DNA of 64,000 nt from Gemmatimonadota bacterium (GCA_026387915.1 JAPLKS010000013.1:62001-126000); one strand, 5' to 3'; counted from the stretch's first letter, positions 1-64,000 are shown. Translations and numbers: made by a program. Notes: generated by a model not told the origin, from the letters alone.

Positions 1-230
1 TACGGGTTCACAATCACCAGCATGTCGCCATTCGGAGCCACCACCATGTGGCGCGGGGCTCCGACATTCGTGGCGTACACCGTGGCGCAAAAGCCAGCCG
101 GCAGAGTGAGATTCGCATTATCCGCGTCGCAGGGGACGGCGGCGCGCGACGGCGCGGAGCTGGCGGCGGCGATGGTCAACAGAGCGCCAAACACGGGAAC
201 GGCGGCGCGGCGAATAAGCCCTCGGGACAT
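1..230 (-). CDS. Exported sorbosone/glucose dehydrogenase-like protein (5' part only)
   Basis: Reading the minus strand from an ATG at 230 gives an open frame to the window edge. The first 28 residues are a clear signal peptide: basic Arg residues, then a hydrophobic run ending in Ala-rich sequence. The mature start is CDADNANLTLPAGFCATVYA, followed by APRHMVVAPNGDML. This is how periplasmic beta-propeller dehydrogenases of the L-sorbosone/PQQ-dependent glucose dehydrogenase group usually begin. A GAGG ribosome-binding sequence lies just upstream of the ATG. Only about 76 residues are visible, so the family is inferred from the opening strand alone and the substrate is unknown. The gene diverges from the beta-propeller gene at 311. 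Confidence 0.6.
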   Translation of the reverse strand, partial: MSRGLIRRAAVPVFGALLTIAAASSAPSRAAVPCDADNANLTLPAGFCATVYATNVGAPRHMVVAPNGDMLVIVNP

Positions 231-276
231 CAATACCTCGTGGCGATGGTTCTGGACGGCGGTGCAATCGCGTAAA

Positions 277-289
277 GTATAGTCTATAC
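277..289. promoter_or_regulatory. Palindrome in the divergent promoter region
   Basis: GTATAG-T-CTATAC is a perfect inverted repeat in the 80-base gap between the divergent genes at 230 and 311. It contains TATAGT/TATAGA-like hexamers on both strands, so it could provide -10 elements for both genes or be an operator. No convincing -35 was identified. Confidence 0.35.
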
Positions 290-310
290 CTCCTCCCGAA
301 CGGAGAGTTC

Positions 311-1345
311 ATGCGCACTTTCGTCCTGATCCCCGCGGTCGCCCTCTGCCTCAGCTTCACCCGTTCGGCCGCGGCCCAACGGCCCGGGCTGATTGTGCTC
401 AACAAGAGCGAAGCCACAGCGTCCATCCTCGACCTGGCCGACGGGCGCACCCTGGCCACCATGCCGGTGGGCGATGGGCCGCACGAAGTGGCCGTCTCCC
501 CAGACGGCCGGTGGGCGATGGCTGCCAACTACGGCGGCACCACCCCCGGCCACTCGCTCACGCTCCTCGACCTTCGGACCCGAACCGTCGTGCGCACCAT
601 CGAGCTGGGGGAGTTTCAGCGCCCCCACGGCATGGCGTGGCTCCCCGATGGCAAACGCGTCGTCGTCACGAGCGAGCTGGCGCAGGCCGTGATTGTGGTG
701 GCCGCCGAAACGGGGAAGATCGAAAAAACCATCCGCACCAACGTGGGCGGCACGCACCTGCTGGTGCTCGCCAAGGACGGTTCGCGCGTCTGGACCTCCA
801 ACATCAACTCCGGCACCAACTCGCTCATCGATCTCGAACGCGGCGTGGTGGTCAAGACCGCCGCGAACGGAAAGGGACCGGAAGCCATCGACCTCTCCCC
901 CGACGGCAAAGAACTCTGGACCGCCGACCGGCCGCTCAACCGCCTCACCGTGCTCGACGCCAACACGCTCGACTCACTCGCCGCTTGGCCCACGGGACTC
1001 TTTCCCAACCGTCTGCACTTTACCCCAGACGGCAAATGGGTGCTCCAGTCCAACGCGCAGTCGGGCACCGTGAGCGTCTACGATGCCAAAGCGCGCACGC
1101 TGGCTGGCACGATCGCATTTGCCTACGACGAAACGATCGCCAAGTCGACCATGCTCAATCAGTTTGGTCGCTCCGCCACGCCGCTCGGCATTCTCATTGC
1201 CCCAGACGGCAAGCGCGCGTGGGTGGCACTCGCCGCGCATGATCGGCTCGCCGAAGTCGACATCGCGTCGCGACGTGTGCTGCGCATGCTCACCGCCGGC
1301 CGCGAGCCGGACGGCATGGCGTACCTCCCGAACGTTTCGCCCTAA
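311..1345 (+). CDS. Exported YncE/YVTN-type beta-propeller protein
   Basis: This 344-residue protein has a signal peptide (residues 1-22, ending SAAA-Q) followed by repeated propeller blades. The blades carry recurring VSPDG, LSPDG, FTPDG and IAPDG turns (for example VAVSPDGRW near residue 62, IDLSPDGKELW near 197, IAPDGKRAW near 297). These are typical of YncE/YVTN seven-bladed proteins acting in the periplasm. Such proteins often bind ligands or metals, but no catalytic motif is visible. A GGAGAG sequence sits six bases before the ATG. The stop overlaps the end of the convergent recG by four bases. The role is unknown; the divergent neighbour is another exported propeller protein. Confidence 0.8.
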   Translation: MRTFVLIPAVALCLSFTRSAAAQRPGLIVLNKSEATASILDLADGRTLATMPVGDGPHEVAVSPDGRWAMAANYGGTTPGHSLTLLDLRTRTVVRTIELGEFQRPHGMAWLPDGKRVVVTSELAQAVIVVAAETGKIEKTIRTNVGGTHLLVLAKDGSRVWTSNINSGTNSLIDLERGVVVKTAANGKGPEAIDLSPDGKELWTADRPLNRLTVLDANTLDSLAAWPTGLFPNRLHFTPDGKWVLQSNAQSGTVSVYDAKARTLAGTIAFAYDETIAKSTMLNQFGRSATPLGILIAPDGKRAWVALAAHDRLAEVDIASRRVLRMLTAGREPDGMAYLPNVSP

Positions 1346-3426
1346 CCGACGCGGAACAGTTCGATGGCGCGTGCGTAGCGTTTGCGCAGCACGTCGTGGA
1401 AGGGCTTGTGCGCGGGCTTGGTGAGCGCGGGGTCGTCGGCAAGGAGTTCTGCCGCCGCCTCGCGCGCCACGTCGTTGAGCGCCTCGTCACGGAGCGGGTC
1501 GGCAATGCGGAACATGGCCTCGCCGTGCTGACGCTCGCCGAACAGGTCACCCATCCCGCGTAGGCGAAGGTCGGCACGCGCAATCTCAAAGCCGTCCTCG
1601 GTGTCCACAAAAATGTCGAGGCGTTCGGCCGTCTCCGGCCCCACGTCGCCAAGCAGAATACAGAATGACTCCGCCGCGCCGCGTCCGACGCGGCCGCGCA
1701 ACTGGTGGAGTTGCGAGAGGCCGAAGCGCTCGGGATGCTCAATGAGCATGACCGTGGCGTTCGCGACATCGATGCCAACTTCGATCACCGTGGTCGCGAC
1801 GAGGACGTCGATACTGCCGTCGCGGAACGCACGCATCGTGACGTCCTTCTCGTCTGACGACAGTTTGCCGTGCAACAGCGCCACACGACGGTGTGCAAAT
1901 GGGCCTGAGCGGAGTTCATCAAAGGCCTGTGTGGCTGCGCGGAGCACGAGCTTCTCACTTTCCTCGATGATCGGCAGCACGACGTATGCCTGCCGCCCCG
2001 CCTCTACCTGCTGCTCGAGAAAGGCATACACTTTTTCGCGCGCGCGCGACGGACGCCGCGCCGTGGTCACCGGCTGACGGCCCGGCGGACGCTCGTCGAG
2101 CACACTCACGTCGAGGTCGCCATACAGCGTGAGGGCGAGCGAACGCGGAATGGGCGTCGCCGACATCAAGAGCACATCGGGGCGCGCGCCCTTTTTGGCG
2201 AGGGCGCCACGTTGCTCCACGCCAAACCGATGTTGTTCATCCACCACCGCGAGGCCGAGTCGGGCAAACTGTGTGTCGTCCTGCACCAGCGCGTGCGTGC
2301 CCACGGCGAGCACGGGCTCGTCCTTGGCCAATCGCGCGGCCACCTCGCGCCTCGCTTTGGCTCCAAGGCTACCGGTGACAAGCAGAGGCTCAATGCCGAG
2401 CGGTGCCAAGAGTGTGGTGAAGGTGCGCGCGTGCTGTTCGGCCAGGAGTTCGGTGGGCGCCATCACGGCGGCCTGGCAGCCGTTCTCCATTGCAAGCAAC
2501 GATGCGAACAGCGCGACCACTGTCTTGCCGCTCCCCACGTCGCCCTGCAACAAACGGTGCATGCGGCGGTCGCTACACATGTCGGCCACGATCTCGCGCG
2601 TGGCACGCACCTGCGCGCCCGTCAGCTCAAAGGGGAGCGCGGCCTTGAGGCGCGTGGTGAGATCGCGTCGATTCTCAAAGCGAATGCCGCTGCGCGCCTC
2701 TCGGGCCAGCGCCTTAGCACGCGCCTGCAACACGTGCACGGAGAGCAGCTCCTCGAATGCCAACCGAGCGCGTCCGTAATGCGCCGCGACGAGCGAGTTG
2801 GGCCGATGCACGGCGCGCAGCGCTTCGGGCAACGTGGGCACGCCGGCCCGCGCGAGCATCGGAGCGGGGAGATACTCCTCAAAACAGGGGAGGTACTCAT
2901 CGAGGTGCCGCTCGATGAGCCCACGAATCTGTTTGAATGAAAACCCTTCGGTGGCCGGGTACACCGAGAGCACCCGCCCCTCGGCGGTTCCCACCTCATC
3001 GGCACCAAGATTAACGAACTCGCGCGGCACCAACTGACGGCCGTGAAAGAATCGCACCGGCCCGGTGACGAGCAGCACGTCGTCCTTTTTGATGGTGCGG
3101 TCGAGAAACGGCTGCCCCGGCCACGAACACTCAATCAGTCCGCTGTCGTCTTGCAGCACCGCCTGAAACACCCGCAACCCTTTGCGCGTGGGGAGCACAC
3201 CTTTTGAAACCACGTGCCCCACGACGGTGACATCGTCACCGATCCGAAGCTTGGCAATTGGCGTGACCGTGCTCGCGTCTTCGTAGCGATGCGGGATATG
3301 CAGAAAGAGATCGCGTGCCGTGAAGATGCCGAGCCGGCGCAGCGCGTCCGCCCGTGCGGGGCCGACACCGGAGAGATAGGTGACGGCCGTGTCGAGCGTC
3401 CGCTGCTGCACGCGGCTGTTCTTCAC
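1342..3426 (-). CDS. recG: ATP-dependent DNA helicase RecG
   Basis: RecG reverses stalled replication forks and branch-migrates Holliday junctions. The 694-residue protein has a helix-hairpin-helix-like start (LSGVGPARADALRRLGI, residues 18-34) and an OB-fold wedge domain (about 60-145). Helicase core motifs include Walker A GDVGSGKT (295-302), the DEQH box (396-399), the SATPIPRSLALT segment and the VEVGID-like VIEVGIDVANATV motif. QLRGRVGRG is motif VI. The length matches the family. The start is GTG in the GTGA overlap with the ftsY stop, so recG is translationally coupled to ftsY. It ends convergently against the propeller gene. Confidence 0.97.
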   Translation of the reverse strand: MKNSRVQQRTLDTAVTYLSGVGPARADALRRLGIFTARDLFLHIPHRYEDASTVTPIAKLRIGDDVTVVGHVVSKGVLPTRKGLRVFQAVLQDDSGLIECSWPGQPFLDRTIKKDDVLLVTGPVRFFHGRQLVPREFVNLGADEVGTAEGRVLSVYPATEGFSFKQIRGLIERHLDEYLPCFEEYLPAPMLARAGVPTLPEALRAVHRPNSLVAAHYGRARLAFEELLSVHVLQARAKALAREARSGIRFENRRDLTTRLKAALPFELTGAQVRATREIVADMCSDRRMHRLLQGDVGSGKTVVALFASLLAMENGCQAAVMAPTELLAEQHARTFTTLLAPLGIEPLLVTGSLGAKARREVAARLAKDEPVLAVGTHALVQDDTQFARLGLAVVDEQHRFGVEQRGALAKKGARPDVLLMSATPIPRSLALTLYGDLDVSVLDERPPGRQPVTTARRPSRAREKVYAFLEQQVEAGRQAYVVLPIIEESEKLVLRAATQAFDELRSGPFAHRRVALLHGKLSSDEKDVTMRAFRDGSIDVLVATTVIEVGIDVANATVMLIEHPERFGLSQLHQLRGRVGRGAAESFCILLGDVGPETAERLDIFVDTEDGFEIARADLRLRGMGDLFGERQHGEAMFRIADPLRDEALNDVAREAAAELLADDPALTKPAHKPFHDVLRKRYARAIELFRVG

Positions 3427-4355
3427 GCGTCGAGCAACTCCCGGGCGAACTGGGCGGCGTCGAACGGCACGAGGTCGGCGGCCTGCTCCCCAATGCCAAC
3501 GAACTTCACGGGCACATTCAGCGCTTCGTGAACGGCGAGCACCACGCCACCGCGTGCCGTCCCGTCGAGTTTGGTGACGACGATGCCTGTGATTGGCACC
3601 GAGGCAGAGAAACTCCGCGCCTGCGCCACGGCGTTTTGCCCGATGGTGCCGTCGAGCACCAGCAACGCTTCATGCGGCGCGCTCGGAAGGCGCTTGGCAA
3701 TCACGCGTGCCACTTTGCGCAGTTCTTCCATCAGCCCATCGCTCGTGTGCAAGCGACCGGCGGTATCTACAATCACCACATCGGCGCCACGCGTGACGCC
3801 GGCGTCGATCGCACTGAATGCCACCGCAGCGGGATCGCCGCCGGCTGCGCCCGCCACAAAATCGGCGCCCGAACGTTCCGCCCACACTTTCAACTGGTCA
3901 ATGGCTCCGGCGCGGAACGTGTCGCCCGCGGCAATCAACACACTCTTCCCTTGATCGCGCAGCCGCGACGAGAGTTTCCCAATGAAGGTCGTCTTCCCCG
4001 CCCCGTTCACACCCAGCACGAGGATCACCGTCGGCTTGGATTCCGCAAAAACGAGCGCGGGGTCGTGATGGCCGGAACGCAATGCCGCCTCCACCCCTTC
4101 ACGCAACGCACGTTCAAAGTCGTCGCGCGAACGCACTTCGCCGCTGGCGGCGCGCCGCTGTACCTCGGCTACCAGTCGTGTGGTGACCGGCACACCAAAG
4201 TCGGCCTCGAGCAACATTCGCTCGAGATGCTCCAGCGAGCCGGCATCCACGCCACCGCGCGCGAGCACCCCGACGTCGGTGAGCGCGACATCCTTGAAGC
4301 ACTGCCACAACGAGCGGCGCGGTGCGATGGATTCGGAACGGCGGAACCAAGCCAT
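3423..4355 (-). CDS. ftsY: Signal recognition particle receptor FtsY
   Basis: FtsY is the membrane receptor GTPase that accepts ribosome-nascent chain complexes from SRP (Ffh). The 310-residue protein has an N-terminal four-helix region (about 15-100) and an NG GTPase domain: G1 GVNGAGKTT (115-123), DTFRAGA (145-151), G3 DTAGRLHT (197-204) and G4 TKLDGTARGG near residue 270. It is a short form with almost no acidic A domain before the N domain, unlike the long enterobacterial protein. It lies downstream of the VWA membrane gene with a 29-base gap and overlaps recG by GTGA. Confidence 0.97.
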   Translation of the reverse strand: MAWFRRSESIAPRRSLWQCFKDVALTDVGVLARGGVDAGSLEHLERMLLEADFGVPVTTRLVAEVQRRAASGEVRSRDDFERALREGVEAALRSGHHDPALVFAESKPTVILVLGVNGAGKTTFIGKLSSRLRDQGKSVLIAAGDTFRAGAIDQLKVWAERSGADFVAGAAGGDPAAVAFSAIDAGVTRGADVVIVDTAGRLHTSDGLMEELRKVARVIAKRLPSAPHEALLVLDGTIGQNAVAQARSFSASVPITGIVVTKLDGTARGGVVLAVHEALNVPVKFVGIGEQAADLVPFDAAQFARELLDA

Positions 4356-4384
4356 AATTGAGAACGATGCCTACGGTGCGGGTT

Positions 4385-6178
4385 TCAGCGAAGACCGACT
4401 TTACGCCGCGACATCCATTCCACGCACAGCGCCGTGAGAATGAGTGCGTAGAGCCACCACGCCGCGCGTGCCCGCGGCGCGCGATCGCCGGGAGGTGCGG
4501 CCCCAATCGCCCCGCTTCGCACCGACGGACGGCGCGGCAACCACTCGGCGCTCGCGTTCACCACGAGCAAGCCGTCGGCGCCGCCAACCTTCGTTTCGTA
4601 CACACCCGCCGCAATCGCTGGGGAAACCGCGGTGCCATCATCGCCGGTAAACCGCAGTTGCAGCGTGTCGAACTTCGCCGCGCCTCGACGCCGGATGGCC
4701 ACCGTGGCCAACGAGTCGTGCCCAACACCGCGACGCCAGCGCACTGGTTCGCCAGCCCGCAGCCACGCCGTCGCCGTATGCGCGGCGCGTGCGTCGGTGG
4801 CGTCGCCCGTGAGCCAATCGAAAATCGAACCCCAGAGCGCGGTATAGGCGTCGGCGCTTCGACCGCCGCGAAAGCGCCAGCGCCAGAGCCCCGTTGCTGG
4901 CACCACCACCACGCGTCGCGGTCGCGCCGACCCGGCAACCAATGGACGCTCATCCAGACGGCGCGCGCGACGCGCCATCACACCCACCCAGTCAAAGTCA
5001 TGCCCCACGTCACCAAGCTCAACGGGCGGCAATGAATCCCACGGGAACGCACCAAGCGCCGGCCCGAGGGGCGACGTCGGTGCCGACGTAGCGTAGTAAT
5101 CCTCGCCGTGCTGCACGGGCGGCGCCAACAGCGCGAGCGCGCCACGGGTGAGCGCGCGCGGGGGGCCAAAGAGCAACGTGTCGCCATGGAGAATGGCGAT
5201 CGGCGCATCGGCCAGCGCGCGTTTGACTTCTTCTTCGGTCACCGGCGTGAGCGCACCATCCACGCGCCACTGACCCGGGGCCACTCGGAGATAGCCGCGC
5301 GTTGGCACGGCCAACGTGCCGCGCAACACCGCCAGCGCATAGCGCGCGTCTTCGTCTGGCGACGTGCTCGCAAATACCGCCGACGCGCCGCGTGCGACTT
5401 CCAACACCGCTTGCAACGTGTCGTTGCGCGAGAGGGCATCTCCAGCACTCGTCAGCACGGCGCGTAGCACGCGCGCACCGGCTGCGCCCTGCACCATGCC
5501 GCGCACGCGCAGCTCTCGCTCGGCAAAGGGCGAGAGCGAGTCGAGCGGCACAGTGCCGAACAGCGCACCGTCGAGCGTGATATCCACGCGCCCTGCACCG
5601 CCACCAGCGCCACCGGCCGCGACCACCACGGCGTATTCGGCGGTATCGCCGCTGACGATAGCCGACGGGCCGTCGAGCGACACGACTGCGGCATCGCGAC
5701 GCGGCACGCCATCGAGCAACACGACGCGCGAACCGCCAGGAAGTTCAGTGAGACGTTCGGGATCGTCGAGACGCCCGTCGGTCACCAGCACCACCGCGCG
5801 TCCGGCGCCGAGTGCACGCTCGACCAGCGGGCCAACGCGCGACGCGCCGTCGGTCGGCAGCGCCGCCGCCGCCGCGGAACGAACGGAGTCGCCAATCAAT
5901 AACAGTGAGTCGGCGCCAATCTTTTCGGCGCTCTGGCGCGCTTGCATCCAGAGGGCGCTGTCGCCGGTCACAAGCCAGCTCGAGGATGCATCGAGTGCCG
6001 CGTACGGCCGCGCCGCGCCAGCGCGACCCAGCGGCGCGTCGAGCGCCAGCGCGATGATCATCGTCAGCGCAAAGGCGCGCAATGCGAGTGGCAGGGTGGC
6101 ACGCGAGGCGCCCGTCATGCGGTAGTGCACGACGGTCAGCGCGGGCCCTAGCACGAGTGCGATCAGCCAAATGAGCAT
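4385..6178 (-). CDS. Membrane protein with von Willebrand A-like domain
   Basis: This 597-residue protein has two N-terminal membrane segments (about 2-20 and 29-48) and one near the C terminus (about 570-588, ending EWMSRRKVGLR). Between them is a large extracytoplasmic region. It starts like a vWA fold, with a MIDAS-type LDASSSW (D63, S65, S67) and VLVTDGR (D134) further on. The arrangement recalls the Bat-type and glutamine-amidotransferase-like membrane proteins of aerotolerance operons. No MoxR or Bat neighbour is present; it sits between an M23 peptidase and ftsY. Function is unknown, and metal-dependent protein binding at the membrane is an inference. Confidence 0.65.
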   Translation of the reverse strand: MLIWLIALVLGPALTVVHYRMTGASRATLPLALRAFALTMIIALALDAPLGRAGAARPYAALDASSSWLVTGDSALWMQARQSAEKIGADSLLLIGDSVRSAAAAALPTDGASRVGPLVERALGAGRAVVLVTDGRLDDPERLTELPGGSRVVLLDGVPRRDAAVVSLDGPSAIVSGDTAEYAVVVAAGGAGGGAGRVDITLDGALFGTVPLDSLSPFAERELRVRGMVQGAAGARVLRAVLTSAGDALSRNDTLQAVLEVARGASAVFASTSPDEDARYALAVLRGTLAVPTRGYLRVAPGQWRVDGALTPVTEEEVKRALADAPIAILHGDTLLFGPPRALTRGALALLAPPVQHGEDYYATSAPTSPLGPALGAFPWDSLPPVELGDVGHDFDWVGVMARRARRLDERPLVAGSARPRRVVVVPATGLWRWRFRGGRSADAYTALWGSIFDWLTGDATDARAAHTATAWLRAGEPVRWRRGVGHDSLATVAIRRRGAAKFDTLQLRFTGDDGTAVSPAIAAGVYETKVGGADGLLVVNASAEWLPRRPSVRSGAIGAAPPGDRAPRARAAWWLYALILTALCVEWMSRRKVGLR

Positions 6179-6235
6179 CGGATAAACTTATCCCGCGGCG
6201 CGGCGCGTGGCCTCTGGCCTCACCTGCGGCCCGGC

Positions 6236-7510
6236 TCAGTTCCTGAGTGCTACCCCGGCACCAGAGGGGCGGTCGAGCTGAGCCGCCTCCAGCCGCTGGG
6301 CCACCAAAAAGGGCGTTCGGTCGGCTGCCGCGAGCGGCATCCCCGTTTTGGCGGCGAGCGCCACGCGGGGATCGCGCTGCACCCCGGCCACGAGCACCTC
6401 AAAATGCAGATGCGGGGCCGTGGCGAGCCCCGTCGTCCCCACAAAGCCGATGGTACGCTCCATCTTCACGCGCGCACCGGCCTTGATGCCGGGGGCGAAG
6501 CCGCGCAGGTGCGCGTAGCGGGTGACGTATCCATTGGCGTGCCGAACATCCACGCAGTTGCCGTAACCGGTGCGTTCCCCAACGAACACGACGACGCCAT
6601 CGCCCACCGTTCGCACTGGAGCACCGGCGGCGGCCGCATAGTCGGTGCCTTTGTGCGCGCGCCACTCGCCAAGAATGGGGTGCTTGCGGGGGCCAAAGAC
6701 ACTGGAGATGTGATTGAACTTGAGGGGCGCTTTGAGAAACGCGGCCCGGAGCGAACGCCCTGTGGCATCAAAGAACGCCGCTCCCGCCGCCCCCTTGGGG
6801 GTATAGCGGAACGCCTGCAACTCTTTGCCGCCACGCTCCACACCGGCGGCAAGGACGGCCTTTACTCGCGTCGCACCCAATGGGGAGCGCGCTCGCACAA
6901 AGGCCACGCGCACGCGGTCGCCGTCTTGGAGTTCGCGACTCATATCGATGCGATACTCAAAGATATCGGCAATAGCCCAGGCGAGTTCGACGCGGGAGGC
7001 TTTGGACGGGAGGGTCTTACCGGCCCCTTCGTCGAGCGCGTCGTAGAGCGTGGAATGCACCACGCCATGAGCCACCACGGTGTCGAGCGCCCACTCCACG
7101 CGCTCGTCGCGCGCCGTCCAGGGGCCGTTGGGCCGCCGGGTCAGGTGCAGGGTACGCTCGGGGGACAGTTGCACCGACACCTTACTGGGCGCGAGCCGCG
7201 CATCGCCCTGTCGCAGCCCTACAAAGCCCACCACGAGGCCTGCGGGAATGTGCCGCGGGTCGATAGCCGTGGCGGCGTGTAGCGCAGCGGAGGCTTCGAC
7301 CGCGGTCAATCCGTGCTTCTGGAGGAGCGAAAGCAACGTTTGCCCAGCATCGAGGGTGTCGAACTGCTGCCAGGCGCCGCGCGCGCGTCCCGCGCCGTCC
7401 GGCCGTCGCTCGTCTGTAGACGCCGTATTGGGCCATACATACAACACGGCGGCGGCCGAGAGGGCCGCCGCCGCGAAAACTCCAAGCGCCGTCGTTCGCG
7501 GCAGCGCCAT
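6236..7510 (-). CDS. M23 family peptidoglycan endopeptidase, membrane anchored
   Basis: This predicted zinc metallopeptidase cuts peptidoglycan cross-links in the periplasm. The 424-residue protein has an N-terminal signal/anchor (about 7-26) and a LysM/OapA-like segment (about 50-100). A middle beta-rich region precedes the M23/LytM domain (about 265-375), which has HKGTD (H286, D290) and HLHFE (H367, H369), giving the full zinc set. The ATG at 7510 overlaps the ftsZ TGA by one base; a TTG one codon earlier is the alternative. Coupling to ftsZ suggests septal peptidoglycan hydrolysis or hydrolase activation. All metal ligands are present, so it is probably active rather than an EnvC-type degenerate activator. 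Confidence 0.88.
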   Translation of the reverse strand: MALPRTTALGVFAAAALSAAAVLYVWPNTASTDERRPDGAGRARGAWQQFDTLDAGQTLLSLLQKHGLTAVEASAALHAATAIDPRHIPAGLVVGFVGLRQGDARLAPSKVSVQLSPERTLHLTRRPNGPWTARDERVEWALDTVVAHGVVHSTLYDALDEGAGKTLPSKASRVELAWAIADIFEYRIDMSRELQDGDRVRVAFVRARSPLGATRVKAVLAAGVERGGKELQAFRYTPKGAAGAAFFDATGRSLRAAFLKAPLKFNHISSVFGPRKHPILGEWRAHKGTDYAAAAGAPVRTVGDGVVVFVGERTGYGNCVDVRHANGYVTRYAHLRGFAPGIKAGARVKMERTIGFVGTTGLATAPHLHFEVLVAGVQRDPRVALAAKTGMPLAAADRTPFLVAQRLEAAQLDRPSGAGVALRN

Positions 7511-8706
7511 CAATCCATCTGTCGCCGAATGAACGTCGGGATTTCGAGATCGTCGAGGTCGTTCATCGGGCGGCGCTCAGGCGCGGCGGCCGGCGCGGGG
7601 CGACGAGCCGGAGCGGCTCCACCCGTGGCCGAGCCTTGGTAGGCGCTGCCAATGACTGGCTTGGGACGGCTGCCGTCGATCGGGATCACCGGTGTGCCAG
7701 TGGCCGACGACGTGCGAGCGGAGGAACTTCCCACCGACCCCGCCGCCTTGCCGAAGCCTGTTGCCACGACGGTCACACGAATCTCGCCAGTCATGGCCGG
7801 CTCGCGCACCGTACCAAAGATGATTTCCGCGTCGTCGCCCGCCGCATCGTGAATGATGTCGGCAACGCCGGTCACTTCACCGAGCGTGAGGTCGTCGCCG
7901 CCGGTGACGTTAATCAGCACGCCGCGCGCGCCGAGGATGGAGACGTTGTCGAGGAGCGGGCTGGAGATCGCCTGCTGAGCCGCTTCCATCGTGCGGTTCT
8001 CACCGCGACCGATGCCCGTGCCCATAAGTGCCGCGCCACCGTCCTTCATAATGGTGCGTACGTCGGCAAAGTCCACGTTGATGAGGCCCACACCGCTGAT
8101 GATGTTCGAGATACCGCTCGTGGCGTGCAGCAGCACTTCGTCGGCCTTCTTGAGCGCGTCCTGGAACGGAATCCCCTTGCCCACGACGGCAAGCAACCGC
8201 TCGTTGGGCACGACGATCATCGTGTCGACGTGCTTGGCCATCTCGGCGATCCCCTCTTCGGCCTGACGCATACGCTTGCGTCCTTCAAAGAGGAACGGCT
8301 TGGTGACAATGCCAACGGTCAGTGCTCCCGCTTCACGCGCGAGCTCGCACACGATTGGCGCTGCGCCGGTACCAGTGCCGCCACCCATGCCGCAGGTCAC
8401 GAACACGAGGTCGGCGCCCGCCAGCACCTTCAGCACTTCGTCGCGATTTTCTTCAATGGCCTGTCGGCCGATTTCCGGACGGGCGCCAGCGCCGAGACCG
8501 CGCGTCAGCTTTTTGCCAATCTGGATTTTGACGTCGGATTTGGAACTGAGTAGCGCTTGCGCGTCGGTGTTAACCGAAATGAACTCAACGCCAGCGAGCG
8601 CTTCTTCGATCATTCGATTCACTGCATTGCCACCGCCGCCACCAACACCCACCACCTTCATGCGGGCTTGCTGTGCAGGGGCTTCGTCGAACTCGAAGAT
8701 GCTCAT
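7510..8706 (-). CDS. ftsZ: Cell division tubulin FtsZ
   Basis: FtsZ polymerises with GTP into the Z ring. The 398-residue protein shows VIGVGGGG-type start KVVGVGGGGGNAVNRM, tubulin signature GGGTGTG (about 108-114), NVDFADVRTIM in the T7-loop region and a C-terminal conserved peptide IPTFIRRQ that binds FtsA and other partners. The linker (about 320-380) is rich in Ser, Ala and Pro. I chose the ATG at 8706 (MSIFEFDE), which has AAGGGAG upstream; a TTG at 8736 would add ten residues. It is separated from ftsA by a 204-base gap with a strong hairpin and overlaps the M23 gene by one base. Confidence 0.98.
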   Translation of the reverse strand: MSIFEFDEAPAQQARMKVVGVGGGGGNAVNRMIEEALAGVEFISVNTDAQALLSSKSDVKIQIGKKLTRGLGAGARPEIGRQAIEENRDEVLKVLAGADLVFVTCGMGGGTGTGAAPIVCELAREAGALTVGIVTKPFLFEGRKRMRQAEEGIAEMAKHVDTMIVVPNERLLAVVGKGIPFQDALKKADEVLLHATSGISNIISGVGLINVDFADVRTIMKDGGAALMGTGIGRGENRTMEAAQQAISSPLLDNVSILGARGVLINVTGGDDLTLGEVTGVADIIHDAAGDDAEIIFGTVREPAMTGEIRVTVVATGFGKAAGSVGSSSARTSSATGTPVIPIDGSRPKPVIGSAYQGSATGGAAPARRPAPAAAPERRPMNDLDDLEIPTFIRRQMD

Positions 8707-8777
8707 GGCGCGTGGCGCTCCCTTTTTCTCGCTCAAGTTTCACCTAGGGCCGATCGCGGCCCGCTTGCTGGGCGGAA

Positions 8778-8813
8778 ATATACGCGCGTGGTGCGTTCGC
8801 ACCACGTGTATAT
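8778..8813 (-). promoter_or_regulatory. Hairpin between ftsA and ftsZ
   Basis: An imperfect inverted repeat, with arms ATATAC-gcg-CGTGGTGCG and CGCACCACG-t-GTATAT around a TT centre, forms a long stem in the ftsA-ftsZ gap. On the minus strand it follows a T7 run at about 8827-8833 and precedes the ftsZ start by some 70 bases. It lacks a terminator-type U tract, so an operator, processing site or attenuator controlling ftsZ dosage is more likely than a full stop. Confidence 0.5.
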
Positions 8814-8910
8814 GACGACCAATCGGTAAAAAAAGCACAGGAGCAAGCAAGCGCGGTTTTCCACACGGCAGAGCGACCGGAGCGCTTTGTGAGACTGGAG
8901 AAAACTCCGC

Positions 8911-10176
8911 CTAAAAGAAGTCCTGCAGCCAGACCTTAAACCGGTTCGCCATCCCGTCGAAGGTGGGGGTCGACGCGGACATCGAGAGGCGGCGGCCCTT
9001 GCCGGAGCTGTTGCCAAGCGCCACGCGGTGAGCACCGTACTGCACCAGCCCAACGACCGTCGAAAAACGGGGGGCCTGCACGCTGTCAGCCAAGCCGCCA
9101 AGGAACTCGCCTGGCTCACCCACGCGGGCCCCCGTGCCGAAAATGTCGCTCGCCAGCTCGCCCGTGCCAGGCTGAGCGGCGGCGCCACCGGTTACCACGA
9201 CGCCCGCCGCGAGCTTCTTGATGTAGCCGGCGGCCTCGACGTCGCGCATCACCAACTCAAAAATCTCGGCCGTGCGCTGATGAATGATGTGCGCCAGCAG
9301 TTCGCGCGGGATTTGGCGATCCCCCTGCGCAATCGTGCTCGGCAGCTTGATCACTTCGGAGTGGTCGATCATCGGCTCATACGCGCAGCCGTACGCCTCC
9401 TTCAGTCGTTCGGCGTCGGCCTGCGTCACACCCAGCCCATGCACCACATCGGACGTGACATTGTTGCCGCCGTACGGAATAGTGCCGAGGTGGCGGATTT
9501 TCCCTTCGTGAAAAACGGCAATGTCCGTGGTCCCCGCCCCCATCTCGACGAGGCAGACGCCAAGTTCTTTTTCGTCTTCGGTGAGCACGCTGAGCGCGCT
9601 CGCCAACGGCTCGAGCACGAGCTCGCCCACTTTGTATCCACTCTTCTCCACGGCTTTCCGCAGATTCATGGCCGGGCTCGAGCCAATCGTGACGAGGTAC
9701 ATCTCCGTCTCGAGGCGCGTGCCGATCATGCCGAGGGGATCGCGAATGCCAATGTTTTTATCGACGGTGTATTCCTGCGGAATCGCGTGAATGAGTTCGC
9801 GATCCTGCGGAATGGCCTGCGCCCGTGCCACGGCGTTGGCGCGTTCGACGTCGGCGCGGCTGATTTCAGCGCCATTCACCGAGGCAATGCCGCGCGAGGT
9901 CATGGCCTGCATGTGTGCGCCCGAGATGCCCGCGTACAGCGTGGGGACGCTCACCCCTGCCATCCGCTCGGCATCCTGCATGGCCTTGGTAATCGAACGG
10001 GTCGTTTCGTCGATGTCCGCCACAACGCCACGGCGAAGGCCGGTGGTGCGGGCTTGGCCGACGCCGAGAATGTTCAGCGTAGGATGCTTGGGCAGGTCGC
10101 CAACAACTTCCGCGATGACCGCTGTGGTCTTCGCGGAACCGATGTCGAGGCCAGCTACGAGGCGATCTACATTCAT
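8911..10176 (-). CDS. ftsA: Cell division actin-like protein FtsA
   Basis: FtsA tethers FtsZ to the membrane and recruits later division proteins. The 421-residue protein has an actin-type phosphate-1 loop (VAGLDIGSAKTTAVIAEV, residues 7-24), the SHS2/1C region after about residue 80, phosphate-2 MGAGTTDIAVF near 212 and an adenosine loop VVTGGAA. It ends in the amphipathic membrane-targeting helix ANRFKVWLQDFF. Length is normal. Its ATG overlaps the ftsQ stop by four bases. Downstream, ftsZ is unusually distant (204 bases) compared with the tight spacing elsewhere in the cluster. Confidence 0.97.
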   Translation of the reverse strand: MNVDRLVAGLDIGSAKTTAVIAEVVGDLPKHPTLNILGVGQARTTGLRRGVVADIDETTRSITKAMQDAERMAGVSVPTLYAGISGAHMQAMTSRGIASVNGAEISRADVERANAVARAQAIPQDRELIHAIPQEYTVDKNIGIRDPLGMIGTRLETEMYLVTIGSSPAMNLRKAVEKSGYKVGELVLEPLASALSVLTEDEKELGVCLVEMGAGTTDIAVFHEGKIRHLGTIPYGGNNVTSDVVHGLGVTQADAERLKEAYGCAYEPMIDHSEVIKLPSTIAQGDRQIPRELLAHIIHQRTAEIFELVMRDVEAAGYIKKLAAGVVVTGGAAAQPGTGELASDIFGTGARVGEPGEFLGGLADSVQAPRFSTVVGLVQYGAHRVALGNSSGKGRRLSMSASTPTFDGMANRFKVWLQDFF

Positions 10177-10913
10177 GGGAGTCGCACGATGACTTGGTCG
10201 CGGTAACGAAGGTCGAGTTCGGTCGCACGCACCTGACGGTGCACGAGGTCCTGCTCGACGGGCAGAAGATCGCTCAGACGTTCCACCGAAATATCGGCGG
10301 CGGCCAGGATGTCGCGGAAAGCGGCCGGCGATGGCTGCGTGAACCGAAACAAGAAATCGCCGTGTGCCAACCGCCGCACCTCGCCAATGCGGGCGAACAG
10401 AGCCGGCTGCGCGCCGCGCATCTCACCGAGCACACGGAGCGCGGTTGTATCGCGCGTCGCGAGCACGGGCAGATCCACGTCGACCGCTGCAGGATTCACA
10501 GGAAGGGATCTTCCCGTCGCATCCACGGCAACGAGCCCCGCCGCTGCCTGCACCAGCGCAACGGGCAAGTTCTCTGTCACCTTGACCACGAGCGTTCCCG
10601 GCAACCGCCGCACAATGCGCACGTCGCGCACCGACGGATGTCCCCGGACCCGCTGTTCCCACGGCGCCAGATCGTCCCAAATGGACGCGCTGGTGTCGGC
10701 CCTCAATCGCGAAACGATCTCATCGGGGCTGACGTAACGCGTTCCCTCGATCTCCACGCGCCGCACCTTGAAGAACGACAGGCGCTGCAACGCGCTCCGC
10801 CCCCACCACGGGCTCGACACGAGCGCCATCCCAGCGAGCACCAACCCGATGCGGCGCAGGCGCCGACGCCAGCCCCCCGGGGCGCGCTCGCCCTCGGCGG
10901 ACGCCTGACTCAT
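10173..10913 (-). CDS. ftsQ: Cell division protein FtsQ
   Basis: FtsQ is a bitopic divisome protein linking FtsL/FtsB-type subunits to FtsA and FtsW. The 246-residue protein has a short basic cytoplasmic tail, a membrane segment (about 23-40), the POTRA domain (FFKVRRVEIEGTRYVSPDEI, about 48-67, onward to 120) and a beta FtsQ domain. The open frame extends 48 codons upstream inside murC. I chose the ATG at 10913 because it forms an ATGA overlap with the murC stop, the junction style used throughout this cluster. No murB or ddl lies between murC and ftsQ. Confidence 0.92.
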   Translation of the reverse strand: MSQASAEGERAPGGWRRRLRRIGLVLAGMALVSSPWWGRSALQRLSFFKVRRVEIEGTRYVSPDEIVSRLRADTSASIWDDLAPWEQRVRGHPSVRDVRIVRRLPGTLVVKVTENLPVALVQAAAGLVAVDATGRSLPVNPAAVDVDLPVLATRDTTALRVLGEMRGAQPALFARIGEVRRLAHGDFLFRFTQPSPAAFRDILAAADISVERLSDLLPVEQDLVHRQVRATELDLRYRDQVIVRLP

Positions 10914-12301
10914 CGAGCCGTGCCCTGCGCGCGAAGAAGGGCGAGCAGTTCCGGGCCAGTGTGGGTCACGTCGCCGGCGCCCACCGTCAACACCAGATCG
11001 CCGGCGCGCACTGTGTGGCTCAGCGCTTCGGCCATCGCGTCCCGCGCGCCGGTCCACGACGGGGTCTTCCCCGCCAGCGCCATCGCGTCCGAAATCAACG
11101 CACTCGTCACGCGCACAATCGGTTGTTCCCGCGCCGGATAAATGTCCGAGAGAAAGACCACGTCGGCCGCACCGAGCGCCGTGGCGAACTCTGGGGCAAA
11201 GTCGCGTGTGCGCGAGAACAGGTGCGGCTGGAAGGCCACCACCAGTCGGCGATCGGCGTAGGCCGCGCGGGCCGCTTGAATGGTGGCGCGAATTTCGGTG
11301 GGGTGATGCGCATAATCGTCCACAATCAGCACGCCCGCCGCCTCGCCAACTCGCGTGAAGCGCCGCTCTGCGCCAACGAACCGTGCGAGCCCTTCCCCCA
11401 TCAGCGGCACCGTCATGCCGTAGGTCCCGAGTCCCACCGCCAACGCGGCCAAGGCATTGAGCACGTTGTGCGTGCCCGGCACGCCGAGGGTCACGGGGCC
11501 GAGGACCTTGCCATCAAAGACGACGGTGAACTTGGTGCTGCCGTTGACCCATTCGACGTCGCGCGCCATCAGACGTGCGTCGCGGCTTTCGATGCCGTAG
11601 CGCACGACTTCCGCGGACGCCGGCGTGGCCAAGGCATTCGCGTGTACGTCATCGGCACAAATGGCAATCCATCGGGCGCCGCTCACATACTGGCCGAACG
11701 CGTCGGTGATGTCGGTGAGGTCGCGGTAAATATCGAGGTGGTCGGCTTCAATGTTCGTGACGACCGCCACGTCGGGCTTGAGCGCGAGAAACGAACGATC
11801 ATACTCATCGGCCTCAACGACAAAGACTTTATCATTGCCGGTGCTGAGGTTGCCGCCCCACGCCGTCACGCGGGCACCCACCACGCCAGTGGCATCCACA
11901 CCGCCGGCCTTGAGCGCTTCGGTGGTCATCACGGTGGTGGTGCTCTTGCCATGCGTGCCGGCAATGCCAATGAGCTGACCGCCTGCGGTAGCTTCAGCGA
12001 GCGCTTCCGCGCGTCGGATCACAGGAATACCGAGCGCACGAGCGCGCTCGAGCTCCGGGTGCATTTTGGGAATCGCGCTCGACACCACCAAGGCGCGATG
12101 GCCATCCACGTGCGCCGCATCGTGTCCGTGCGATACGGCGAGCCCGAGTCGCGTGAGGTCTTCGGCGCCGCCTGGATTCTGGTCACAACCGGTGACCGTT
12201 GCGCCGCGCCGCGCGCAGAGCTCAGCGAGTGCGCTCATCCCTGCACCAGCAATGCCAACGAAGTGAATGGGGCGAGGGTCAATCGGATCGATCAGCGGCA
12301 T
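10910..12301 (-). CDS. murC: UDP-N-acetylmuramate--L-alanine ligase MurC
   Basis: MurC adds L-alanine to UDP-MurNAc in the cytoplasm, the first step of stem-peptide assembly. The 463-residue protein has a Rossmann start (FVGIAGAGMSALAELCARRG, about 14-33), the Mur ligase P-loop GTHGKSTT (115-122), EADEYDRSFL near residue 165 and the DDYAHHPTEI motif characteristic of MurC near residue 333. Length matches the family. It is 12 bases downstream of murG and overlaps ftsQ. Confidence 0.97.
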   Translation of the reverse strand: MPLIDPIDPRPIHFVGIAGAGMSALAELCARRGATVTGCDQNPGGAEDLTRLGLAVSHGHDAAHVDGHRALVVSSAIPKMHPELERARALGIPVIRRAEALAEATAGGQLIGIAGTHGKSTTTVMTTEALKAGGVDATGVVGARVTAWGGNLSTGNDKVFVVEADEYDRSFLALKPDVAVVTNIEADHLDIYRDLTDITDAFGQYVSGARWIAICADDVHANALATPASAEVVRYGIESRDARLMARDVEWVNGSTKFTVVFDGKVLGPVTLGVPGTHNVLNALAALAVGLGTYGMTVPLMGEGLARFVGAERRFTRVGEAAGVLIVDDYAHHPTEIRATIQAARAAYADRRLVVAFQPHLFSRTRDFAPEFATALGAADVVFLSDIYPAREQPIVRVTSALISDAMALAGKTPSWTGARDAMAEALSHTVRAGDLVLTVGAGDVTHTGPELLALLRAQGTAR

Positions 12302-12313
12302 GGTCGGTGGGGT

Positions 12314-13420
12314 TCAGGCCGCACCGGCAGTGCCGGCGCGCATGACGTGAAGAATGTGTTGCGCAATTTCAACAGCCGCGTGCGGCCGCGCACGAGCGGC
12401 GGCACTCGCGGCCAGCGCCGCGAGACGCGCGGGCGAGTCGAGCAGACTGCGCACCGTCGCATCCAGTTGCTCAGCCGAGAGGTCGCGCTGCGCGAGATGC
12501 AGCGCGGCGCCCGAGCGTTCGAGCGCCACGGCATTCGACGTTTGGTGATCCTGAGCGGCCGTCGGCAATGGACAGATGATCATAGGCACGCCCCACGCGC
12601 ACAACTCGGACGTGCCCATCATCCCCCCGCGCACAAAGGCCACGTCGCTCGCGGCGTAGGCATCGGCAATCGGCGAGAGATAGGGCACCACCTTCACGTC
12701 GGCGCGATCATACTGGCTGTACGCGTCGTACTGCGCTTTGCCGGTCGCCCAGATGACGCAGAGTTGCTTAGGAAGCCCACGCTCCACCCAGGCAGCCACC
12801 GCTTGATTGAGCGCACGCGCCCCTTGGCTGCCGCCGAACACGAGCAACACCCGCGCGTTCGATGGAAAACCCCAGCGCGCTCGCGCGACGGCGCGGTCTT
12901 GGCGAATGTCGGGCGGCGGCTCAATGGGATTTCCCGTGTCGCGATACTGGCACCCGCCATGGGGGAGGTACGACTCCGCTTCAGGAAAGCCGAGATACGC
13001 CTCCGTCGCAATGCGACAGAACATGCGCGCGGTCAGCCCTGGATGGCTATCGCCAATGTGTTGCACCACCGGCACGCCGCGCGACCAAGCCCACGCAAGT
13101 GCGGCACCGCTGGCGTACCCGCCGGTGCCAATCACGACGCGCGGCGACAGGGCCCGTCCGAGTGTGCCCATCGCGCCCCACGCGCTCACGGCCCCGCGCA
13201 CCGTTCGCCAGTTGCGCCAGAACTTTGGGCGATAGAGCGGATGCAGGTCGAGGAGCGTGTGCGCGAACTCTGTTTGCGGGAGTACGTCGCGCTCAATGCC
13301 GCGGTGTGCGCCCACGAAGTGCGGCACCACCGACGGGTCGAGTCGTACGAGAGCCCGCGCAATCGCGAGCCCAGGATACAGATGTCCGCCGGTGCCACCA
13401 CCGGCGACGATCACGTTCAC
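12314..13420 (-). CDS. murG: Lipid II synthase MurG
   Basis: MurG transfers GlcNAc from UDP-GlcNAc to lipid I at the inner face of the membrane. The 368-residue GT-B protein starts VNVIVAGGGTGGHLYPGLAI with the family GGGTGGH loop, has GTGGYASG near residue 94 and a second-domain VFGGSQGARALNQ near residue 190. The open frame continues 108 codons upstream inside ftsW. The GTG at 13420 is the true start because it gives a GTGA overlap with the ftsW stop and begins exactly at the conserved beta strand. Confidence 0.96.
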   Translation of the reverse strand: MNVIVAGGGTGGHLYPGLAIARALVRLDPSVVPHFVGAHRGIERDVLPQTEFAHTLLDLHPLYRPKFWRNWRTVRGAVSAWGAMGTLGRALSPRVVIGTGGYASGAALAWAWSRGVPVVQHIGDSHPGLTARMFCRIATEAYLGFPEAESYLPHGGCQYRDTGNPIEPPPDIRQDRAVARARWGFPSNARVLLVFGGSQGARALNQAVAAWVERGLPKQLCVIWATGKAQYDAYSQYDRADVKVVPYLSPIADAYAASDVAFVRGGMMGTSELCAWGVPMIICPLPTAAQDHQTSNAVALERSGAALHLAQRDLSAEQLDATVRSLLDSPARLAALAASAAARARPHAAVEIAQHILHVMRAGTAGAA

Positions 13421-14607
13421 CGGCTTCCTCCAAACGGATCCGAGGCGCGATCGCCAATCACCCGTTCCGGCTGGCTCCCGATATTCACGAGAATCCCCGT
13501 CATCAAAAACGACAGGATCAAGTTGGAGCGACCGTACGAAATGAACGGAAGCGTGAGCCCTGTGGTCGGCAGCAATCCCGTAACCACGCCAATGTGCAAA
13601 TAGGCCGTGACGAGCATCGTCACGGTGATGCCGATGGCCACGAGCTGTTGATAGGTGGACCGCGCCTGACGAGCGATGCGAAAACCGAGCCACCCCCACA
13701 GGGCGTACACGGCAATGAGCGCCGCGATGCCAACAAAGCCCCACTCCTCACCAATGCTGCCGCCAATAAAGTCATCGTACGACAGCGGAAGGAACCCATG
13801 TTGCTGACGCCCTTCACCAAAGCCGGCGCCAAACCACCCACCCGACCCTACAGCAATGAGCGACTGATCGAGCTGATAGTTCACCTTAGCGTGCGCTTGC
13901 CCCGCCATGTCGGCAAAGCCGAGGATGCGCTCCATCACGTATTGCAGGCGCTGTGTCTCGCGCAGGAGCACCGGCGAGATCACGACGCCGAGGAACACAA
14001 AGTGCCCGACGCGCGCACCGGCGGCAAACACGATGATCCCCATCTGCAACAGGTAGAACAGCACCGTCGACAGATCAGGCTCGAGCGCGGCGGTGATGGC
14101 GAGGGCGCCAATCACCACAAGAATGGGCAACAAGCCCTTGGTGAGTCGGCGCAGCTGATCGCCCTTCTTCACCACAAGCATCGCCGTCCACACGATCACC
14201 GCCAGCTTCGCGAACTCCGAGGGCTGCACCGAGCCGTGAAACAAGTACCGGCGCGCGCCAAGAATCGGCGGCGCAATGAATTTCGTAAAAGGGAGCACCG
14301 TCAGGAGCATGAGGAAAAGCGCGAGCCCCATCACCCACCAGGCGTATTTGCTCCAGAGCTCCGCGTCCAACTTGGCAGCGACCGCAAAGACAATCACCCC
14401 TACGCCAATTCCGGAGAGCTGCTTGAGCAGGAAGTATGCGCTCCCCTTGCCCTCTTGCGTCGCCTCAAAAGCGCTCGCGCTATAGAGCGTGGCCAAGCCA
14501 AAGGCGAGCAGGAGCGCGGTGACGATAATCAGCCCGCGCGCATCGAGGCCGATACGCCAGCGGTCGCGTACGGCGCCGCCAGCCATCGGCAGCGCTGCCG
14601 TGGTCAT
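13417..14607 (-). CDS. ftsW: Lipid II polymerase FtsW (SEDS family)
   Basis: FtsW is the septal peptidoglycan glycosyltransferase that works with the class B PBP FtsI. The 396-residue polytopic protein has about ten membrane segments. SEDS motifs include the PSEFAKLA segment (near residue 132), EPDLSTVLFYL (near 180), GEGRQQHGFLPLSYDDFI (near 275) and PTTGLTLPFISYGRSNL (near 352). The C-terminal tail is short. It overlaps murD by ATGA and murG by GTGA. Context within dcw, next to murG, favours FtsW over RodA or SpoVE. Confidence 0.95.
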   Translation of the reverse strand: MTTAALPMAGGAVRDRWRIGLDARGLIIVTALLLAFGLATLYSASAFEATQEGKGSAYFLLKQLSGIGVGVIVFAVAAKLDAELWSKYAWWVMGLALFLMLLTVLPFTKFIAPPILGARRYLFHGSVQPSEFAKLAVIVWTAMLVVKKGDQLRRLTKGLLPILVVIGALAITAALEPDLSTVLFYLLQMGIIVFAAGARVGHFVFLGVVISPVLLRETQRLQYVMERILGFADMAGQAHAKVNYQLDQSLIAVGSGGWFGAGFGEGRQQHGFLPLSYDDFIGGSIGEEWGFVGIAALIAVYALWGWLGFRIARQARSTYQQLVAIGITVTMLVTAYLHIGVVTGLLPTTGLTLPFISYGRSNLILSFLMTGILVNIGSQPERVIGDRASDPFGGSR

Positions 14608-16018
14608 ACGCTCGTGACGCGGCGCCGGAACTCGGCGCCGCGCTCTTCGTAGTTGGTGAACATATCGAAACTCGAACAGGCAGGAGACAGCAACACCGCG
14701 TCGCCCGGCTGGGCCAACGCGCGTGCGCGACGCATCACATCCTCAAAGGACGATTCGATCCGCTCCAGCGGCACGTGGCCGCCCAAGTCGGCTGCGATGA
14801 GCGCCGCCGACTCCCCATAGGCAATCACGGCCCGAGCGTGGCGCGAGAGCCCGTCGAGAAGCCCCGTATACGGTTCTCCTTTGTGCCGACCGCCCAACAG
14901 CACCACCGTCGGACGGGTCATGCCATCCAGCGCCACGCGCGTGGACGCCACATTAGTCGCTTTGGAATCGTTGATCCAGAGCACGCCGTCGCGTTCCGCC
15001 ACAATCTCAAGGCGGTGGGGCATGCCGCGAAAGGCGCGCACGCCGCTCACCAGACGCGCCAAGGCGTCGGGCGTCGCGTGGGCTGGGTCGGCAACAGCGA
15101 CTGCCAGCACGGCCGCCAGCACGTTTGCCACGTTGTGGTCGCCGAGGAGCGGAATGTCCGCACGACTCAAGAGATCGTGCCCTAAGACCGTCCATCGGTC
15201 GGCATGCACAGCCGGAGCAGCAGACGGGACTAAGTTCCCGACGCTCGCCGTACCCGCCGTGCCACCAATACCCAGCGTACCGGGACGAAGCGAAAACGTA
15301 TACCGCGTGCCCGCAATGCCAGCCGTCCGCCGCATCACCTCGGCGTCATCGCCATTCACCACCCAACGGCTCGCCGGCGTGGCGCGCGCGAACAGTCGCA
15401 TTTTGTCGGCGTAATAGTCGTCGATCGCGTCATACCGATCGAGATGGTCGGGGGCGAGGTTCGTGAGCACACCGACGGCCGGTGCGAGACTCGGCGTGTC
15501 GTGCAGTTGAAAACTCGAGAGCTCCAGCGCCACCCATGCGGGCGGCGCCGCACGCAGCGCCACCTCCGACAACGGCGTGCCAATATTCCCCGCCGCCACC
15601 GCATCCACCCCGAGTGAGCGGAGCAGCTGCTCAATCAGCGCCGTCACCGTGGTTTTGCCATTGGTGCCGGTCACCGCAATGCATCGGGTGGTTGGCAGAA
15701 AACTCAGCGCCACTTCAACTTCGCTCACAATCGGCACGCCGTGCGCTGCGGCCGTCACGAGGGGCGGCGCCTTGGGCGACACACCGGGACTCGTCACAAC
15801 CAGTACGGCACGCGCAATGCGCTCGAGATCGTGGGCGCCAGCGGTGGTGGCAATCCCCAGCGCGTTGAGTGAATTGGCGACGGCGGCTACAGCCGCGTCG
15901 GAACTTCCGTCCGACGCATACACACGCGCCCCTTCGCGAGCCAAGAGCCGCGACACCGCTTGGCCACTTCGGCCAAGGCCGAGGACCGCGACTTCGCCGC
16001 GACCGAGGAGTTCGCGAA

Positions 16019-16022
<4 letters not shown>
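14604..16022 (-). CDS. murD: UDP-N-acetylmuramoylalanine--D-glutamate ligase MurD
   Basis: MurD adds D-glutamate to UDP-MurNAc-L-Ala. The 472-residue protein begins with a Rossmann-like VAVLGLGRSGQAVSRLLAREG segment. It then has the P-loop VTGTNGKTTVTALIE, LELSSFQL, LNLAPDHLDRY-type TNLAPDHLDRYDAI, and the late NDSKATN and LLGGRHKGEPY motifs of MurD. The frame remains open 28 codons upstream. The GTG at 16022 is preferred because it overlaps the mraY stop as GTGA and starts just before the conserved fold. Confidence 0.95.
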
Positions 16023-17161
<1,139 letters not shown>

Positions 17162-17162
17162 C

Positions 17163-18527
17163 CTAGGCGGGGTTGGTGGCCCACGTGGACAGATACGGCA
17201 CGAGACGTTCGAGACGCACGCCCCTCGATGCCTTCAACAGAATCACCGCATCGCGCGCGAGGCGCGGCGCGAGTTGCGGCCACAAGTCATCCACATCCTG
17301 CGCAATCAGGACGCGCGGATCGCGTGGGGCGAGTGCCGCGAGCGCCGGACCGAACTCGCCGATCCCCGCCACGACATCCGCGCCAGAGTCGAGCGCCGCG
17401 GCCGCGATCTCACGATGCGACCGCTCGGCTGCCGCGCCGAGTTCGCGCATCGTCCCGAGCACCGCCACTCGCTGGCGGACGTTCCCCACTTTGGTGAGCA
17501 ACTGAATCGCCGCGCGCGCAGACCCGGGGTTGGCGTTGTAAGCATCGTTGATGAGCAACGCGGAGCCGAGCGCCGTGATGGCCGAGCGCATTCCCGGAAG
17601 CGCGCCCACATCAATAGAAGAAATCGTCTCGGCCGATTCGGTGTCGAACAACCCGCACTCTCGCGCGAGCGCAATCGCCAGCATCGTATTCCGCAGATTG
17701 TGTTCGCCCTTGAGTGGCACGTCCACATGTGCCGCCTCGAGGTCAAGCCAGCCGCTCCCATCGGGGTGCAACCCCCACGCCGTCGCACGGACATCGCCGT
17801 CGCCGAGCCCTGCGGTCACCACGCGCGCGGCGCGTTTGCGGGCCTCCGCGACCAGCGCCTCATCCTGCGTTGGCACAATCGCGCAGGCCACACCGTCAAA
17901 CAGCGAGGCCTCTTCGCGCAGCACGCCGGCAAGATCGCCGAATCCTTCGAGATGCTCTTCCTGGACGGTGGTCACGAGCGCGATGTTCGCTTCGACAATA
18001 TCGCGCAACAGCGCAATCTCGCCTGGCATATTGGTGCCCACTTCAATCACCGCGACGTCGGCGTCATCCGGCACCGAGAGCAACGTCAGCGGCACGCCAA
18101 TCTGGTTGTTCAAGTTGCCCTGCGTGGCATGCACCTGCAGCCGAGCCGCGAGTGCGGCGCGCACAAGTTCTTTGGTGCTCGTCTTGCCATTGGAACCGCC
18201 CACCGCGATCACCGTGCGTCCCCATGCACGTCGCCGATAGCGTCCCAGCAGCCCGAGCGCGTGCAAGGTGTCGTCCACCACATACACCGGCACACCCAGC
18301 CCCTTGGCGCGACTCCCGTCGTTCACGACCACGGCCACCGCACCCTGCGCCACCGCGTGCTGCAGAAAGTCGTGGCCATCAAACGTCTCGCCGCGCAGCG
18401 CCACGAACACGTCGCCCGCGCCAACTGAGCGCGTGTCGGTCGAGATGGCCCGCACGGCGTGCGGTGACGACGGACCGCCGCCGAGTGCATCCGCCACCCG
18501 CTCAAGTGTCCAAAATGCAACGGTCAT
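17163..18527 (-). CDS. murF: UDP-MurNAc-tripeptide D-Ala-D-Ala ligase MurF
   Basis: MurF adds D-Ala-D-Ala to complete the UDP-MurNAc-pentapeptide. The 454-residue protein has the N-terminal DTRSVGAGDVFVALRGE uridine-binding region (near 31-47), VIAVGGSNGKTSTKELV P-loop (near 105-121), NLNNQIGVPLTLL (near 139), and INDAYNANPGSARAAI typical of MurF (near 316). The start overlaps the murE stop by four bases. No ddl gene is visible in the window, so D-Ala-D-Ala is made from elsewhere. Confidence 0.97.
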   Translation of the reverse strand: MTVAFWTLERVADALGGGPSSPHAVRAISTDTRSVGAGDVFVALRGETFDGHDFLQHAVAQGAVAVVVNDGSRAKGLGVPVYVVDDTLHALGLLGRYRRRAWGRTVIAVGGSNGKTSTKELVRAALAARLQVHATQGNLNNQIGVPLTLLSVPDDADVAVIEVGTNMPGEIALLRDIVEANIALVTTVQEEHLEGFGDLAGVLREEASLFDGVACAIVPTQDEALVAEARKRAARVVTAGLGDGDVRATAWGLHPDGSGWLDLEAAHVDVPLKGEHNLRNTMLAIALARECGLFDTESAETISSIDVGALPGMRSAITALGSALLINDAYNANPGSARAAIQLLTKVGNVRQRVAVLGTMRELGAAAERSHREIAAAALDSGADVVAGIGEFGPALAALAPRDPRVLIAQDVDDLWPQLAPRLARDAVILLKASRGVRLERLVPYLSTWATNPA

Positions 18528-20005
18528 GAACGCCCCCTCGCTTTGACGCGCATTAATTCGGCGACAATCTCGAGTTCGTCAAAATGCAGCGTCTCGGTGC
18601 CACGGACCTGATAGGTCTCATGCCCCTTCCCCGCAAGCAACACCACATCGCGCGCCGGATCGGCGATCGCCAACGCGTGCGCAATGGCCGAGCGCCGATC
18701 TTCGATGCGTTCATAACTCCCAGCCGCGAGCGGCGCGACGATGTCATCGAGAATGCGCTCGGGGTCTTCCGTGCGTGGATTGTCGCTGGTCACAATCACT
18801 ACGTCGGCATGCGCCTGCGCCACCTGCGCCATCAGCGGTCGCTTGCCCCGATCACGGTCGCCACCAGCCCCGAACACCACAATCAGGCGGCCGGGGGTGA
18901 ACGGGCGCAGTGCTCGCAGCGCGCGCTCGAGTGCGTCCGGCGTGTGCGCATAGTCGCGCAACACGGTCGGCCGCTTCCCAAGGATTTCAAGTCGGCCTGG
19001 TACCTGCGGCATCAACGTCAGTCGTGCGGCGATCGTGTCGGTGTCGAGCCCGAGCGCCAACGCCGCGGCGGCCGCGGCGAGCGCGTTGTCCACGTTGAAG
19101 TCGCCGATCAATGGCAGCAACACGGCCGCCTCGCCGGTGGGCGTCTTCAAATGCCACGCACTCCCTCGCGATTGATACGCAAAGTCCACCGCGCGGACCA
19201 TCGCCGTGTCGCCGTGCCCGAACGTGAGACGCCTTGCGACGTTCCGCAACGATTGCCACGCGACGTCATCGGCGTTCGTCACGATGGTGCTGAGCGGTGC
19301 GAGCTGTTCGACCAACCGCGCCTTCGCGGCAAAGTACGCCTCCATCGTGCCGTGATAGTCGAGGTGATCGCGCGTGAGGTTGGTAAACACCGCCGCATCG
19401 AACGTGAGCCCTTCCACGCGCCGCTGATCGAGCGAGTGACTCGACACCTCCATGGCCACCGTCTTCACGCCGGCGTCCGCAAGCGCGCGCAGAATGCGCT
19501 GCAGCTCCACGGGTCCGGGCGTCGTGAGTCCGCCGCCGCCTGGCATCGGCGTGCCTTCGCTCCCAATCAACACACCGAGCGTGCCGATGCTGGCGCTGCG
19601 TGCGCTGGGCGTGTCGAGCAAATGCCGGAGCATACCAACGGTCGTCGTTTTGCCATTCGTTCCGGTCACGCCCACGAGCCGCATCCCCTTCGCCGGCTCA
19701 CCCCAGAACGCAGCCGCCGCCGCGGCGGCCGCACGACGCCCATCACGCACCACAATCGCCGGCAGCGACGTGCGCGACGCGTCCTCGACGATCGCCACCG
19801 TCGCACCCGCAGCCGCCACCGCGTCGAGGTAATCGTGTCCATCGCGCGCAGAGCCACGGACCGCCGCAAAGAGCGCCCCCGGCGCCGCCTGGCGACTATC
19901 GTCGCACACGAGGCTCACCTGCGACGGCAGCACGCCGCGTACCGACACGAGCAACCCGGCGCGTGACAACGCGCCCGTAATGAGTTCCGTGGCGACCATG
20001 CTCAC
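18524..20005 (-). CDS. murE: UDP-MurNAc-tripeptide synthetase MurE (meso-DAP adding)
   Basis: MurE adds the third residue of the stem peptide. The 493-residue protein has DDSRQAAPGALFAAVRG (near 35-51), the P-loop GTNGKTTT (115-122), MEVSSHSLDQ, TNLTRDHLDYHGTME, and DNPR at 408-411. DNPR is the motif of meso-diaminopimelate-adding MurE enzymes, so this organism very likely has meso-DAP peptidoglycan. GTG at 20005 overlaps the ftsI stop as GTGA; an ATG two codons later is an alternative. Confidence 0.96.
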   Translation of the reverse strand: MSMVATELITGALSRAGLLVSVRGVLPSQVSLVCDDSRQAAPGALFAAVRGSARDGHDYLDAVAAAGATVAIVEDASRTSLPAIVVRDGRRAAAAAAAAFWGEPAKGMRLVGVTGTNGKTTTVGMLRHLLDTPSARSASIGTLGVLIGSEGTPMPGGGGLTTPGPVELQRILRALADAGVKTVAMEVSSHSLDQRRVEGLTFDAAVFTNLTRDHLDYHGTMEAYFAAKARLVEQLAPLSTIVTNADDVAWQSLRNVARRLTFGHGDTAMVRAVDFAYQSRGSAWHLKTPTGEAAVLLPLIGDFNVDNALAAAAAALALGLDTDTIAARLTLMPQVPGRLEILGKRPTVLRDYAHTPDALERALRALRPFTPGRLIVVFGAGGDRDRGKRPLMAQVAQAHADVVIVTSDNPRTEDPERILDDIVAPLAAGSYERIEDRRSAIAHALAIADPARDVVLLAGKGHETYQVRGTETLHFDELEIVAELMRVKARGRS

Positions 20006-22095
20006 GGCGCCCTGAGGAGTCGAACGGTGGTTCCTGACGGCGACACCGTGCCCGCATCTGGCGCGGTCGCTGCGGCGTCGCCATTCCCCGTGGCACCCAT
20101 CGTCACGCGGAACCCCGCGCGATGCAGCGCATACACCGCGCGCCGCACCGGGAGCCCTCGCACATCCGGAATAGCCCGCGCCCCCACCACCACCGGCGTC
20201 GCCCGATGCGGCTGATCCAAGCGATACACGAATGGCACGCTGCCCGCAGGCGCGCCCTGCACCGTCGTGTCGCTCGCTGGCTCCGTGTCGGCCGCAGGCG
20301 AAGCAGCACTCGGCGCGGATGCCACGACCGGTGGATTAGCGCCCGCGCGCGCCGCACTATTTGCCAGCGCACCAGGCGCCGGCGTTGGCGCCACCGGCGG
20401 CGTAATGCGCGACGCCGCGAGGGTACCACGATCCAGCCCCCCGTCGCGCGCGGCAATCATGGCCTGCAGCACGTTCTTCGACACCGGGGCGGCCGCCTTG
20501 CCGCCATAAATCGTTTTGGTGGGGTTGTCGATCTTCACCAGAATTACAATCTGTGGCTTATCGGCCGGGAAGAGTCCAACAAAACTCGCCGTGTACGCGC
20601 CCTTCACATACTTGCCGTGCAACGTACGCTTGGCGGTGCCCGTCTTACCGGCCATCTCAAAGGTCGACAGTTTGGCAAACTCACCCGTGCCGCCTTCCAC
20701 CACGCCACGGAGCATCGCACGCACTTGAGCGGCGGCCTCCACGCTCATGACGCGGCGCACCACGCGCCGTTCGTGATGGTAGCGCACGGTGCCGTCGGCG
20801 CTACGCACTTCTTTCACGAGCGCGGGCTCAAGAAGTTCCCCGCCATTGGCAATCGCGCTGTAAGCGGCGGCCAGTTGCACCGGCGTTACGTTGAGCGCGT
20901 ACCCCATGGCGAGCGACGCAGGCGTTTGCTTGTCCCACTGCTTCGGAACGCGCAGCACGCCCTGACTCTCGCCCGGATACGGCAGCCCTGTCTGCACACC
21001 AAATCCAAGATCGCGCAACAGCTCGTACTGCTCGCCGGGCGCAAGACGCTGGGCAAACTGCACAATGCCGATATTGCTCGAAAACCGAATCACATCAAAC
21101 AGCGTGAAGCTCGCGGCGGGGTGATCATCTTCAATCTTGCGGCCCTGATACTCCCACTTGCCGCCGTAGACGTTCATCACCTCGTCCACGCGCGCGCGCT
21201 TGAGGTCGAGCAGGCGTGCGGCCACAAACGGCTTGAGCGTCGAGCCTGGCTCATACGGCTCCGTGAGCCCCGTCGCGATCGTCGAGAGCGGATCGGCGCG
21301 CTTGCTGGCCATTGCACGCACTTCGCCCGTGAGCGGATCCATCACCACGATGTCGCCGCCGCTGGCCCCTTGGCTCGTCACCGCGTCGGCGAGGGCACGG
21401 TCGGCAATGTCTTGCAGCTGCTGATTGATCGTCAGGCGCACCGTGTGGCCGGGGCGTGCCGCTGTCCCTTCGACCGTCGGCGAATCGAACTTGCGACCGC
21501 GAGCATCGCGCAACTCCGTCACGTTCCCCTTCACGCCGCGGAGCATAGCGTCGAGCGACTTCTCGAGCCCATCCACGGGCTCGCCATTCTCGTCGGCGTG
21601 GCCAATCAGGCGGCGCAGCCCGTCCGCCGAGGGCGGCACGCGCTCAATGGCCGGCTCCGCGTGAATCCCGCGCATCGTGAGAATGGAATCGACGTCCGAC
21701 GCCAGAAACCGCCCGGGCACCTCGACCGACTTGCGGGTGGTGTCCGTGGCGCGGTGCACGAACTCTGATGAGACGCCCACGCGCGCGAGTGTGCGTGCGA
21801 GCACCTCCATGCGCCGGGCCCCACCTTTCATCGTCTTTTTGGTGTCGCCCCACACTTCCTTGGGCGAGACTTTGAACCGCACCAGCTGCCGACTCTCCAC
21901 CAACACATCGCCGGACGCGTCGAGAATCCGGCCCCGCGGTGCGGGAAGCGGCGAGTCCACAAACTGCTGCTTGGCCGCGCGCGCACGCCACTTGTCGCCG
22001 TCGAGCACCTGCACCTTGGCTGCGCGCCCCACGAGGAGCACCGCAAAGAGCAAGAACCCGCCGTGCACAAGCCCGACGCGTGAGGTGCGAATCAC
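20002..22095 (-). CDS. ftsI: Class B penicillin-binding protein FtsI (PBP3) with C-terminal PASTA domain
   Basis: FtsI is the septal transpeptidase partner of FtsW. The 697-residue protein has an N-terminal membrane anchor (about 8-24), the RGRILDASG pedestal/dimerisation motif (55-63), and a transpeptidase domain with STLK (catalytic S285), SSN (339-341) and KTGT (484-487). After about residue 560 comes an Ala/Pro-rich linker, then a single PASTA-like domain (about 630-697, VPDVRG-like IPDVRGLPVRRAVYAL). This PBP2x/SpoVD-like layout is longer than proteobacterial FtsI. GTG start directly follows the ftsL stop. Confidence 0.93.
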   Translation of the reverse strand: MIRTSRVGLVHGGFLLFAVLLVGRAAKVQVLDGDKWRARAAKQQFVDSPLPAPRGRILDASGDVLVESRQLVRFKVSPKEVWGDTKKTMKGGARRMEVLARTLARVGVSSEFVHRATDTTRKSVEVPGRFLASDVDSILTMRGIHAEPAIERVPPSADGLRRLIGHADENGEPVDGLEKSLDAMLRGVKGNVTELRDARGRKFDSPTVEGTAARPGHTVRLTINQQLQDIADRALADAVTSQGASGGDIVVMDPLTGEVRAMASKRADPLSTIATGLTEPYEPGSTLKPFVAARLLDLKRARVDEVMNVYGGKWEYQGRKIEDDHPAASFTLFDVIRFSSNIGIVQFAQRLAPGEQYELLRDLGFGVQTGLPYPGESQGVLRVPKQWDKQTPASLAMGYALNVTPVQLAAAYSAIANGGELLEPALVKEVRSADGTVRYHHERRVVRRVMSVEAAAQVRAMLRGVVEGGTGEFAKLSTFEMAGKTGTAKRTLHGKYVKGAYTASFVGLFPADKPQIVILVKIDNPTKTIYGGKAAAPVSKNVLQAMIAARDGGLDRGTLAASRITPPVAPTPAPGALANSAARAGANPPVVASAPSAASPAADTEPASDTTVQGAPAGSVPFVYRLDQPHRATPVVVGARAIPDVRGLPVRRAVYALHRAGFRVTMGATGNGDAAATAPDAGTVSPSGTTVRLLRAP

Positions 22096-22380
22096 CTACG
22101 GCGCCTTACGGGCCGGACGTGGCACCACAAACACCTGACTGTCACTAGGAATGCGCATGTTCAACCGCTCCTGGGCAATCTTGGCCAGCCGCGCGCCACT
22201 CGCCGCGTCCCGGATATCGCCGTCGAGCTTGGCGCGCTCCGCTTCAAGCGTCGCGCGACGCGCCTCGAGTTGGCTCTGTTTTCTGCCTTGGAGCGTTCCG
22301 TAGCTCCGTCTATAGATGACGCCTGTCGTCATCAGAACGAAACCCGTGAGTACCAGCGCGAGAATCGAGCGCCCGCGCAC
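22096..22380 (-). CDS. ftsL: Cell division protein FtsL
   Basis: This small bitopic divisome protein of 94 residues has a membrane helix at about 5-21 (ILALVLTGFVLMTTGVIYR). A coiled coil of about 35 residues follows (QGRKQSQLEARRATLEAERAKL, onward) and then the ERLNMRIPSDSQVF segment typical of FtsL ends. Identity rests on fold and on its position between rsmH and ftsI. I chose the GTG at 22380, which has GGAGG seven bases upstream inside the end of rsmH. The frame stays open a further 47 codons upstream, but that is the rsmH shadow. Confidence 0.85.
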   Translation of the reverse strand: MRGRSILALVLTGFVLMTTGVIYRRSYGTLQGRKQSQLEARRATLEAERAKLDGDIRDAASGARLAKIAQERLNMRIPSDSQVFVVPRPARKAP

Positions 22381-22382
22381 GG

Positions 22383-23342
22383 TCAGTCCTCCGCGCGGGC
22401 CTTTTGCCAGGCGCGCAGATGGGCGCTGCGAGCGCGCGAGTTGCGCGCGGTCTCTTCGGCGTTCGCGTTCACGGCTTTCCTCGTGAGCACCTCCCCGAGA
22501 GCCTTCCCGCGGCAAGTGCACATGAATTGTTTAGGCGGACACACGCACGACAGGCTCCACTCGCGAAAGGCGTGCTTCACGAGCCGGTCCTCTCCCGAGT
22601 GGTAGCTGATTACTGCAAAGACGCCGCCTGGGGCCAATCCGTCACGGAATGCCGCCAATGCCCGCGCGAGCTCGCCCAACTCGTCGTTCACCGCAATGCG
22701 CAACGCCTGAAAAAGTCGCGCGAACTCCGACGGCCCCGACCTCGGCCCCAACACCGCGCGAATCGCCCCCACAAAATCGTCGCTCGTCTCAAACGGCCGG
22801 TTCCCCCGCCGGCGCACCAACTCATGCGCCAGCCGTCGCGCCTTGGGCTCGTCGCCGTAGTCGCGGAAAATCCGCACCAGCTCGTCTTCGTCGGAATCGT
22901 TCAGCACGTCGCGCGCGGTCATCATCGAAGCGCCGGCGCCGGGACCGTAACTCATCCGCATGTCGAGTGGCGCACCTTCACGAAACGAGAACCCTCGCGC
23001 ACCGTCGTCAAACTGATGCGACGACACCCCAAGGTCGAGCAGCACCCCATCAAAAGCCCCATGCTGCGCCGCCGACTCGGCGAACTCGGCAAACGTCGCT
23101 GGCACGAGCGTGAACCGACCGCTCTCTCGGAACGCGGCTAACCGCTCGCCCGCCGCGGCCTGCGCGTTGGGGTCGCGATCCACCCCGATCACCGACTTCC
23201 CCGCTTCGAGTAGCGCGAGTGTATGACCGCCGCCGCCGAGCGTCCCGTCCACCACCCGCGTGCAGGGCGCGAGCAACGTCAGCACCTCGGCGACCATCAC
23301 CGGGGCGTGGTAGGGCGAATCAAATCGTGTGGAGTCAGTCAC
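22383..23342 (-). CDS. rsmH: 16S rRNA m4C1402 methyltransferase RsmH
   Basis: RsmH (MraW) N4-methylates C1402 of 16S rRNA using S-adenosylmethionine. The 319-residue protein shows YHAPVMVAEVLTLL at the start, the SAM loop DGTLGGGGHTLALL (about 33-46), LLDLGVSSHQFD (near 100), GFSFREGAPLDMRMS, and ISYHSGEDRLVKHAF near residue 250. It starts at GTG and is the first gene of the dcw run. No mraZ precedes it: the gene upstream is an unrelated TPR protein behind a strong terminator. Confidence 0.96.
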   Translation of the reverse strand: MTDSTRFDSPYHAPVMVAEVLTLLAPCTRVVDGTLGGGGHTLALLEAGKSVIGVDRDPNAQAAAGERLAAFRESGRFTLVPATFAEFAESAAQHGAFDGVLLDLGVSSHQFDDGARGFSFREGAPLDMRMSYGPGAGASMMTARDVLNDSDEDELVRIFRDYGDEPKARRLAHELVRRRGNRPFETSDDFVGAIRAVLGPRSGPSEFARLFQALRIAVNDELGELARALAAFRDGLAPGGVFAVISYHSGEDRLVKHAFREWSLSCVCPPKQFMCTCRGKALGEVLTRKAVNANAEETARNSRARSAHLRAWQKARAED

Positions 23343-23368
23343 GAAAGAAAGATAGCGAGTTAAACGAC

Positions 23369-23399
23369 GACGCCCGCCGGCGCAGGGCCGGCGGGCGTC
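23369..23399 (-). terminator. Strong hairpin ahead of the dcw cluster
   Basis: GACGCCCGCCGGC and GCCGGCGGGCGTC form a perfect 13-bp stem around a five-base loop, 18 bases past the stop of the TPR gene. The T content after the stem is modest (GTCGTTTAAC). It should end transcription of the TPR gene and insulates the dcw cluster, whose promoter must lie within the 26 bases between the hairpin and rsmH or inside the hairpin region. Confidence 0.8.
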
Positions 23400-23416
23400 A
23401 ACAATGCCGAAGGCCG

Positions 23417-25144
23417 TTACTTACAGAACGCCTTGACGTGCGAGTCCGAGGCCGGCGAATACTGCGCGACGGCGCCCAGCAACTGCTTGGTCGCGTCCGG
23501 CGCAAAGGCACCGCCCGCAGGCAGATTGATCTGCGCTTCGAGGAGGAACGAGGCCGCCTTCTTGGCCTGTTCGCACGACTTCTTGGTCTGGTTGTCCTGA
23601 ATCAACGGCGCCGCGAGCTGATACGCGGCGAGGCCGAGCAGGAACTTCGCCTGCGGCTTCACGTTGGCCGGGGCAATCGAGTCGGCAAACGCCAAGACGT
23701 TGTAGGCGTTCATCCACTCTTCCGGCGTCTTGGCCGTCTTGCGGAGGGCATCGCCCAGCTTGACCGCCATACCGCCGGTCATTGCCTTGTCTTCGTTCGC
23801 GGCTTTGGAGGCGCGCACTTCGGCAAGCGCCGAGTCCGCCTGTCCAGCCGAGAGGAATGCGTCGGCAAACTGCACGTGCGCACTCGGCACGGCCTTGGGG
23901 TCGGCCTGGAACGCGCGACGCAACGACTGCATCGACGGACCACCCTGCCCGAGCTTCTTCTCGATCTGACTGCGCGCCATCCAGTTCGAGGCAATCGCCG
24001 GGAACTTGGCCGTGGCCTTCGACGCCCACTCCAGCGCCTTGGCGTAGTTGCTGTCCACCGCGTAGGCGCCAACCATCTTATCGAGGAAGCCGCCATCCAC
24101 CACCGACGTGTCCATCTTGGCCAGATCTTCACCAATGGACTGCATCTTCTTGACGTTGTTGGTCGCGCCCAAGATCGCGAAGTAAAGCTTGATCAGGTTG
24201 ATGTCGCCGGCGTTTTCGACCACGGCCTTTTCCACCATCGGCAACGCGACGTCGAGCTTGCCGCTCGCGGCGAGTTCGTTGCCGATCTGCGTGATCAGCG
24301 TGGCGTTGGTCGGGTCAGCCTCACGGAGCGCCATCAAAACTTCAATCTTCTTGGTGCGGAAGCCCTTCTCGTCCTTTTCGTCGGTCTTGCTCAGTTCGTC
24401 ATAAATGCCGACCGCTTCGCGCAGCGCGATGCGGCTCTTCGGATCATTGGCGCGGATTTCTTCGACCGTCTTGAGGAGGTCGGCCGCGGGAGTCTTCTTT
24501 TCCTTGGCAATCTGCAGCTGGCAGTAGCGCAGCCAGGTGGACTTCGGGAACGCCTTCAGTCCCGACTCCGCTTCCTTGAGCGCATCGGCCGTCTTGCCTT
24601 CGCGCGAGAGCGTGCGGCAACGCTTTTCGTTGTCGTACGTCTTGTTGTGCACGTCCTGATAGGCGCGGCTGACTTTGTCGGCCACCTGGTCGAGCTTCCC
24701 GGCGTCAAAACCGCCGAGCGGCTGCACGAGCGACTGATCGCGCGTGAGCACAATCCAGGCTTCCATGGTGAAGCCGGTCGCCGTCTTGGTGACAACACCT
24801 TCGATGTACTCATCGCCGCGCAGCTGCTTGGAGAGCAGGTTGGCGTCCGACGAGCTGAGCGCGTCGGTCGTCGAGTAGCCAGAGGCCTCGAGCGTGGCGT
24901 TGATGTCGTTCTTGGGTACGACGTACAAGGAGCGGTACGACACGTCACCAGAGATCTTGTCGCGGACTGCTTCAGCCGCGTCGGGTCCAAGCTTCTTGTC
25001 GCTGCTCTTGAACGTCACCACCACCAGCTTCGGGGCGTTCGGGTTCATAGAGCGCGGAGCCTGGCCATGCGCGTCCAGCGACGCACCAAAAGTGCCGTAC
25101 AGCACCACTGCCATCGTCGCCAGCGCGCGCGGTGTCCGATCCAT
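23417..25144 (-). CDS. Exported TPR-repeat protein with TolB-N-like N terminus
   Basis: This 575-residue protein has a signal peptide (about 1-29). A domain at about 35-160 (KLVVVTFKSSDKKLGPDAA..) resembles the N-terminal domain of TolB and related proteins that detect a target and are compared across strains. Several TPR-type helical repeats follow to the end (for example AKALEWASKATAKFPAIASN). It is likely periplasmic and a scaffold or binding protein; function is unknown. I chose the ATG at 25144; GGAGGA lies ten bases upstream, and a GTG one codon earlier is also possible. It lies between tRNA-Val and the dcw cluster. Confidence 0.7.
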   Translation of the reverse strand: MDRTPRALATMAVVLYGTFGASLDAHGQAPRSMNPNAPKLVVVTFKSSDKKLGPDAAEAVRDKISGDVSYRSLYVVPKNDINATLEASGYSTTDALSSSDANLLSKQLRGDEYIEGVVTKTATGFTMEAWIVLTRDQSLVQPLGGFDAGKLDQVADKVSRAYQDVHNKTYDNEKRCRTLSREGKTADALKEAESGLKAFPKSTWLRYCQLQIAKEKKTPAADLLKTVEEIRANDPKSRIALREAVGIYDELSKTDEKDEKGFRTKKIEVLMALREADPTNATLITQIGNELAASGKLDVALPMVEKAVVENAGDINLIKLYFAILGATNNVKKMQSIGEDLAKMDTSVVDGGFLDKMVGAYAVDSNYAKALEWASKATAKFPAIASNWMARSQIEKKLGQGGPSMQSLRRAFQADPKAVPSAHVQFADAFLSAGQADSALAEVRASKAANEDKAMTGGMAVKLGDALRKTAKTPEEWMNAYNVLAFADSIAPANVKPQAKFLLGLAAYQLAAPLIQDNQTKKSCEQAKKAASFLLEAQINLPAGGAFAPDATKQLLGAVAQYSPASDSHVKAFCK

Positions 25145-25217
25145 CACGGGTGTTCCTCCAGTGCAGTGAACGACCATACAATCTGTTCCGGCGGCAACTC
25201 CGCCGGGGCTTTCGAAA

Positions 25218-25291
25218 TGGGCGAAGAGGGATTCGAACCCCCGACACCCTGCGTGTAAGGCAGGTGCTCTAACCAGCTGAGCTATTCGCCC
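25218..25291 (-). tRNA. tRNA-Val (anticodon UAC)
   Basis: The minus strand folds as a 74-nt tRNA. The acceptor arms are GGGCGAA and TTCGCCC with discriminator A, and the D arm is GCTC..GAGC. The anticodon stem is CCTGC/GCAGG with loop CTTACAC (anticodon TAC, reading GUA). The T arm is GGGGG-TTCGAAT-CCCTC with one G-U pair. CCA is not encoded (TTT follows). Confidence 0.95.
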
Positions 25292-25297
25292 GAGCTG

Positions 25298-25468
25298 CTA
25301 CGATACGATGGCCACGGGAATCAAGACGGCATACCCGATAACCAAAAGAATCGGAGCGAGGGTCACACCGCCGCGTGCGAGGTCGGCATACCCGGCCGCG
25401 AGCACGACGACCGCGATTCCCCACTTGAGCCCGGGCTTGTTAGTACCAATGCGTTGCGTATCTGCCAT
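25298..25468 (-). CDS. Small two-helix membrane protein
   Basis: Reading the minus strand from the ATG at 25468 gives 56 residues ending at TAG (25298), just upstream of the tRNA-Val. A polar start (MADTQRIGTNKPGLK) is followed by two hydrophobic segments: WGIAVVVLAAGYADLA (about 16-31) and LAPILLVIGYAVLIPVAIVS (about 37-56). The separating loop is ARGGVT. A 56-residue protein with this helix-Gly-rich-loop-helix plan is plausible, but no clear ribosome-binding site is visible and the function is unknown. Confidence 0.6.
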   Translation of the reverse strand: MADTQRIGTNKPGLKWGIAVVVLAAGYADLARGGVTLAPILLVIGYAVLIPVAIVS

Positions 25469-25528
25469 AGGGAGCGGAGTTTACGCGCCTTTATAGGTGG
25501 AGTCAAGCAATCGGAGCACAGTTCACCG

Positions 25529-26608
25529 TCACTTAATGTTATCCTCATCGGCCTTGGGACGTTCCCCGCCCCCAAATGGCGGCGGATCCGATGTGGTTAC
25601 TTCCCCCGTCAGGCCGAGCAAAGCCTCCAGCGCGCTCTCCCGTTCCCGGCGGTCCTGCAGCGCATCCGCGGCCTGCATCGACAGGAGACGCCGCCGATCC
25701 CGCTTCCTGCGCAACCACCAGAGCGGTCCTAAGACCATCAACATCAGGAGCGTGCCAAACGTCACATCGGCCACGAGGGCCAAAGCTCCGAACCTACTAC
25801 GGGTATTGGACTTCCAGCGTTGTTCGAATCCGGCCTCGGTAATGCCGTAGGCCCTCCGGAGCGCCTGGTCAAAGGACTCGGTCGAGCGCCAATACTCGAA
25901 AAACAGGGTCAACCCACGCTGTGGGTCCAGCGCAGAGAGCTCTGCCACGGCACGCTGCGAAAGGGCGTACCCCTGCTGCGCCCGGGACGACCCGCCCTCG
26001 AACATGGGGTCGAGTTCGTCAAGTCCCGGGAAGCGGCGAATCAGCAACGCAATGTTCGTAGCCAACATCTCGTCTCGCCCCCATTCTCCGGCCGAAAATG
26101 AGGCATACCCCTCATCAAACCAGCGCGAAGGCCGGGCGCCCATGGCCTCGTGAAGGGCCAAGTGGGCCAGTTCGTGGCGCAATGTCACGCGCGGATCGCC
26201 GGCCGTCGAGGGAGCGCGGTGCCCCTGCATGACTATCCGCTGCTGCGCCGGAAACGCGATGGCTGCGCCCCATTCTGGCGCGCCATTTCCGGCCCACTCA
26301 CGAAACCGACGGGTATCGGGTGCAATCGCGATGACCACGTGTGCGCGAGGACGCACCAATCCCGGAAACGTGTCGCGCGCGAGGGCCTCGCTCAGCATGG
26401 ACTGCGCGAGCAGCCGATCGCCGGGGAGCGCGATCACCGAGAATCGGCCGCCCGTAATCTGCACGGCATCGGAGGGGGGAACGACACTCTGGGCGTGCGC
26501 CCAGCTACGAATCGCGACACTCACGGCAACCACCGCGGCCCGCGCCACACGGAGACCGTGCGTCACGCCGAGCACGCGCGCCAAGCCGAGCACGCGCGCC
26601 ACACTCAC
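25529..26608 (-). CDS. Exported zinc metallopeptidase (peptidase MA-like) with C-terminal membrane anchor
   Basis: This 359-residue protein has an N-terminal signal-like region and a gluzincin HExxH motif, HELAH in TLRHELAHLALHEAMG near residue 150, followed by WFDEGYASFSAGEWG, whose E likely supplies the third zinc ligand. This is the peptidase MA/M1-like small gluzincin pattern. A membrane helix lies near residue 290 (VTFGTLLMLMVLGPLWWL) before a basic cytoplasmic tail. It is the last gene of the chemosensory operon. I chose the GTG at 26608, which overlaps the TPR stop as GTGA, over longer in-frame starts inside the neighbour. The substrate is unknown. Confidence 0.75.
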   Translation of the reverse strand: MSVARVLGLARVLGVTHGLRVARAAVVAVSVAIRSWAHAQSVVPPSDAVQITGGRFSVIALPGDRLLAQSMLSEALARDTFPGLVRPRAHVVIAIAPDTRRFREWAGNGAPEWGAAIAFPAQQRIVMQGHRAPSTAGDPRVTLRHELAHLALHEAMGARPSRWFDEGYASFSAGEWGRDEMLATNIALLIRRFPGLDELDPMFEGGSSRAQQGYALSQRAVAELSALDPQRGLTLFFEYWRSTESFDQALRRAYGITEAGFEQRWKSNTRSRFGALALVADVTFGTLLMLMVLGPLWWLRRKRDRRRLLSMQAADALQDRRERESALEALLGLTGEVTTSDPPPFGGGERPKADEDNIK

Positions 26609-27468
26609 GGCCGCGTCGGCACTCCGCCAGCCTCCACCACCTGCAACAGCTCCTCGCAACGCTGGCCCCATGGATTGAACCTGTTGGCCGCGTGCCCTTT
26701 GCGCCACGTCTCTTTGGCGTCGTCCTTCTGGCCATTGAACCAATACGACCGCCCAAGCTCGTAGTACGCCTCAATGAGATTGGGGCCGAGCACGAGCGTC
26801 TTCAAGAAGAAATTCTCGGCGTCTTCGTACATCTCACGCTCGAGGTACACGAGGCCCAAGTAGAAGTGCGCATAGAGCGACGCCTTTTTGTCGTTGTCGA
26901 GCCGAATGGCTTTCGACAAATGCTCGATCGCCTCGCCGAAGATGTGCTTCTTGAAACAGATATAGCCCACGTTGATGCGCGCCAGCGCATTCATCGGCTC
27001 CTTCATGAGCACGACCTGAAAGCTCATCATAGCGTCGTCGAGTTTTTCGTTGAGCATCTGCGCCCAACCGAGGAGGGCGGTGCTCTGCGCATCCCCAGGG
27101 GAGAGTTCGAGTGCTCGCTGCAGCGCGGCCTCGGCGCCGTCATAGTCACCAATCGACAGCAGACTCCACCCTTTTTCTGCGAACGTGGACGCACCCAAAT
27201 GATCGGCGTGCACCACCGGGCGCTCGCCGGCGAACTGCGGTGCCATCGACGCCTTAGCCGCGCCTTCCCCCGCTTTCCATTTGTCCACGAGTTGCTTGAC
27301 GTCTTCCTTGAGCGCGGTCAGCTCCGAGGCTTGCTGCTCGGCCATGCGAAACAACGCAATGATCTCGGCCTTTACCGCCGCGCGTTCGGCGTCGGCCAAT
27401 CCGGCGTCGAGCCGACGTTCGAGTTCGGTGTACTGAGCGCGCAGTACGCGCAGCGTTTCGTCAGACAT
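26605..27468 (-). CDS. Coiled-coil TPR protein of the chemosensory operon
   Basis: The 287-residue protein begins with a helical, probably coiled-coil region (about 1-80, MSDETLRVLRAQYTELERRL onward, with KEDVKQLVDKWKAGEG). At least four TPR repeats follow (for example FAEKGWSLLSIGDYDGAEAALQ, LARINVGYICFKKHIFGEAI and EAYYELGRSYWFNGQKDDAKE). There is no signal peptide, so it is cytoplasmic. The ATG at 27468 overlaps the cheW stop by eight bases; the longer frame is a shadow of cheW. It is likely a protein-protein scaffold linked to the chemosensory array. Confidence 0.75.
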   Translation of the reverse strand: MSDETLRVLRAQYTELERRLDAGLADAERAAVKAEIIALFRMAEQQASELTALKEDVKQLVDKWKAGEGAAKASMAPQFAGERPVVHADHLGASTFAEKGWSLLSIGDYDGAEAALQRALELSPGDAQSTALLGWAQMLNEKLDDAMMSFQVVLMKEPMNALARINVGYICFKKHIFGEAIEHLSKAIRLDNDKKASLYAHFYLGLVYLEREMYEDAENFFLKTLVLGPNLIEAYYELGRSYWFNGQKDDAKETWRKGHAANRFNPWGQRCEELLQVVEAGGVPTRP

Positions 27469-27970
27469 GGTCCGTGGCTCCAGCAACTGCCTGTTCGAGT
27501 ACCAATCGTTCGCGCGAGGTGAGCAGATGCGCCACGTCGAGCACCACCAGTGTGTCTTCGCCGTCTTTGCCACGGCGCACCAGCGCTTTGAGATATGGCT
27601 TGGCGAGTCCGCGGAACAATGCCGGCGGCGGCACCAGCTGTTCCACCGGCACCACAATCACTTCATCCACCGCATCCACGATGGCGCCAATCCAGTCGCT
27701 GCCCGCGCTCATCACGAGGATGCGCGCACCCACACGTGACGGCGCCGGCGCGAGTTCAAAGCGATTGCGCAGGTCAATCACCGGCACCACGCGGCCGCTG
27801 TAATCAATGACCCCCTCGAGCCAACTCGGCACATTGGGAATCGGACGCGGCGCGGTAAACCGCAACACGCGTTCCACCGCGACGATGTCGGCCGCAAACC
27901 GATCCTCGCCCACTCGGAACGTGACGAGTTGCAGGCGTTCGCCGCTCGCGGCGGGGGTGGAGCCGGTCAT
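27461..27970 (-). CDS. cheW: CheW-type coupling protein (first copy)
   Basis: CheW couples receptors to CheA. The 169-residue protein has the SH3-like CheW fold: LQLVTFRVGEDRFAADIVAVERVLRF (about 13-38), PNVPSWLEGVIDYSGRVVPVIDLRNRF (about 44-70) and a second half with ILVMSAGSDWIGAIVDAVDEVIVV (about 80-104). The CheW consensus of a Gly before VIDLR is present. The ATG at 27970 makes an ATGA overlap with the second cheW copy upstream. The longer frame at the 5' side is a shadow. Confidence 0.9.
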   Translation of the reverse strand: MTGSTPAASGERLQLVTFRVGEDRFAADIVAVERVLRFTAPRPIPNVPSWLEGVIDYSGRVVPVIDLRNRFELAPAPSRVGARILVMSAGSDWIGAIVDAVDEVIVVPVEQLVPPPALFRGLAKPYLKALVRRGKDGEDTLVVLDVAHLLTSRERLVLEQAVAGATDHV

Positions 27971-28437
27971 GCCATGTTCTCCTCTCGCGGCGGCGCGATC
28001 CCGGCAGTTCTGCTGAGCAGCGCGTCTACCCGCACCAAGTTCACTAATCCGCCATCCGCACGAGCGCCAATGCACACGCCCGCGAGGACGCCTTCGGCGT
28101 CCGCCCCAGCCGGCACGGGCCGGAGCGTGCGCACGTCGAGCACGGCGAGATCATCCACATCATCGACCATTAGCACCGTGCGTGCGTCACCCGCGCGCAG
28201 GACGAGCGCGGTGCCTCCCACCCGCCCCACGGCCAGTCCAAACGCCCACGCGCCGTCGAACGCGCTCAGTGTGCGTTCCCGGTGCCGCAGTTGGCCGGCC
28301 ACGCCCAGCGGAGCGCTCGGCACCCATTCGAGCGACGGCGCATCGATCACCTCTTCGACGTCGGCGACCGCGAACGCAAAGCGTTCATCCCCTACGCGCG
28401 CCACCACGTGCAGCTCCTCGAGCGTAGCGCGGGTCAT
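27967..28437 (-). CDS. CheW-like protein, divergent (second copy)
   Basis: This 156-residue protein has a CheW-like layout: HVVARVGDERFAFAVADVEEVIDA (about 10-33), then APLGVAGQLRHRERTLSAFDGAWAFGL in place of the usual GxxxRGxxxPVIDLR region, then ALVLRAGDARTVLMVDDVDDLAVLDV. The central strand is weakly conserved, so it may couple a different partner or act as an adaptor rather than a canonical CheW. It overlaps cheB upstream and cheW downstream by four bases each, so it is translated with both. Confidence 0.75.
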   Translation of the reverse strand: MTRATLEELHVVARVGDERFAFAVADVEEVIDAPSLEWVPSAPLGVAGQLRHRERTLSAFDGAWAFGLAVGRVGGTALVLRAGDARTVLMVDDVDDLAVLDVRTLRPVPAGADAEGVLAGVCIGARADGGLVNLVRVDALLSRTAGIAPPREENMA

Positions 28438-29516
28438 GGGCGGTGCTCCACAGGCCGATGCCGCGCGAGGAGCAGCACGGCGGCGCCCGCCACTTCACTG
28501 AGTGGCGCCACACGATCAGCGCCCGCCGTTTCGAGCGCGGCGAGAGGCATGCCGTAAATAGTGGACGTCTCTCGATCCTGCACCACAGCGCCTCCACCGG
28601 CGGCGCGCACCGCGGCGAGCCCCGCGCTGCCGTCGCGCCCCATCCCCGTCAGGACCACGCCAACACAGTGGGCACCGAATACCGCCGCTGCCGACTCGAA
28701 CAGCGGGTCTGCCGCAGGCTTGACGCCCCACACGGCCGGTCCGTCGTGCAACGCGGCCCGCGGGCCTCCGTGCGTCGCCACCACCGTGCAGTGCCGCCCG
28801 CCTGGCGCGATATACACATGGCCCGGCCGCAGCAGTTCGCCATCCACCACTTCGCTCACGTCAAGTACAGACAGCGCGTCGAGGCGCTCCGCGAGTCCGG
28901 CGGTAAATCCGCGCGGCATGTGCTGCACCACGAGCACGACGGCGTCGAGTGACGCTGGCAACAGCGGAATCACCTCCGCGAGTGCGCGGGGGCCTCCGGT
29001 GGATGCCGCAATCACGAGCGCGGTGTGAGCGCCTCCGCTGGCATCCGCACCGCGCTTGGATACGAACACCGGTCGCGCGAGCATAGGCACGCCGCGGAGA
29101 TTCACCACCGCCGCCGCTAAGAGCGCCTGATGCAGACGTTCCTCGATCTCTGTCACCTGCCGCACACCGGCGGCCAGCGGCTTCCGAACGAAGTCCACCG
29201 CACCGAGTTCGAGCGCCCGCAGTGTAGCACTCACCTGCCCCACGGTGTCCGCGCCACTCAGCATGACCACCGCGCGCGGCGATTCGCTCATGATGTAGCC
29301 GAGCACCGCGAGTCCGTCGAGACCGGGCATCTCGATGTCGAGCGTGACGATGTCCGGATCGAGGGCATGCACCTGACGCAGCGCGTCCTCACCATCCACG
29401 GCGGTACCAATGACCGTGAACTGCGCAAACCGGCCGATCACCTCGCTGATGACGGTGCGCATGAGCGCGCTGTCGTCCACCACGAGCACGGTGCGATGCG
29501 GGCGCTCAGAGGACAT
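28434..29516 (-). CDS. cheB: Chemoreceptor methylesterase/deamidase CheB
   Basis: CheB demethylates receptor glutamates and is activated by phosphorylation. The 360-residue protein has a receiver domain (phosphoacceptor D60, acidic D14 and D15, K112-type KP) and a methylesterase domain with catalytic S172 (AASTGGP), H199 (QHMPRGF) and D295 (GMGRDG). All key residues are present. It overlaps cheD by eleven bases. Its usual substrate, an MCP, is not encoded in this window. Confidence 0.96.
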   Translation of the reverse strand: MSSERPHRTVLVVDDSALMRTVISEVIGRFAQFTVIGTAVDGEDALRQVHALDPDIVTLDIEMPGLDGLAVLGYIMSESPRAVVMLSGADTVGQVSATLRALELGAVDFVRKPLAAGVRQVTEIEERLHQALLAAAVVNLRGVPMLARPVFVSKRGADASGGAHTALVIAASTGGPRALAEVIPLLPASLDAVVLVVQHMPRGFTAGLAERLDALSVLDVSEVVDGELLRPGHVYIAPGGRHCTVVATHGGPRAALHDGPAVWGVKPAADPLFESAAAVFGAHCVGVVLTGMGRDGSAGLAAVRAAGGGAVVQDRETSTIYGMPLAALETAGADRVAPLSEVAGAAVLLLARHRPVEHRP

Positions 29517-29985
29517 GCGCTCCTCCCCGCACCGTCCGCACCGTCATCGCCCCAGTGGCCACGTCAAAGCGCACGGTGCGTCCGGACTCTCCGCCCACAT
29601 CTTCCGCGGCGATTGGCACATCGGCGGCCGCCAGTGCAGCCCGCGCGGCTTCGACGTTGCGCGTGCCCATGCCGTTCGCGCGGCCACCGAGCAGATCCCC
29701 AAAAATCCGCGCGCCACCGGCGAGCTTCGCCACAAATGGTCCGCGCGCGCCGAGGGCGCGCATCTCGGTCAGCAACAGTGGCACGGCCGTGGACGCATAC
29801 TTGGCTTGATTGTCGGACGAACGGCCGACCAGCATGTCGGGTAACAACACATGCGCCAAGCCACCGACCTTCGCCCGCGCATCGTGCACGGCGATCGCCA
29901 CGCACGAACCCAGGCCGACCGTCACGAGCAGATCGTCGCCGGAGGCCACCGCGTGATGCGCAATGCGCACGAGCTGTTCCATCAT
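29506..29985 (-). CDS. cheD: Chemoreceptor glutamine deamidase CheD
   Basis: CheD deamidates receptor glutamines and can bind CheC. The 159-residue protein has the catalytic Cys28 in VGLGSCVAI and His45 in GGLAHVLLPD, the two-residue core of the fold, then KLAGGARIFGD and ARFTKNIG-type GRANGMGTRNVEAAR. Length is normal. It overlaps cheR by four bases and cheB by eleven. Its presence with cheC suggests a CheC-CheD adaptation loop. The start could be either of two adjacent Met codons. Confidence 0.93.
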   Translation of the reverse strand: MMEQLVRIAHHAVASGDDLLVTVGLGSCVAIAVHDARAKVGGLAHVLLPDMLVGRSSDNQAKYASTAVPLLLTEMRALGARGPFVAKLAGGARIFGDLLGGRANGMGTRNVEAARAALAAADVPIAAEDVGGESGRTVRFDVATGAMTVRTVRGGAHVL

Positions 29986-30797
29986 CGACGCCGGAATACC
30001 CGCTGCCGCTGATCCACCACATCGAACAGCGTGCGCGACGGGCCGAGGAGCGTTTCTACTTTGCCCAGCACCAGCACGCCGCCCGGCGCGAGGGCATCGT
30101 GCACCCGCTGCAGCAGCGCCGTTTGCGCGTCACGGTCAAAGTAGATGACCACATTGCGACAGGTGACCAGATGCAGGGGTGCGGCCGGCGGCGCTTCTTG
30201 CAGCAGATCATGCCGCGTAAACGTGAGCCACTCGCGCACCGCCGGCACCGCACTGCCGGTCGCGTCGAAGTACCGTTCTCGCAACGCCGCGGGCATTTCC
30301 GCGAAGGCCGACTCGGCGTACCGACCAACGCGTGCCGCCTCAAGGGAGGCGCGATCGATATCCGTCGCGACAATGCGCACCCGCGAGCGCCGGTGGAGTT
30401 CACCGCGTGCAGTCAGCAGGTCATGCCAGAGCACCGCCAGCGTGTACGCTTCTTCACCCGACGAGCACCCCGCCACCCAGCAGTGCAACTCCGGCGCCGG
30501 CGAGTCCCACAAGGCAGGCAGGAGCTGCTCGCGCAAGTACAACCACGTTTCCGCGTTGCGGAAGAGTTTTGTGACGTTGATCGTCAGCGCGTCAATCAGT
30601 TGATCGTACTCCGCGGGGTCGTCGTCGAGGACATGGCTATAGGCCGCATAATCCTCGGTGCCTCGCGCACGCATCCGCACCGCAATGCGCCGGCGGAGGC
30701 AAGTGCCCTTATAGCTCGCCGTGCCAAACCCGCGATCGCGCGCGATTTTGTCGGTGAGCGCGAGAAAGGCTTCCGCGTCGGCGAGCGGTTCGCTCAC
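29982..30797 (-). CDS. cheR: Chemoreceptor methyltransferase CheR
   Basis: CheR methylates receptor glutamates with S-adenosylmethionine. The 271-residue protein has a helical N-terminal domain, with LRRRIAVRMRARGTEDYAAYSHVL (about 35-58), NVTKLFRNAETWLYL (near 75-90), the SAM loop WVAGCSSGEEAYTLAVLW (near 105-122) and VTCRNVVIYFD (near 218-228). These match the CheR family throughout. It sits between a PATAN-TPR protein and cheD, overlapping both by four bases. Confidence 0.95.
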   Translation of the reverse strand: MSEPLADAEAFLALTDKIARDRGFGTASYKGTCLRRRIAVRMRARGTEDYAAYSHVLDDDPAEYDQLIDALTINVTKLFRNAETWLYLREQLLPALWDSPAPELHCWVAGCSSGEEAYTLAVLWHDLLTARGELHRRSRVRIVATDIDRASLEAARVGRYAESAFAEMPAALRERYFDATGSAVPAVREWLTFTRHDLLQEAPPAAPLHLVTCRNVVIYFDRDAQTALLQRVHDALAPGGVLVLGKVETLLGPSRTLFDVVDQRQRVFRRR

Positions 30798-32413
30798 GAC
30801 TGCGCCTTAGCCGCCGCGAGGTTCTGGCGGATAATCGCGTTGTCGGGGTCGAGCACAAGCGCACGTTCCCAGCAGCGAATCGCATCCGCTCGTTCGTTGC
30901 GACGTAAGCGAATGTTGCCCAGCTTGAACCACGCGTCGGGTCCGATCTGCTCATTGAACTTCACGGCGCGCTGGAAGGCGTCGTACGCTTCATCAAAGCG
31001 CCCGCTCCGGTACAGAGCGTCACCAATATTTTTGTGAAGCTGCGCGATACCAGGCTCTTCGATCGCGCCACGCTCCGCGGCCGCAAGCGCCTCTGGGTAC
31101 ATCCGCTGCCGGTCCAACGCGACCGACAGATTGTTGTACAGCACCGCCGCATGTGGGTAGCGCTCCGTGCCCTCTCGCAACAGCGCCACGGCATCGTCCG
31201 CACGCTGACTGAGCCACGCCTCGAGCGCGGCGTAGTGGTACCACGCCGCCGTGGGTCTGCCATCGCCGAGCAGTTCCCGCGCGTGCGCAAAGGAGGCGCG
31301 GGCAGTGCCCAGATCACCCTCGCGCAACGCGAGCACGCCGAACGACGTGTGCACGCGCGGATCGCCCTCGGCGCCGCGCGCCACGGCTTCTTGTAACGCC
31401 GCGCGCGCCTTGGCGTACTCTCCACGCCGTTCGTGCGCGTACGCCAGGTTGTGATACACCCACGGTGAGGCGCCGCGCGAATGCGTGGCGGCTTCGAAAT
31501 CGGCGATCGCGTCGTCCCAGCGCCCGAGTCGCAGATGGACGAGCCCGACAATAAACCGCGCCTGCAGATCGCCGGGGCGCAGCTCCACCACGCGACGGAA
31601 CTCGCGCTCCGCTTCGTCGAGCATGCCGGTTTTGAAAAATGCGATGCCGAGGTTGCGATGCTCCTCCACGCGCGTATCGGGCGCCGTGACCTCGGAGGTT
31701 TTGGTTTTTCCGACGCGATGCAGAAAACCCGCCGTCGCAAGACCGTAGAGCGCCTTCCCCACATCGAATTCAATAAGCCCCGACTCTTCAACGATCGCCG
31801 CCACATCCAAACGTCCGTCAATCAGCGGCAGAATCAACTCCTGTTCCTTGGAGAGATTGCCGCGATTTTCTTCGAGCTTCCGCCGGTCGAGATCAAACAC
31901 AATATCGAAGGACGGAATCTTCTTCTCGATCAGCCCCCACTCATCCACCCGTCGCGCACCCTCGAGCAACAGCGACTCGGGATTGATCGACACGAGAAAG
32001 TCCTGCTCTTCTGGGCTGAGGTCGGCCTCAAAGTTGAACGTTCCCTGCGACCAGGTGAACAGGAAGTAGACGGCCTCTTCGATTTGAATGCGGATCTGCC
32101 CGTGCAATCCCTCGCGCGAAATGATGCCGAGCGACACCAGCACATCCCCGAGCCGCTTGTCGCGCTGTTTCGACTGCGCGTCAATCGCCTGCTGGAGTTG
32201 TCCCCCGGTAATCACTCCGCTCTTGAGCAGGATATCGCCGAGCCGGTCGCGCCGATTCACGATCGCGGCGTAACAAATCTTTCCCTTGTCGAAATAGATC
32301 GAGCCAAAGTTGTTGCGATGCGTCACCGACAAGCAGCCGGTTTTCTTGCCCATCGAGAGGAGCTGCAGGACGTCGGGGAGACTGGCTTCCTTGAGACTGC
32401 CGCGAATGGCCAT
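30794..32413 (-). CDS. PATAN (DUF4388) and TPR protein
   Basis: This 539-residue protein starts with a PATAN-type DUF4388 domain (about 1-110, GSLKEASLPDVLQLLSMGKKTG onward, with LGDILLKSGVITGGQLQQAI). Then comes a winged-helix-like middle region (about 180-260, IDGRLDVAAIVEESGLIEFDVGKALYGLATAGFLHRV) and at least seven TPR units from about 270 to the end. PATAN domains occur in two-component and polarity proteins in Myxobacteria and related lineages. Its ATG overlaps the stop of the tandem AAA+ gene as TAATG. A scaffold bringing other operon proteins together is likely. Confidence 0.8.
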   Translation of the reverse strand: MAIRGSLKEASLPDVLQLLSMGKKTGCLSVTHRNNFGSIYFDKGKICYAAIVNRRDRLGDILLKSGVITGGQLQQAIDAQSKQRDKRLGDVLVSLGIISREGLHGQIRIQIEEAVYFLFTWSQGTFNFEADLSPEEQDFLVSINPESLLLEGARRVDEWGLIEKKIPSFDIVFDLDRRKLEENRGNLSKEQELILPLIDGRLDVAAIVEESGLIEFDVGKALYGLATAGFLHRVGKTKTSEVTAPDTRVEEHRNLGIAFFKTGMLDEAEREFRRVVELRPGDLQARFIVGLVHLRLGRWDDAIADFEAATHSRGASPWVYHNLAYAHERRGEYAKARAALQEAVARGAEGDPRVHTSFGVLALREGDLGTARASFAHARELLGDGRPTAAWYHYAALEAWLSQRADDAVALLREGTERYPHAAVLYNNLSVALDRQRMYPEALAAAERGAIEEPGIAQLHKNIGDALYRSGRFDEAYDAFQRAVKFNEQIGPDAWFKLGNIRLRRNERADAIRCWERALVLDPDNAIIRQNLAAAKAQS

Positions 32414-34302
32414 TAGCGGAGATCCTCAACGATGCGCGCCGAGACGTCGGGCCATTCCCAGACGAGCTTTTCGGCATCGAACATCAACGAACGACTCGAG
32501 CGCGTCGCATTGCCCACGGAGTGGACGCCAGCAAAGGGCGTGGCAAGCCCCAACTCCGCGCGCGCCAACGCCGCATTCACCGGAACGCCAGTGGCGTCCG
32601 CGGCCACACCGAGCCGATTCACAACGCCAATGATTTCACGCACACTCTGCACCGGCTGCTCGGCCAACACGGCGAGCAGCGCGGCATCGGCATTGCGCCC
32701 GGCATCCGCCAAATACTTGGCAAAGAGTCGTTCACGCAACGAACGGTCCGGCGCCTGAATGGGCACCACTAGTCCGCCCTCAAAGCGCGAGCGTAAGCGC
32801 GCTTCGAGATCGGGAATCTCCGCCGGCGGACGATCGCTCGTCATCACGATCTGCTTGCCAGCCGCGACGATGGTGTTGAAGAGCAAGAAGAGTTCTTCCT
32901 GCGTCCGCTCCTTCCCCGCCACAAACTGCACATCATCAATGATCAAGGCGTCGGCGTTGCGGTAGCGAATGCGCCAGCGCTCCACCGATCCACCCTGAAT
33001 GGCCGCAATGAGTTCATCCACGAACTTCTGCGCGTGCACGTACGCCACGACTTTCGGCGCCGCACCTGTTCCGGTGAGCGTATTGCCGATGGCGTTGAGC
33101 AGATGCGTTTTGCCCACTCCGCTCGGGCCATAGAACACGAGCGGGTTGTATTTCGTGCCGGGTTCGGCGATCACCGCATCGGCGGCGTGCACCGCGAGCT
33201 GGTTGGAGGTGCCCACCTCAAATGCGGAGCGCACGAACGACGGACTCGGCCCCTCGGGCGGCGTGGCGCCGGCGAGCGCGCGTTCGACCAGATCCTCTGC
33301 CTCCGCCATGCGTTCGGGATCGCGAAAGACGGCCTCGCCGCCGAGGGCCGGATCCACGCCGGTGGCCGTCAGTTCAAGATTCCGCAGATGCTCCACGGCC
33401 GCTTCGAATGTCTTCAGCAGCCCGTCAACATCCGGCTCCTTCGGGAGCGAGAGCGCCCGCTCAATAACCCGCGTGCGGTAGCCTTCCCCACGCCAATGCT
33501 GCACCGCAGCTGACAATCGCGACTGCCATGACTCCAGCTGCTGCGCTACATCCTTCGACACATCGGAGAGGAAACTTTCAAACTCGCCAAGGGACCGACC
33601 CTCGGGCTCTGCCGACGTCGACGCAGGGGCACTATCGGCGCCGATCGCCTGATGCGCCACGAGCCGGTTGAGCGCGCCCTGCAGTTCACGAACGCTCGAA
33701 AAACTGAACGCTGCCAACTCCTCGAGCACGCCCTCCTTGAACGAGAGCTGGCGCTCGTCGCAGTTGGCGCGGAGAATCGCCATGCGCGTCTCAAACTCCG
33801 GCGCGGTCACATCCGCAATCAGGCCGCCACTCAGGCGACTGACGAGCCGCGCGTCCACATCGGGGATCTCCGACGGCGGACGGTCACTCGTCAGCACAAT
33901 CTGACGGCCCGCGCGTTGCATGCGCTCGAACAACTTCAGCAACTCGGCCTGCACCTCCCGATGGCCGGTCAGGAACTGCACGTCGTCAATCAGCAGCAAT
34001 CCCACCCGCTCGTAGCGGCTCGAGAACGCGTCGAGGTGCCCCGCGGACGTCGCGGCAAGGAGTTGCTCCACAAAGTCCAGCAGCGACAGGTACTCAACAT
34101 CAAGACCCGGGTGCAGCGCTTCACTCAGATGACCGATCGCCGACAACACGTGGGTCTTCCCCAGCCCCGTGCCGCCGTAAATGAAGAGCGGGTTGTACAC
34201 GGCACCCGGCGACTCCGCCACCGCACGCGCGGCCGCGACGGCAAGACGGTTGCCCGCCCCCACCACGAGGTTGTCAAACCGGAGCCGCGAATCAACACGC
34301 AC
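32413..34302 (-). CDS. Tandem DnaA-type AAA+ ATPase without DNA-binding domain
   Basis: About 629 residues hold two DnaA domain-III AAA+ modules. The first (about 5-220) starts RFDNLVVGAGNRLAVAAARAV and has Walker A GGTGLGKTH, Walker B LIDDVQFL, sensor TSDRPP, box VII Arg SRLSGGL and sensor-2 VRELQGALNRL. The second (about 355-570) has FEVGTSNQLAV, GPSGVGKTH, IIDDVQFV, SRFEGGL and SVREIIGVVNRL. A helical linker of roughly 140 residues separates them. DnaA domain IV (helix-turn-helix) is missing after both. I prefer the GTG at 34302; a GTG at 34320 also works. It lies between mglA and the PATAN-TPR gene. Confidence 0.88.
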   Translation of the reverse strand: MRVDSRLRFDNLVVGAGNRLAVAAARAVAESPGAVYNPLFIYGGTGLGKTHVLSAIGHLSEALHPGLDVEYLSLLDFVEQLLAATSAGHLDAFSSRYERVGLLLIDDVQFLTGHREVQAELLKLFERMQRAGRQIVLTSDRPPSEIPDVDARLVSRLSGGLIADVTAPEFETRMAILRANCDERQLSFKEGVLEELAAFSFSSVRELQGALNRLVAHQAIGADSAPASTSAEPEGRSLGEFESFLSDVSKDVAQQLESWQSRLSAAVQHWRGEGYRTRVIERALSLPKEPDVDGLLKTFEAAVEHLRNLELTATGVDPALGGEAVFRDPERMAEAEDLVERALAGATPPEGPSPSFVRSAFEVGTSNQLAVHAADAVIAEPGTKYNPLVFYGPSGVGKTHLLNAIGNTLTGTGAAPKVVAYVHAQKFVDELIAAIQGGSVERWRIRYRNADALIIDDVQFVAGKERTQEELFLLFNTIVAAGKQIVMTSDRPPAEIPDLEARLRSRFEGGLVVPIQAPDRSLRERLFAKYLADAGRNADAALLAVLAEQPVQSVREIIGVVNRLGVAADATGVPVNAALARAELGLATPFAGVHSVGNATRSSRSLMFDAEKLVWEWPDVSARIVEDLR

Positions 34303-34303
34303 G

Positions 34304-34909
34304 CTAGAAGCGCCCCCCACCCGCCGCGCTCAACTTGCGCAGCACCTGTTCCGACACGGCACGCAACGTTTCGAATACGCCGGGGCCATGCAACGCATCC
34401 GCCCCAAAACTCGGCACGCCACGAAAGTTCAGCTGGTCATCGAGCTCGGGCACCGTCAACAGCACCTCTGGCGGCAGATCCTGTTTGTTGTACTGCAGCA
34501 CCAGCGGCATCGTGCGCGCATCAATGCCGTATTCCGCCAGATTCGCGTGCATGTCCTGCATCGACTCAATATTCTCATCCATTTGCCGCGCCTGGCTGTC
34601 GGCCACAAACACTACTCCGTCCGCGCCTTGCAGCACGAGCTTGCGGGTGGTCTGGTAATACACTTGGCCGGGCACTGTATACAATTGAAACCGCGTTGAA
34701 AAACCGGAAATGGTGCCGAGGTCGAGCGGCAGAAAATCAAAGAACAGCGTACGATCGGTCTGCGTGGCCAGGGACACCATCTGTCCTTTGCGGTCAGCCG
34801 GTACCTGCCCATAAATGTAGTGCAGATTCGTCGTCTTTCCGGACCTTCCAGGGCCGTAGTAGACGATTTTGCACGTGATTTCGCGCGACGCGTAGTTGAC
34901 CAGGCTCAC
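34304..34909 (-). CDS. mglA: MglA-type small GTPase
   Basis: MglA switches between GTP and GDP states at the cell pole and, in Myxococcus, directs gliding and type IV pili. The 201-residue protein is close to MglA throughout: SLVNYASREITCKIVYYGPGR, P-loop GPGRSGKTT (19-27), DRTLFFDFLPLDLG, LYTVPGQ (77-82), VFVADSQ and NKQD (141-144). Switch regions look intact. It is flanked by roadblock genes upstream and the tandem AAA+ gene downstream, and roadblock/LC7 proteins such as MglB are its GTPase-activating partners. Confidence 0.95.
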   Translation of the reverse strand: MSLVNYASREITCKIVYYGPGRSGKTTNLHYIYGQVPADRKGQMVSLATQTDRTLFFDFLPLDLGTISGFSTRFQLYTVPGQVYYQTTRKLVLQGADGVVFVADSQARQMDENIESMQDMHANLAEYGIDARTMPLVLQYNKQDLPPEVLLTVPELDDQLNFRGVPSFGADALHGPGVFETLRAVSEQVLRKLSAAGGGRF

Positions 34910-34916
34910 GGTTGCC

Positions 34917-35387
34917 TCATGCTCGGCCGAACATCACGGCAAGGTTGCGATTGAGCTCGCTTTCAAAGTTCTCAGCGAGTGCGGCGGGCTCGGCGTCGGC
35001 GCTCGGCGCTACAGCCGCCACGTCACGGCAAAACTGCTGGAAGAACAACTGCACCAGTCCCAGCGAACTTTCTTCGTCGAACACCGCGAACAGAATGAGC
35101 GGAGTCGCCTGCGTGAGAACCGTCGCGCGAAAGAACTGCCGAGTGGTCCCCACATAATGCACACCGCTGAACGGCTGGCCTTCCAACTGACGGCCGAGCT
35201 CGGCCGACGACGCATGCGCCGCCGCGGCGAGAGCGCACGCGGTCATCACGTCGACCGAACGCGCAAAGCCAAACTGCCCGAGCACCTGCCCTGTCGGGTG
35301 CAACAGCACGCCCAGCTCAAGCCGCGCGTCGGACACCAGCTGACGCAACGGCGTCTCTACCCAGGTGGCGGCAACGGAGAGTTTCAT
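34917..35387 (-). CDS. Roadblock/LC7-like protein next to mglA
   Basis: This 156-residue protein is compact, with alternating strands and helices (LELGVLLHPTGQVLGQFGFARS, then LAAAAHASSAELGRQLEGQPF, then HYVGTTRQFFRATVLTQATPLILFAVFDEESSLGLVQLFFQQF). The pattern fits the roadblock/LC7 fold of MglB-type partners. Identification is by pattern and by its position directly upstream of mglA (seven-base gap), and it is weaker than for the 115-residue neighbour. The ATG at 35387 makes an ATGA overlap with that gene; the longer frame is a shadow. It is an MglB candidate. Confidence 0.65.
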   Translation of the reverse strand: MKLSVAATWVETPLRQLVSDARLELGVLLHPTGQVLGQFGFARSVDVMTACALAAAAHASSAELGRQLEGQPFSGVHYVGTTRQFFRATVLTQATPLILFAVFDEESSLGLVQLFFQQFCRDVAAVAPSADAEPAALAENFESELNRNLAVMFGRA

Positions 35388-35731
35388 GCGAACAGCTCCA
35401 GCGCACGCAACATCTCCACACGCACCAAGCCCACATTCACCATCGGCTCTGCAATCACGACGAGCACGAGTTCGTTGCGCCCCACGGCGCACACGCGACC
35501 CGCGTCGGCCGTGAGTTCAAAGAAGGCCGCCTCACCAAATCCTGCTGCCAACGCCGACCGGCGTGCTTTGCGATACAACGATGCCGTCAGCGCGGCGAAC
35601 GCGGTGCCGTTGAGTCCAATCTGAAGATTGGCTTCCACGATCATCCCGTCGCGCTCGCCCACCACAAAGCACCCCGACACCCCGCGGTGACGGATGAGGG
35701 CGCTGAGCACGCCGGCGAATGGACTGCTCAC
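35384..35731 (-). CDS. Roadblock/LC7 domain protein
   Basis: This 115-residue protein is a single roadblock/LC7 domain: FAGVLSALIRHRGVSGCFVVGERDGMIVEANL, then AFAALTASLYRKARRSALAAGFGEAAFFELTADAGRVCAVG, then NELVLVVIAEPMVNVGLVRVEM. The GV.G..VV..DG.IV signature of the family is clear. Roadblock dimers regulate or bind MglA-type GTPases. It overlaps the TPR-roadblock gene upstream and the next LC7-like gene downstream by four bases each. Confidence 0.85.
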   Translation of the reverse strand: MSSPFAGVLSALIRHRGVSGCFVVGERDGMIVEANLQIGLNGTAFAALTASLYRKARRSALAAGFGEAAFFELTADAGRVCAVGRNELVLVVIAEPMVNVGLVRVEMLRALELFA

Positions 35732-36621
35732 GTCCCCGTCTCCAGCCAGCGTCCCACGCGCTCAAGCGAACGCTCGAGGAGACGTCGCACGTAGCCCAAG
35801 GGCACGCTGCGCGGCGATGCCACGAGCAACACGCCATCCACACTCGGCGCCATCGCGACACTGGCCGCCTCCGACTCAAAGACGATCTGGTGCCACGCGC
35901 CAAGTCCAAGGTGCCGTACCGCGCGCGCGGCCTCGTCGCTGATGCCGGACAACTGCGCGCCTAAATCTGCCCCGAGATCGCGGCCGTCGGCGGTCACATA
36001 CTGCCCCGCCACCACGAACCCGTCGCGATCAATCAGCAGCACGGTCTGCGGTTGGTCCCCGATCACCGCGTCGAAGAGGGCGCGGGCGTCAGAGACTTGC
36101 GCGCTCGCCCTGACTGTCGGCGCGGTCTCCCACGCGCCATCCGGTAGGGCCGACGCGTTGTCGCCCGACGCATCGCTCGCCGCATTGCCCGTCGTATCCG
36201 CTGTCGCCTCGCCCGCCGCGATGGTCGCGCGCACGGTCGCGAGCGCCGCCGCGAGCGAGTGATCGCTCGGATCGGCGGCAAGCGCGGCGGCGAGCCAGAG
36301 CGCCGCATGTTCGAATTCGCCCTGTTGGAAGCAGAGGAACCCAAGGCCCTTCTGCGCCGCAGCATCGCTCGGCGAGAGGTGCAACACAAACTCCCACTCG
36401 GCGCGCGCGCGCGCGAAGTCGCCCATATCAATGGCAATGCGCGCCAGAAGGTCGTGTGCATCCGGACGCTGTTGATGCCGCTCAGCCCCGCGCGTCGCCA
36501 CCTTGAGGGCTACGTCCAACTGTCCCCGACGGCGCAACGTCTCCCCTAACTGCAGGAAGACCGTGCTCGACGGGTCAGCCGCCAGCGCGTCGCTCAGCGC
36601 GCGGATGTCGTCAGACGCCAT
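35728..36621 (-). CDS. TPR protein with C-terminal roadblock/LC7 domain
   Basis: This 297-residue protein has TPR repeats in about 1-140 (STVFLQLGETLRRRGQLDVALK, HDLLARIAIDMGDFARAR and AAQKGLGFLCFQQGEFEHAA). A low-complexity Ala/Thr/Ser/Asp linker (about 145-175) follows. From about 185 to 297 is a roadblock/LC7 domain (ALFDAVIGDQPQTVLLIDRD, then VVAGQYV). It could place an MglA regulator on a TPR scaffold. It overlaps the PATAN gene by eleven bases and the next roadblock gene by four. Confidence 0.8.
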   Translation of the reverse strand: MASDDIRALSDALAADPSSTVFLQLGETLRRRGQLDVALKVATRGAERHQQRPDAHDLLARIAIDMGDFARARAEWEFVLHLSPSDAAAQKGLGFLCFQQGEFEHAALWLAAALAADPSDHSLAAALATVRATIAAGEATADTTGNAASDASGDNASALPDGAWETAPTVRASAQVSDARALFDAVIGDQPQTVLLIDRDGFVVAGQYVTADGRDLGADLGAQLSGISDEAARAVRHLGLGAWHQIVFESEAASVAMAPSVDGVLLVASPRSVPLGYVRRLLERSLERVGRWLETGT

Positions 36622-37660
36622 GCCACTTCTCCAGCATTGCCTGTAGACGCGCGGCGGCGTTCATCCCGTCACGAATCTCGTCGGCCTGTTGGTGCAACGG
36701 ACGTTCAGCCAGCACGCGCGACCACGCGTCCGCGGCACCACGGAAATCTGCCTGACGGAGCAACGAAAAGCCCAGCGTCAGGTCGTCGGCTGGCGACCGT
36801 TGACCGGCCGCAGAAACCAGTGGCGTCACCGCCGCAGTGACCACAGGCGTCACGGCCGCAGTCACCACAGGCGTCACAGCCGCAGTGACCACAGGCGTCA
36901 TCAGTGGAGTCTGCACGCGCTCCACCGGCTGCACCGATGCCCCGCTCGCCATCCGCAGTTCCACGACGCCGGTGGTCACGAGCCCGTACACCACCTTGGC
37001 CACTTCAAAGTCGCTGCGGCTCAATTCCGCAGCAATCGACCGGAGATCGTGCTCACCGTCAATCCGCGTGAGCACCTCCCACTCGCTCGGCAACAGGTCG
37101 AGCTGAGGTCCACCGTCATCCGCGACCGGCGCAAACGTCGGCACCGCAGACAGACTCGGCACACGATCCGAAATGCGCGACCATTCATCAATCCGGCGCG
37201 CTCCTTCCATCATCAACGACTCGGTGCCGATCTCCACCGTCGAGCCGGCGCCCACCGGCCCTTCTTCAAAGCGGAAGAACCCTTCCCCCCACGACAACAG
37301 CTCAAACACCACCGCCTCAATCTGCAATCGCATCTGCCGCTCGAGTTCTTTGCTCGACAGCGCGCCAGACTCCACGAGAATCTCACCGAGTCGTCGGTCG
37401 TCACCGGCATCCGCCTGCGCCAACCGGGCATTTTCGATGTCGGCCTTCGTCACCTTGCCCGCGCGCAGCAGCAGTTCGCCAATGCGGTGCGGATTACTGC
37501 GAATCGTGGCGCCCACCACACGACCACGCGCGAAGAGGACCGTCCCTTCGTTGTCGCGCAGCTCCGAGGTCACGGCCAACGTTCCCGTCTTCCGGCTCAG
37601 ATCGAGCAACTGAAAGACATCGTGTACGCCAAGTTCCTTGAGCGGTCCTTCGATGGCCAT
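36611..37660 (-). CDS. PATAN (DUF4388) protein with repeat-rich linker
   Basis: This 349-residue protein starts with a PATAN domain (EGPLKELGVHDVFQLLDLSRKTG, about 4-26, extending to about 105). A winged-helix-like middle (LPSEWEVLTRIDGEHDLRSI, then DFEVAKVVYGLVTTGVVELRM) ends near residue 245. A linker of three 8-residue TAAVTPVV repeats follows, and the end (about 295-349) is one TPR-like helical pair. It resembles the 539-residue PATAN protein downstream but with far fewer TPRs. The start is three bases from the stop of the 904-residue TPR gene. Confidence 0.8.
   Translation of the reverse strand: MAIEGPLKELGVHDVFQLLDLSRKTGTLAVTSELRDNEGTVLFARGRVVGATIRSNPHRIGELLLRAGKVTKADIENARLAQADAGDDRRLGEILVESGALSSKELERQMRLQIEAVVFELLSWGEGFFRFEEGPVGAGSTVEIGTESLMMEGARRIDEWSRISDRVPSLSAVPTFAPVADDGGPQLDLLPSEWEVLTRIDGEHDLRSIAAELSRSDFEVAKVVYGLVTTGVVELRMASGASVQPVERVQTPLMTPVVTAAVTPVVTAAVTPVVTAAVTPLVSAAGQRSPADDLTLGFSLLRQADFRGAADAWSRVLAERPLHQQADEIRDGMNAAARLQAMLEKWHGV
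36822..36900. repeat. 24-bp tandem repeat inside the PATAN gene
   Basis: Three copies of a 24-base unit (36822-36845, 36846-36869, 36870-36893) plus seven bases of a fourth. The unit on the plus strand is ggcgtcaccgccgcagtgac followed by caca, with one to three differences between copies. In frame on the minus strand it encodes TPVVTAAV repeats in the PATAN-TPR linker. Repeat number could vary between strains. Confidence 0.9.
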
Positions 37661-37663
37661 GGC

Positions 37664-40378
37664 TCAGCCCTCCCGCGCGCGATCGCCGAACACGGTGAGC
37701 AGATCACCGGCCGTACGCGCGTCGCGGCGTGCACGACGGGCGAACTCGCCGGCGGGCTCCAGATCGCTCACGCGCGTCCACTGCGCGACGGCCTCGCGGT
37801 ATCGTTTTTGTTCCGCGAGCAACACGCCGTCGTAATAGATCGCTCCCACGTGATCGTGGTCGAACGTCAAGATTCGATGGAACGCCTTCGCCGCGTCCTG
37901 CGGACGCCCAATCTCAATCAACGTCTCGCCAAGCGAGAGCAGCCCATCGAAGTTGTACGGATCACGCACGAGCAGTTCGACCAGTAACGTGAGCGCATCG
38001 CGCGGACGACCCGCCAGGCGCCGCAGCGCGGACAGCTCGAGGATCGCTTCGGTATACGTCGGCACCGCATCGAGGGCCGCGAGCAGATGCAACTCGGCCT
38101 CATCCCACGCCTGCCGTTGCGAGAGCAGACGGGCGAGATCAAAGCGCACGGCCGCAAAGTCGCCGTCCAGTTCGAGGGCGTGACGATACGCCGCAATCGC
38201 TCCCTCAATGTCACCGAGCGATCGCGTGATATTGCCCATCCAGCGCAACACGTCAGCCCGAGCCGGTGCTTGCCGACGTGCCTGCTCGAGCACCTCGAGC
38301 GCCGCCGCGGGATCACCCGCCTCAAACCGGCAGCTCGCGGCAAGGAGCATCGCGTCCACATCCGTTGGGGTCGTGGCAAGCACCAAGTCGGCCGCATCGC
38401 GCGCTTCGGCACCCCGCCCCAGCATCAGCAAGGCTTGCGCCTCACCGCGGAGCGCTCGCCCGTGCTGCGGATCGGACTGCCGCGCCGCGCGATACCGCTC
38501 GAGCGCGTCACCAAAGGCGCCTTGGCGGCACAGAATGTCGCCGAGCAACGCATTGCCGTCGGCCGGCGCACTACCGCGCGCGAGCGCGCGGCTCGTTTCC
38601 GCGCGCGCACGATCGAGCATGCCCTTGGTGAGATAGTCCGCCGCCATCGCGTAGGGATCCGCTTCCGCTGGCGTTTCGAGCGCGCTCACCGATTCCTGTG
38701 CCGGCTTGAGCTCTTTGAATAGCGAATCCAGGAGCTGCGGGTCAAAGGCGAAGGTCTCGACGTCGCCACTCAGCCGCTGCTCGCCGCCCAAGTCAGGCAC
38801 CACTTGGAAGTCGGCGTCTTCGTACTCGAGGTCAATCGCCAACTGAAATTTCTGCGGCACGTAATAGGAGTCGAGCTCAAGGGCACGCTTGGTCTCCCGT
38901 AGCGCGCCTTCGAAGTCTCCGAGGTTCGAAAGTACAAAGCTCAGATTGTAGTGCGCTTCCGCGAGGTCCGGATTGGCCTGAATCGACCGCGCGAACGCAT
39001 TCCGTGCATCCTCATACTTTCGCAGTTCCGACAACACTAACCCAACGCCGTTCCACGCCGTCGGCTGCTCGGGCTCGCTGTTCAACACCTGACGATACGC
39101 CTCGAGCGCCAGCTGATACTTCCGACCCTTCGTGAGGAGGAGCGCGAGATTGAGACGCGCCTTGGTAAACGAGGAACTCACGTCGAGCGCGGCGCGGAAC
39201 GCGTCTACCGAGTCGTCGTGATTGCCGTCGTGATACCGAGCTACCGCCAGGTTATTGAGCGCGAGCGCGTAGCGAGGATCCGCCACGAGTGCCTGCTGAT
39301 AGCTCGCCGCCGCGTCGGCATATCGCCCCGCCTGATGCAGCGCGACCCCGCGCTCGTTCCAGAGCTTGGGACTGTCGGTCTGCTCCGCGACCAACGCGTC
39401 GTATAGCACGAGGGCCGCCGCTGGGTCTTTGCGCAACAGGCAGAGTTCGGCGAGCGCTTGCCGTACCAGCGCCTGATCTTCGCCGCGCTCAAGGGCGAGC
39501 GTGTATTCCCGCTCCGCCTCTACCAGATAGCCCTTCTGCCGATACGCGAGCCCGAGCGAGTAATGCGCCAGCCGCTCCCCTTCGGCCACCTGCATCAGCC
39601 GCTGCGTCTTCCGCTCCGAATGCCCCGGCAGCAGTTCTTCGTATTTCTGCGCGTTGTACTGGTCGATCGACAAGTTCGCCTGCGCGCGCGACAAGGTCGG
39701 ATTGAGCTGAATCGCCCGCTTACTCGCCGCGCGCGCTTCGTCCGGCCGGCCGAGTTCACCATACACAAACCCGAGCAGGAAGAGCGCGTCCGGATTGTCC
39801 GGATTCAGCTCAATCGCACGCTGCAACTCCACCAGCGCGTCCTCGGCCCGCCCCTGATTGTACAGGACTTCGCCGAGGTAGAAGTGGGTCAATGAACTCG
39901 CGGGATCAAGCCGCAACGCCTCCTCGAGCCAGGCCATCGCGTTGCCCAGACTGCCATTCGCCTTTTCGGCCAACGCCAGTTGCACGATCGCCGCGAGGTC
40001 ACCGGGGTTATGGTGCAGCAACGCCGTAAATTCCACGATCGCCTCATCGGCGCGACCGAGGAGCGCACACGCACGCCCCAGCTCCCAGCGCGCGTCGCGG
40101 TCATCCACACGCTGCCGCAAGCGCTCGCGCAGTTCGCCCACTCGGCGGTCGTAGAACCCGGTGTTGAAGTACGCCACCTCGAGGTTGCGCTGCGCGACCT
40201 GCATTTTAGCGTCAAGTTCGAGCGCCTTCGTGAACGCGGCGACCGCCTCTTCGTGCAACCCTTTGTTGAAGTACAACACGCCCAAATTGTTGTGCGCACC
40301 GGCATCGGACGGATCAATGCGGCGCGCGAAGCTTAGCAGCGTCGCGCGATCGCGTTCAGATCCATGCGTCTCCGCCAT
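37664..40378 (-). CDS. Large TPR scaffold protein
   Basis: This protein of about 904 residues is almost entirely TPR repeats (roughly 20 units). Canonical ones include AHNNLGVLYFNKGLHEEAVAAF (near 32-53), LTHFYLGEVLYNQGRAEDALVEL and WNERGVALHQAGRYADAAASY. A non-repeat acidic stretch (about 510-570, DADFQVVPDLGG onward) splits two TPR blocks. There is no signal peptide. It is likely the main scaffold of the operon. I chose the ATG at 40378; a TTG one codon earlier is also possible. It starts ten bases after the cheC stop. Confidence 0.85.
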   Translation of the reverse strand: MAETHGSERDRATLLSFARRIDPSDAGAHNNLGVLYFNKGLHEEAVAAFTKALELDAKMQVAQRNLEVAYFNTGFYDRRVGELRERLRQRVDDRDARWELGRACALLGRADEAIVEFTALLHHNPGDLAAIVQLALAEKANGSLGNAMAWLEEALRLDPASSLTHFYLGEVLYNQGRAEDALVELQRAIELNPDNPDALFLLGFVYGELGRPDEARAASKRAIQLNPTLSRAQANLSIDQYNAQKYEELLPGHSERKTQRLMQVAEGERLAHYSLGLAYRQKGYLVEAEREYTLALERGEDQALVRQALAELCLLRKDPAAALVLYDALVAEQTDSPKLWNERGVALHQAGRYADAAASYQQALVADPRYALALNNLAVARYHDGNHDDSVDAFRAALDVSSSFTKARLNLALLLTKGRKYQLALEAYRQVLNSEPEQPTAWNGVGLVLSELRKYEDARNAFARSIQANPDLAEAHYNLSFVLSNLGDFEGALRETKRALELDSYYVPQKFQLAIDLEYEDADFQVVPDLGGEQRLSGDVETFAFDPQLLDSLFKELKPAQESVSALETPAEADPYAMAADYLTKGMLDRARAETSRALARGSAPADGNALLGDILCRQGAFGDALERYRAARQSDPQHGRALRGEAQALLMLGRGAEARDAADLVLATTPTDVDAMLLAASCRFEAGDPAAALEVLEQARRQAPARADVLRWMGNITRSLGDIEGAIAAYRHALELDGDFAAVRFDLARLLSQRQAWDEAELHLLAALDAVPTYTEAILELSALRRLAGRPRDALTLLVELLVRDPYNFDGLLSLGETLIEIGRPQDAAKAFHRILTFDHDHVGAIYYDGVLLAEQKRYREAVAQWTRVSDLEPAGEFARRARRDARTAGDLLTVFGDRAREG

Positions 40379-40388
40379 CAACGCGCCG

Positions 40389-41006
40389 TCAGTCGACGCG
40401 GATCGCGCGCAAAATGGCGTGCAAGCTCGGCACGTCCGGCATCAGCAAAAAGAAGCCGCGGAGCCGCTCGCCATTGTCCGCCAACTGGAACTCACTCTCC
40501 ACACAGAACACCGCGTCGTGATCGCGCGCGACTTCCATGAAGCTCGTGTTGAGCACAGCGTCGCTCATGTCCACCGCCAACGACGGCGGAGAGGGCAACA
40601 GAATCATCCCGAGGAACTCGCTCAGGGCATTGAGATACGCCGCGCTGAGAATGTTTCCGGCTTCCTTGATCGCCGATTGCTCAATCACGCCGAGCTCCGT
40701 CACCGGCTTGTTCATCATGAGGCCCGCCACGCGCAGCGCGGTCTGCCGCGAAAACACGAGCATCGTGAGCCCCGTGAGATCGCCCAGCATACGCATCAAC
40801 ACCGCCGCGACCGGCTCCTCCCCCGAATCAATATGATTGGGCACGTCGGACAGCGGGGTGATGGTCAGTCGCGGCACGCTGATCATGATGCGCTGCGTCG
40901 TCATTTGCGATAACGCCGTCGCGGCGTGTCCCGCGCCGATGTTTGCGACTTCGCGCAGCGCGTCAAGCTGAAGCGGTGAGAGTTGCCGGATGTCGTCCAC
41001 CGTCAC
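40389..41006 (-). CDS. cheC: CheC-type CheY-phosphatase
   Basis: CheC dephosphorylates CheY~P and binds CheD. The 205-residue protein has two phosphatase-type helices: REVANIGAGHAATAL (E19, N22) and IKEAGNILSAAYLNAL (E115, N118). Both carry the ExxN pair, so both sites may be active. Central and C-terminal segments match CheC. It overlaps cheA by four bases. Combined with cheD downstream, it suggests the CheC/CheD/CheY feedback known in Bacillus. Confidence 0.92.
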   Translation of the reverse strand: MTVDDIRQLSPLQLDALREVANIGAGHAATALSQMTTQRIMISVPRLTITPLSDVPNHIDSGEEPVAAVLMRMLGDLTGLTMLVFSRQTALRVAGLMMNKPVTELGVIEQSAIKEAGNILSAAYLNALSEFLGMILLPSPPSLAVDMSDAVLNTSFMEVARDHDAVFCVESEFQLADNGERLRGFFLLMPDVPSLHAILRAIRVD

Positions 41007-42958
41007 GTCCCCTGAAAGAGGCTACCTACGTCTACGATCAGCGCGGGTGCGCCGTCGGCGAGAATCGTCGCGCCACTGAACAACGCCAGTCCATCCCGCG
41101 GGGCGTCGAACTGCTTGACCACGATCTCTTGCTGTCCCAGCAACTCATCCACGACGAGCCCCGACCGACGCTCTCCGCGCTCAATCACCACAATCTCGCG
41201 CGCATCACCGGGCTCGCCCTCCTGACGCACGACCTGCCGTAAATCGAGCAGCGGCAGCACTTCGTCGCGCAGCACCAGCACATCGCGCCCCTTCACCTGC
41301 TGCACCGCTCCGCCGCCGTATTCCAGCGTCTCGCGCACATGGGTGAGCGGCAACGCATAACACTCCGTTCCCGAACGGGCGAGCAACGCGCGCACAATCG
41401 CCAGCGTAATCGGCAACCGCACGGTGATCGTGGTGCCCGCGCCGGGCGCGCTCCGCAAATCCACCGACCCACCCAGCGCACGCACCTTGGTCTGCACCGC
41501 GTCCACCCCCACACCACGCCCCGAAAGCTCTGACACCTGCTCCGCCGTTGAGAACCCGGGGTGTGCAATACACCGAAGCAATTGCTCGTCGTCGAGTTCA
41601 CGCACCGTCGCGTCCACCAGGCCGGTCGCCTTCGCGCGCGCGAGCACCTTGGCGCGATCAATCCCGCGGCCGTCGTCGCTCACACGAATCAGCACCGACG
41701 CACGATCGCGTGCGGCGCTCAACACCAACCGACCCGCCGCTGGTTTTCCCGCGGCGACCCGCACATCCGGTGTTTCGATGCCATGGTCCAGTGCGTTGCG
41801 CAGCAAGTGCACCACCGGCTCACCAATCTCGTCGAGCAACGAACGATCGAGTTCAATGTCCTTGCCTTCGATCACAAAATTCACGTCTTTGCCGAGTTGA
41901 CGCGCCGCATCGCGCACGAGACGCGGAAAACGGTCGAACACCTGCCACACGGGCACCATGCGCGCCGTGATGATTTCCGTCTGCAGTTCCGCGATTAACC
42001 GCGACGCCTGTTGCAGCGTGTCATCCAACGCCGCGTCGCCGATCCCCGCCGACAACTGCAGCAGGCGGCCGCGCGCGATCATGAGTTCGCCAATCAGATT
42101 CATCAACGCGTCGAGACGCGACAGATCCATGCGCACAAAGCGCGTCGCGCGAGAGGCCGCGCGCACCGCTGCGGCTTCGCCCTCGCGGACTACTTCGATC
42201 GTGGCGCGCGTACTGCGACGCACCTGCCCACTCGCATCCACCTCCACCTGCGCCACCTCGCCCGCGCTACGCACCGCGGCCTCGATCTCGGCCACCGTCG
42301 CCGTCGTCACGAGGCGCAACGCAAACGCTTGTGGCGTGGTCGCCTCGCGCAGCACCTCTTCTGCGGGCGACGTCGCCATGACGTCGCCGATCGCACGCAA
42401 TTTTTCGACCGCCAAATAGGCGCGCACGCCCGGGAGGATCGCGTCCGCACTCTGCCGCACGCGCACGATCACCCCAGGGCCGTCGAGCGGATCGGCCGCG
42501 GCGACCTCCACCAAGGCGCCGATTCCCGCCGTCGCATCCAACGGCACGGCGCGAAACTCACCGGTGCCCGTTCCGCCCGCCACATCGTGGAGCCGCTGCA
42601 ACGCCGCGGTCATCGCCGGCGTGGCCTGCGAGCTGTCGGACGCAGAGTCGAGTCCACTCTCAAAGGCATCGGCCGCCGCAAAAAGCGCATCCATCAGCGC
42701 CGGCGAGTGCGCCTGCTCCCCACGCCGCACGCGGTCGAGCAGCGACTCCAGTTCGTGCGCGAACTCGGCGACCGCATGGTAGCCCATCGTCGCGCACATC
42801 CCTTTGACGGTGTGCACCGCGCGAAACACCGCGCTCAGGGAATCCTGATCGTCGGCGCCGCCCTGCTCCAACAGGAGCAGACTGCGATTCATGGTGGCAA
42901 GCTGCTCTCGGCTCTCGGTCCGAAAGAGCTCCGCGTACCGTGCCGGGTCGAGGCTCAT
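41003..42958 (-). CDS. cheA: Chemosensory histidine kinase CheA
   Basis: CheA is the array kinase that phosphorylates CheY and CheB. The 651-residue protein has an Hpt domain (phosphorylated H49 in AVHTVKGMCATMGY), a variable middle region (about 115-270), P3 dimerisation (VRMDLSRLDALMNLIGELMIARG), an ATPase domain with HLLRNALDHGIE (N box), DDGRGID and GRGVGVDAV, and a C-terminal CheW-like P5 domain. I chose the ATG at 42958; the longer frame extends only into the gap before cheY. The middle region has no obvious P2 receiver-binding match. It overlaps cheC by four bases. Confidence 0.95.
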   Translation of the reverse strand: MSLDPARYAELFRTESREQLATMNRSLLLLEQGGADDQDSLSAVFRAVHTVKGMCATMGYHAVAEFAHELESLLDRVRRGEQAHSPALMDALFAAADAFESGLDSASDSSQATPAMTAALQRLHDVAGGTGTGEFRAVPLDATAGIGALVEVAAADPLDGPGVIVRVRQSADAILPGVRAYLAVEKLRAIGDVMATSPAEEVLREATTPQAFALRLVTTATVAEIEAAVRSAGEVAQVEVDASGQVRRSTRATIEVVREGEAAAVRAASRATRFVRMDLSRLDALMNLIGELMIARGRLLQLSAGIGDAALDDTLQQASRLIAELQTEIITARMVPVWQVFDRFPRLVRDAARQLGKDVNFVIEGKDIELDRSLLDEIGEPVVHLLRNALDHGIETPDVRVAAGKPAAGRLVLSAARDRASVLIRVSDDGRGIDRAKVLARAKATGLVDATVRELDDEQLLRCIAHPGFSTAEQVSELSGRGVGVDAVQTKVRALGGSVDLRSAPGAGTTITVRLPITLAIVRALLARSGTECYALPLTHVRETLEYGGGAVQQVKGRDVLVLRDEVLPLLDLRQVVRQEGEPGDAREIVVIERGERRSGLVVDELLGQQEIVVKQFDAPRDGLALFSGATILADGAPALIVDVGSLFQGT

Positions 42959-43001
42959 CGAATCCCGCCAGTGCGCGCCGGCCCGGGGGGGCGGCGCACG
43001 A

Positions 43002-43364
43002 TCACCCCAACACCCGCTGCACGGCCTCGAGTACACGACTGGGCTGGAACGGCTTCACCACAAAATCCTTCGCCCCCGCCTGAATCGCCTCCACCACAAG
43101 CGCCTGCTGCCCCATGGCGCTGCACATCACGACTTTCGCGTTCGGATCGAACTGCGTAATGGCGCGCACGGCATCAATGCCACCCATATCCGGCATCACG
43201 ATGTCCATCGTCACGAGGTCGGGGCGCAGCAACTTGTACTTCTCGACCGCCTGAGAACCCGTCTCGGCCTCGCCGACGACTTCAAACCCCGCCTGCTGCA
43301 GAATGTCGCCGACCATCGTCCGCATGAAGATCGCGTCGTCGCAAATCAGGACCGTCGGAGCCAT
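43002..43364 (-). CDS. cheY: Single-domain response regulator CheY
   Basis: The 120-residue receiver has the complete phosphorylation set: D9/D10, phosphoacceptor D54 (TMDIVMPD), S82 (MCSAMG) and K104 (VVKPFQPS). It has no output domain, so it is a CheY-type messenger from CheA. Its downstream target is not in the window: there are no flagellar switch genes here. In this setting the target may be one of the MglA/roadblock/TPR proteins, which is inference. It lies 30 bases after cheW and 43 before cheA. Confidence 0.95.
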   Translation of the reverse strand: MAPTVLICDDAIFMRTMVGDILQQAGFEVVGEAETGSQAVEKYKLLRPDLVTMDIVMPDMGGIDAVRAITQFDPNAKVVMCSAMGQQALVVEAIQAGAKDFVVKPFQPSRVLEAVQRVLG

Positions 43365-43394
43365 AATCGCCTCACCCGTTTGTGGAGTTTCGCG

Positions 43395-43883
43395 CTAGCC
43401 CGCGAGCGCTTCGCGGGCAATCGCGTCCATGTCACACACCAGCGCGCTCTCGTCACCCACCACTCCAACCGGCACGAGCGCCCGCACCACTCCGTCCGCA
43501 TTGCGGAGCGCATCCACCGGCTCCAGCGCCGTATCGGCCACCGCACGCACATCGCGCACGGAATCCACCCGCAGCCCAAAGCGCTTGCCGCCACCCTCCA
43601 CGACGATCACCGACCCGACGCCGTCGACCGAGCGCGGCGCGCCAAATCGGACCGCGAGATCCATCACCGTCAACAACGTGCCTCGCACGTTGATCAGCCC
43701 CATCACCCATGCCGGTGCGCCAGGCAAACGCGTTGCAACGCGCGCGCCCACAATCTCCCGCACCACCGACAAATCACAGGCGCACAACCGCCCCGCTGCC
43801 CGAAAAAGCAGCAGGCGTTTGACGTCCAGATCAGCCGTCGACTCTATAGAAGCCAAGGTACTCCAAGGGATCGGGGTGGGCAA
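43395..43883 (-). CDS. cheW: CheW-type coupling protein (third copy, operon start)
   Basis: The 162-residue protein has the CheW fold: VKRLLLFRAAGRLCACDLSVVREIVGA (about 21-47), LPGAPAWVMGLINVRGTLLTVMDLAVRFG (about 53-81, with the conserved Gly-Leu-Ile-Asn-Val-Arg-Gly) and VIVVEGGGKRFGLRVDSVRDVRAV (about 93-116). The frame starts at TTG (43883), 53 bases inside rluD. A TTG at 43856 with GGAG upstream is an equally good or better start. It is the first gene of the che-mgl operon as arranged here. Confidence 0.88.
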   Translation of the reverse strand: MPTPIPWSTLASIESTADLDVKRLLLFRAAGRLCACDLSVVREIVGARVATRLPGAPAWVMGLINVRGTLLTVMDLAVRFGAPRSVDGVGSVIVVEGGGKRFGLRVDSVRDVRAVADTALEPVDALRNADGVVRALVPVGVVGDESALVCDMDAIAREALAG

Positions 43884-44811
43884 TTAACTCCGGCATCTCG
43901 GAGATGGCCCCCAACGACGTCCGTAAATCGGCCGGGAGCGACGACCGAAAGTCCATCGCCTCCCCGGTGACCGGGTGCTTGAACACGAGCCAGGCGGCGT
44001 GCAGAAAATGGCGCTTGGCCGGCAGCTCCACGAGCCGACGCGCTCCGCCTCCCCCGTACGTATCGTCCCCCACCACAGGGTGGCCCACCGACGTCAGATG
44101 CACGCGAATCTGGTGCGTGCGCCCGCTGTGCAGATGCGCGCGCAGAAAATCACACGACTGAAACCGCGCCAGCCGCACGAAATCGGTGCGCGCATCACGG
44201 CCCGCGAGCGCGATCGCCATCTTGGTGCGGTCATTCGGGTCGCGCCCAATCGGTCGGTCCACCGTCAAGCTGTCGCCGTCCAGGTGGCCCCAGCACATCA
44301 CGGCATAGCGGCGCGAGACCCGCCGCTCCGAAATCGCCTTGGAGAGAATGCGATGCGAGCGGTCAGTTTTCGCGACCACGAGCAGCCCGCTCGTGTCCTT
44401 ATCGAGCCGGTGCACGAGCCCGGCGCGCTCTTCGCCGCCCCCTTCCGCCAATCCCTGCCCGCGCCCCATGAGCGCGTTCACCAGCGTGCCGGTCCAGTTT
44501 CCCGGCGCCGGATGCACCACCATCCCCGCTGGCTTATCCACCACCAGCAGTTCGTCGTCTTCAAAAATAATGTGAAGCGGAATGTCTTCGCCCACCACCG
44601 GTCGTTCCGTGGTCGTGGTCACCGTCGCCGAGATCGCGTCACCGGTTTCGGTGCGATAGCTCGCTTTTTGTGCTCCGTCATTGACGAACACTTTCCCCGT
44701 CGCGATCAGCGTCGCGGCCATGGTGCGAGAAATGTCGAGCCGGCGCGCCACCAGAACATCGAGGCGTGTGCCGGCATCTTCGTCAACTGATAACTGGTGT
44801 GTCGTGTCCAT
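43831..44811 (-). CDS. rluD: RluA/RluD-family pseudouridine synthase
   Basis: This enzyme isomerises uridines in 23S rRNA (RluD-type targets helix 69). The 326-residue protein has an S4 RNA-binding domain (about 10-60) and the catalytic motif HRLDKDTSG with Asp137, followed by VAKTDRSHRIL, and RTHQIRVHLTSVGHPVVGDDTYG near residue 230. I chose the ATG at 44811 (MDTTHQLSV), which overlaps lspA by 29 bases; the longer frame is a shadow. The RluD versus RluA/RluC assignment rests on its S4 domain and its lspA neighbour. Confidence 0.9.
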   Translation of the reverse strand: MDTTHQLSVDEDAGTRLDVLVARRLDISRTMAATLIATGKVFVNDGAQKASYRTETGDAISATVTTTTERPVVGEDIPLHIIFEDDELLVVDKPAGMVVHPAPGNWTGTLVNALMGRGQGLAEGGGEERAGLVHRLDKDTSGLLVVAKTDRSHRILSKAISERRVSRRYAVMCWGHLDGDSLTVDRPIGRDPNDRTKMAIALAGRDARTDFVRLARFQSCDFLRAHLHSGRTHQIRVHLTSVGHPVVGDDTYGGGGARRLVELPAKRHFLHAAWLVFKHPVTGEAMDFRSSLPADLRTSLGAISEMPELIAHPDPLEYLGFYRVDG

Positions 44812-45316
44812 GAACGGGCTCCTGCGCCGGCACCGCAGCGTCCTCACGCCACAACACCGCCGCCAACAGGATGGCGCCGCACGTCACGGCGATGTCGGCG
44901 ACATTGAAGGTCGGCCAACGCGACCCACCAATGCCGATATCGATAAAATCCACCACGCCTCGCACCGACCGCATGCGATCGACGAGGTTTCCCACCGCGC
45001 CGCCACACACGAGCCCCAACGCCACTACGCGCCGGAGATCGTCTGCGCGTGTCGCGCGAAACATCCGCCACAACACCAGCAGCGCGCCCAACGCCAGCGC
45101 GCTGAAAATCCAGCGCGACTGTGCCCCCACATGCAGCCCAAAGGCTGCACCGGGGTTGTAGACCAGCGTCAGTCGCACCACGCTGCCCCACACGTCGTGC
45201 GGCAGATACGGTGGCAGCAAACGCGCCGCCGCCGCGTCTTTCGTGAGGAGGTCCGTCACCAACACGGCCCCCCCGACGCCCCAGAACAGCGGGGCGTGAC
45301 GACTACTTCTTGGCAT
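44783..45316 (-). CDS. lspA: Lipoprotein signal peptidase LspA
   Basis: LspA cleaves signal peptides of diacylglyceryl-modified prolipoproteins at the inner membrane. The 177-residue protein has four membrane helices. The catalytic aspartates are D123 (VVDFID) and D141 (NVADIAV), with GGAVGNLVDRMRSVRGVVDF as the family signature. Also VYNPGAAFGLHVGAQSRW (about 52-69). The ATG at 45316 overlaps the dksA-like gene by 14 bases. Confidence 0.95.
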   Translation of the reverse strand: MPRSSRHAPLFWGVGGAVLVTDLLTKDAAAARLLPPYLPHDVWGSVVRLTLVYNPGAAFGLHVGAQSRWIFSALALGALLVLWRMFRATRADDLRRVVALGLVCGGAVGNLVDRMRSVRGVVDFIDIGIGGSRWPTFNVADIAVTCGAILLAAVLWREDAAVPAQEPVHGHDTPVIS

Positions 45317-45722
45317 CTTCCTCACGTTGTTTGCACTCAAAACAAAACCGCGCATGCGGCAACGCATCGAGCCGGTCAAACGCAATCTCGCCACGGCACT
45401 GGTGGCACATGCCGAATTCGTCGGGCTTGCGGTAGAGACGACGCAGCGCCTGATCCACGTGCCAGAGGAATCGTCCTTCCTTCGACGCAAAAAGAAAGGC
45501 CTTTTCGCGTTCCATGGCATCGGTGCCCTGATCCGCCATATGGAACGAGTAGGACGAGAGATCGCCATCGGCGCCCTGCGGCGTCGAACCAAACGTTTCG
45601 TCGAAGTGCCCCAGCTCCTTCAGGACGCGCTTGCGTTCGTCCAGCAACCGCTTCTCGAAGTAGTTGAGCTGCTTCTTCGGCATCGGCTTGAACTTCTTCT
45701 CACCGCCAGTGGCTCCAGCCAT
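45303..45722 (-). CDS. DksA/TraR-type zinc-finger transcription factor
   Basis: This 139-residue protein has the DksA/TraR layout: an N-terminal coiled coil (YFEKRLLDERKRVLKELGHFDE, about 21-42) and a C4 zinc finger with C106, C109, C127 and C130. The zinc-binding residues are all present. Such proteins enter the RNA polymerase secondary channel and modulate promoters, often with ppGpp. Its acidic tip residues differ from E. coli DksA, so the effect on polymerase is uncertain. It is conserved next to ileS/lspA here and starts two bases after the ileS stop. Confidence 0.85.
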   Translation of the reverse strand: MAGATGGEKKFKPMPKKQLNYFEKRLLDERKRVLKELGHFDETFGSTPQGADGDLSSYSFHMADQGTDAMEREKAFLFASKEGRFLWHVDQALRRLYRKPDEFGMCHQCRGEIAFDRLDALPHARFCFECKQREEDAKK

Positions 45723-45724
45723 CG

Positions 45725-48700
45725 TCAGCCTTCCCTCGTAAGAGCTATGAATGCCGTCGCGCCGTCGAGCTCGACGGGCACGGCGCCAACGTTTTCCGCG
45801 ATCGCATCCAGCACCACGAGCTCGCGGGCCAACACTTCCCCAGAAATCCAGACTCGGTACGCCTCAACTGCCGCCTGCACCTCCGCGGGCCCTGCCACCT
45901 GCAACCGGATGCGGTCACTCACCGCCAACCCTGTTTCTTTCCGCAATCTTTGTACCCGGCTCACGATTTCCCGGGCCATCCCTTCCGTCCGCAACGCCGG
46001 CGTGATAGTCGTGTCGAGCGCTACCGCCCAGCGGCCGTCGGTCGCCACTCCACGGAGCGTGACCTTCACGTCCTCCGGCCCCACGGCGTACGTCCGGTCG
46101 TCTACGGCCACGTTCACCGAGGCGCCAAAGTAGACCTCGAGCACCGACGCCGCCGGCCACGATTCAATCACCGCCGCCACCGCCTTCATGTCCTTCCCGG
46201 CCCGCTTCCCCAGCACCTTGAAGTCCGCTTTTGCCTCAGCCGTGCCGATCTGGGCAAAATCCGTCGCCACGCGCACCGACTTGATATTGAGCTCGCCCGC
46301 CAGCAGCGCGGTGAGCGAATCGTCAAACCGCATGTCCCGCAACAGCGGAAACACCACCAACTCGCCCAGCGGCTGACGCACGCCAATGCCAACCGATTCG
46401 CGCTGCGCGCGCCCGAGCGTTGCCAGCGCGCGCACGTCGCTCATCGCCGCGTCCAGCGCCGCGTTCACGGGGAACGGGGACGGGCGCACATAATCTGCCA
46501 AATGCACCGACGTCCCGTTGAGTTCCCGGTGTATCCAGTCGGTCACAAAGGGAGCGAACGGCGCGAGCAACCGGCAACTCACGGACAGCACTTCGTGGAG
46601 CGTCGCGAACGCGGCACGGTTGTCCGGCGAGGTGACGTCGTAGAACCGGTCGCGCGACAAGCGCACATACCACTTCGACACGTCGTCATCCACGAACGTC
46701 ATCACCGCGCGCGCCGCCACGGTCGCGTCATAGTTCAACAACTGGCGATTCGCTTCGGCCTCTACTCCGGCCAAGCGCGAGAGCACCCAACGGTCGAGTG
46801 CCGGCCGGTCTTCCGGACGCGGATCTTCCGCCGACGGTGCCCAGCCAAAGTTTGCCAGCTCCGCCCAGAACTTGTACACGTTCTTGAGCGTGAGCAAAAA
46901 GCGTCCCGCCCCTTCGCGAATCACTTGCTCGTCAAAGTTGCGCGGCGTCCACACCTGACTGCTCGCCACAAGAAAGAGCCGCACCGCGTCGGCACCATGG
47001 CGTTCCATCACGCTCCACGGATCCACCGCGTTGCCGCGGCTCTTCGACATCTTGAGCCCCTTCGCGTCGCGCACGAGATCGTTGACCACCACGGCCTTAT
47101 ACGGCGCGGCGGCATCACCAGGCTTCACGGGATCGGCATTGTTCGGCAACGCATCACCCAGCCCCGTGGCAATCGCGAGCAACGAGTAGAACCACCCGCG
47201 CGTCTGATCGAGCCCTTCTGCGATGTAGTCCGCCGGATACTGGGCCGCGACGATCTCGCGATTCTCAAACGGATAGTGCCACTGCGCAAACGGCATCGAG
47301 CCGGAATCGAACCACGCATCAATCACTTCACTCACGCGCCGCATCGTTCCGGTGCCCGACTTGGCCGGCCACGTATAGGCATCGATGTACGGCTTGTGCG
47401 GATCAAAATCGGCCGGCAACGGGCGCCCACTCTTCTCCGCGAGTTCGGCATAGCTGCCGATCACTTCGATCTCGGTCGCATCGGTATCGTTGACCCAGAC
47501 CGGGAGCGGCGTGCCCCAATACCGATCGCGCGAAATCGCCCAGTCGATATTGTTCTCGAGCCAACTTCCAAAGCGCCCTTCACCCACCTCGGGCGGATTC
47601 CAGTGCACGGCCTTGTTGCGCGCAATCATGCGGTCGCGGAACGCGGTCGTCTTGATGAACCACGAGCCGCGCGCGTAGTAGAGCAACGGCGTGCGGCAGC
47701 GCCAGCAATGCGGATACGAGTGCGTGAGCGTCGCCGCCTTCCAGAGCACGTCGCGCTCCTTGAGGACCTCAATAATCAACGGATCGGCGTCCTTCACAAA
47801 TTTGCCACCTACCACCGGCATCTCCGCGGGGAATTCACCGCGCGCATTCACCGGCTGCAGGAACGCCAGCCCACGCCGCTGCCCGGCCGCGTAATCATCC
47901 GCGCCAAACGCCGGCGACATGTGCACCACGCCACTGCCGTCATCCGCCGACACAAAGTCTTCGGCGATAATTATTTCGTGCGCGCCATCCTCAAACGGGA
48001 GCCAATCGAGCGGACGGCGATACCGCGTTCCCTCGAGCTCACGCCCCGTAAAGCGACCGACCACTTCCCAGCGCGACGCCCATTCCTGCCCGAGCACCGC
48101 ACCGGCGCGCGACTCCGCGAGCAGGAGCGTCCAATCATCGCGGCCATTCTTCTTCACTTCCACGTACGTCAAATCCGGATGCACCGCGAGCGCGGCGTTC
48201 GACGGCAACGTCCACGGCGTGGTGGTCCACACCACAATGCGCCGACGCGTCGGTTTGCCGCTGGGCACCGTCGTTGCCGGTGAACCGCTAACGATCAACG
48301 GATCACCCTCTACGCGCGGTTGCGGTTCCACCAGATCCAACGCCAAATACACCGACGGATCCTCAACATCCTCATACCCCTGCGCCACCTCGTGCGACGA
48401 CAACGTCGTGCCGCACCGCGGGCAGTACGGCAAAATCTTGTGCCCCTGCACCAACAGTCCCTTGTCGTGCAACGTGCGCAGCGCCCACCACTCGCTCTCC
48501 ACGTAGTGATTGCTGTACGTCACATACGGCTGTTCGTAGTCGAGCCAATGGCCCACGCGCTCCACCAGCCGCTCCCACTCTTCGCGGTATTTCCAGACAC
48601 TTTCGCGGCAGCGCTTATTGAACTCCTCCACACCAATCCGTTCAATATCCTGCTTGCCGCTAATGCCAAGCGCTTTTTCAACTTCGATTTCCACCGGCAG

Positions 48701-48979
48701 CCCGTGCGTATCCCATCCCGCTTTGCGCGGCACATGATACCCGAGCATCGCCCGGTGACGACTAAACAAATCCTTCACCGTGCGTGCGAACACGTGGTGA
48801 ATGCCGGGACGGCCGTTGGCCGTCGGCGGTCCGTCGTAAAACACAAACTCCGGCGCACCGGGGCGCCCCGCAATCGAGCGCGCCACGAGCTGCTCCTCAC
48901 GCCAGCGCGCGAGGAGTTCCGTTTCGACCGCATCCGCCGCCCGATCGGGCGGGAGCACCTGGTACCGACGTTCGCTCAC
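45725..48979 (-). CDS. ileS: Isoleucyl-tRNA synthetase, IleS2-like with a GIHH signature
   Basis: IleS charges tRNA-Ile. The 1084-residue protein has [19 protein letters not shown] (about 95-113), a CP1 editing domain, KMSKS in [11 protein letters not shown] (near 610) and a long C-terminal tRNA-binding region. These features and the length match the IleS2 (eukaryote-like) class. The first signature reads [20 protein letters not shown], so the canonical HIGH is GIHH (residues 59-62). IleS2 proteins are typically resistant to mupirocin, and GxHH variants have been reported as hyper-resistant. GTG at 48979 overlaps the pnp stop as GTGA. Confidence 0.93.
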
Positions 48980-49845
48980 AGCAACTCCAGCACGCCGCAC
49001 ACCAGCGACGTCAATTTCGGTTCTGCACCACGCGCCACCGCCAGAATGTGATCGAGGGTCGCGGGCACCAACGCGTCAGGCAAACACATATCCGTAATGA
49101 TCGACAAGCCAAGCACCTGCATCCCGCCGTGCTTCGCGACAATCACTTCGGGCACCGTACTCATCCCCACTACGTCAGCGCCCAACCCGCGCAGCATACG
49201 ATACTCAGCGCGCGTCTCGAGGTTTGGCCCCTGCACCGCGACGTACACCCCCTCACGCAACGTGATCCCTTCCGCCGTCGCCACGCGGCGCGCCAGCGAG
49301 CGCAACGACGCGTCGTACGGATCACTCATATCCGGAAAGCGCGGACCGAACCGCGCTTCATTCGGACCAATCAACGGATTATCGCCAAGCAAGTTGATGT
49401 GATCGGCAATCAACATCACGTCGCCGGCATGCCAGTCGGGGTGCATACCACCACAGGCGTTGCTCACCACAAGGGTCGGCGCGCCGAGCGCCTGCAACAC
49501 GCGCACGGGGAACGTCACCTGCTGCAGCGAGTACCCCTCGTAGCGATGGAATCGCCCTTGCATGGCGACCACGCGCTTGCCGCCGAGCATCCCAAACAAC
49601 AAACGACCCGCGTGCGACTCCACCGTGGACAACGGGAATCCGGGAATGTCTCCGTACTCCACACGTGCCTCCACCGTGATCGCCGCGCCGAGGGCGCCGA
49701 GTCCGGTGCCCAGCACAATCGCCACCTCCGGCACGAACGCCGTGTGGGCGCGAATCGCGTGCACGGCAGCGTCCACGGCTGCGGCCGTGTGCGCAGCACT
49801 GTGCCCCGCACGGTCGGCGGTCAGGTCGAGCGCGATGGTGGCCAC
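48976..49845 (-). CDS. Purine nucleoside phosphorylase
   Basis: The 289-residue protein has the trimeric PNP-family pattern: [14 protein letters not shown] (about 41-54, phosphate loop), the [11 protein letters not shown] segment, GRFHRYEGY (about 95-103), [21 protein letters not shown] (about 124-144) and [28 protein letters not shown] (about 218-245). Trimeric PNPs split inosine and guanosine. The unusual neighbours (divIVA upstream, ileS downstream) suggest insertion into the common divIVA-ileS arrangement. No signal peptide. Confidence 0.92.
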
Positions 49846-49853
49846 GGCTGTTG

Positions 49854-50444
49854 CTACTCTTCCTCGACGGGCGTATCACTCGCCGTATCCGCCGAATCAC
49901 TGGGCCGAGCACGCACCGGCGCATCGATCGGCGCATCCAGCCACGTGTCGCGCGGTTTTTCGGCGACCGGAATCTGCGCGACAGTTGCTTCGGCCGATTG
50001 CAAATCGGTCAGGTGTCGCTCCGCCAGCGCGCGCGCCTGCGCCAGGTGAGTGCGGCGCAACTTCGTCAGCGCATCGATCTCCACCGACAACCGACGCACC
50101 TCCGCCTTGGCCTCGTCGATCAAGCGCTGCCCTTCCGCCTGCGCCTCGCGCACCGTCAAAAGCGCGTCACGCTCCGCCTGATCCTTGGTGTCCGCACGCA
50201 GTTGCTGCGCGCTGATGAGCGCGTCGTTCAGCGCTTTGTCGCGCTCGCGAAAGGCGCGCAACTGTTCGTGGAACCCCTTGGCCTTGGCCTCGAGTTCCTG
50301 ATTCACCCGCGTGAGACGCTCCAGCTCGTCGGACACTTGCTCGCGGAGTTGGTCCACGCGCGCTTTGTCGTATCCGCGCAGCGCCGACCCGAGGTCGTAA
50401 CGCCGCACATCGACGGGAGTCAGATGAAAGCCTTCGTCGTTCAT
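49854..50444 (-). CDS. divIVA: DivIVA-domain coiled-coil protein
   Basis: DivIVA proteins bind curved membrane and organise poles or septa. The 196-residue protein has the N-terminal membrane-binding motif [35 protein letters not shown] (about 7-41) followed by a long coiled coil (about 40-150) and a Pro/Ala/Asp-rich tail ending VEEE. The ATG at 50444 overlaps the yggS stop as TGATG; a TTG one codon earlier is the alternative. The yggS-divIVA-ileS-lspA-rluD order is the arrangement familiar from Gram-positive genomes, here without sepF or yggT. Confidence 0.88.
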
Positions 50445-51133
50445 CAATCCCTCGCTCCGAACAGAATGGTTCCCAGACGCACCATCGTGGCGCCTTCTTC
50501 CACGGCGATCTCGTAATCCCCAGACATCCCCATCGACAACTCCACCGCGTCATGCCCCGCACCACGCAACACGTCCCGCGCGGCACGCGCTCCGCTGAAC
50601 ACCGTGCGCAGCGTGCGCTCGTCCACGTCAAAGGGCGCCATCGTCATCACACCGCGTACGCGCAGCCCTGGCAAACCCATCAGCCGAACGGCCTCCGCTT
50701 CGAGTTCCGCCGGTTCATAGCCACCCTTGGTCGCCTCGCCCGCCACATTCACCTGCATCAACACGTCCATCGGCGCACCGCGCGCCACCCCAAACTCGTG
50801 CACGGCATTGGCCAGTCGCGCGCTATCGAGCGCATGCAACAGCCAAAACGCACCGAGGTGTTTCACTTTGTTGCGTTGCAAATGGCCAATAAGATGCCAA
50901 CGCGCCTCGCGCGCACGCGCCTGCACCAGCGGCTGCTTATCGAGCGCTTCCTGCACCTTGTTCTCACCCACATCGGCGAGTCCGGCATCAAACGCTGCGT
51001 CGACCGCATCGGCACCGTGCGTCTTGGTAACCGCAATCATGCGCACGACCTGTCCGTGTCCGCCACGCAGGACAGCCGCGTCAATCCGGCCCCGAATTTC
51101 CGCCACTCGGCGTTCCATCCCCTGAAATGGCAT
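50444..51133 (-). CDS. PLP homeostasis protein YggS/PLPBP
   Basis: The 229-residue YggS-family protein binds pyridoxal 5'-phosphate and controls its pools; it is not an active racemase. The PLP-binding lysine is K37 in AVTKTHG, followed by GENKVQEALDKQ (about 56-67), WHLIGHLQRNKVKH (about 78-91) and SMGMSGDYEIAVEEGATMVRLGTILFG (about 200-226). It is the first gene downstream of the ftsH terminator and may start the long minus-strand run. An ATG five codons later sits directly after AGGGG, so the upstream ATG is more likely. Confidence 0.92.
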   Translation of the reverse strand: MPFQGMERRVAEIRGRIDAAVLRGGHGQVVRMIAVTKTHGADAVDAAFDAGLADVGENKVQEALDKQPLVQARAREARWHLIGHLQRNKVKHLGAFWLLHALDSARLANAVHEFGVARGAPMDVLMQVNVAGEATKGGYEPAELEAEAVRLMGLPGLRVRGVMTMAPFDVDERTLRTVFSGARAARDVLRGAGHDAVELSMGMSGDYEIAVEEGATMVRLGTILFGARD

Positions 51134-51222
51134 AACATATGAAATTATCAGGGGTTACCCCCTCTCGGCAAGCCCATTCTTTGCCTGCCGAAGCGGAACA
51201 ATGCCCCGTTTTTCCGGACCCC

Positions 51223-51262
51223 AAAAAGAGACGGGGAGCACCGGCCAAAGCCGTGCCCCCCG
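51223..51262 (-). terminator. Rho-independent terminator of ftsH
   Basis: On the minus strand the arms CGGGGGGCAC and GTGCTCCCCG form a 10-bp stem with one mismatch and an 11-base loop, followed by GTCTCTTTTTGG. It lies 30 bases past the ftsH stop. The remaining 90 bases to yggS must hold a promoter for the long run that follows; a GATAAT-type element (51148-51153) is present upstream of yggS. Confidence 0.85.
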
Positions 51263-51292
51263 TTCACTTCGAATACCGTGGCTCAACCCACC

Positions 51293-53293
51293 CTAGGCGG
51301 GATGCGGCTCCGCGCCACCGAGCAGCGGCGGCACCACCCTGCGCGGTTCGACTGCGGCCGGAATTGCTGGCGCCATCTCAGCCGTCGGAGGCGGATCGAT
51401 CCGCGGCGGCAGGCTCTCCCCGCGCAACAACACGTCAAAGTCCTCGCGCGCCAGCGTCTCCCGCTCGAGCAACGCCGCAGCAATCGCATCCAGCAACGGC
51501 CGGTTGGCCGTGAGCACATCCTTCGCGCGCGAGTAGGCCTGCTGAATCACGCGCGACACTTCGTCGTCCACCAGCTGCGCCGTGCGCTCCGACACCTGAC
51601 GCCGGCTGTTCAACTCACGGCCCAAAAACACTTCCGTTTCGTTGTCGCCCACGAGGATTGGGCCAATCGAATCGCTCAACCCCCACTGGCTCACGTAGCG
51701 GCGTGCGATGGCCGTGGCCTGCTGAATATCGCCAGCGGCACCGGTGGTCACACGATCGTGGCCGAACACCAACTCTTCGGCCACACGCCCACCGTAGGCC
51801 ATGACCAATCGCGCCTCGAGTTGCTGACGCGTGACACTCACGCGATCATCCTCGGGCAGCGTGAACGCCAGACCGAGCGCGCGACCGCGCGGCACAATCG
51901 TCACCTTATGCAGCGGATCGTTGCCGAGCACCTTCATCGCGCACACTGCGTGTCCACCCTCGTGATACGCCGTCAAGCGGCGCTCTTCTTCCTTCATCAC
52001 GAGCGACTTCCGCTCGGCGCCCAGCATCACACGATCCTTGGCGTCTTCGAGATCGGCGCGGTAGATCTTGTCGTGATTGCGTCGCGCTGCGAGCAACGCG
52101 CCTTCGTTGACGAGATTCGCGAGGTCCGCACCGGCCATCCCAGGCGTGCCCTTGGCCAGTACGGTGATGTCGACATCGTCTGCCACCGGCTTGTTGCGCA
52201 TGTGCACTTTGAGAATGCCAATGCGGCCGCGCAGATCAGGCGCATCCACCACAATCTGTCGGTCAAAACGGCCCGGACGTAGCAACGCGGGGTCCAGCAC
52301 GTCGGGCCGATTCGTGGCGGCAATGAGAATCACGCCGTCGTTCGACTCAAAGCCGTCCATTTCCACCAGCAACTGATTGAGCGTCTGCTCGCGCTCGTCG
52401 TGTCCGCCGCCGAGTCCGGCACCGCGGTGACGGCCCACGGCGTCGATTTCGTCAATGAAGATGATGCACGGCGCATGCGCCTTGCCCTGCTCGAACAAAT
52501 CGCGCACGCGGCTCGCGCCGACGCCCACAAACATTTCCACGAAGTCCGAACCGGACATCGAGAAGAACGGGCGATTGGCTTCACCCGCCACCGCCTTCGC
52601 GAGCAACGTCTTGCCGGTGCCCGGCGGGCCCACCAGAAGCGCACCCTTCGGCAAACGACCGCCGAGCTTAGTGAACTTCTGCGGATCCTTGAGGAACTCA
52701 ATGATTTCCTGCAGCTCAACCTTCGCCTCATCGCACCCCGCGACGTCGGCGAACGTCACCTTCGGCGTGTCGCCCGCGAGCAGCTTGGCTTTGGATTTGC
52801 CAAACGAAAACGCCTTGTTCCCGCCCGACTGCATCTGCCGGAAAATGAAGATCCAGAACGCAATGAGCAGCACGACCGGAAGCCAACTAATAATCAGCCC
52901 GCCAATCGACGGCCGCGCATCCTGCGCCGAAATCTGCACGTTCTTCTCGCGCAGCTTTTCGATTTCTTTTTCGCTGTTGGCAATCGCCATCTGCGTCGTG
53001 AACTTCGACACCGGACGGCGTTCGATGGTCACCGGCGTGCGGAAGTCGCCCAACACCTGCTTGCCGGCGATGATCGTGACCTTGGAAATGTTGTCCTTGG
53101 CGAGCTGGACCTGATACTGCGTGTCATCGATTTCCGTGGCGGCATCGCGCTGGCCGCTCGAGAACTCGATGAACGCAACCGGCACCAGAATCACGAGGAT
53201 CCAGAAGGCCAGCGATTTGGAGCGACGGCTCCAACTGTTATTGTCTTCGGGCGGTGTTTTGGGAGGCATATTGGGAGGCTTTTCCTGCGTCAT
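51293..53293 (-). CDS. ftsH: ATP-dependent zinc metalloprotease FtsH
   Basis: FtsH is the membrane-bound AAA+ protease that degrades damaged and regulatory proteins. The 666-residue protein has two membrane helices (about 29-45 and 131-152) with a periplasmic domain between, an AAA+ domain (Walker A GPPGTGKT 222-229, Walker B IIFIDEID 277-284, SRH around 325-345), and the zinc motif HEGGH (444-448). The usual sequence is HEAGH, but HExxH ligands are intact. The ATG overlaps the hpt stop by four bases. Its gene is last in the tilS-hpt-ftsH group. Confidence 0.97.
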
Positions 53294-53838
53294 CGCAGGC
53301 TTGCGACATACGGCAAATGGCGGAAATCTTCAGCATGGTCGAGGCCGTACCCAACCAAGAACTCGCTCGGCGCGTCGAACCCAGCAAACTTCACCGGATG
53401 CTTCAACTCCGTGGCGATGCGCTTGTCCAACAGCGCACAGATTTCCAGCGACTTCGGTCCACGCGTCTGCAACACATCCATCAGTTTCTGCAACGTGCGT
53501 CCGGAATCGACGATGTCCTCAACCAATAGAATGTGTTTGCCCGCCAATTTTGTTTCCGGATCGTACACCAGGTTCACGTGTCCGCTCGACACGGTGGCCT
53601 CCCCGTAGCTCGACGCGACGAGAAAATCGACGTGCAGCGGGCGATGAATATGCCGAACCAAGTCCGCCAGAAAGACAAAACTGCCCTTGAGTAGCCCAAG
53701 GACGAGCAGATCGCCGTCCGGGTAGGCGGCCGTGATCTCGGCACCGAGCGCATGCACGCGACGCTGAATGGAGGCTTCGTCAAAGGCGATGCGAAGCACC
53801 TCGCGACCAAGCAGCCGCGGGTCGTTGTTCTCTATCAT
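53290..53838 (-). CDS. hpt: Hypoxanthine phosphoribosyltransferase
   Basis: Hpt salvages hypoxanthine (and guanine) with PRPP. The 182-residue protein has the family GLLKGSFVFLADLVRHI segment (about 48-64), SSYGEATVSSG (about 76-86), and the PRPP-binding LLVEDIVDSGRTL (about 104-116), then PVKFAGFDAPSEFLVGYGLDHAEDFRHLPYV near the end. tilS-hpt-ftsH is a widely conserved order. It overlaps ftsH and tilS by four bases each. Confidence 0.95.
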   Translation of the reverse strand: MIENNDPRLLGREVLRIAFDEASIQRRVHALGAEITAAYPDGDLLVLGLLKGSFVFLADLVRHIHRPLHVDFLVASSYGEATVSSGHVNLVYDPETKLAGKHILLVEDIVDSGRTLQKLMDVLQTRGPKSLEICALLDKRIATELKHPVKFAGFDAPSEFLVGYGLDHAEDFRHLPYVASLR

Positions 53839-54818
53839 TGCCTTAATATAGTCGCATCGGCCGTCGGGGTGGCGGACAGCACAAAGCTCGTGGCCGTCCG
53901 CTGAACGCGTGCGCCGCCGGACAGTGGAATCTCGCCGCCCGCGCGCGCTCCACTGGTAAACGCTGCCAAGCGTTCGGTTCCACGCCAGTCGAGAGCGACG
54001 CCGACGCGACCGGCAATGGCCGGCCAGAGCACGGCCAACTGGTCCGTGCTCAGCGACTCCAACGCCACTGCCGCTACCACGACCCGTCCGGGCTCGGTCA
54101 CAACCACTCCGAGTCCGTCAATCAGTGATTCAACCTCTGCACGCCAGACCGCCGCTTCTTGACTGTGGGCCAACAACTCCGTCCCTAACTCCGGTCGCGC
54201 GACCATCAGGGCGGGCAGTAGGTCGAGCCGCACGCGGTTCCGCAGGTGGGCACGGCGCTGATTGGACGGATCCTCAATGAAGGGGACCTGCTGTGCGGTG
54301 GCGTAGGCCGCGACCGTCGCACGCGACACGCCGAGCAGGGGGCGGCAGATCGGGGACGGCGCGTACATCGCGGCGAGACCACGCGCCCCAGCCCCGCGTA
54401 GCAAGCGCATGACCACCGTTTCGAGTTGGTCGTCCATAGTATGCGCGGTCACGACGATCGCGCGAAGTTCGCGTGCCCATCCGCGCAGGAAGCGCCAGCG
54501 TGCCGCCCGCCACTCGGCTTCGGTCGAGACGGGGGCGTCGAGCTGTCCGCTCACGACGGGAAAGCCGAGGCGGGTCGCCTCACGCTCGACGAGCGCCGCG
54601 GCTTTCGTCGCTTCGGCACCAGTGCCGTGGTCAAAGGTCGCCACCACGCACACATCGTCGCGGACGCGCGCGCAGGCCGCCATGAGCGCCATGGAGTCGC
54701 GGCCGCCAGAGACGGCAAGCAGATAGCGCGCTGGCCGCAGCGCTGCCGCCGCCAACTCCACGGCGTCTCGCCCCCAGTCCGACGGCCCTTCACCCCCCGC
54801 TTCCGCGCGCGTTGCCAT
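53835..54818 (-). CDS. tilS: tRNA(Ile)-lysidine synthase TilS
   Basis: TilS modifies C34 of tRNA-Ile(CAU) to lysidine, changing its decoding from AUG to AUA. The 327-residue protein has the PP-loop SGGRDS (37-42), FDHGTGAEATKAAALVEREA, HTMDDQLETVVMRLLRGAGARGLAAM and NQRRAHLRNRVRLDLLP. It is somewhat short: the C-terminal region of longer TilS proteins is reduced. It diverges from the plus-strand small membrane gene. It could also start at an internal Met, but the PP-loop position favours the given ATG. Confidence 0.93.
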   Translation of the reverse strand: MATRAEAGGEGPSDWGRDAVELAAAALRPARYLLAVSGGRDSMALMAACARVRDDVCVVATFDHGTGAEATKAAALVEREATRLGFPVVSGQLDAPVSTEAEWRAARWRFLRGWARELRAIVVTAHTMDDQLETVVMRLLRGAGARGLAAMYAPSPICRPLLGVSRATVAAYATAQQVPFIEDPSNQRRAHLRNRVRLDLLPALMVARPELGTELLAHSQEAAVWRAEVESLIDGLGVVVTEPGRVVVAAVALESLSTDQLAVLWPAIAGRVGVALDWRGTERLAAFTSGARAGGEIPLSGGARVQRTATSFVLSATPTADATILRQ

Positions 54819-54859
54819 TCCGCTAACATAAGGGCGTTGTCACTTGAGAGCCCACCAGC

Positions 54860-54877
54860 GGGCACTTGGAAGTGCCC
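54860..54877. promoter_or_regulatory. Palindrome overlapping the start of the small membrane gene
   Basis: GGGCACTT-gg-AAGTGCCC is a perfect inverted repeat in the tilS/54866 divergent gap. It overlaps the TTG (54866) and GTG (54872) candidate starts, so it may be an operator or an RNA hairpin that hides the start. Its position inside the coding start is unusual. Confidence 0.4.
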
Positions 54878-55078
54878 TTTGAGCGCGAGGATGTCTTCGT
54901 GGAGCATAGCTTCGGCGGACCCCTGGGAACCCTGATCGCCGGCCTAGGCATGGGCGCCTTTTACGCGGCGTTGATCTGGATCAACATGCTCCTCGGGCTC
55001 TTTCTGACGCCGCTCTTTTTGATTCCACTGACTTGGGTTCAGGACGCGCTGAAGGCCAAGAAGGCGCAGTCCGCCTAA
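54866..55078 (+). CDS. Small membrane protein
   Basis: This 70-residue protein (from the TTG at 54866; a GTG at 54872 would give 68) has one long hydrophobic stretch, LGTLIAGLGMGAFYAALIWINMLLGLFLTPLFLIPLTWV, at about 20-58. This is enough for two adjacent membrane helices. A basic tail KAKKAQSA follows. No recognised family and no convincing ribosome-binding site. It is followed by two hairpin terminators, which supports a real short transcript. Confidence 0.5.
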   Translation: MEVPFEREDVFVEHSFGGPLGTLIAGLGMGAFYAALIWINMLLGLFLTPLFLIPLTWVQDALKAKKAQSA

Positions 55079-55098
55079 GGGCGGCTGGAGCCGCCAAA

Positions 55099-55126
55099 GC
55101 CAGGAGATGAGCCTGGCGGGATTTTT
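55099..55126 (+). terminator. Terminator after the small membrane gene
   Basis: GCCAGG and CCTGGC form a 6-bp stem with a 7-base loop, followed by GGGATTTTT. It is 21 bases past the stop of the 54866 gene. Confidence 0.6.
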
Positions 55127-55133
55127 GAGGGTG

Positions 55134-55166
55134 GGCCGGCGCCGAGTGCGTCGGCCTTTCTTTTTG
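55134..55166 (+). terminator. Second terminator in tandem
   Basis: GGCCG and CGGCC pair around a GC-rich loop (gcgccgagtgcgt), followed by TTTCTTTTTG, a good U tract. It may back up the first hairpin. Confidence 0.6.
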
Positions 55167-55227
55167 TTCGGACCCGCCAACCGGTCCAGTCCACCCCCAA
55201 CCGTCCCGCCCGCCCCCAGTGTGAGGA

Positions 55228-55403
55228 GAGTCGGTGGGCCGACAGGCCGGCGGCGTGGCCCACGACTTCAACAACCTGCTGGGGAAAGAACTCGCCTTGA
55301 TCCGGTTGGCCTTCGGGGGCAACTGCTTGCGAAGCCGTTCACCCACGCAAAGCTGGCCTCCACTGTGCGCGCGGTGCTCGATGGAGCGCCTCCACGCGCC
55401 TGA
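55228..55403 (+). pseudogene. Remnant of a hybrid histidine kinase
   Basis: At 55228 the frame reads ESVGRQAGGVAHDFNNLLG, an almost perfect HisKA phosphoacceptor box (His codon 55261-55263; typical form VGRLAGGVAHDFNNLL). From 55323 in another frame it reads LLAKPFTHAKLASTVRAVLDG up to a TGA at 55401-55403, the receiver-domain end with its conserved KPF lysine. The catalytic ATPase and most of the receiver are gone. A TGA occurs in frame just upstream of the box. The two ends of one kinase therefore lie about 40 bases apart, showing an internal deletion and frameshift. It is dead coding sequence. Confidence 0.75.
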
Positions 55404-55416
55404 CCTTCGACCCCAC

Positions 55417-55440
55417 CCCGTGATATGCTTGAGTCACGGG
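55417..55440. promoter_or_regulatory. Inverted repeat upstream of the heme-oxygenase gene
   Basis: CCCGTGA (55417-55423) and TCACGGG (55434-55440) are perfect 7-base arms around a ten-base spacer, about 65 bases before the TTG of the heme-oxygenase-like gene. A second short repeat CGTCTG-G-CAGACG follows at 55456-55468. Either could be an operator for the two-gene unit. Confidence 0.4.
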
Positions 55441-55504
55441 AATCAGGCTGACGAGCGTCTGGCAGACGGACGCGTCCAAGAATCGTCGAGCAACGAGGAG
55501 CGCA

Positions 55505-56776
55505 TTGTCAGATCTACATACACGGCTCAGATCGGAGACCGCTGACCTCCATGAGGCGTTGGAGGCGTTGCCGTTCTTCGAGGCGCTCGCGGCCGGTCGC
55601 CTCTCCGGGCTTGCCGTGCTCAGCCTCCTTCGCAGCCTGAGCATCGTCCATGCGGTCCTCGAACGAGCGCTCGCGCAGGCGTCGGAGCAGCGCGTGACGG
55701 CGATGGCCGCGCACACCGTGCCGAAAGTCCCGCTCCTCGTGGCCGATCTCGCCTTGGCAGGGGCCGCGGACCTGCCGAGCATTCCGGCCGCGATTGATGG
55801 CGCGCTGGACTGCGGGGCCGAGGTGCTCGCGCACGCGGATCGCCCATTGAGCCTCATCGGCACGCTGTATGTCCTCGAAGGCTCGCAGGCTGGCGGCAGG
55901 GCGCTGCAGCAGGCGTATGCCCGCTGCTTGGAGGTGGCCGACCAGCGGCTCTCGTACTTCGGATGCTACGGGGAGGACACGCCCGCCCGATGGGCGTCGT
56001 TCACGGAGCGCCTGCGTGGGCTCGACCTCACCGACGACGAAGCGACCGAAGTCGTGGCGTCCGCGGTGCGGTGTTTCGAGCTCGTGACGGTGATCTATCG
56101 GGCGCTCGAGCCGTATGACGCGTCGGACGTTCGGCATCACGTGGCGGTCATCAACTTCGAGGCCGGACATCATGCGATGCCGCAGGACCCGCGCGAGATC
56201 GCGCTGGCGCTGCGCGCCGCCCGGACCGCGTGGGCCCTGCATCCCTACTTGGCGGAGCGGTTCGGCGACCGGGGTCGGCGTTTCACCAACAGCGATAGCT
56301 GCTGGCTGGTTGCGCTGGCTCGCACGCCTACGCCGTCCGTCACGAAGAACCTCACGTGGCTGCGCACCGTCCTGGCGAGTCGTGGGATTCCCACCGTGGT
56401 CCTCGAGTCCCACCTGACTGCCATCGCGCAGGCGTTGGCGCTGGAGTTCCCCGAGGACCTCGACGTGCGGACGCGGTTCGAACCGTTCTTGGCCACGCTC
56501 GCCGCCGAGCGTGCGGCGCCGGCCGGCCATCAGGCGCTCCAGTCGCTCGTCGACGAGTTTGACGACCGGCTTCGCCAAAGCGACGGATACACCGTCCCAC
56601 ACGCGGCCCAACTCATTCACGCCGCTTGGGTCGATGAGCGGAGCGGTATTCCCAACGCGCTCGCGGCCACAAGCGACTGGTTCGTGGACGCCAGCCGCTT
56701 TTCGATCCAGTGGATTGCCGCCGTGCATGATTTGCTAACCGCGCTCGATCAGACGGAGCGCCCCACGCCATGCTGA
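55505..56776 (+). CDS. Heme-oxygenase-like protein with extra C-terminal domain
   Basis: This 423-residue protein has an N-terminal region (about 1-190) like biliverdin-forming heme oxygenases of the BphO type: RSETADLHEALEAL with candidate proximal H16, and LIGTLYVLEGSQAGGRALQQ near residue 118. Bacterial BphO is normally about 200 residues; here a further 230 follow (for example RGRRFTNSDSCWLVALA), mostly helical, which I do not recognise. Start is TTG with GAGGAG upstream. It overlaps the cobalamin/SCHIC-like gene by seven bases, so both are co-translated. Enzyme activity or only heme sensing are both possible. Confidence 0.7.
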   Translation: MSDLHTRLRSETADLHEALEALPFFEALAAGRLSGLAVLSLLRSLSIVHAVLERALAQASEQRVTAMAAHTVPKVPLLVADLALAGAADLPSIPAAIDGALDCGAEVLAHADRPLSLIGTLYVLEGSQAGGRALQQAYARCLEVADQRLSYFGCYGEDTPARWASFTERLRGLDLTDDEATEVVASAVRCFELVTVIYRALEPYDASDVRHHVAVINFEAGHHAMPQDPREIALALRAARTAWALHPYLAERFGDRGRRFTNSDSCWLVALARTPTPSVTKNLTWLRTVLASRGIPTVVLESHLTAIAQALALEFPEDLDVRTRFEPFLATLAAERAAPAGHQALQSLVDEFDDRLRQSDGYTVPHAAQLIHAAWVDERSGIPNALAATSDWFVDASRFSIQWIAAVHDLLTALDQTERPTPC

Positions 56777-57555
56777 GATGGTGCGCAAATTGCCAGCGCT
56801 TTCAGGGGGAGGCGGCCCCCTTCGACGATTTCAATCTCACGCATGGCATCTGCCCGACCTGCGCCCCCCTGGCGAAGCGGCTCACCGACGGCGACGTCGC
56901 GAGAATCGAGGTGATCAAGGCCATTCACGGGCGGCTGATGGAGGCCGGATGGCGCCGAGACCTTGCCACCGCCGCACGCATTCTCGAGGAGGCCAGAGGT
57001 GCAGGCATCCGGTCCGTCGATATGCTGCTGGCAACCGTGACGTCACTGTTGTATGAGGTCGGCGAGGCGTGGAAACGCGCGGCGATGACGGTGGAAGAAG
57101 AACATCGGTTCACGGCCTTCTGCGACGCGCTGTACGAACGAATCGCCGTCGTATCCGACGTTTCAGACGCGGATGCGCCATTTGCCGACGGGTGGACGGA
57201 TGCCCTGCTGATGAACGCCCCCGGGAATCGCCACACGCTCGGCGCTCGGATTCTCGCGCTGTGGCTGACGAGTCAGGGCGCCCACGTGACCGTGGTCGCG
57301 CCGGATACACGTCTCGACGTAGCGATGGCGCTGATCACTCGGCGTCAGCCCCGGATGGTGATGATCTCTATGGCGCTCGCTGAGCAGCGAGATGACGTGG
57401 TGCGTATCGTGGAGCGCATCGCAGCGCTGGCCGTCCCCTCGCCTCCGAAGATCGTCGTCGGCGGCTATGCCGTGAAGCTGGGGCTCGTCGCGCCCATCCC
57501 CGGTGTCGATCTCTCGGTCGACCTCCCGACGCAGTGGAGCATTGCGCAGGCCTGA
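56770..57555 (+). CDS. Cobalamin/SCHIC-like sensor protein with zinc-ribbon start
   Basis: This 261-residue protein starts with a CxxC...CxxC zinc-ribbon-like motif (C5, C8, C28, C31). A helical cap-like region follows (about 50-120, EVGEAWKRAAMTVEEEHRF resembling B12-binding cap helices), then a Rossmann-like domain (about 140-260). The conserved cobalamin DxHxxG is here NRHTLG (153-158), with His155 kept and Asp replaced by Asn, as also happens in heme-binding SCHIC domains of AppA-type sensors. The ligand could be B12 or heme. It overlaps the heme-oxygenase-like gene. Confidence 0.65.
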   Translation: MLRWCANCQRFQGEAAPFDDFNLTHGICPTCAPLAKRLTDGDVARIEVIKAIHGRLMEAGWRRDLATAARILEEARGAGIRSVDMLLATVTSLLYEVGEAWKRAAMTVEEEHRFTAFCDALYERIAVVSDVSDADAPFADGWTDALLMNAPGNRHTLGARILALWLTSQGAHVTVVAPDTRLDVAMALITRRQPRMVMISMALAEQRDDVVRIVERIAALAVPSPPKIVVGGYAVKLGLVAPIPGVDLSVDLPTQWSIAQA

Positions 57556-58403
57556 GCATCCGGACGGAGGGAGGTCGGCGGCGGCTGCTTCATCATCCAG
57601 CCACTAACCCGTGCGACGGTCACGGCGGCGGTGCGGAACGTGCCGGATCGCGCGCGCGGTGTGGTGTCTGGTGCGACAACTACCTTTCCCAACTTCCCCA
57701 AAAACCGTTCAACTTTCAGGCCGAAGGTGCCGATACTCAATCAAGATGGAGTGCTGTGACGGTAAGCCGTCTTGGCAGTCTTTGAGTTGACGGGTTAGAT
57801 TGCTCGAAGCGGAAACGAGCGCTACGGCAGGAAGGCCAGCAGCTAGGCCTCAAACGGGCCTTCTGTGACCTGAGCAGCAGTAGGGTTGAACCTGGCAGCA
57901 ATACCAGCTTGGAACCGACGGTACTTCACAAATACAAGATTTGTGATCATTTGAGACAGAACGCCAGAGCGGCAGGGCGTATGCAGTAGCAAAATGAATA
58001 TCCACATTGTGAATACAGCCTAGATTTCATATCATATGTGATATGTTATCTGGGCATTTTTTATACACTTAGTGCATAGAAGCTAATGTAAAATATTGCA
58101 TATCCATTCCAATTCACAATGGAAGGTGGATTACCGGTTCGAACTCCGATAGGCCAGCGTCTCGGGCATATTTGATGGTACTTTTCCACCGACCTGAAGT
58201 TGGCCGGCTGAGCACCCAAGTAGCCCCTTAGGCCCCCGCTCTCAGCCGATGGTCGCCACTGTCGGCCAGCCACTTCGTCAATCCAGCAGACTCGCCCACC
58301 TTGAGTCCCCCTCCCTCCTCAAGGTTCGGCTCCGATCTTAATATGACAAAATGGCGCGCAGCCACTTCGGCCGCGCGCCATTCACTTTCAGGCCCCCCCC
58401 CGC
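57556..58403. other. Gene-free stretch with AT-rich palindromic core
   Basis: No gene is supported in these 848 bases. 57556-57700 looks like faded coding sequence. 57758-57771 (GACGG-taag-CCGTC) is a small hairpin. GAAGGCC/GGCCTTC arms lie at 57831-57837 and 57857-57863. The core 57920-58130 is strikingly AT-rich for this genome and contains palindromes: CACAAAT/ATTTGTG (57927-57945), CATATCA/TGATATG (58028-58045), and CATTGTGAAT at 58005-58014 matched by ATTCACAATG at 58112-58121. This resembles a foreign or decayed mobile-element segment. It ends at the paaZ terminator. Confidence 0.6.
58346..58382 (-). terminator. Terminator of the paa run
   Basis: On the minus strand AATGGCGCGC and GCGCGCCATT make a perfect 10-bp stem, followed by TTGTC after AATT. 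It lies 21 bases past the paaZ stop and also marks the edge of the gene-free region. Confidence 0.8.
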
Positions 58404-60449
58404 TCAACCGCCGCGGCGCTTCACCAACGTGAGGATCGTGTACAGCGCCACCGGCTCTTGATGCTGGTTTCTGACCTCCACATCCCAGGCTACGACCCCC
58501 TGCGGAATCCCTCCCTCCGGCGTGTCCTTGGCGGTCTTTTGCTTCACCGTCAGCCGCACCCCGATGGTGTCGCCAGGGTAGACGGGCTTCACAAACCGGA
58601 GGTTTTCGAGCCCATAATTGGCCAGAACCGGACCTGGCGCCGGGTCTACAAAGAGCCCCGCGGCGGCCGAAACAACGAAGTAGCCATGAGCCACCCGCCC
58701 TTCAAAGATCCCGTTCGCGCGGGCCGCCGCGTCGTCCATATGCGCGTAAAACCTGTCCCCGGAGAGCGCCGCAAAGGCCTCCACATCGGCCAGCGTAATG
58801 GTCCGCGTGGCGGTGTTTAGGGTCTCGCCGACCACCAGATCGTCAAAGTATTTCCGGAACGGATGCTCGCTTCCGGCCACCTGATTGGCCCCTGCCGTCC
58901 ACTCCCGGGTGACCTCCACCAACAGCTGCGGAGAGCCCTGCACCGCCGTCCGCTGCATGTAATGCAGCACCCCGCGCGCGCCGCCCATCTCCTCGCCGCC
59001 GCCGGCTCGACCGGGTCCGCCGTGCACCAGATTCGGCAGCGGAGAGCCGTGTCCCGTGCTTTCCTTGGCGCTGGTGCGGTCGAGCACCATCAGGCGGCCG
59101 TGGTATGGCGCCACGCCGAGGACCACTTTTCGGGCCACCTCCCCCTGGCTCGTGAACAAAGAGCCGCACAGCGAGCCTTTACCGCGCTTCGCCAACTCGA
59201 CCGCCTCGTCGAGGGAGTCATAGGGCATCACCGTATTGACCGGACCGAACGCCTCGACGTCATGGGGCTCGGCGGTCTGCAGCGGGTGATTCGCGAACAT
59301 CAGCATCGGGGCAAAGAAGGCTCCGGCCTCCCGGTTGGCGCCCACCACGGCAAAGTCCCCTCCGCCGTAAACCAGCTCGGTAGCCGCCCGAATCCGATCG
59401 GCATTTGCGCCCACATCACGCACCTGCGCCTTGCTGGCCAAGGGGCCCATCCGCACCCCCTCGACGCTCGGATCGCCGATCGTCGTCTTCTCCAGCCGTG
59501 CCACCAGCGCCTTGATGACCGCTTCTTCCATCCCGCGCGGCACGATGGAACGGCGGATGGCAGTGCACTTCTGGCCGGCTTTGCCGGTCATCTCGCGCAC
59601 CACTTCCTTGATAAAGAGGTCGAACTCTTCGGTTCCCGGCGCCGCATCGGGGCCGAGGATTGAACAGTTGAGCGAATCGGCCTCGGCGTTGAACCGAACC
59701 GAGTGGGAGGCAATCGCCGCTCCGGTACGCAACATGAGCGCGGTGTCGGCCGAGCCCGTAAATGCGACGGCGTCCTGCTCGGTCACATGTTGGAGCAGAT
59801 CCCCCGCGCTTCCCACAATCAGCTGCACGGCGCCAGGCGGAAGAATGCCCGACGCAATGATCTCGCGGAACATCGCCTCGGTGAGGTAGCTCGTGGCGGT
59901 GGCGGGCTTCACAATGGCCGGCACGCCCGCGAGGAGGGTGGGCGCGAGTTTCTCGAGCATTCCCCAACAGGGAAAGTTGAAGGCGTTGATGTGCACCGCC
60001 GCGCCTTCGAGCGGCACGCAAATGTGCCGCGCCACAAAGGTGCCGCCCTTGCTCAACGGCTCGGTGGGGCCATCGACATAGAAGGTCTCATTCGGAAACT
60101 CTCGGCGCCCGCGGCTCGAATAGGCGAACAGAGTGCCGATGCCACCCTCAATGTCCACCCACGAATCGGCTTTGGTGGCGCCCGTAGCGGCGCTCAGCGC
60201 GTAGAACGCGTCCTTACGCTCCATGAGATATTTGCCGAGTGCTTTGAGCATCGCGGCGCGCTGATGAAAGGTGAGCCGCCGCATGGCCGGGCCGCCCACG
60301 GTCCGCGCGTACTCGAGCATCGCCTTGAAATCGACGCCGCCGCTGGATGTTTGCGCGATGGCCTCGCCCGTGACGGCGTGATGCATCAACGCCTGCGTGC
60401 CTGTCCCCGCGACCCACTCGCCACCCGCAAAATTCCGGAGTTGCTGCAC
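58404..60449 (-). CDS. paaZ: PaaZ: oxepin-CoA hydrolase / 3-oxo-5,6-dehydrosuberyl-CoA semialdehyde dehydrogenase
   Basis: PaaZ opens the oxepin-CoA ring and oxidises the resulting aldehyde in phenylacetate breakdown. The 681-residue protein has an aldehyde dehydrogenase domain (about 1-520) with E256 (FNAEADSL) and catalytic C295 (AGQKCTAIRR), at the same positions as in E. coli PaaZ. The C-terminal MaoC-type hydratase domain (about 530-681) has the FAALSGDRFYAHMDD motif. Both functions appear intact. GTG start with GAGGAG upstream; the gap to paaY is 80 bases and contains a GC-rich inverted repeat (60470-60492). Confidence 0.95.
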   Translation of the reverse strand: MQQLRNFAGGEWVAGTGTQALMHHAVTGEAIAQTSSGGVDFKAMLEYARTVGGPAMRRLTFHQRAAMLKALGKYLMERKDAFYALSAATGATKADSWVDIEGGIGTLFAYSSRGRREFPNETFYVDGPTEPLSKGGTFVARHICVPLEGAAVHINAFNFPCWGMLEKLAPTLLAGVPAIVKPATATSYLTEAMFREIIASGILPPGAVQLIVGSAGDLLQHVTEQDAVAFTGSADTALMLRTGAAIASHSVRFNAEADSLNCSILGPDAAPGTEEFDLFIKEVVREMTGKAGQKCTAIRRSIVPRGMEEAVIKALVARLEKTTIGDPSVEGVRMGPLASKAQVRDVGANADRIRAATELVYGGGDFAVVGANREAGAFFAPMLMFANHPLQTAEPHDVEAFGPVNTVMPYDSLDEAVELAKRGKGSLCGSLFTSQGEVARKVVLGVAPYHGRLMVLDRTSAKESTGHGSPLPNLVHGGPGRAGGGEEMGGARGVLHYMQRTAVQGSPQLLVEVTREWTAGANQVAGSEHPFRKYFDDLVVGETLNTATRTITLADVEAFAALSGDRFYAHMDDAAARANGIFEGRVAHGYFVVSAAAGLFVDPAPGPVLANYGLENLRFVKPVYPGDTIGVRLTVKQKTAKDTPEGGIPQGVVAWDVEVRNQHQEPVALYTILTLVKRRGG

Positions 60450-60529
60450 GACCGATTCTCCTCGTGTGTGAAGCGCACGTCGTGCGCGCTTCGCGTTGTG
60501 CCCTGCTCACGCACGCCGCATACGCTCGG

Positions 60530-61132
60530 CTATGCGCGCTCGCCTTTGATGTCGGCCCACGTTTTGTGCACCGCGCTCTGCGCGGGCCGGTTCGCAGGCA
60601 CCTCGCGCAGTGGTTCGGCGGCGCTCCATCCTGCACGCATCGCGGCTGGAAGCGCCTGATACAACGCGGTGCCCTTGGTTTTCCACGCGAGCATTTCGTC
60701 GGTGACGTCTTTGACGATCTTCGCGGGATTCCCCACCACGACTTTGCGCGGGGGCACCTGCATCTCCGACGGCACAAAGCAGAGCGCACCCACCACGCTG
60801 CCATCGCCGATGTCGGCGTTGTCCATCACCACGGCATTCATACCGACGAGCACGTTGGCGCCAATGTGTGCGCCGTGCACAATCGCCCCATGCCCAATGT
60901 GCGCACCCTCTTCGAGCCGCACGACCACGCCGGGGAACATGTGAATGGTGCAGTTCTCCTGCACATTGCAGCCGTCGGCAATCACAATGCCGCCCCAGTC
61001 GCCGCGAATCGCGGCACCGGGACCGATGTATACGTTGCGGCCAATGATCACATTGCCCGTGACGGCGGCCTGCGGATGCACGAAGGCCGACTCATGCACC
61101 ACGGGAATAAATCCCTCAAAAGCGTAGATCAT
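60530..61132 (-). CDS. paaY: PaaY: hexapeptide-repeat thioesterase/gamma-carbonic anhydrase family
   Basis: This 200-residue protein is a left-handed beta helix: repeated hexapeptides (VTGNVIIGRNVYIGPGAAIRGDWGG, about 24-48, onward to about 130). Candidate zinc ligands are H64 (CTIHMF), H81 and H86 (HIGHGAIVHGAHIG). PaaY hydrolyses 2-hydroxycyclohepta-1,4,6-triene-1-formyl-CoA, relieving CoA trapping in the pathway. The C-terminal helix matches the family length. It lies between paaJ and paaZ, which supports the assignment over other gamma carbonic anhydrases. Confidence 0.92.
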   Translation of the reverse strand: MIYAFEGFIPVVHESAFVHPQAAVTGNVIIGRNVYIGPGAAIRGDWGGIVIADGCNVQENCTIHMFPGVVVRLEEGAHIGHGAIVHGAHIGANVLVGMNAVVMDNADIGDGSVVGALCFVPSEMQVPPRKVVVGNPAKIVKDVTDEMLAWKTKGTALYQALPAAMRAGWSAAEPLREVPANRPAQSAVHKTWADIKGERA

Positions 61133-61169
61133 CGGAGGACCGTGGCGCGGGAGGAGCAGCGCGACGGCA

Positions 61170-62381
61170 TCAGACGCGCTCCACGATCAGTGCAAAGCCC
61201 TGCCCCACGCCAATGCACATGGTGCAGAGCGCGTAGCGACCGCCGGTGCGTTCGAGTTCGCGCATCGCCGTGAGCGCGAGGCGCGCGCCGCTCATGCCGA
61301 GCGGATGTCCGAGGGCAATGGCGCCGCCGTTGGGGTTCACGCGAGGATCATCGTCGGCGATTCCAAGTTCACGCACGCACGCGAGGGACTGGGCCGCAAA
61401 AGCTTCGTTCAGTTCAATCACATCCATCTGTGCCAGCGTCAGGCCGGCGCGCTGGAGTGCAATCTTGGTGGCGGGCACCGGCCCCATGCCCATGATGCGC
61501 GGTTCTACGCCGGCCGCCGCGCTTGCCACGACACGAGCGCGCGGCGTGAGGCCGAGTTCCTGTGCCGCAGCACCCGAGGCGAGCAGCAATGCCGCCGCGC
61601 CATCGTTGAGCCCAGAGGCGTTGCCGGCGGTGACGGAGCCCTGGCCATCCGTCCGGAAGGCGGGCTTGAGTTTGGCGAGCGTTTCCAGCGACGTATCGGG
61701 GCGCAAGAACTCGTCGTGCTCCACCTTCAGCGCGTCGCCTTTCTTCTGCGGAATTTCCACCGGCGCAATCTCAATCGCGAATCGTCCGCTCGCGCGCGAC
61801 GCCGCCGCCTTCTGTTGTGACCGCACCGCGAAGGCATCTTGATCGGCTCGCGTGATGCCGTACTGCGCGGCCACATGCTCCGCGGTCTCGCCCATCGAGT
61901 CGGTGCCGTGCAGCGCCTTCATCTTTGCATTTACAAAACGCCAGCCGAGGCTGGTGTCGAACAGCTGTACGTCGCGCGCGAACGGTGTGGTGCCCTTACT
62001 GAGCACAAAGGGCGCGCGTGTCATTGACTCCATACCGCCGGCAATCAGCACATCGCCTTCGCCGCAGCGAATGGCGCGCGCGCTTTGTGCGACGGCACTC
62101 AGGCCAGAAGCACACAACCGATTGACTGTTTCGCCGGGCACCGTTACGGGCAGACCGGCGAGTAGCAACGCCATGCGCGCCACGTTGCGGTTGTCTTCGC
62201 CGGCCTGATTGGCGCACCCCATAATCACATCAGCAATACGAGCGGGGTCGAGCGCAGGGTTGCGCGCCAACAGAGTGCGAATGGCGTGTGCACCGAGATC
62301 GTCGGCGCGCACCGAACTCAGCGCGCCGCCGAGGTTTCCGATCGGCGTACGCACGCCGTCAATGATGAATGCGTCAGTCAT
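61170..62381 (-). CDS. paaJ: 3-oxoadipyl-CoA thiolase (PaaJ/PcaF type)
   Basis: This thiolase splits 3-oxoadipyl-CoA into succinyl-CoA and acetyl-CoA and also acts on 3-oxo-5,6-dehydrosuberyl-CoA. The 403-residue protein has C90 (NRLCASGLSA), H359 (ALGHPLGMSGA) and C389 (CTMCIGVGQG), the complete thiolase triad. Its ATG overlaps the stop of paaI by four bases. The wider paa context supports PaaJ over acetyl-CoA acetyltransferase. Confidence 0.93.
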   Translation of the reverse strand: MTDAFIIDGVRTPIGNLGGALSSVRADDLGAHAIRTLLARNPALDPARIADVIMGCANQAGEDNRNVARMALLLAGLPVTVPGETVNRLCASGLSAVAQSARAIRCGEGDVLIAGGMESMTRAPFVLSKGTTPFARDVQLFDTSLGWRFVNAKMKALHGTDSMGETAEHVAAQYGITRADQDAFAVRSQQKAAASRASGRFAIEIAPVEIPQKKGDALKVEHDEFLRPDTSLETLAKLKPAFRTDGQGSVTAGNASGLNDGAAALLLASGAAAQELGLTPRARVVASAAAGVEPRIMGMGPVPATKIALQRAGLTLAQMDVIELNEAFAAQSLACVRELGIADDDPRVNPNGGAIALGHPLGMSGARLALTAMRELERTGGRYALCTMCIGVGQGFALIVERV

Positions 62382-62848
62382 ACGGGAGTCGAGGGAAGGC
62401 CGAGCGTGTTGCCGAGCTCGGGAAAGTGATCCACCTGCGTGCGATATACGGTTCCGCGAAAATGTCCGACCACGGCGCCGAGTTGATTGCGCACTGTTAC
62501 GGTGCAGAACGCGAGGCGCTTACTGGTCGATTCCTGCACGGCCACAGCCGTGAGCCGATCACCTGGACGTACGGCGGCCGGGTAACTCATGGTCGTATCC
62601 ACAGCGACGCTGAGGCGTCCACAGTTGTTGGTAGCAAATGCAAACGCGCTGTCGGCGAGCGAATACGCCACGCCGCCATGCGAGGTTCCGAATCCGTTCA
62701 CCATTTCGGCGCGGACATCCATCGTGCACGTCGCACAGCCCGGCGCGACGTCCGTCACCTCAATACCGAGCCATTGCGAGAAGGCGTCGTTGCCCATCAT
62801 CTGGATGACGACGCGCTCGGCGAGGGTCTGCGGATCGATGGCCGTCAT
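62378..62848 (-). CDS. paaI: PaaI thioesterase
   Basis: PaaI is a hot-dog thioesterase that hydrolyses ring-hydroxylated phenylacetyl-CoA to free CoA. The 156-residue protein has the family segment GFGTSHGGVAYSLADSAFAFATN (about 52-74, with H57, G58 and D66). The ATG at 62848 forms an ATGA overlap with the paaH stop; the longer open frame is a shadow of paaH. It is upstream of paaJ in the transcription direction. Confidence 0.93.
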   Translation of the reverse strand: MTAIDPQTLAERVVIQMMGNDAFSQWLGIEVTDVAPGCATCTMDVRAEMVNGFGTSHGGVAYSLADSAFAFATNNCGRLSVAVDTTMSYPAAVRPGDRLTAVAVQESTSKRLAFCTVTVRNQLGAVVGHFRGTVYRTQVDHFPELGNTLGLPSTPV

Positions 62849-64000
62849 ACGTTGAGCTTCCCGCCGGCGGCCGCAACGCGGCGCAGGCGCGGACTCGCGC
62901 GGTAGCGGTCTTCGTTGTACTCGGCGCGCAGCGCGTCGAGTCGAGCGAGCACGGCGCCCGCGCCAATCTCGTCGGCCCACGCGAGCAACCCGCGTGGATA
63001 GTTCACGCCCTTCGTCATCGCGAGGTCAATGTCCTGCGCCGTCGCCACGCGCAGGTGCAGCGCCTCGGCGGCTTCGTTGATGAGCATCGCTACCACACGA
63101 TCGACAATCTGCTGGCCGAGCGCCGCGTCGGTGTGGGGCTTCGGCGCGACTGCTCCCGCGTGATAGTCGTAGTATCCGCGGCCGCTCTTTTTGCCGAGCA
63201 GACCCGCCTCAACGAGGCGCCGCTGCGTGAGTGCGGGCCGATAGCGCGGATCGTAGTACATGGCTTCGAACACTGAACAGGTCACGGCATAGTTGATGTC
63301 GTTGCCAATGAAGTCCATGAGTTCAAACGGCCCCATTTTGAAGCCACCGATGCTCTTGAGCGCCCAGTCAATGGTGGCGCAATCGGCCACTCCTTCTTCG
63401 AGCAAACGCAACGACTCGCCGTAGAACGGTCGCGCAATGCGATTGACAATAAATCCTGGGGTATCGCTCGCCACGACGACCGTCTTGCCCCAGCCACGCA
63501 CGACTGCGCACGACTCGGCGGTCACCTGCTCCGCCGTCGTGATGGCGGGCACCACCTCCACCAGCGGCATCACGGGCGCGGGATTGAAGAAGTGAATCCC
63601 CACCACGCGCTGCGGGGCTTGGCAGGCTGAGGCGATGAGCCCCACCGAGAGCGACGATGTATTGGTGGCCAGCACGCAGTCGGGAGCGACGATGGCTTCG
63701 AGCGCACGAAAGAGTCGCTGCTTGGCAGACGCGTCTTCGACGATCGCTTCGATGACCAGCGCGCACTCCGCCATCGCGGCAAGGTTGACGTCGCCGTCAC
63801 CGGCGGCATAGTGCAGTCGCGCCACGGCTGCGTCGGCCGCAGCGCGCGTGAGCCGCCCTTTGTCGACCTCGCGATCGAATGACGCACGGTGTGATGCCCG
63901 CGCTTTTTCGATGGCGGCCGGTGCCGTATCGGTGAGGATCACACGGTGGCCACTCACGGCCGCGACCTGGGCGATCCCCTGCCCCATCGCGCCCGCGCCA
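62845..64000 (-). CDS. paaH: 3-hydroxyacyl-CoA dehydrogenase PaaH (5' end outside the window)
   Basis: PaaH oxidises 3-hydroxyadipyl-CoA with NAD+. The frame runs off the right edge: bases 63988-64000 continue the Rossmann motif as GAGAMGQGIAQVAAVSGH. Also visible are TNTSSLSV, GIHFFNPAPVMPLVEVV (the 3HCDH signature), and DTPGFIVNRIARPFYGE. A second 3HCDH C-terminal domain follows with LGKKSGRGYYDY and GVNYPRGLLAWAD. About 385 residues are present. The start codon is not in the window. Confidence 0.93.
   Translation of the reverse strand, partial: GAGAMGQGIAQVAAVSGHRVILTDTAPAAIEKARASHRASFDREVDKGRLTRAAADAAVARLHYAAGDGDVNLAAMAECALVIEAIVEDASAKQRLFRALEAIVAPDCVLATNTSSLSVGLIASACQAPQRVVGIHFFNPAPVMPLVEVVPAITTAEQVTAESCAVVRGWGKTVVVASDTPGFIVNRIARPFYGESLRLLEEGVADCATIDWALKSIGGFKMGPFELMDFIGNDINYAVTCSVFEAMYYDPRYRPALTQRRLVEAGLLGKKSGRGYYDYHAGAVAPKPHTDAALGQQIVDRVVAMLINEAAEALHLRVATAQDIDLAMTKGVNYPRGLLAWADEIGAGAVLARLDALRAEYNEDRYRASPRLRRVAAAGGKLNV

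Follow-up and report, generated by a model that had tools for sequence, protein, structure and literature searches.

Domain III of DnaA is known from replication and from direct regulators of replication. The closest described gene modules to the locus analysed here are the MglA/Roadblock and PATAN modules (PMC4316618) and the M. xanthus MglA-SgmX-Frz system, which share with it an MglA-like GTPase, Roadblock, PATAN and TPR proteins and chemosensory genes. That mglA genes lie near PATAN genes was already known (Wuichet and Sogaard-Andersen 2014, PMC4316618). In Myxococcus, MglA-GTP promotes pilus formation via a TPR effector (PMC7519303). Type IV pili are also where PATAN regulators act in cyanobacteria, and the proposed binding partner of PixE is the pilus motor PilB1 (PMC7690835). 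The locus differs from these polarity modules in that a DnaA-derived AAA+ protein, here called X, is a constant member of the operon. DnaA domain III is found here duplicated, without a DNA-binding domain, and in a chemosensory/MglA/PATAN operon across the phylum. No published description of the X family was found, and searches of the literature on DnaA with MglA, on Gemmatimonas or on tandem forms returned nothing relevant. The window, meaning the whole stretch of DNA analysed, comprises 64,000 nt of Gemmatimonadota bacterium GCA_026387915.1 (JAPLKS010000013.1:62001-126000).

Domain architecture of X

The gene for X and its parts are as follows.

32413-34302, minus strand: X, tandem DnaA-domain-III protein, 629 aa
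33631-34290, minus strand: AAA1, DnaA domain III module, X residues 5-224 (profile, fold, residue comparison)
33274-33585, minus strand: linker helical bundle, X residues 240-343, with EFxSFLSD motif and FRDPERxxEAE segment
32545-33246, minus strand: AAA2, DnaA domain III module, X residues 353-586, intact in the window (profile, fold, residue comparison)
32416-32490, minus strand: C-terminal tail motif EKxVWxWPDxxxRxxEExR, X residues 605-629

The coordinates 32413-34302 given by the first-pass annotation are right, and the gene sits on the minus strand. It starts with a GTG at 34302, 1 nt past the end of mglA, and terminates at 32413 with a stop codon that overlaps the start of the downstream D4388b gene in the sequence TAATG. 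The chain was also correctly described as holding two complete DnaA domain III modules, since every motif is present twice: Walker A (GGTGLGKT at residue 43 in AAA1, GPSGVGKT at 392 in AAA2), Walker B (LIDDVQF at 104, IIDDVQF at 454), the sensor motif TSDRPP (138 and 488), the box VII arginine (SRLSGG at 155, SRFEGG at 505) and sensor 2 (VREL at 204, VREI at 554). Two stretches are matched both by Pfam Bac_DnaA (whole-protein E = 9.6e-104) and by the NCBIfam DnaA model TIGR00362, and because the two module scores are summed, X reaches 497 bits against a DnaA equivalog cut-off of 343.9. For this reason automatic annotation is likely to misname X as a second replication initiator, which could mislead predictions of Gemmatimonadota origins. 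Membership of another AAA+ family was also checked by profile, and the modules came out as DnaA: the NCBIfam models for IstB, DnaI and DnaC all fell below cut-off, as did that for Hda (TIGR03420, 155.4 bits summed over the two modules, cut-off 194.8). In a predicted model with a mean pLDDT of 85.5, the modules superpose on DnaA structures with Z ~28-30 (~29-30 for 8bv3, 8btg and 2z4r), versus 17.6-20.7 on Hda. By profile, fold, tree and comparison with solved structures, the X modules are DnaA domain III. The pTM of 0.48 means that the model does not fix the placement of AAA1 relative to AAA2.

A helical linker joins the two modules as had been claimed, although its length is ~130 residues including a flexible stretch rather than ~140. 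After AAA2 the model passes through a low-confidence stretch to the conserved tail FDAEKLVWEWPDVSARIVEDLR, and the DNA pattern encoding this tail occurs once in the genome. Neither linker nor tail has a Pfam match. The chain begins where domain III begins, and Pfam returned neither an N-terminal match to domain I nor the domain IV helix-turn-helix (Bac_DnaA_C, PF08299), which bears out the first-pass statement that domain IV is missing from X. Nor is there room for a hidden domain IV nearby, because the downstream gene starts inside the X stop codon. Genome-wide there is a single copy of Bac_DnaA_C, and it belongs to the canonical dnaA, which lies apart from X on a different contig. X therefore resembles DnaA (TIGR00362/PF00308) in its DnaA-type AAA+ modules, with all catalytic motifs kept in the window protein. 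It departs from DnaA in carrying two modules per chain, in lacking domains I and IV, in a helical linker and W-P tail specific to its family, and in its location in a signalling operon.

Operon context and conserved gene order

The genes surrounding X are listed below.

27967-30797, minus strand: CheR, CheD, CheB, CheW
30794-32413, minus strand: D4388b, DUF4388(PATAN)-MshEN-winged helix-TPR protein (MshEN part predicted), constant neighbour of X
32084-32245, minus strand: predicted pair of MshEN-type c-di-GMP motifs, residues 57-110 of D4388b
34304-34909, minus strand: MglA-like small GTPase
34917-35387, minus strand: RB2, small Roadblock/MglB-like protein, assigned from position and weak similarity without a Pfam match
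35384-35731, minus strand: RB1, Roadblock/LC7 protein, weak Pfam match
35728-36621, minus strand: TPR-Roadblock protein
36611-37660, minus strand: D4388a, second DUF4388 protein, MshEN-like repeat by eye
37664-40381, minus strand: 905-aa TPR protein
40389-41006, minus strand: CheC
41003-43036, minus strand: CheA

X shares its operon with an MglA-like GTPase and with Roadblock genes, the matches to the latter being weak. Across dozens of loci the order is conserved as cheA, cheC, 905-aa TPR, DUF4388, TPR-Roadblock, Roadblock, Roadblock and mglA, followed by X, DUF4388-TPR (D4388b), cheR, cheD, cheB, cheW and a small TPR gene, so that the reported position of X beside mglA and PATAN can be restated as a slot between the two that is fixed across loci. 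X lies directly 5' of D4388b in dozens of loci, mostly with overlapping stop and start codons, and its tail sits directly 5' of the DUF4388 gene also where mglA is missing. Family f5 has the X-D4388b pair after divIVA and ileS, a placement shared with the window, but lacks the che and mgl genes there, and genus g18 keeps the pair without mglA in the cluster. Genus g31 has X beside a divergent MglA-like GTPase, and at loci L163-L165 an AAA-free X adjoins D4388b without an operon-type mglA. Among 80 sampled genomes, all 45 with the X linker also encode D4388b (Fisher 1.5e-14) and an MglA homologue (Fisher 1.5e-7), both values being uncorrected for shared ancestry. Because the short motifs of X and the adjacent D4388b are the constant elements, D4388b, rather than mglA, is the closest genetic partner of X.

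In the window the chemosensory/MglA operon (27461-43036) is placed between divIVA-ileS-lspA-rluD (43831-50447) and the dcw division cluster (7510-23342), which spans rsmH to ftsZ. This divIVA/dcw placement recurs in part in other families.

Distribution and variant forms of X

X is a conserved Gemmatimonadota family, with end-to-end matches in ~68 genomes of the phylum sample and 31-94% identity among relatives across the phylum. One scan of a genome collection, seeded with linker motifs and so reaching close relatives only, placed nearly all matches in Gemmatimonadota; one exception is a 3-kb contig labelled Planctomycetota, which carries an MglA 88% identical and looks mis-binned. The linker was found in 45/80 sampled genomes, and 8 of the 35 genomes missing it still carry D4388b, the gene downstream of X elsewhere. 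Canonical DnaA was present once per genome in 13/13 genomes checked. Many genomes with DnaA, six of the same genus among them, lack X, which makes a role as replication initiator very unlikely. This patchy presence, together with the signalling operon around mglA and PATAN, agrees with the earlier proposal that X serves signalling or assembly rather than replication.

Relatives in the slot range from tandem forms, whose AAA2 is intact or, in families f4 and f5, catalytically degenerate, to forms with one AAA module and finally to AAA-free ones. Families f6 and f9 and isolated f1 genomes combine one AAA1 with linker and tail, locus L161 has AAA and tail but no linker, and L138 has linker and tail but no AAA. 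The shortest form, micro-X (loci L140, L141 and L163-L165), is ~65-100 residues long and retains nothing but the EF..FL motif and the W-P tail, which are the most constant parts of X relatives. In the D4388b tree the AAA-free forms are nested among tandem ones and two changes are needed, which makes two losses of the AAA modules the likeliest history. All single modules placed in the module tree group with AAA1 (100/99), a tree that does not fix the order of events, gain or loss, for AAA2. These natural variants separate dispensable ATPase modules from constant, putative docking motifs. The parts of X are of known kinds; so far as the literature was searched, their combination and this reduction series are new.

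Residue conservation in the two modules

Residues were compared across 27 tandem relatives, 20 with AAA2 and 7 with degenerate AAA2. Every AAA1 (27/27) has the lysine of Walker A and the two aspartates of Walker B. In the degenerate AAA2 of f4 and f5 the functional ATP site is gone, as is the lid with sensor 2, and the box VII arginine is retained in 7/7. The simplest reading of which residues survive in each module would make AAA1 the ATPase module and AAA2 a neighbour that donates the arginine finger. A further difference concerns the position of E. coli DnaA R245, a single-strand DNA contact: its equivalent is glutamate in 21/27 AAA1 modules and arginine in 16/20 AAA2 and 7/7 degenerate AAA2 modules. 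The equivalent of K243, likewise an ssDNA contact of DnaA, is lysine in 15/20 AAA2 modules.

A predicted c-di-GMP receptor motif in D4388b

The DUF4388 domain of D4388b hosts an insertion of two 24-residue RLG...Q motifs with a spacing of 6 residues, which is the arrangement that defines the MshEN motif (Wang et al. 2016, PMC5013675). All 38 D4388b members scanned match the NCBIfam c-di-GMP motif model NF053729, the window protein scoring 50 bits against a cut-off of 38; residues 54-107 match V. cholerae MshE (5htl) at E 2.7e-8, and the D4388b model superposes on MshE over 59 residues with an rmsd of 2.0 and Z 7.0. Motif and fold thus agree on a predicted MshEN-type c-di-GMP receptor motif with putative binding. 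The known domain is N-terminal on a pilus/secretion ATPase, whereas that of D4388b is embedded in a PATAN-winged helix-TPR protein (PMC5013675).

In the micro-X clade (L140, L141, L163, L164 and L165) the MshEN segment of the adjacent D4388b is cleanly absent, and in the second AAA-free lineage, L138, D4388b keeps it. A coupling of AAA loss to MshEN loss is suggestive only, because it amounts to one evolutionary event and L138 retains the segment.

Both PATAN proteins of the operon (36611-37660 and 30794-32413) appear to bear MshEN-type motifs, and the motif may be the "alpha-helical insertion" described in PATAN. D4388b residues 160-236 (31706-31936) adopt a winged-helix fold, and the structures that match it best are those of GATOR1/SEA subunits, regulators of Rag GTPases. 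A kinship with Nprl2/GATOR1, though striking beside MglA/Roadblock, was set aside as probably a common fold.

Discussion

A central question is what a DnaA-derived protein does in a chemosensory operon. We hypothesize, with a probability of roughly 55%, that X is a nucleotide-controlled adaptor of D4388b inside the chemosensory/MglA polarity pathway. The W-P tail, together with the EF..FL/linker region, would dock on D4388b, and the AAA modules would bind ATP, with AAA1 catalytic and AAA2 giving at least the box VII arginine finger. ATP-dependent head-to-tail assembly of X would then cluster D4388b, plus MglA where present, at the site of action. The inputs would be c-di-GMP on the MshEN segment of D4388b, MglA-GTP and the chemosensory kinase; the X modules would assemble or switch with ATP and so gate the PATAN/TPR output, which, going by PATAN and MglA proteins elsewhere, would probably be polar type IV pilus activity. 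The genome encodes PilB- and PilT-type ATPases, and the pilus is proposed as the target by analogy, because PilT is nearly universal (77/80 genomes, with or without X alike) and does not discriminate.

This hypothesis draws on the X-D4388b order, conserved over dozens of loci with the usual stop/start overlap, on the coincidence of the linker with both D4388b and an MglA homologue, and on the f5 pair that stands alone. It draws also on the AAA-free forms, in which the two short motifs persist next to D4388b, on the intact AAA1 ATP sites and the surviving box VII arginines of degenerate AAA2, on the micro-X clade having also lost exactly the MshEN segment, and on the match of that segment to MshE. 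It is weakened in that the joint loss is a single event with L138 as a counterexample, in that AAA2 retains equivalents of K243 and R245 that an adaptor does not need, and in that the model leaves the two modules unplaced relative to each other. If the adaptor hypothesis is true, an ATP-controlled element has been added to Ras-like polarity signalling. More broadly, and only tentatively, the ATP-driven oligomerising core of DnaA may have been domesticated in Gemmatimonadota as a switchable polarity/pilus scaffold, in which AAA+ assembly would couple a Ras-like GTPase, a chemosensory array and c-di-GMP via PATAN, with AAA modules added or shed around two constant docking motifs.

One alternative is that X regulates the GTPase cycle of MglA in a GEF-, GAP- or unloading-like manner, its AAA modules acting on MglA or the Roadblock proteins. 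X does follow mglA directly in most families, none of the sampled genomes has the linker without also encoding an MglA homologue, and in g31 X stays with a divergent MglA-like GTPase; however, f5 and g18 keep the X-D4388b pair without mglA in the cluster, the AAA-free X of L163-L165 adjoins D4388b without an operon-type mglA, and D4388b is the more constant partner, so we regard this as rather doubtful. The artefact explanation, by which X is an annotation or assembly error or a decaying dnaA duplicate, has only the unusual architecture to speak for it and is already refuted by conservation: 31-94% identity across the phylum, a fixed operon slot and AAA1 ATP sites intact in every tandem relative checked.

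The first-pass annotation had also raised an Hda-like control of DnaA that would link movement state to the cell cycle. X resembles Hda/HdaA in being a DnaA-related AAA+ protein without domain IV, its arginine finger and ATP sites are intact, and its operon adjoins divIVA and the dcw cluster. Nevertheless X is tandem rather than single, its Hda profile score is below cut-off, its fold is far closer to DnaA than to Hda, and it keeps other gene company. A search of X for the sliding-clamp-binding peptide, which in Hda lies near the N terminus, gave no strict motif, relaxed matches falling in AAA helices. The gene follows the motility operon in its inheritance and is tied to che/PATAN genes, not dnaA or dnaN, its linker being missing in 35/80 genomes while canonical DnaA was found wherever checked. 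X is thus probably not Hda, and Hda-like control, or competition with DnaA in filaments, as a coupling of movement to the cell cycle is improbable. The proximity to divIVA/dcw is real, and a weaker, indirect link of X to cell division may exist. Binding of nucleic acid, with AAA2 gripping ssDNA or RNA or anchoring the complex on the nucleoid, would explain the basic residues at the R245 and K243 positions of AAA2, including the arginine of all seven degenerate modules. The glutamate of most AAA1 modules, the absence or degeneration of AAA2 in several families and the lack of domain IV argue against it, and we consider it quite improbable.

A further MglA-like GTPase, next to a protein with a weak Roadblock match, is encoded on another contig of this genome (locus L149, contig C4, 6298-7476). 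It lies beside recR-like and dnaX-like genes, is widespread in the class and is separate from the operon MglA.
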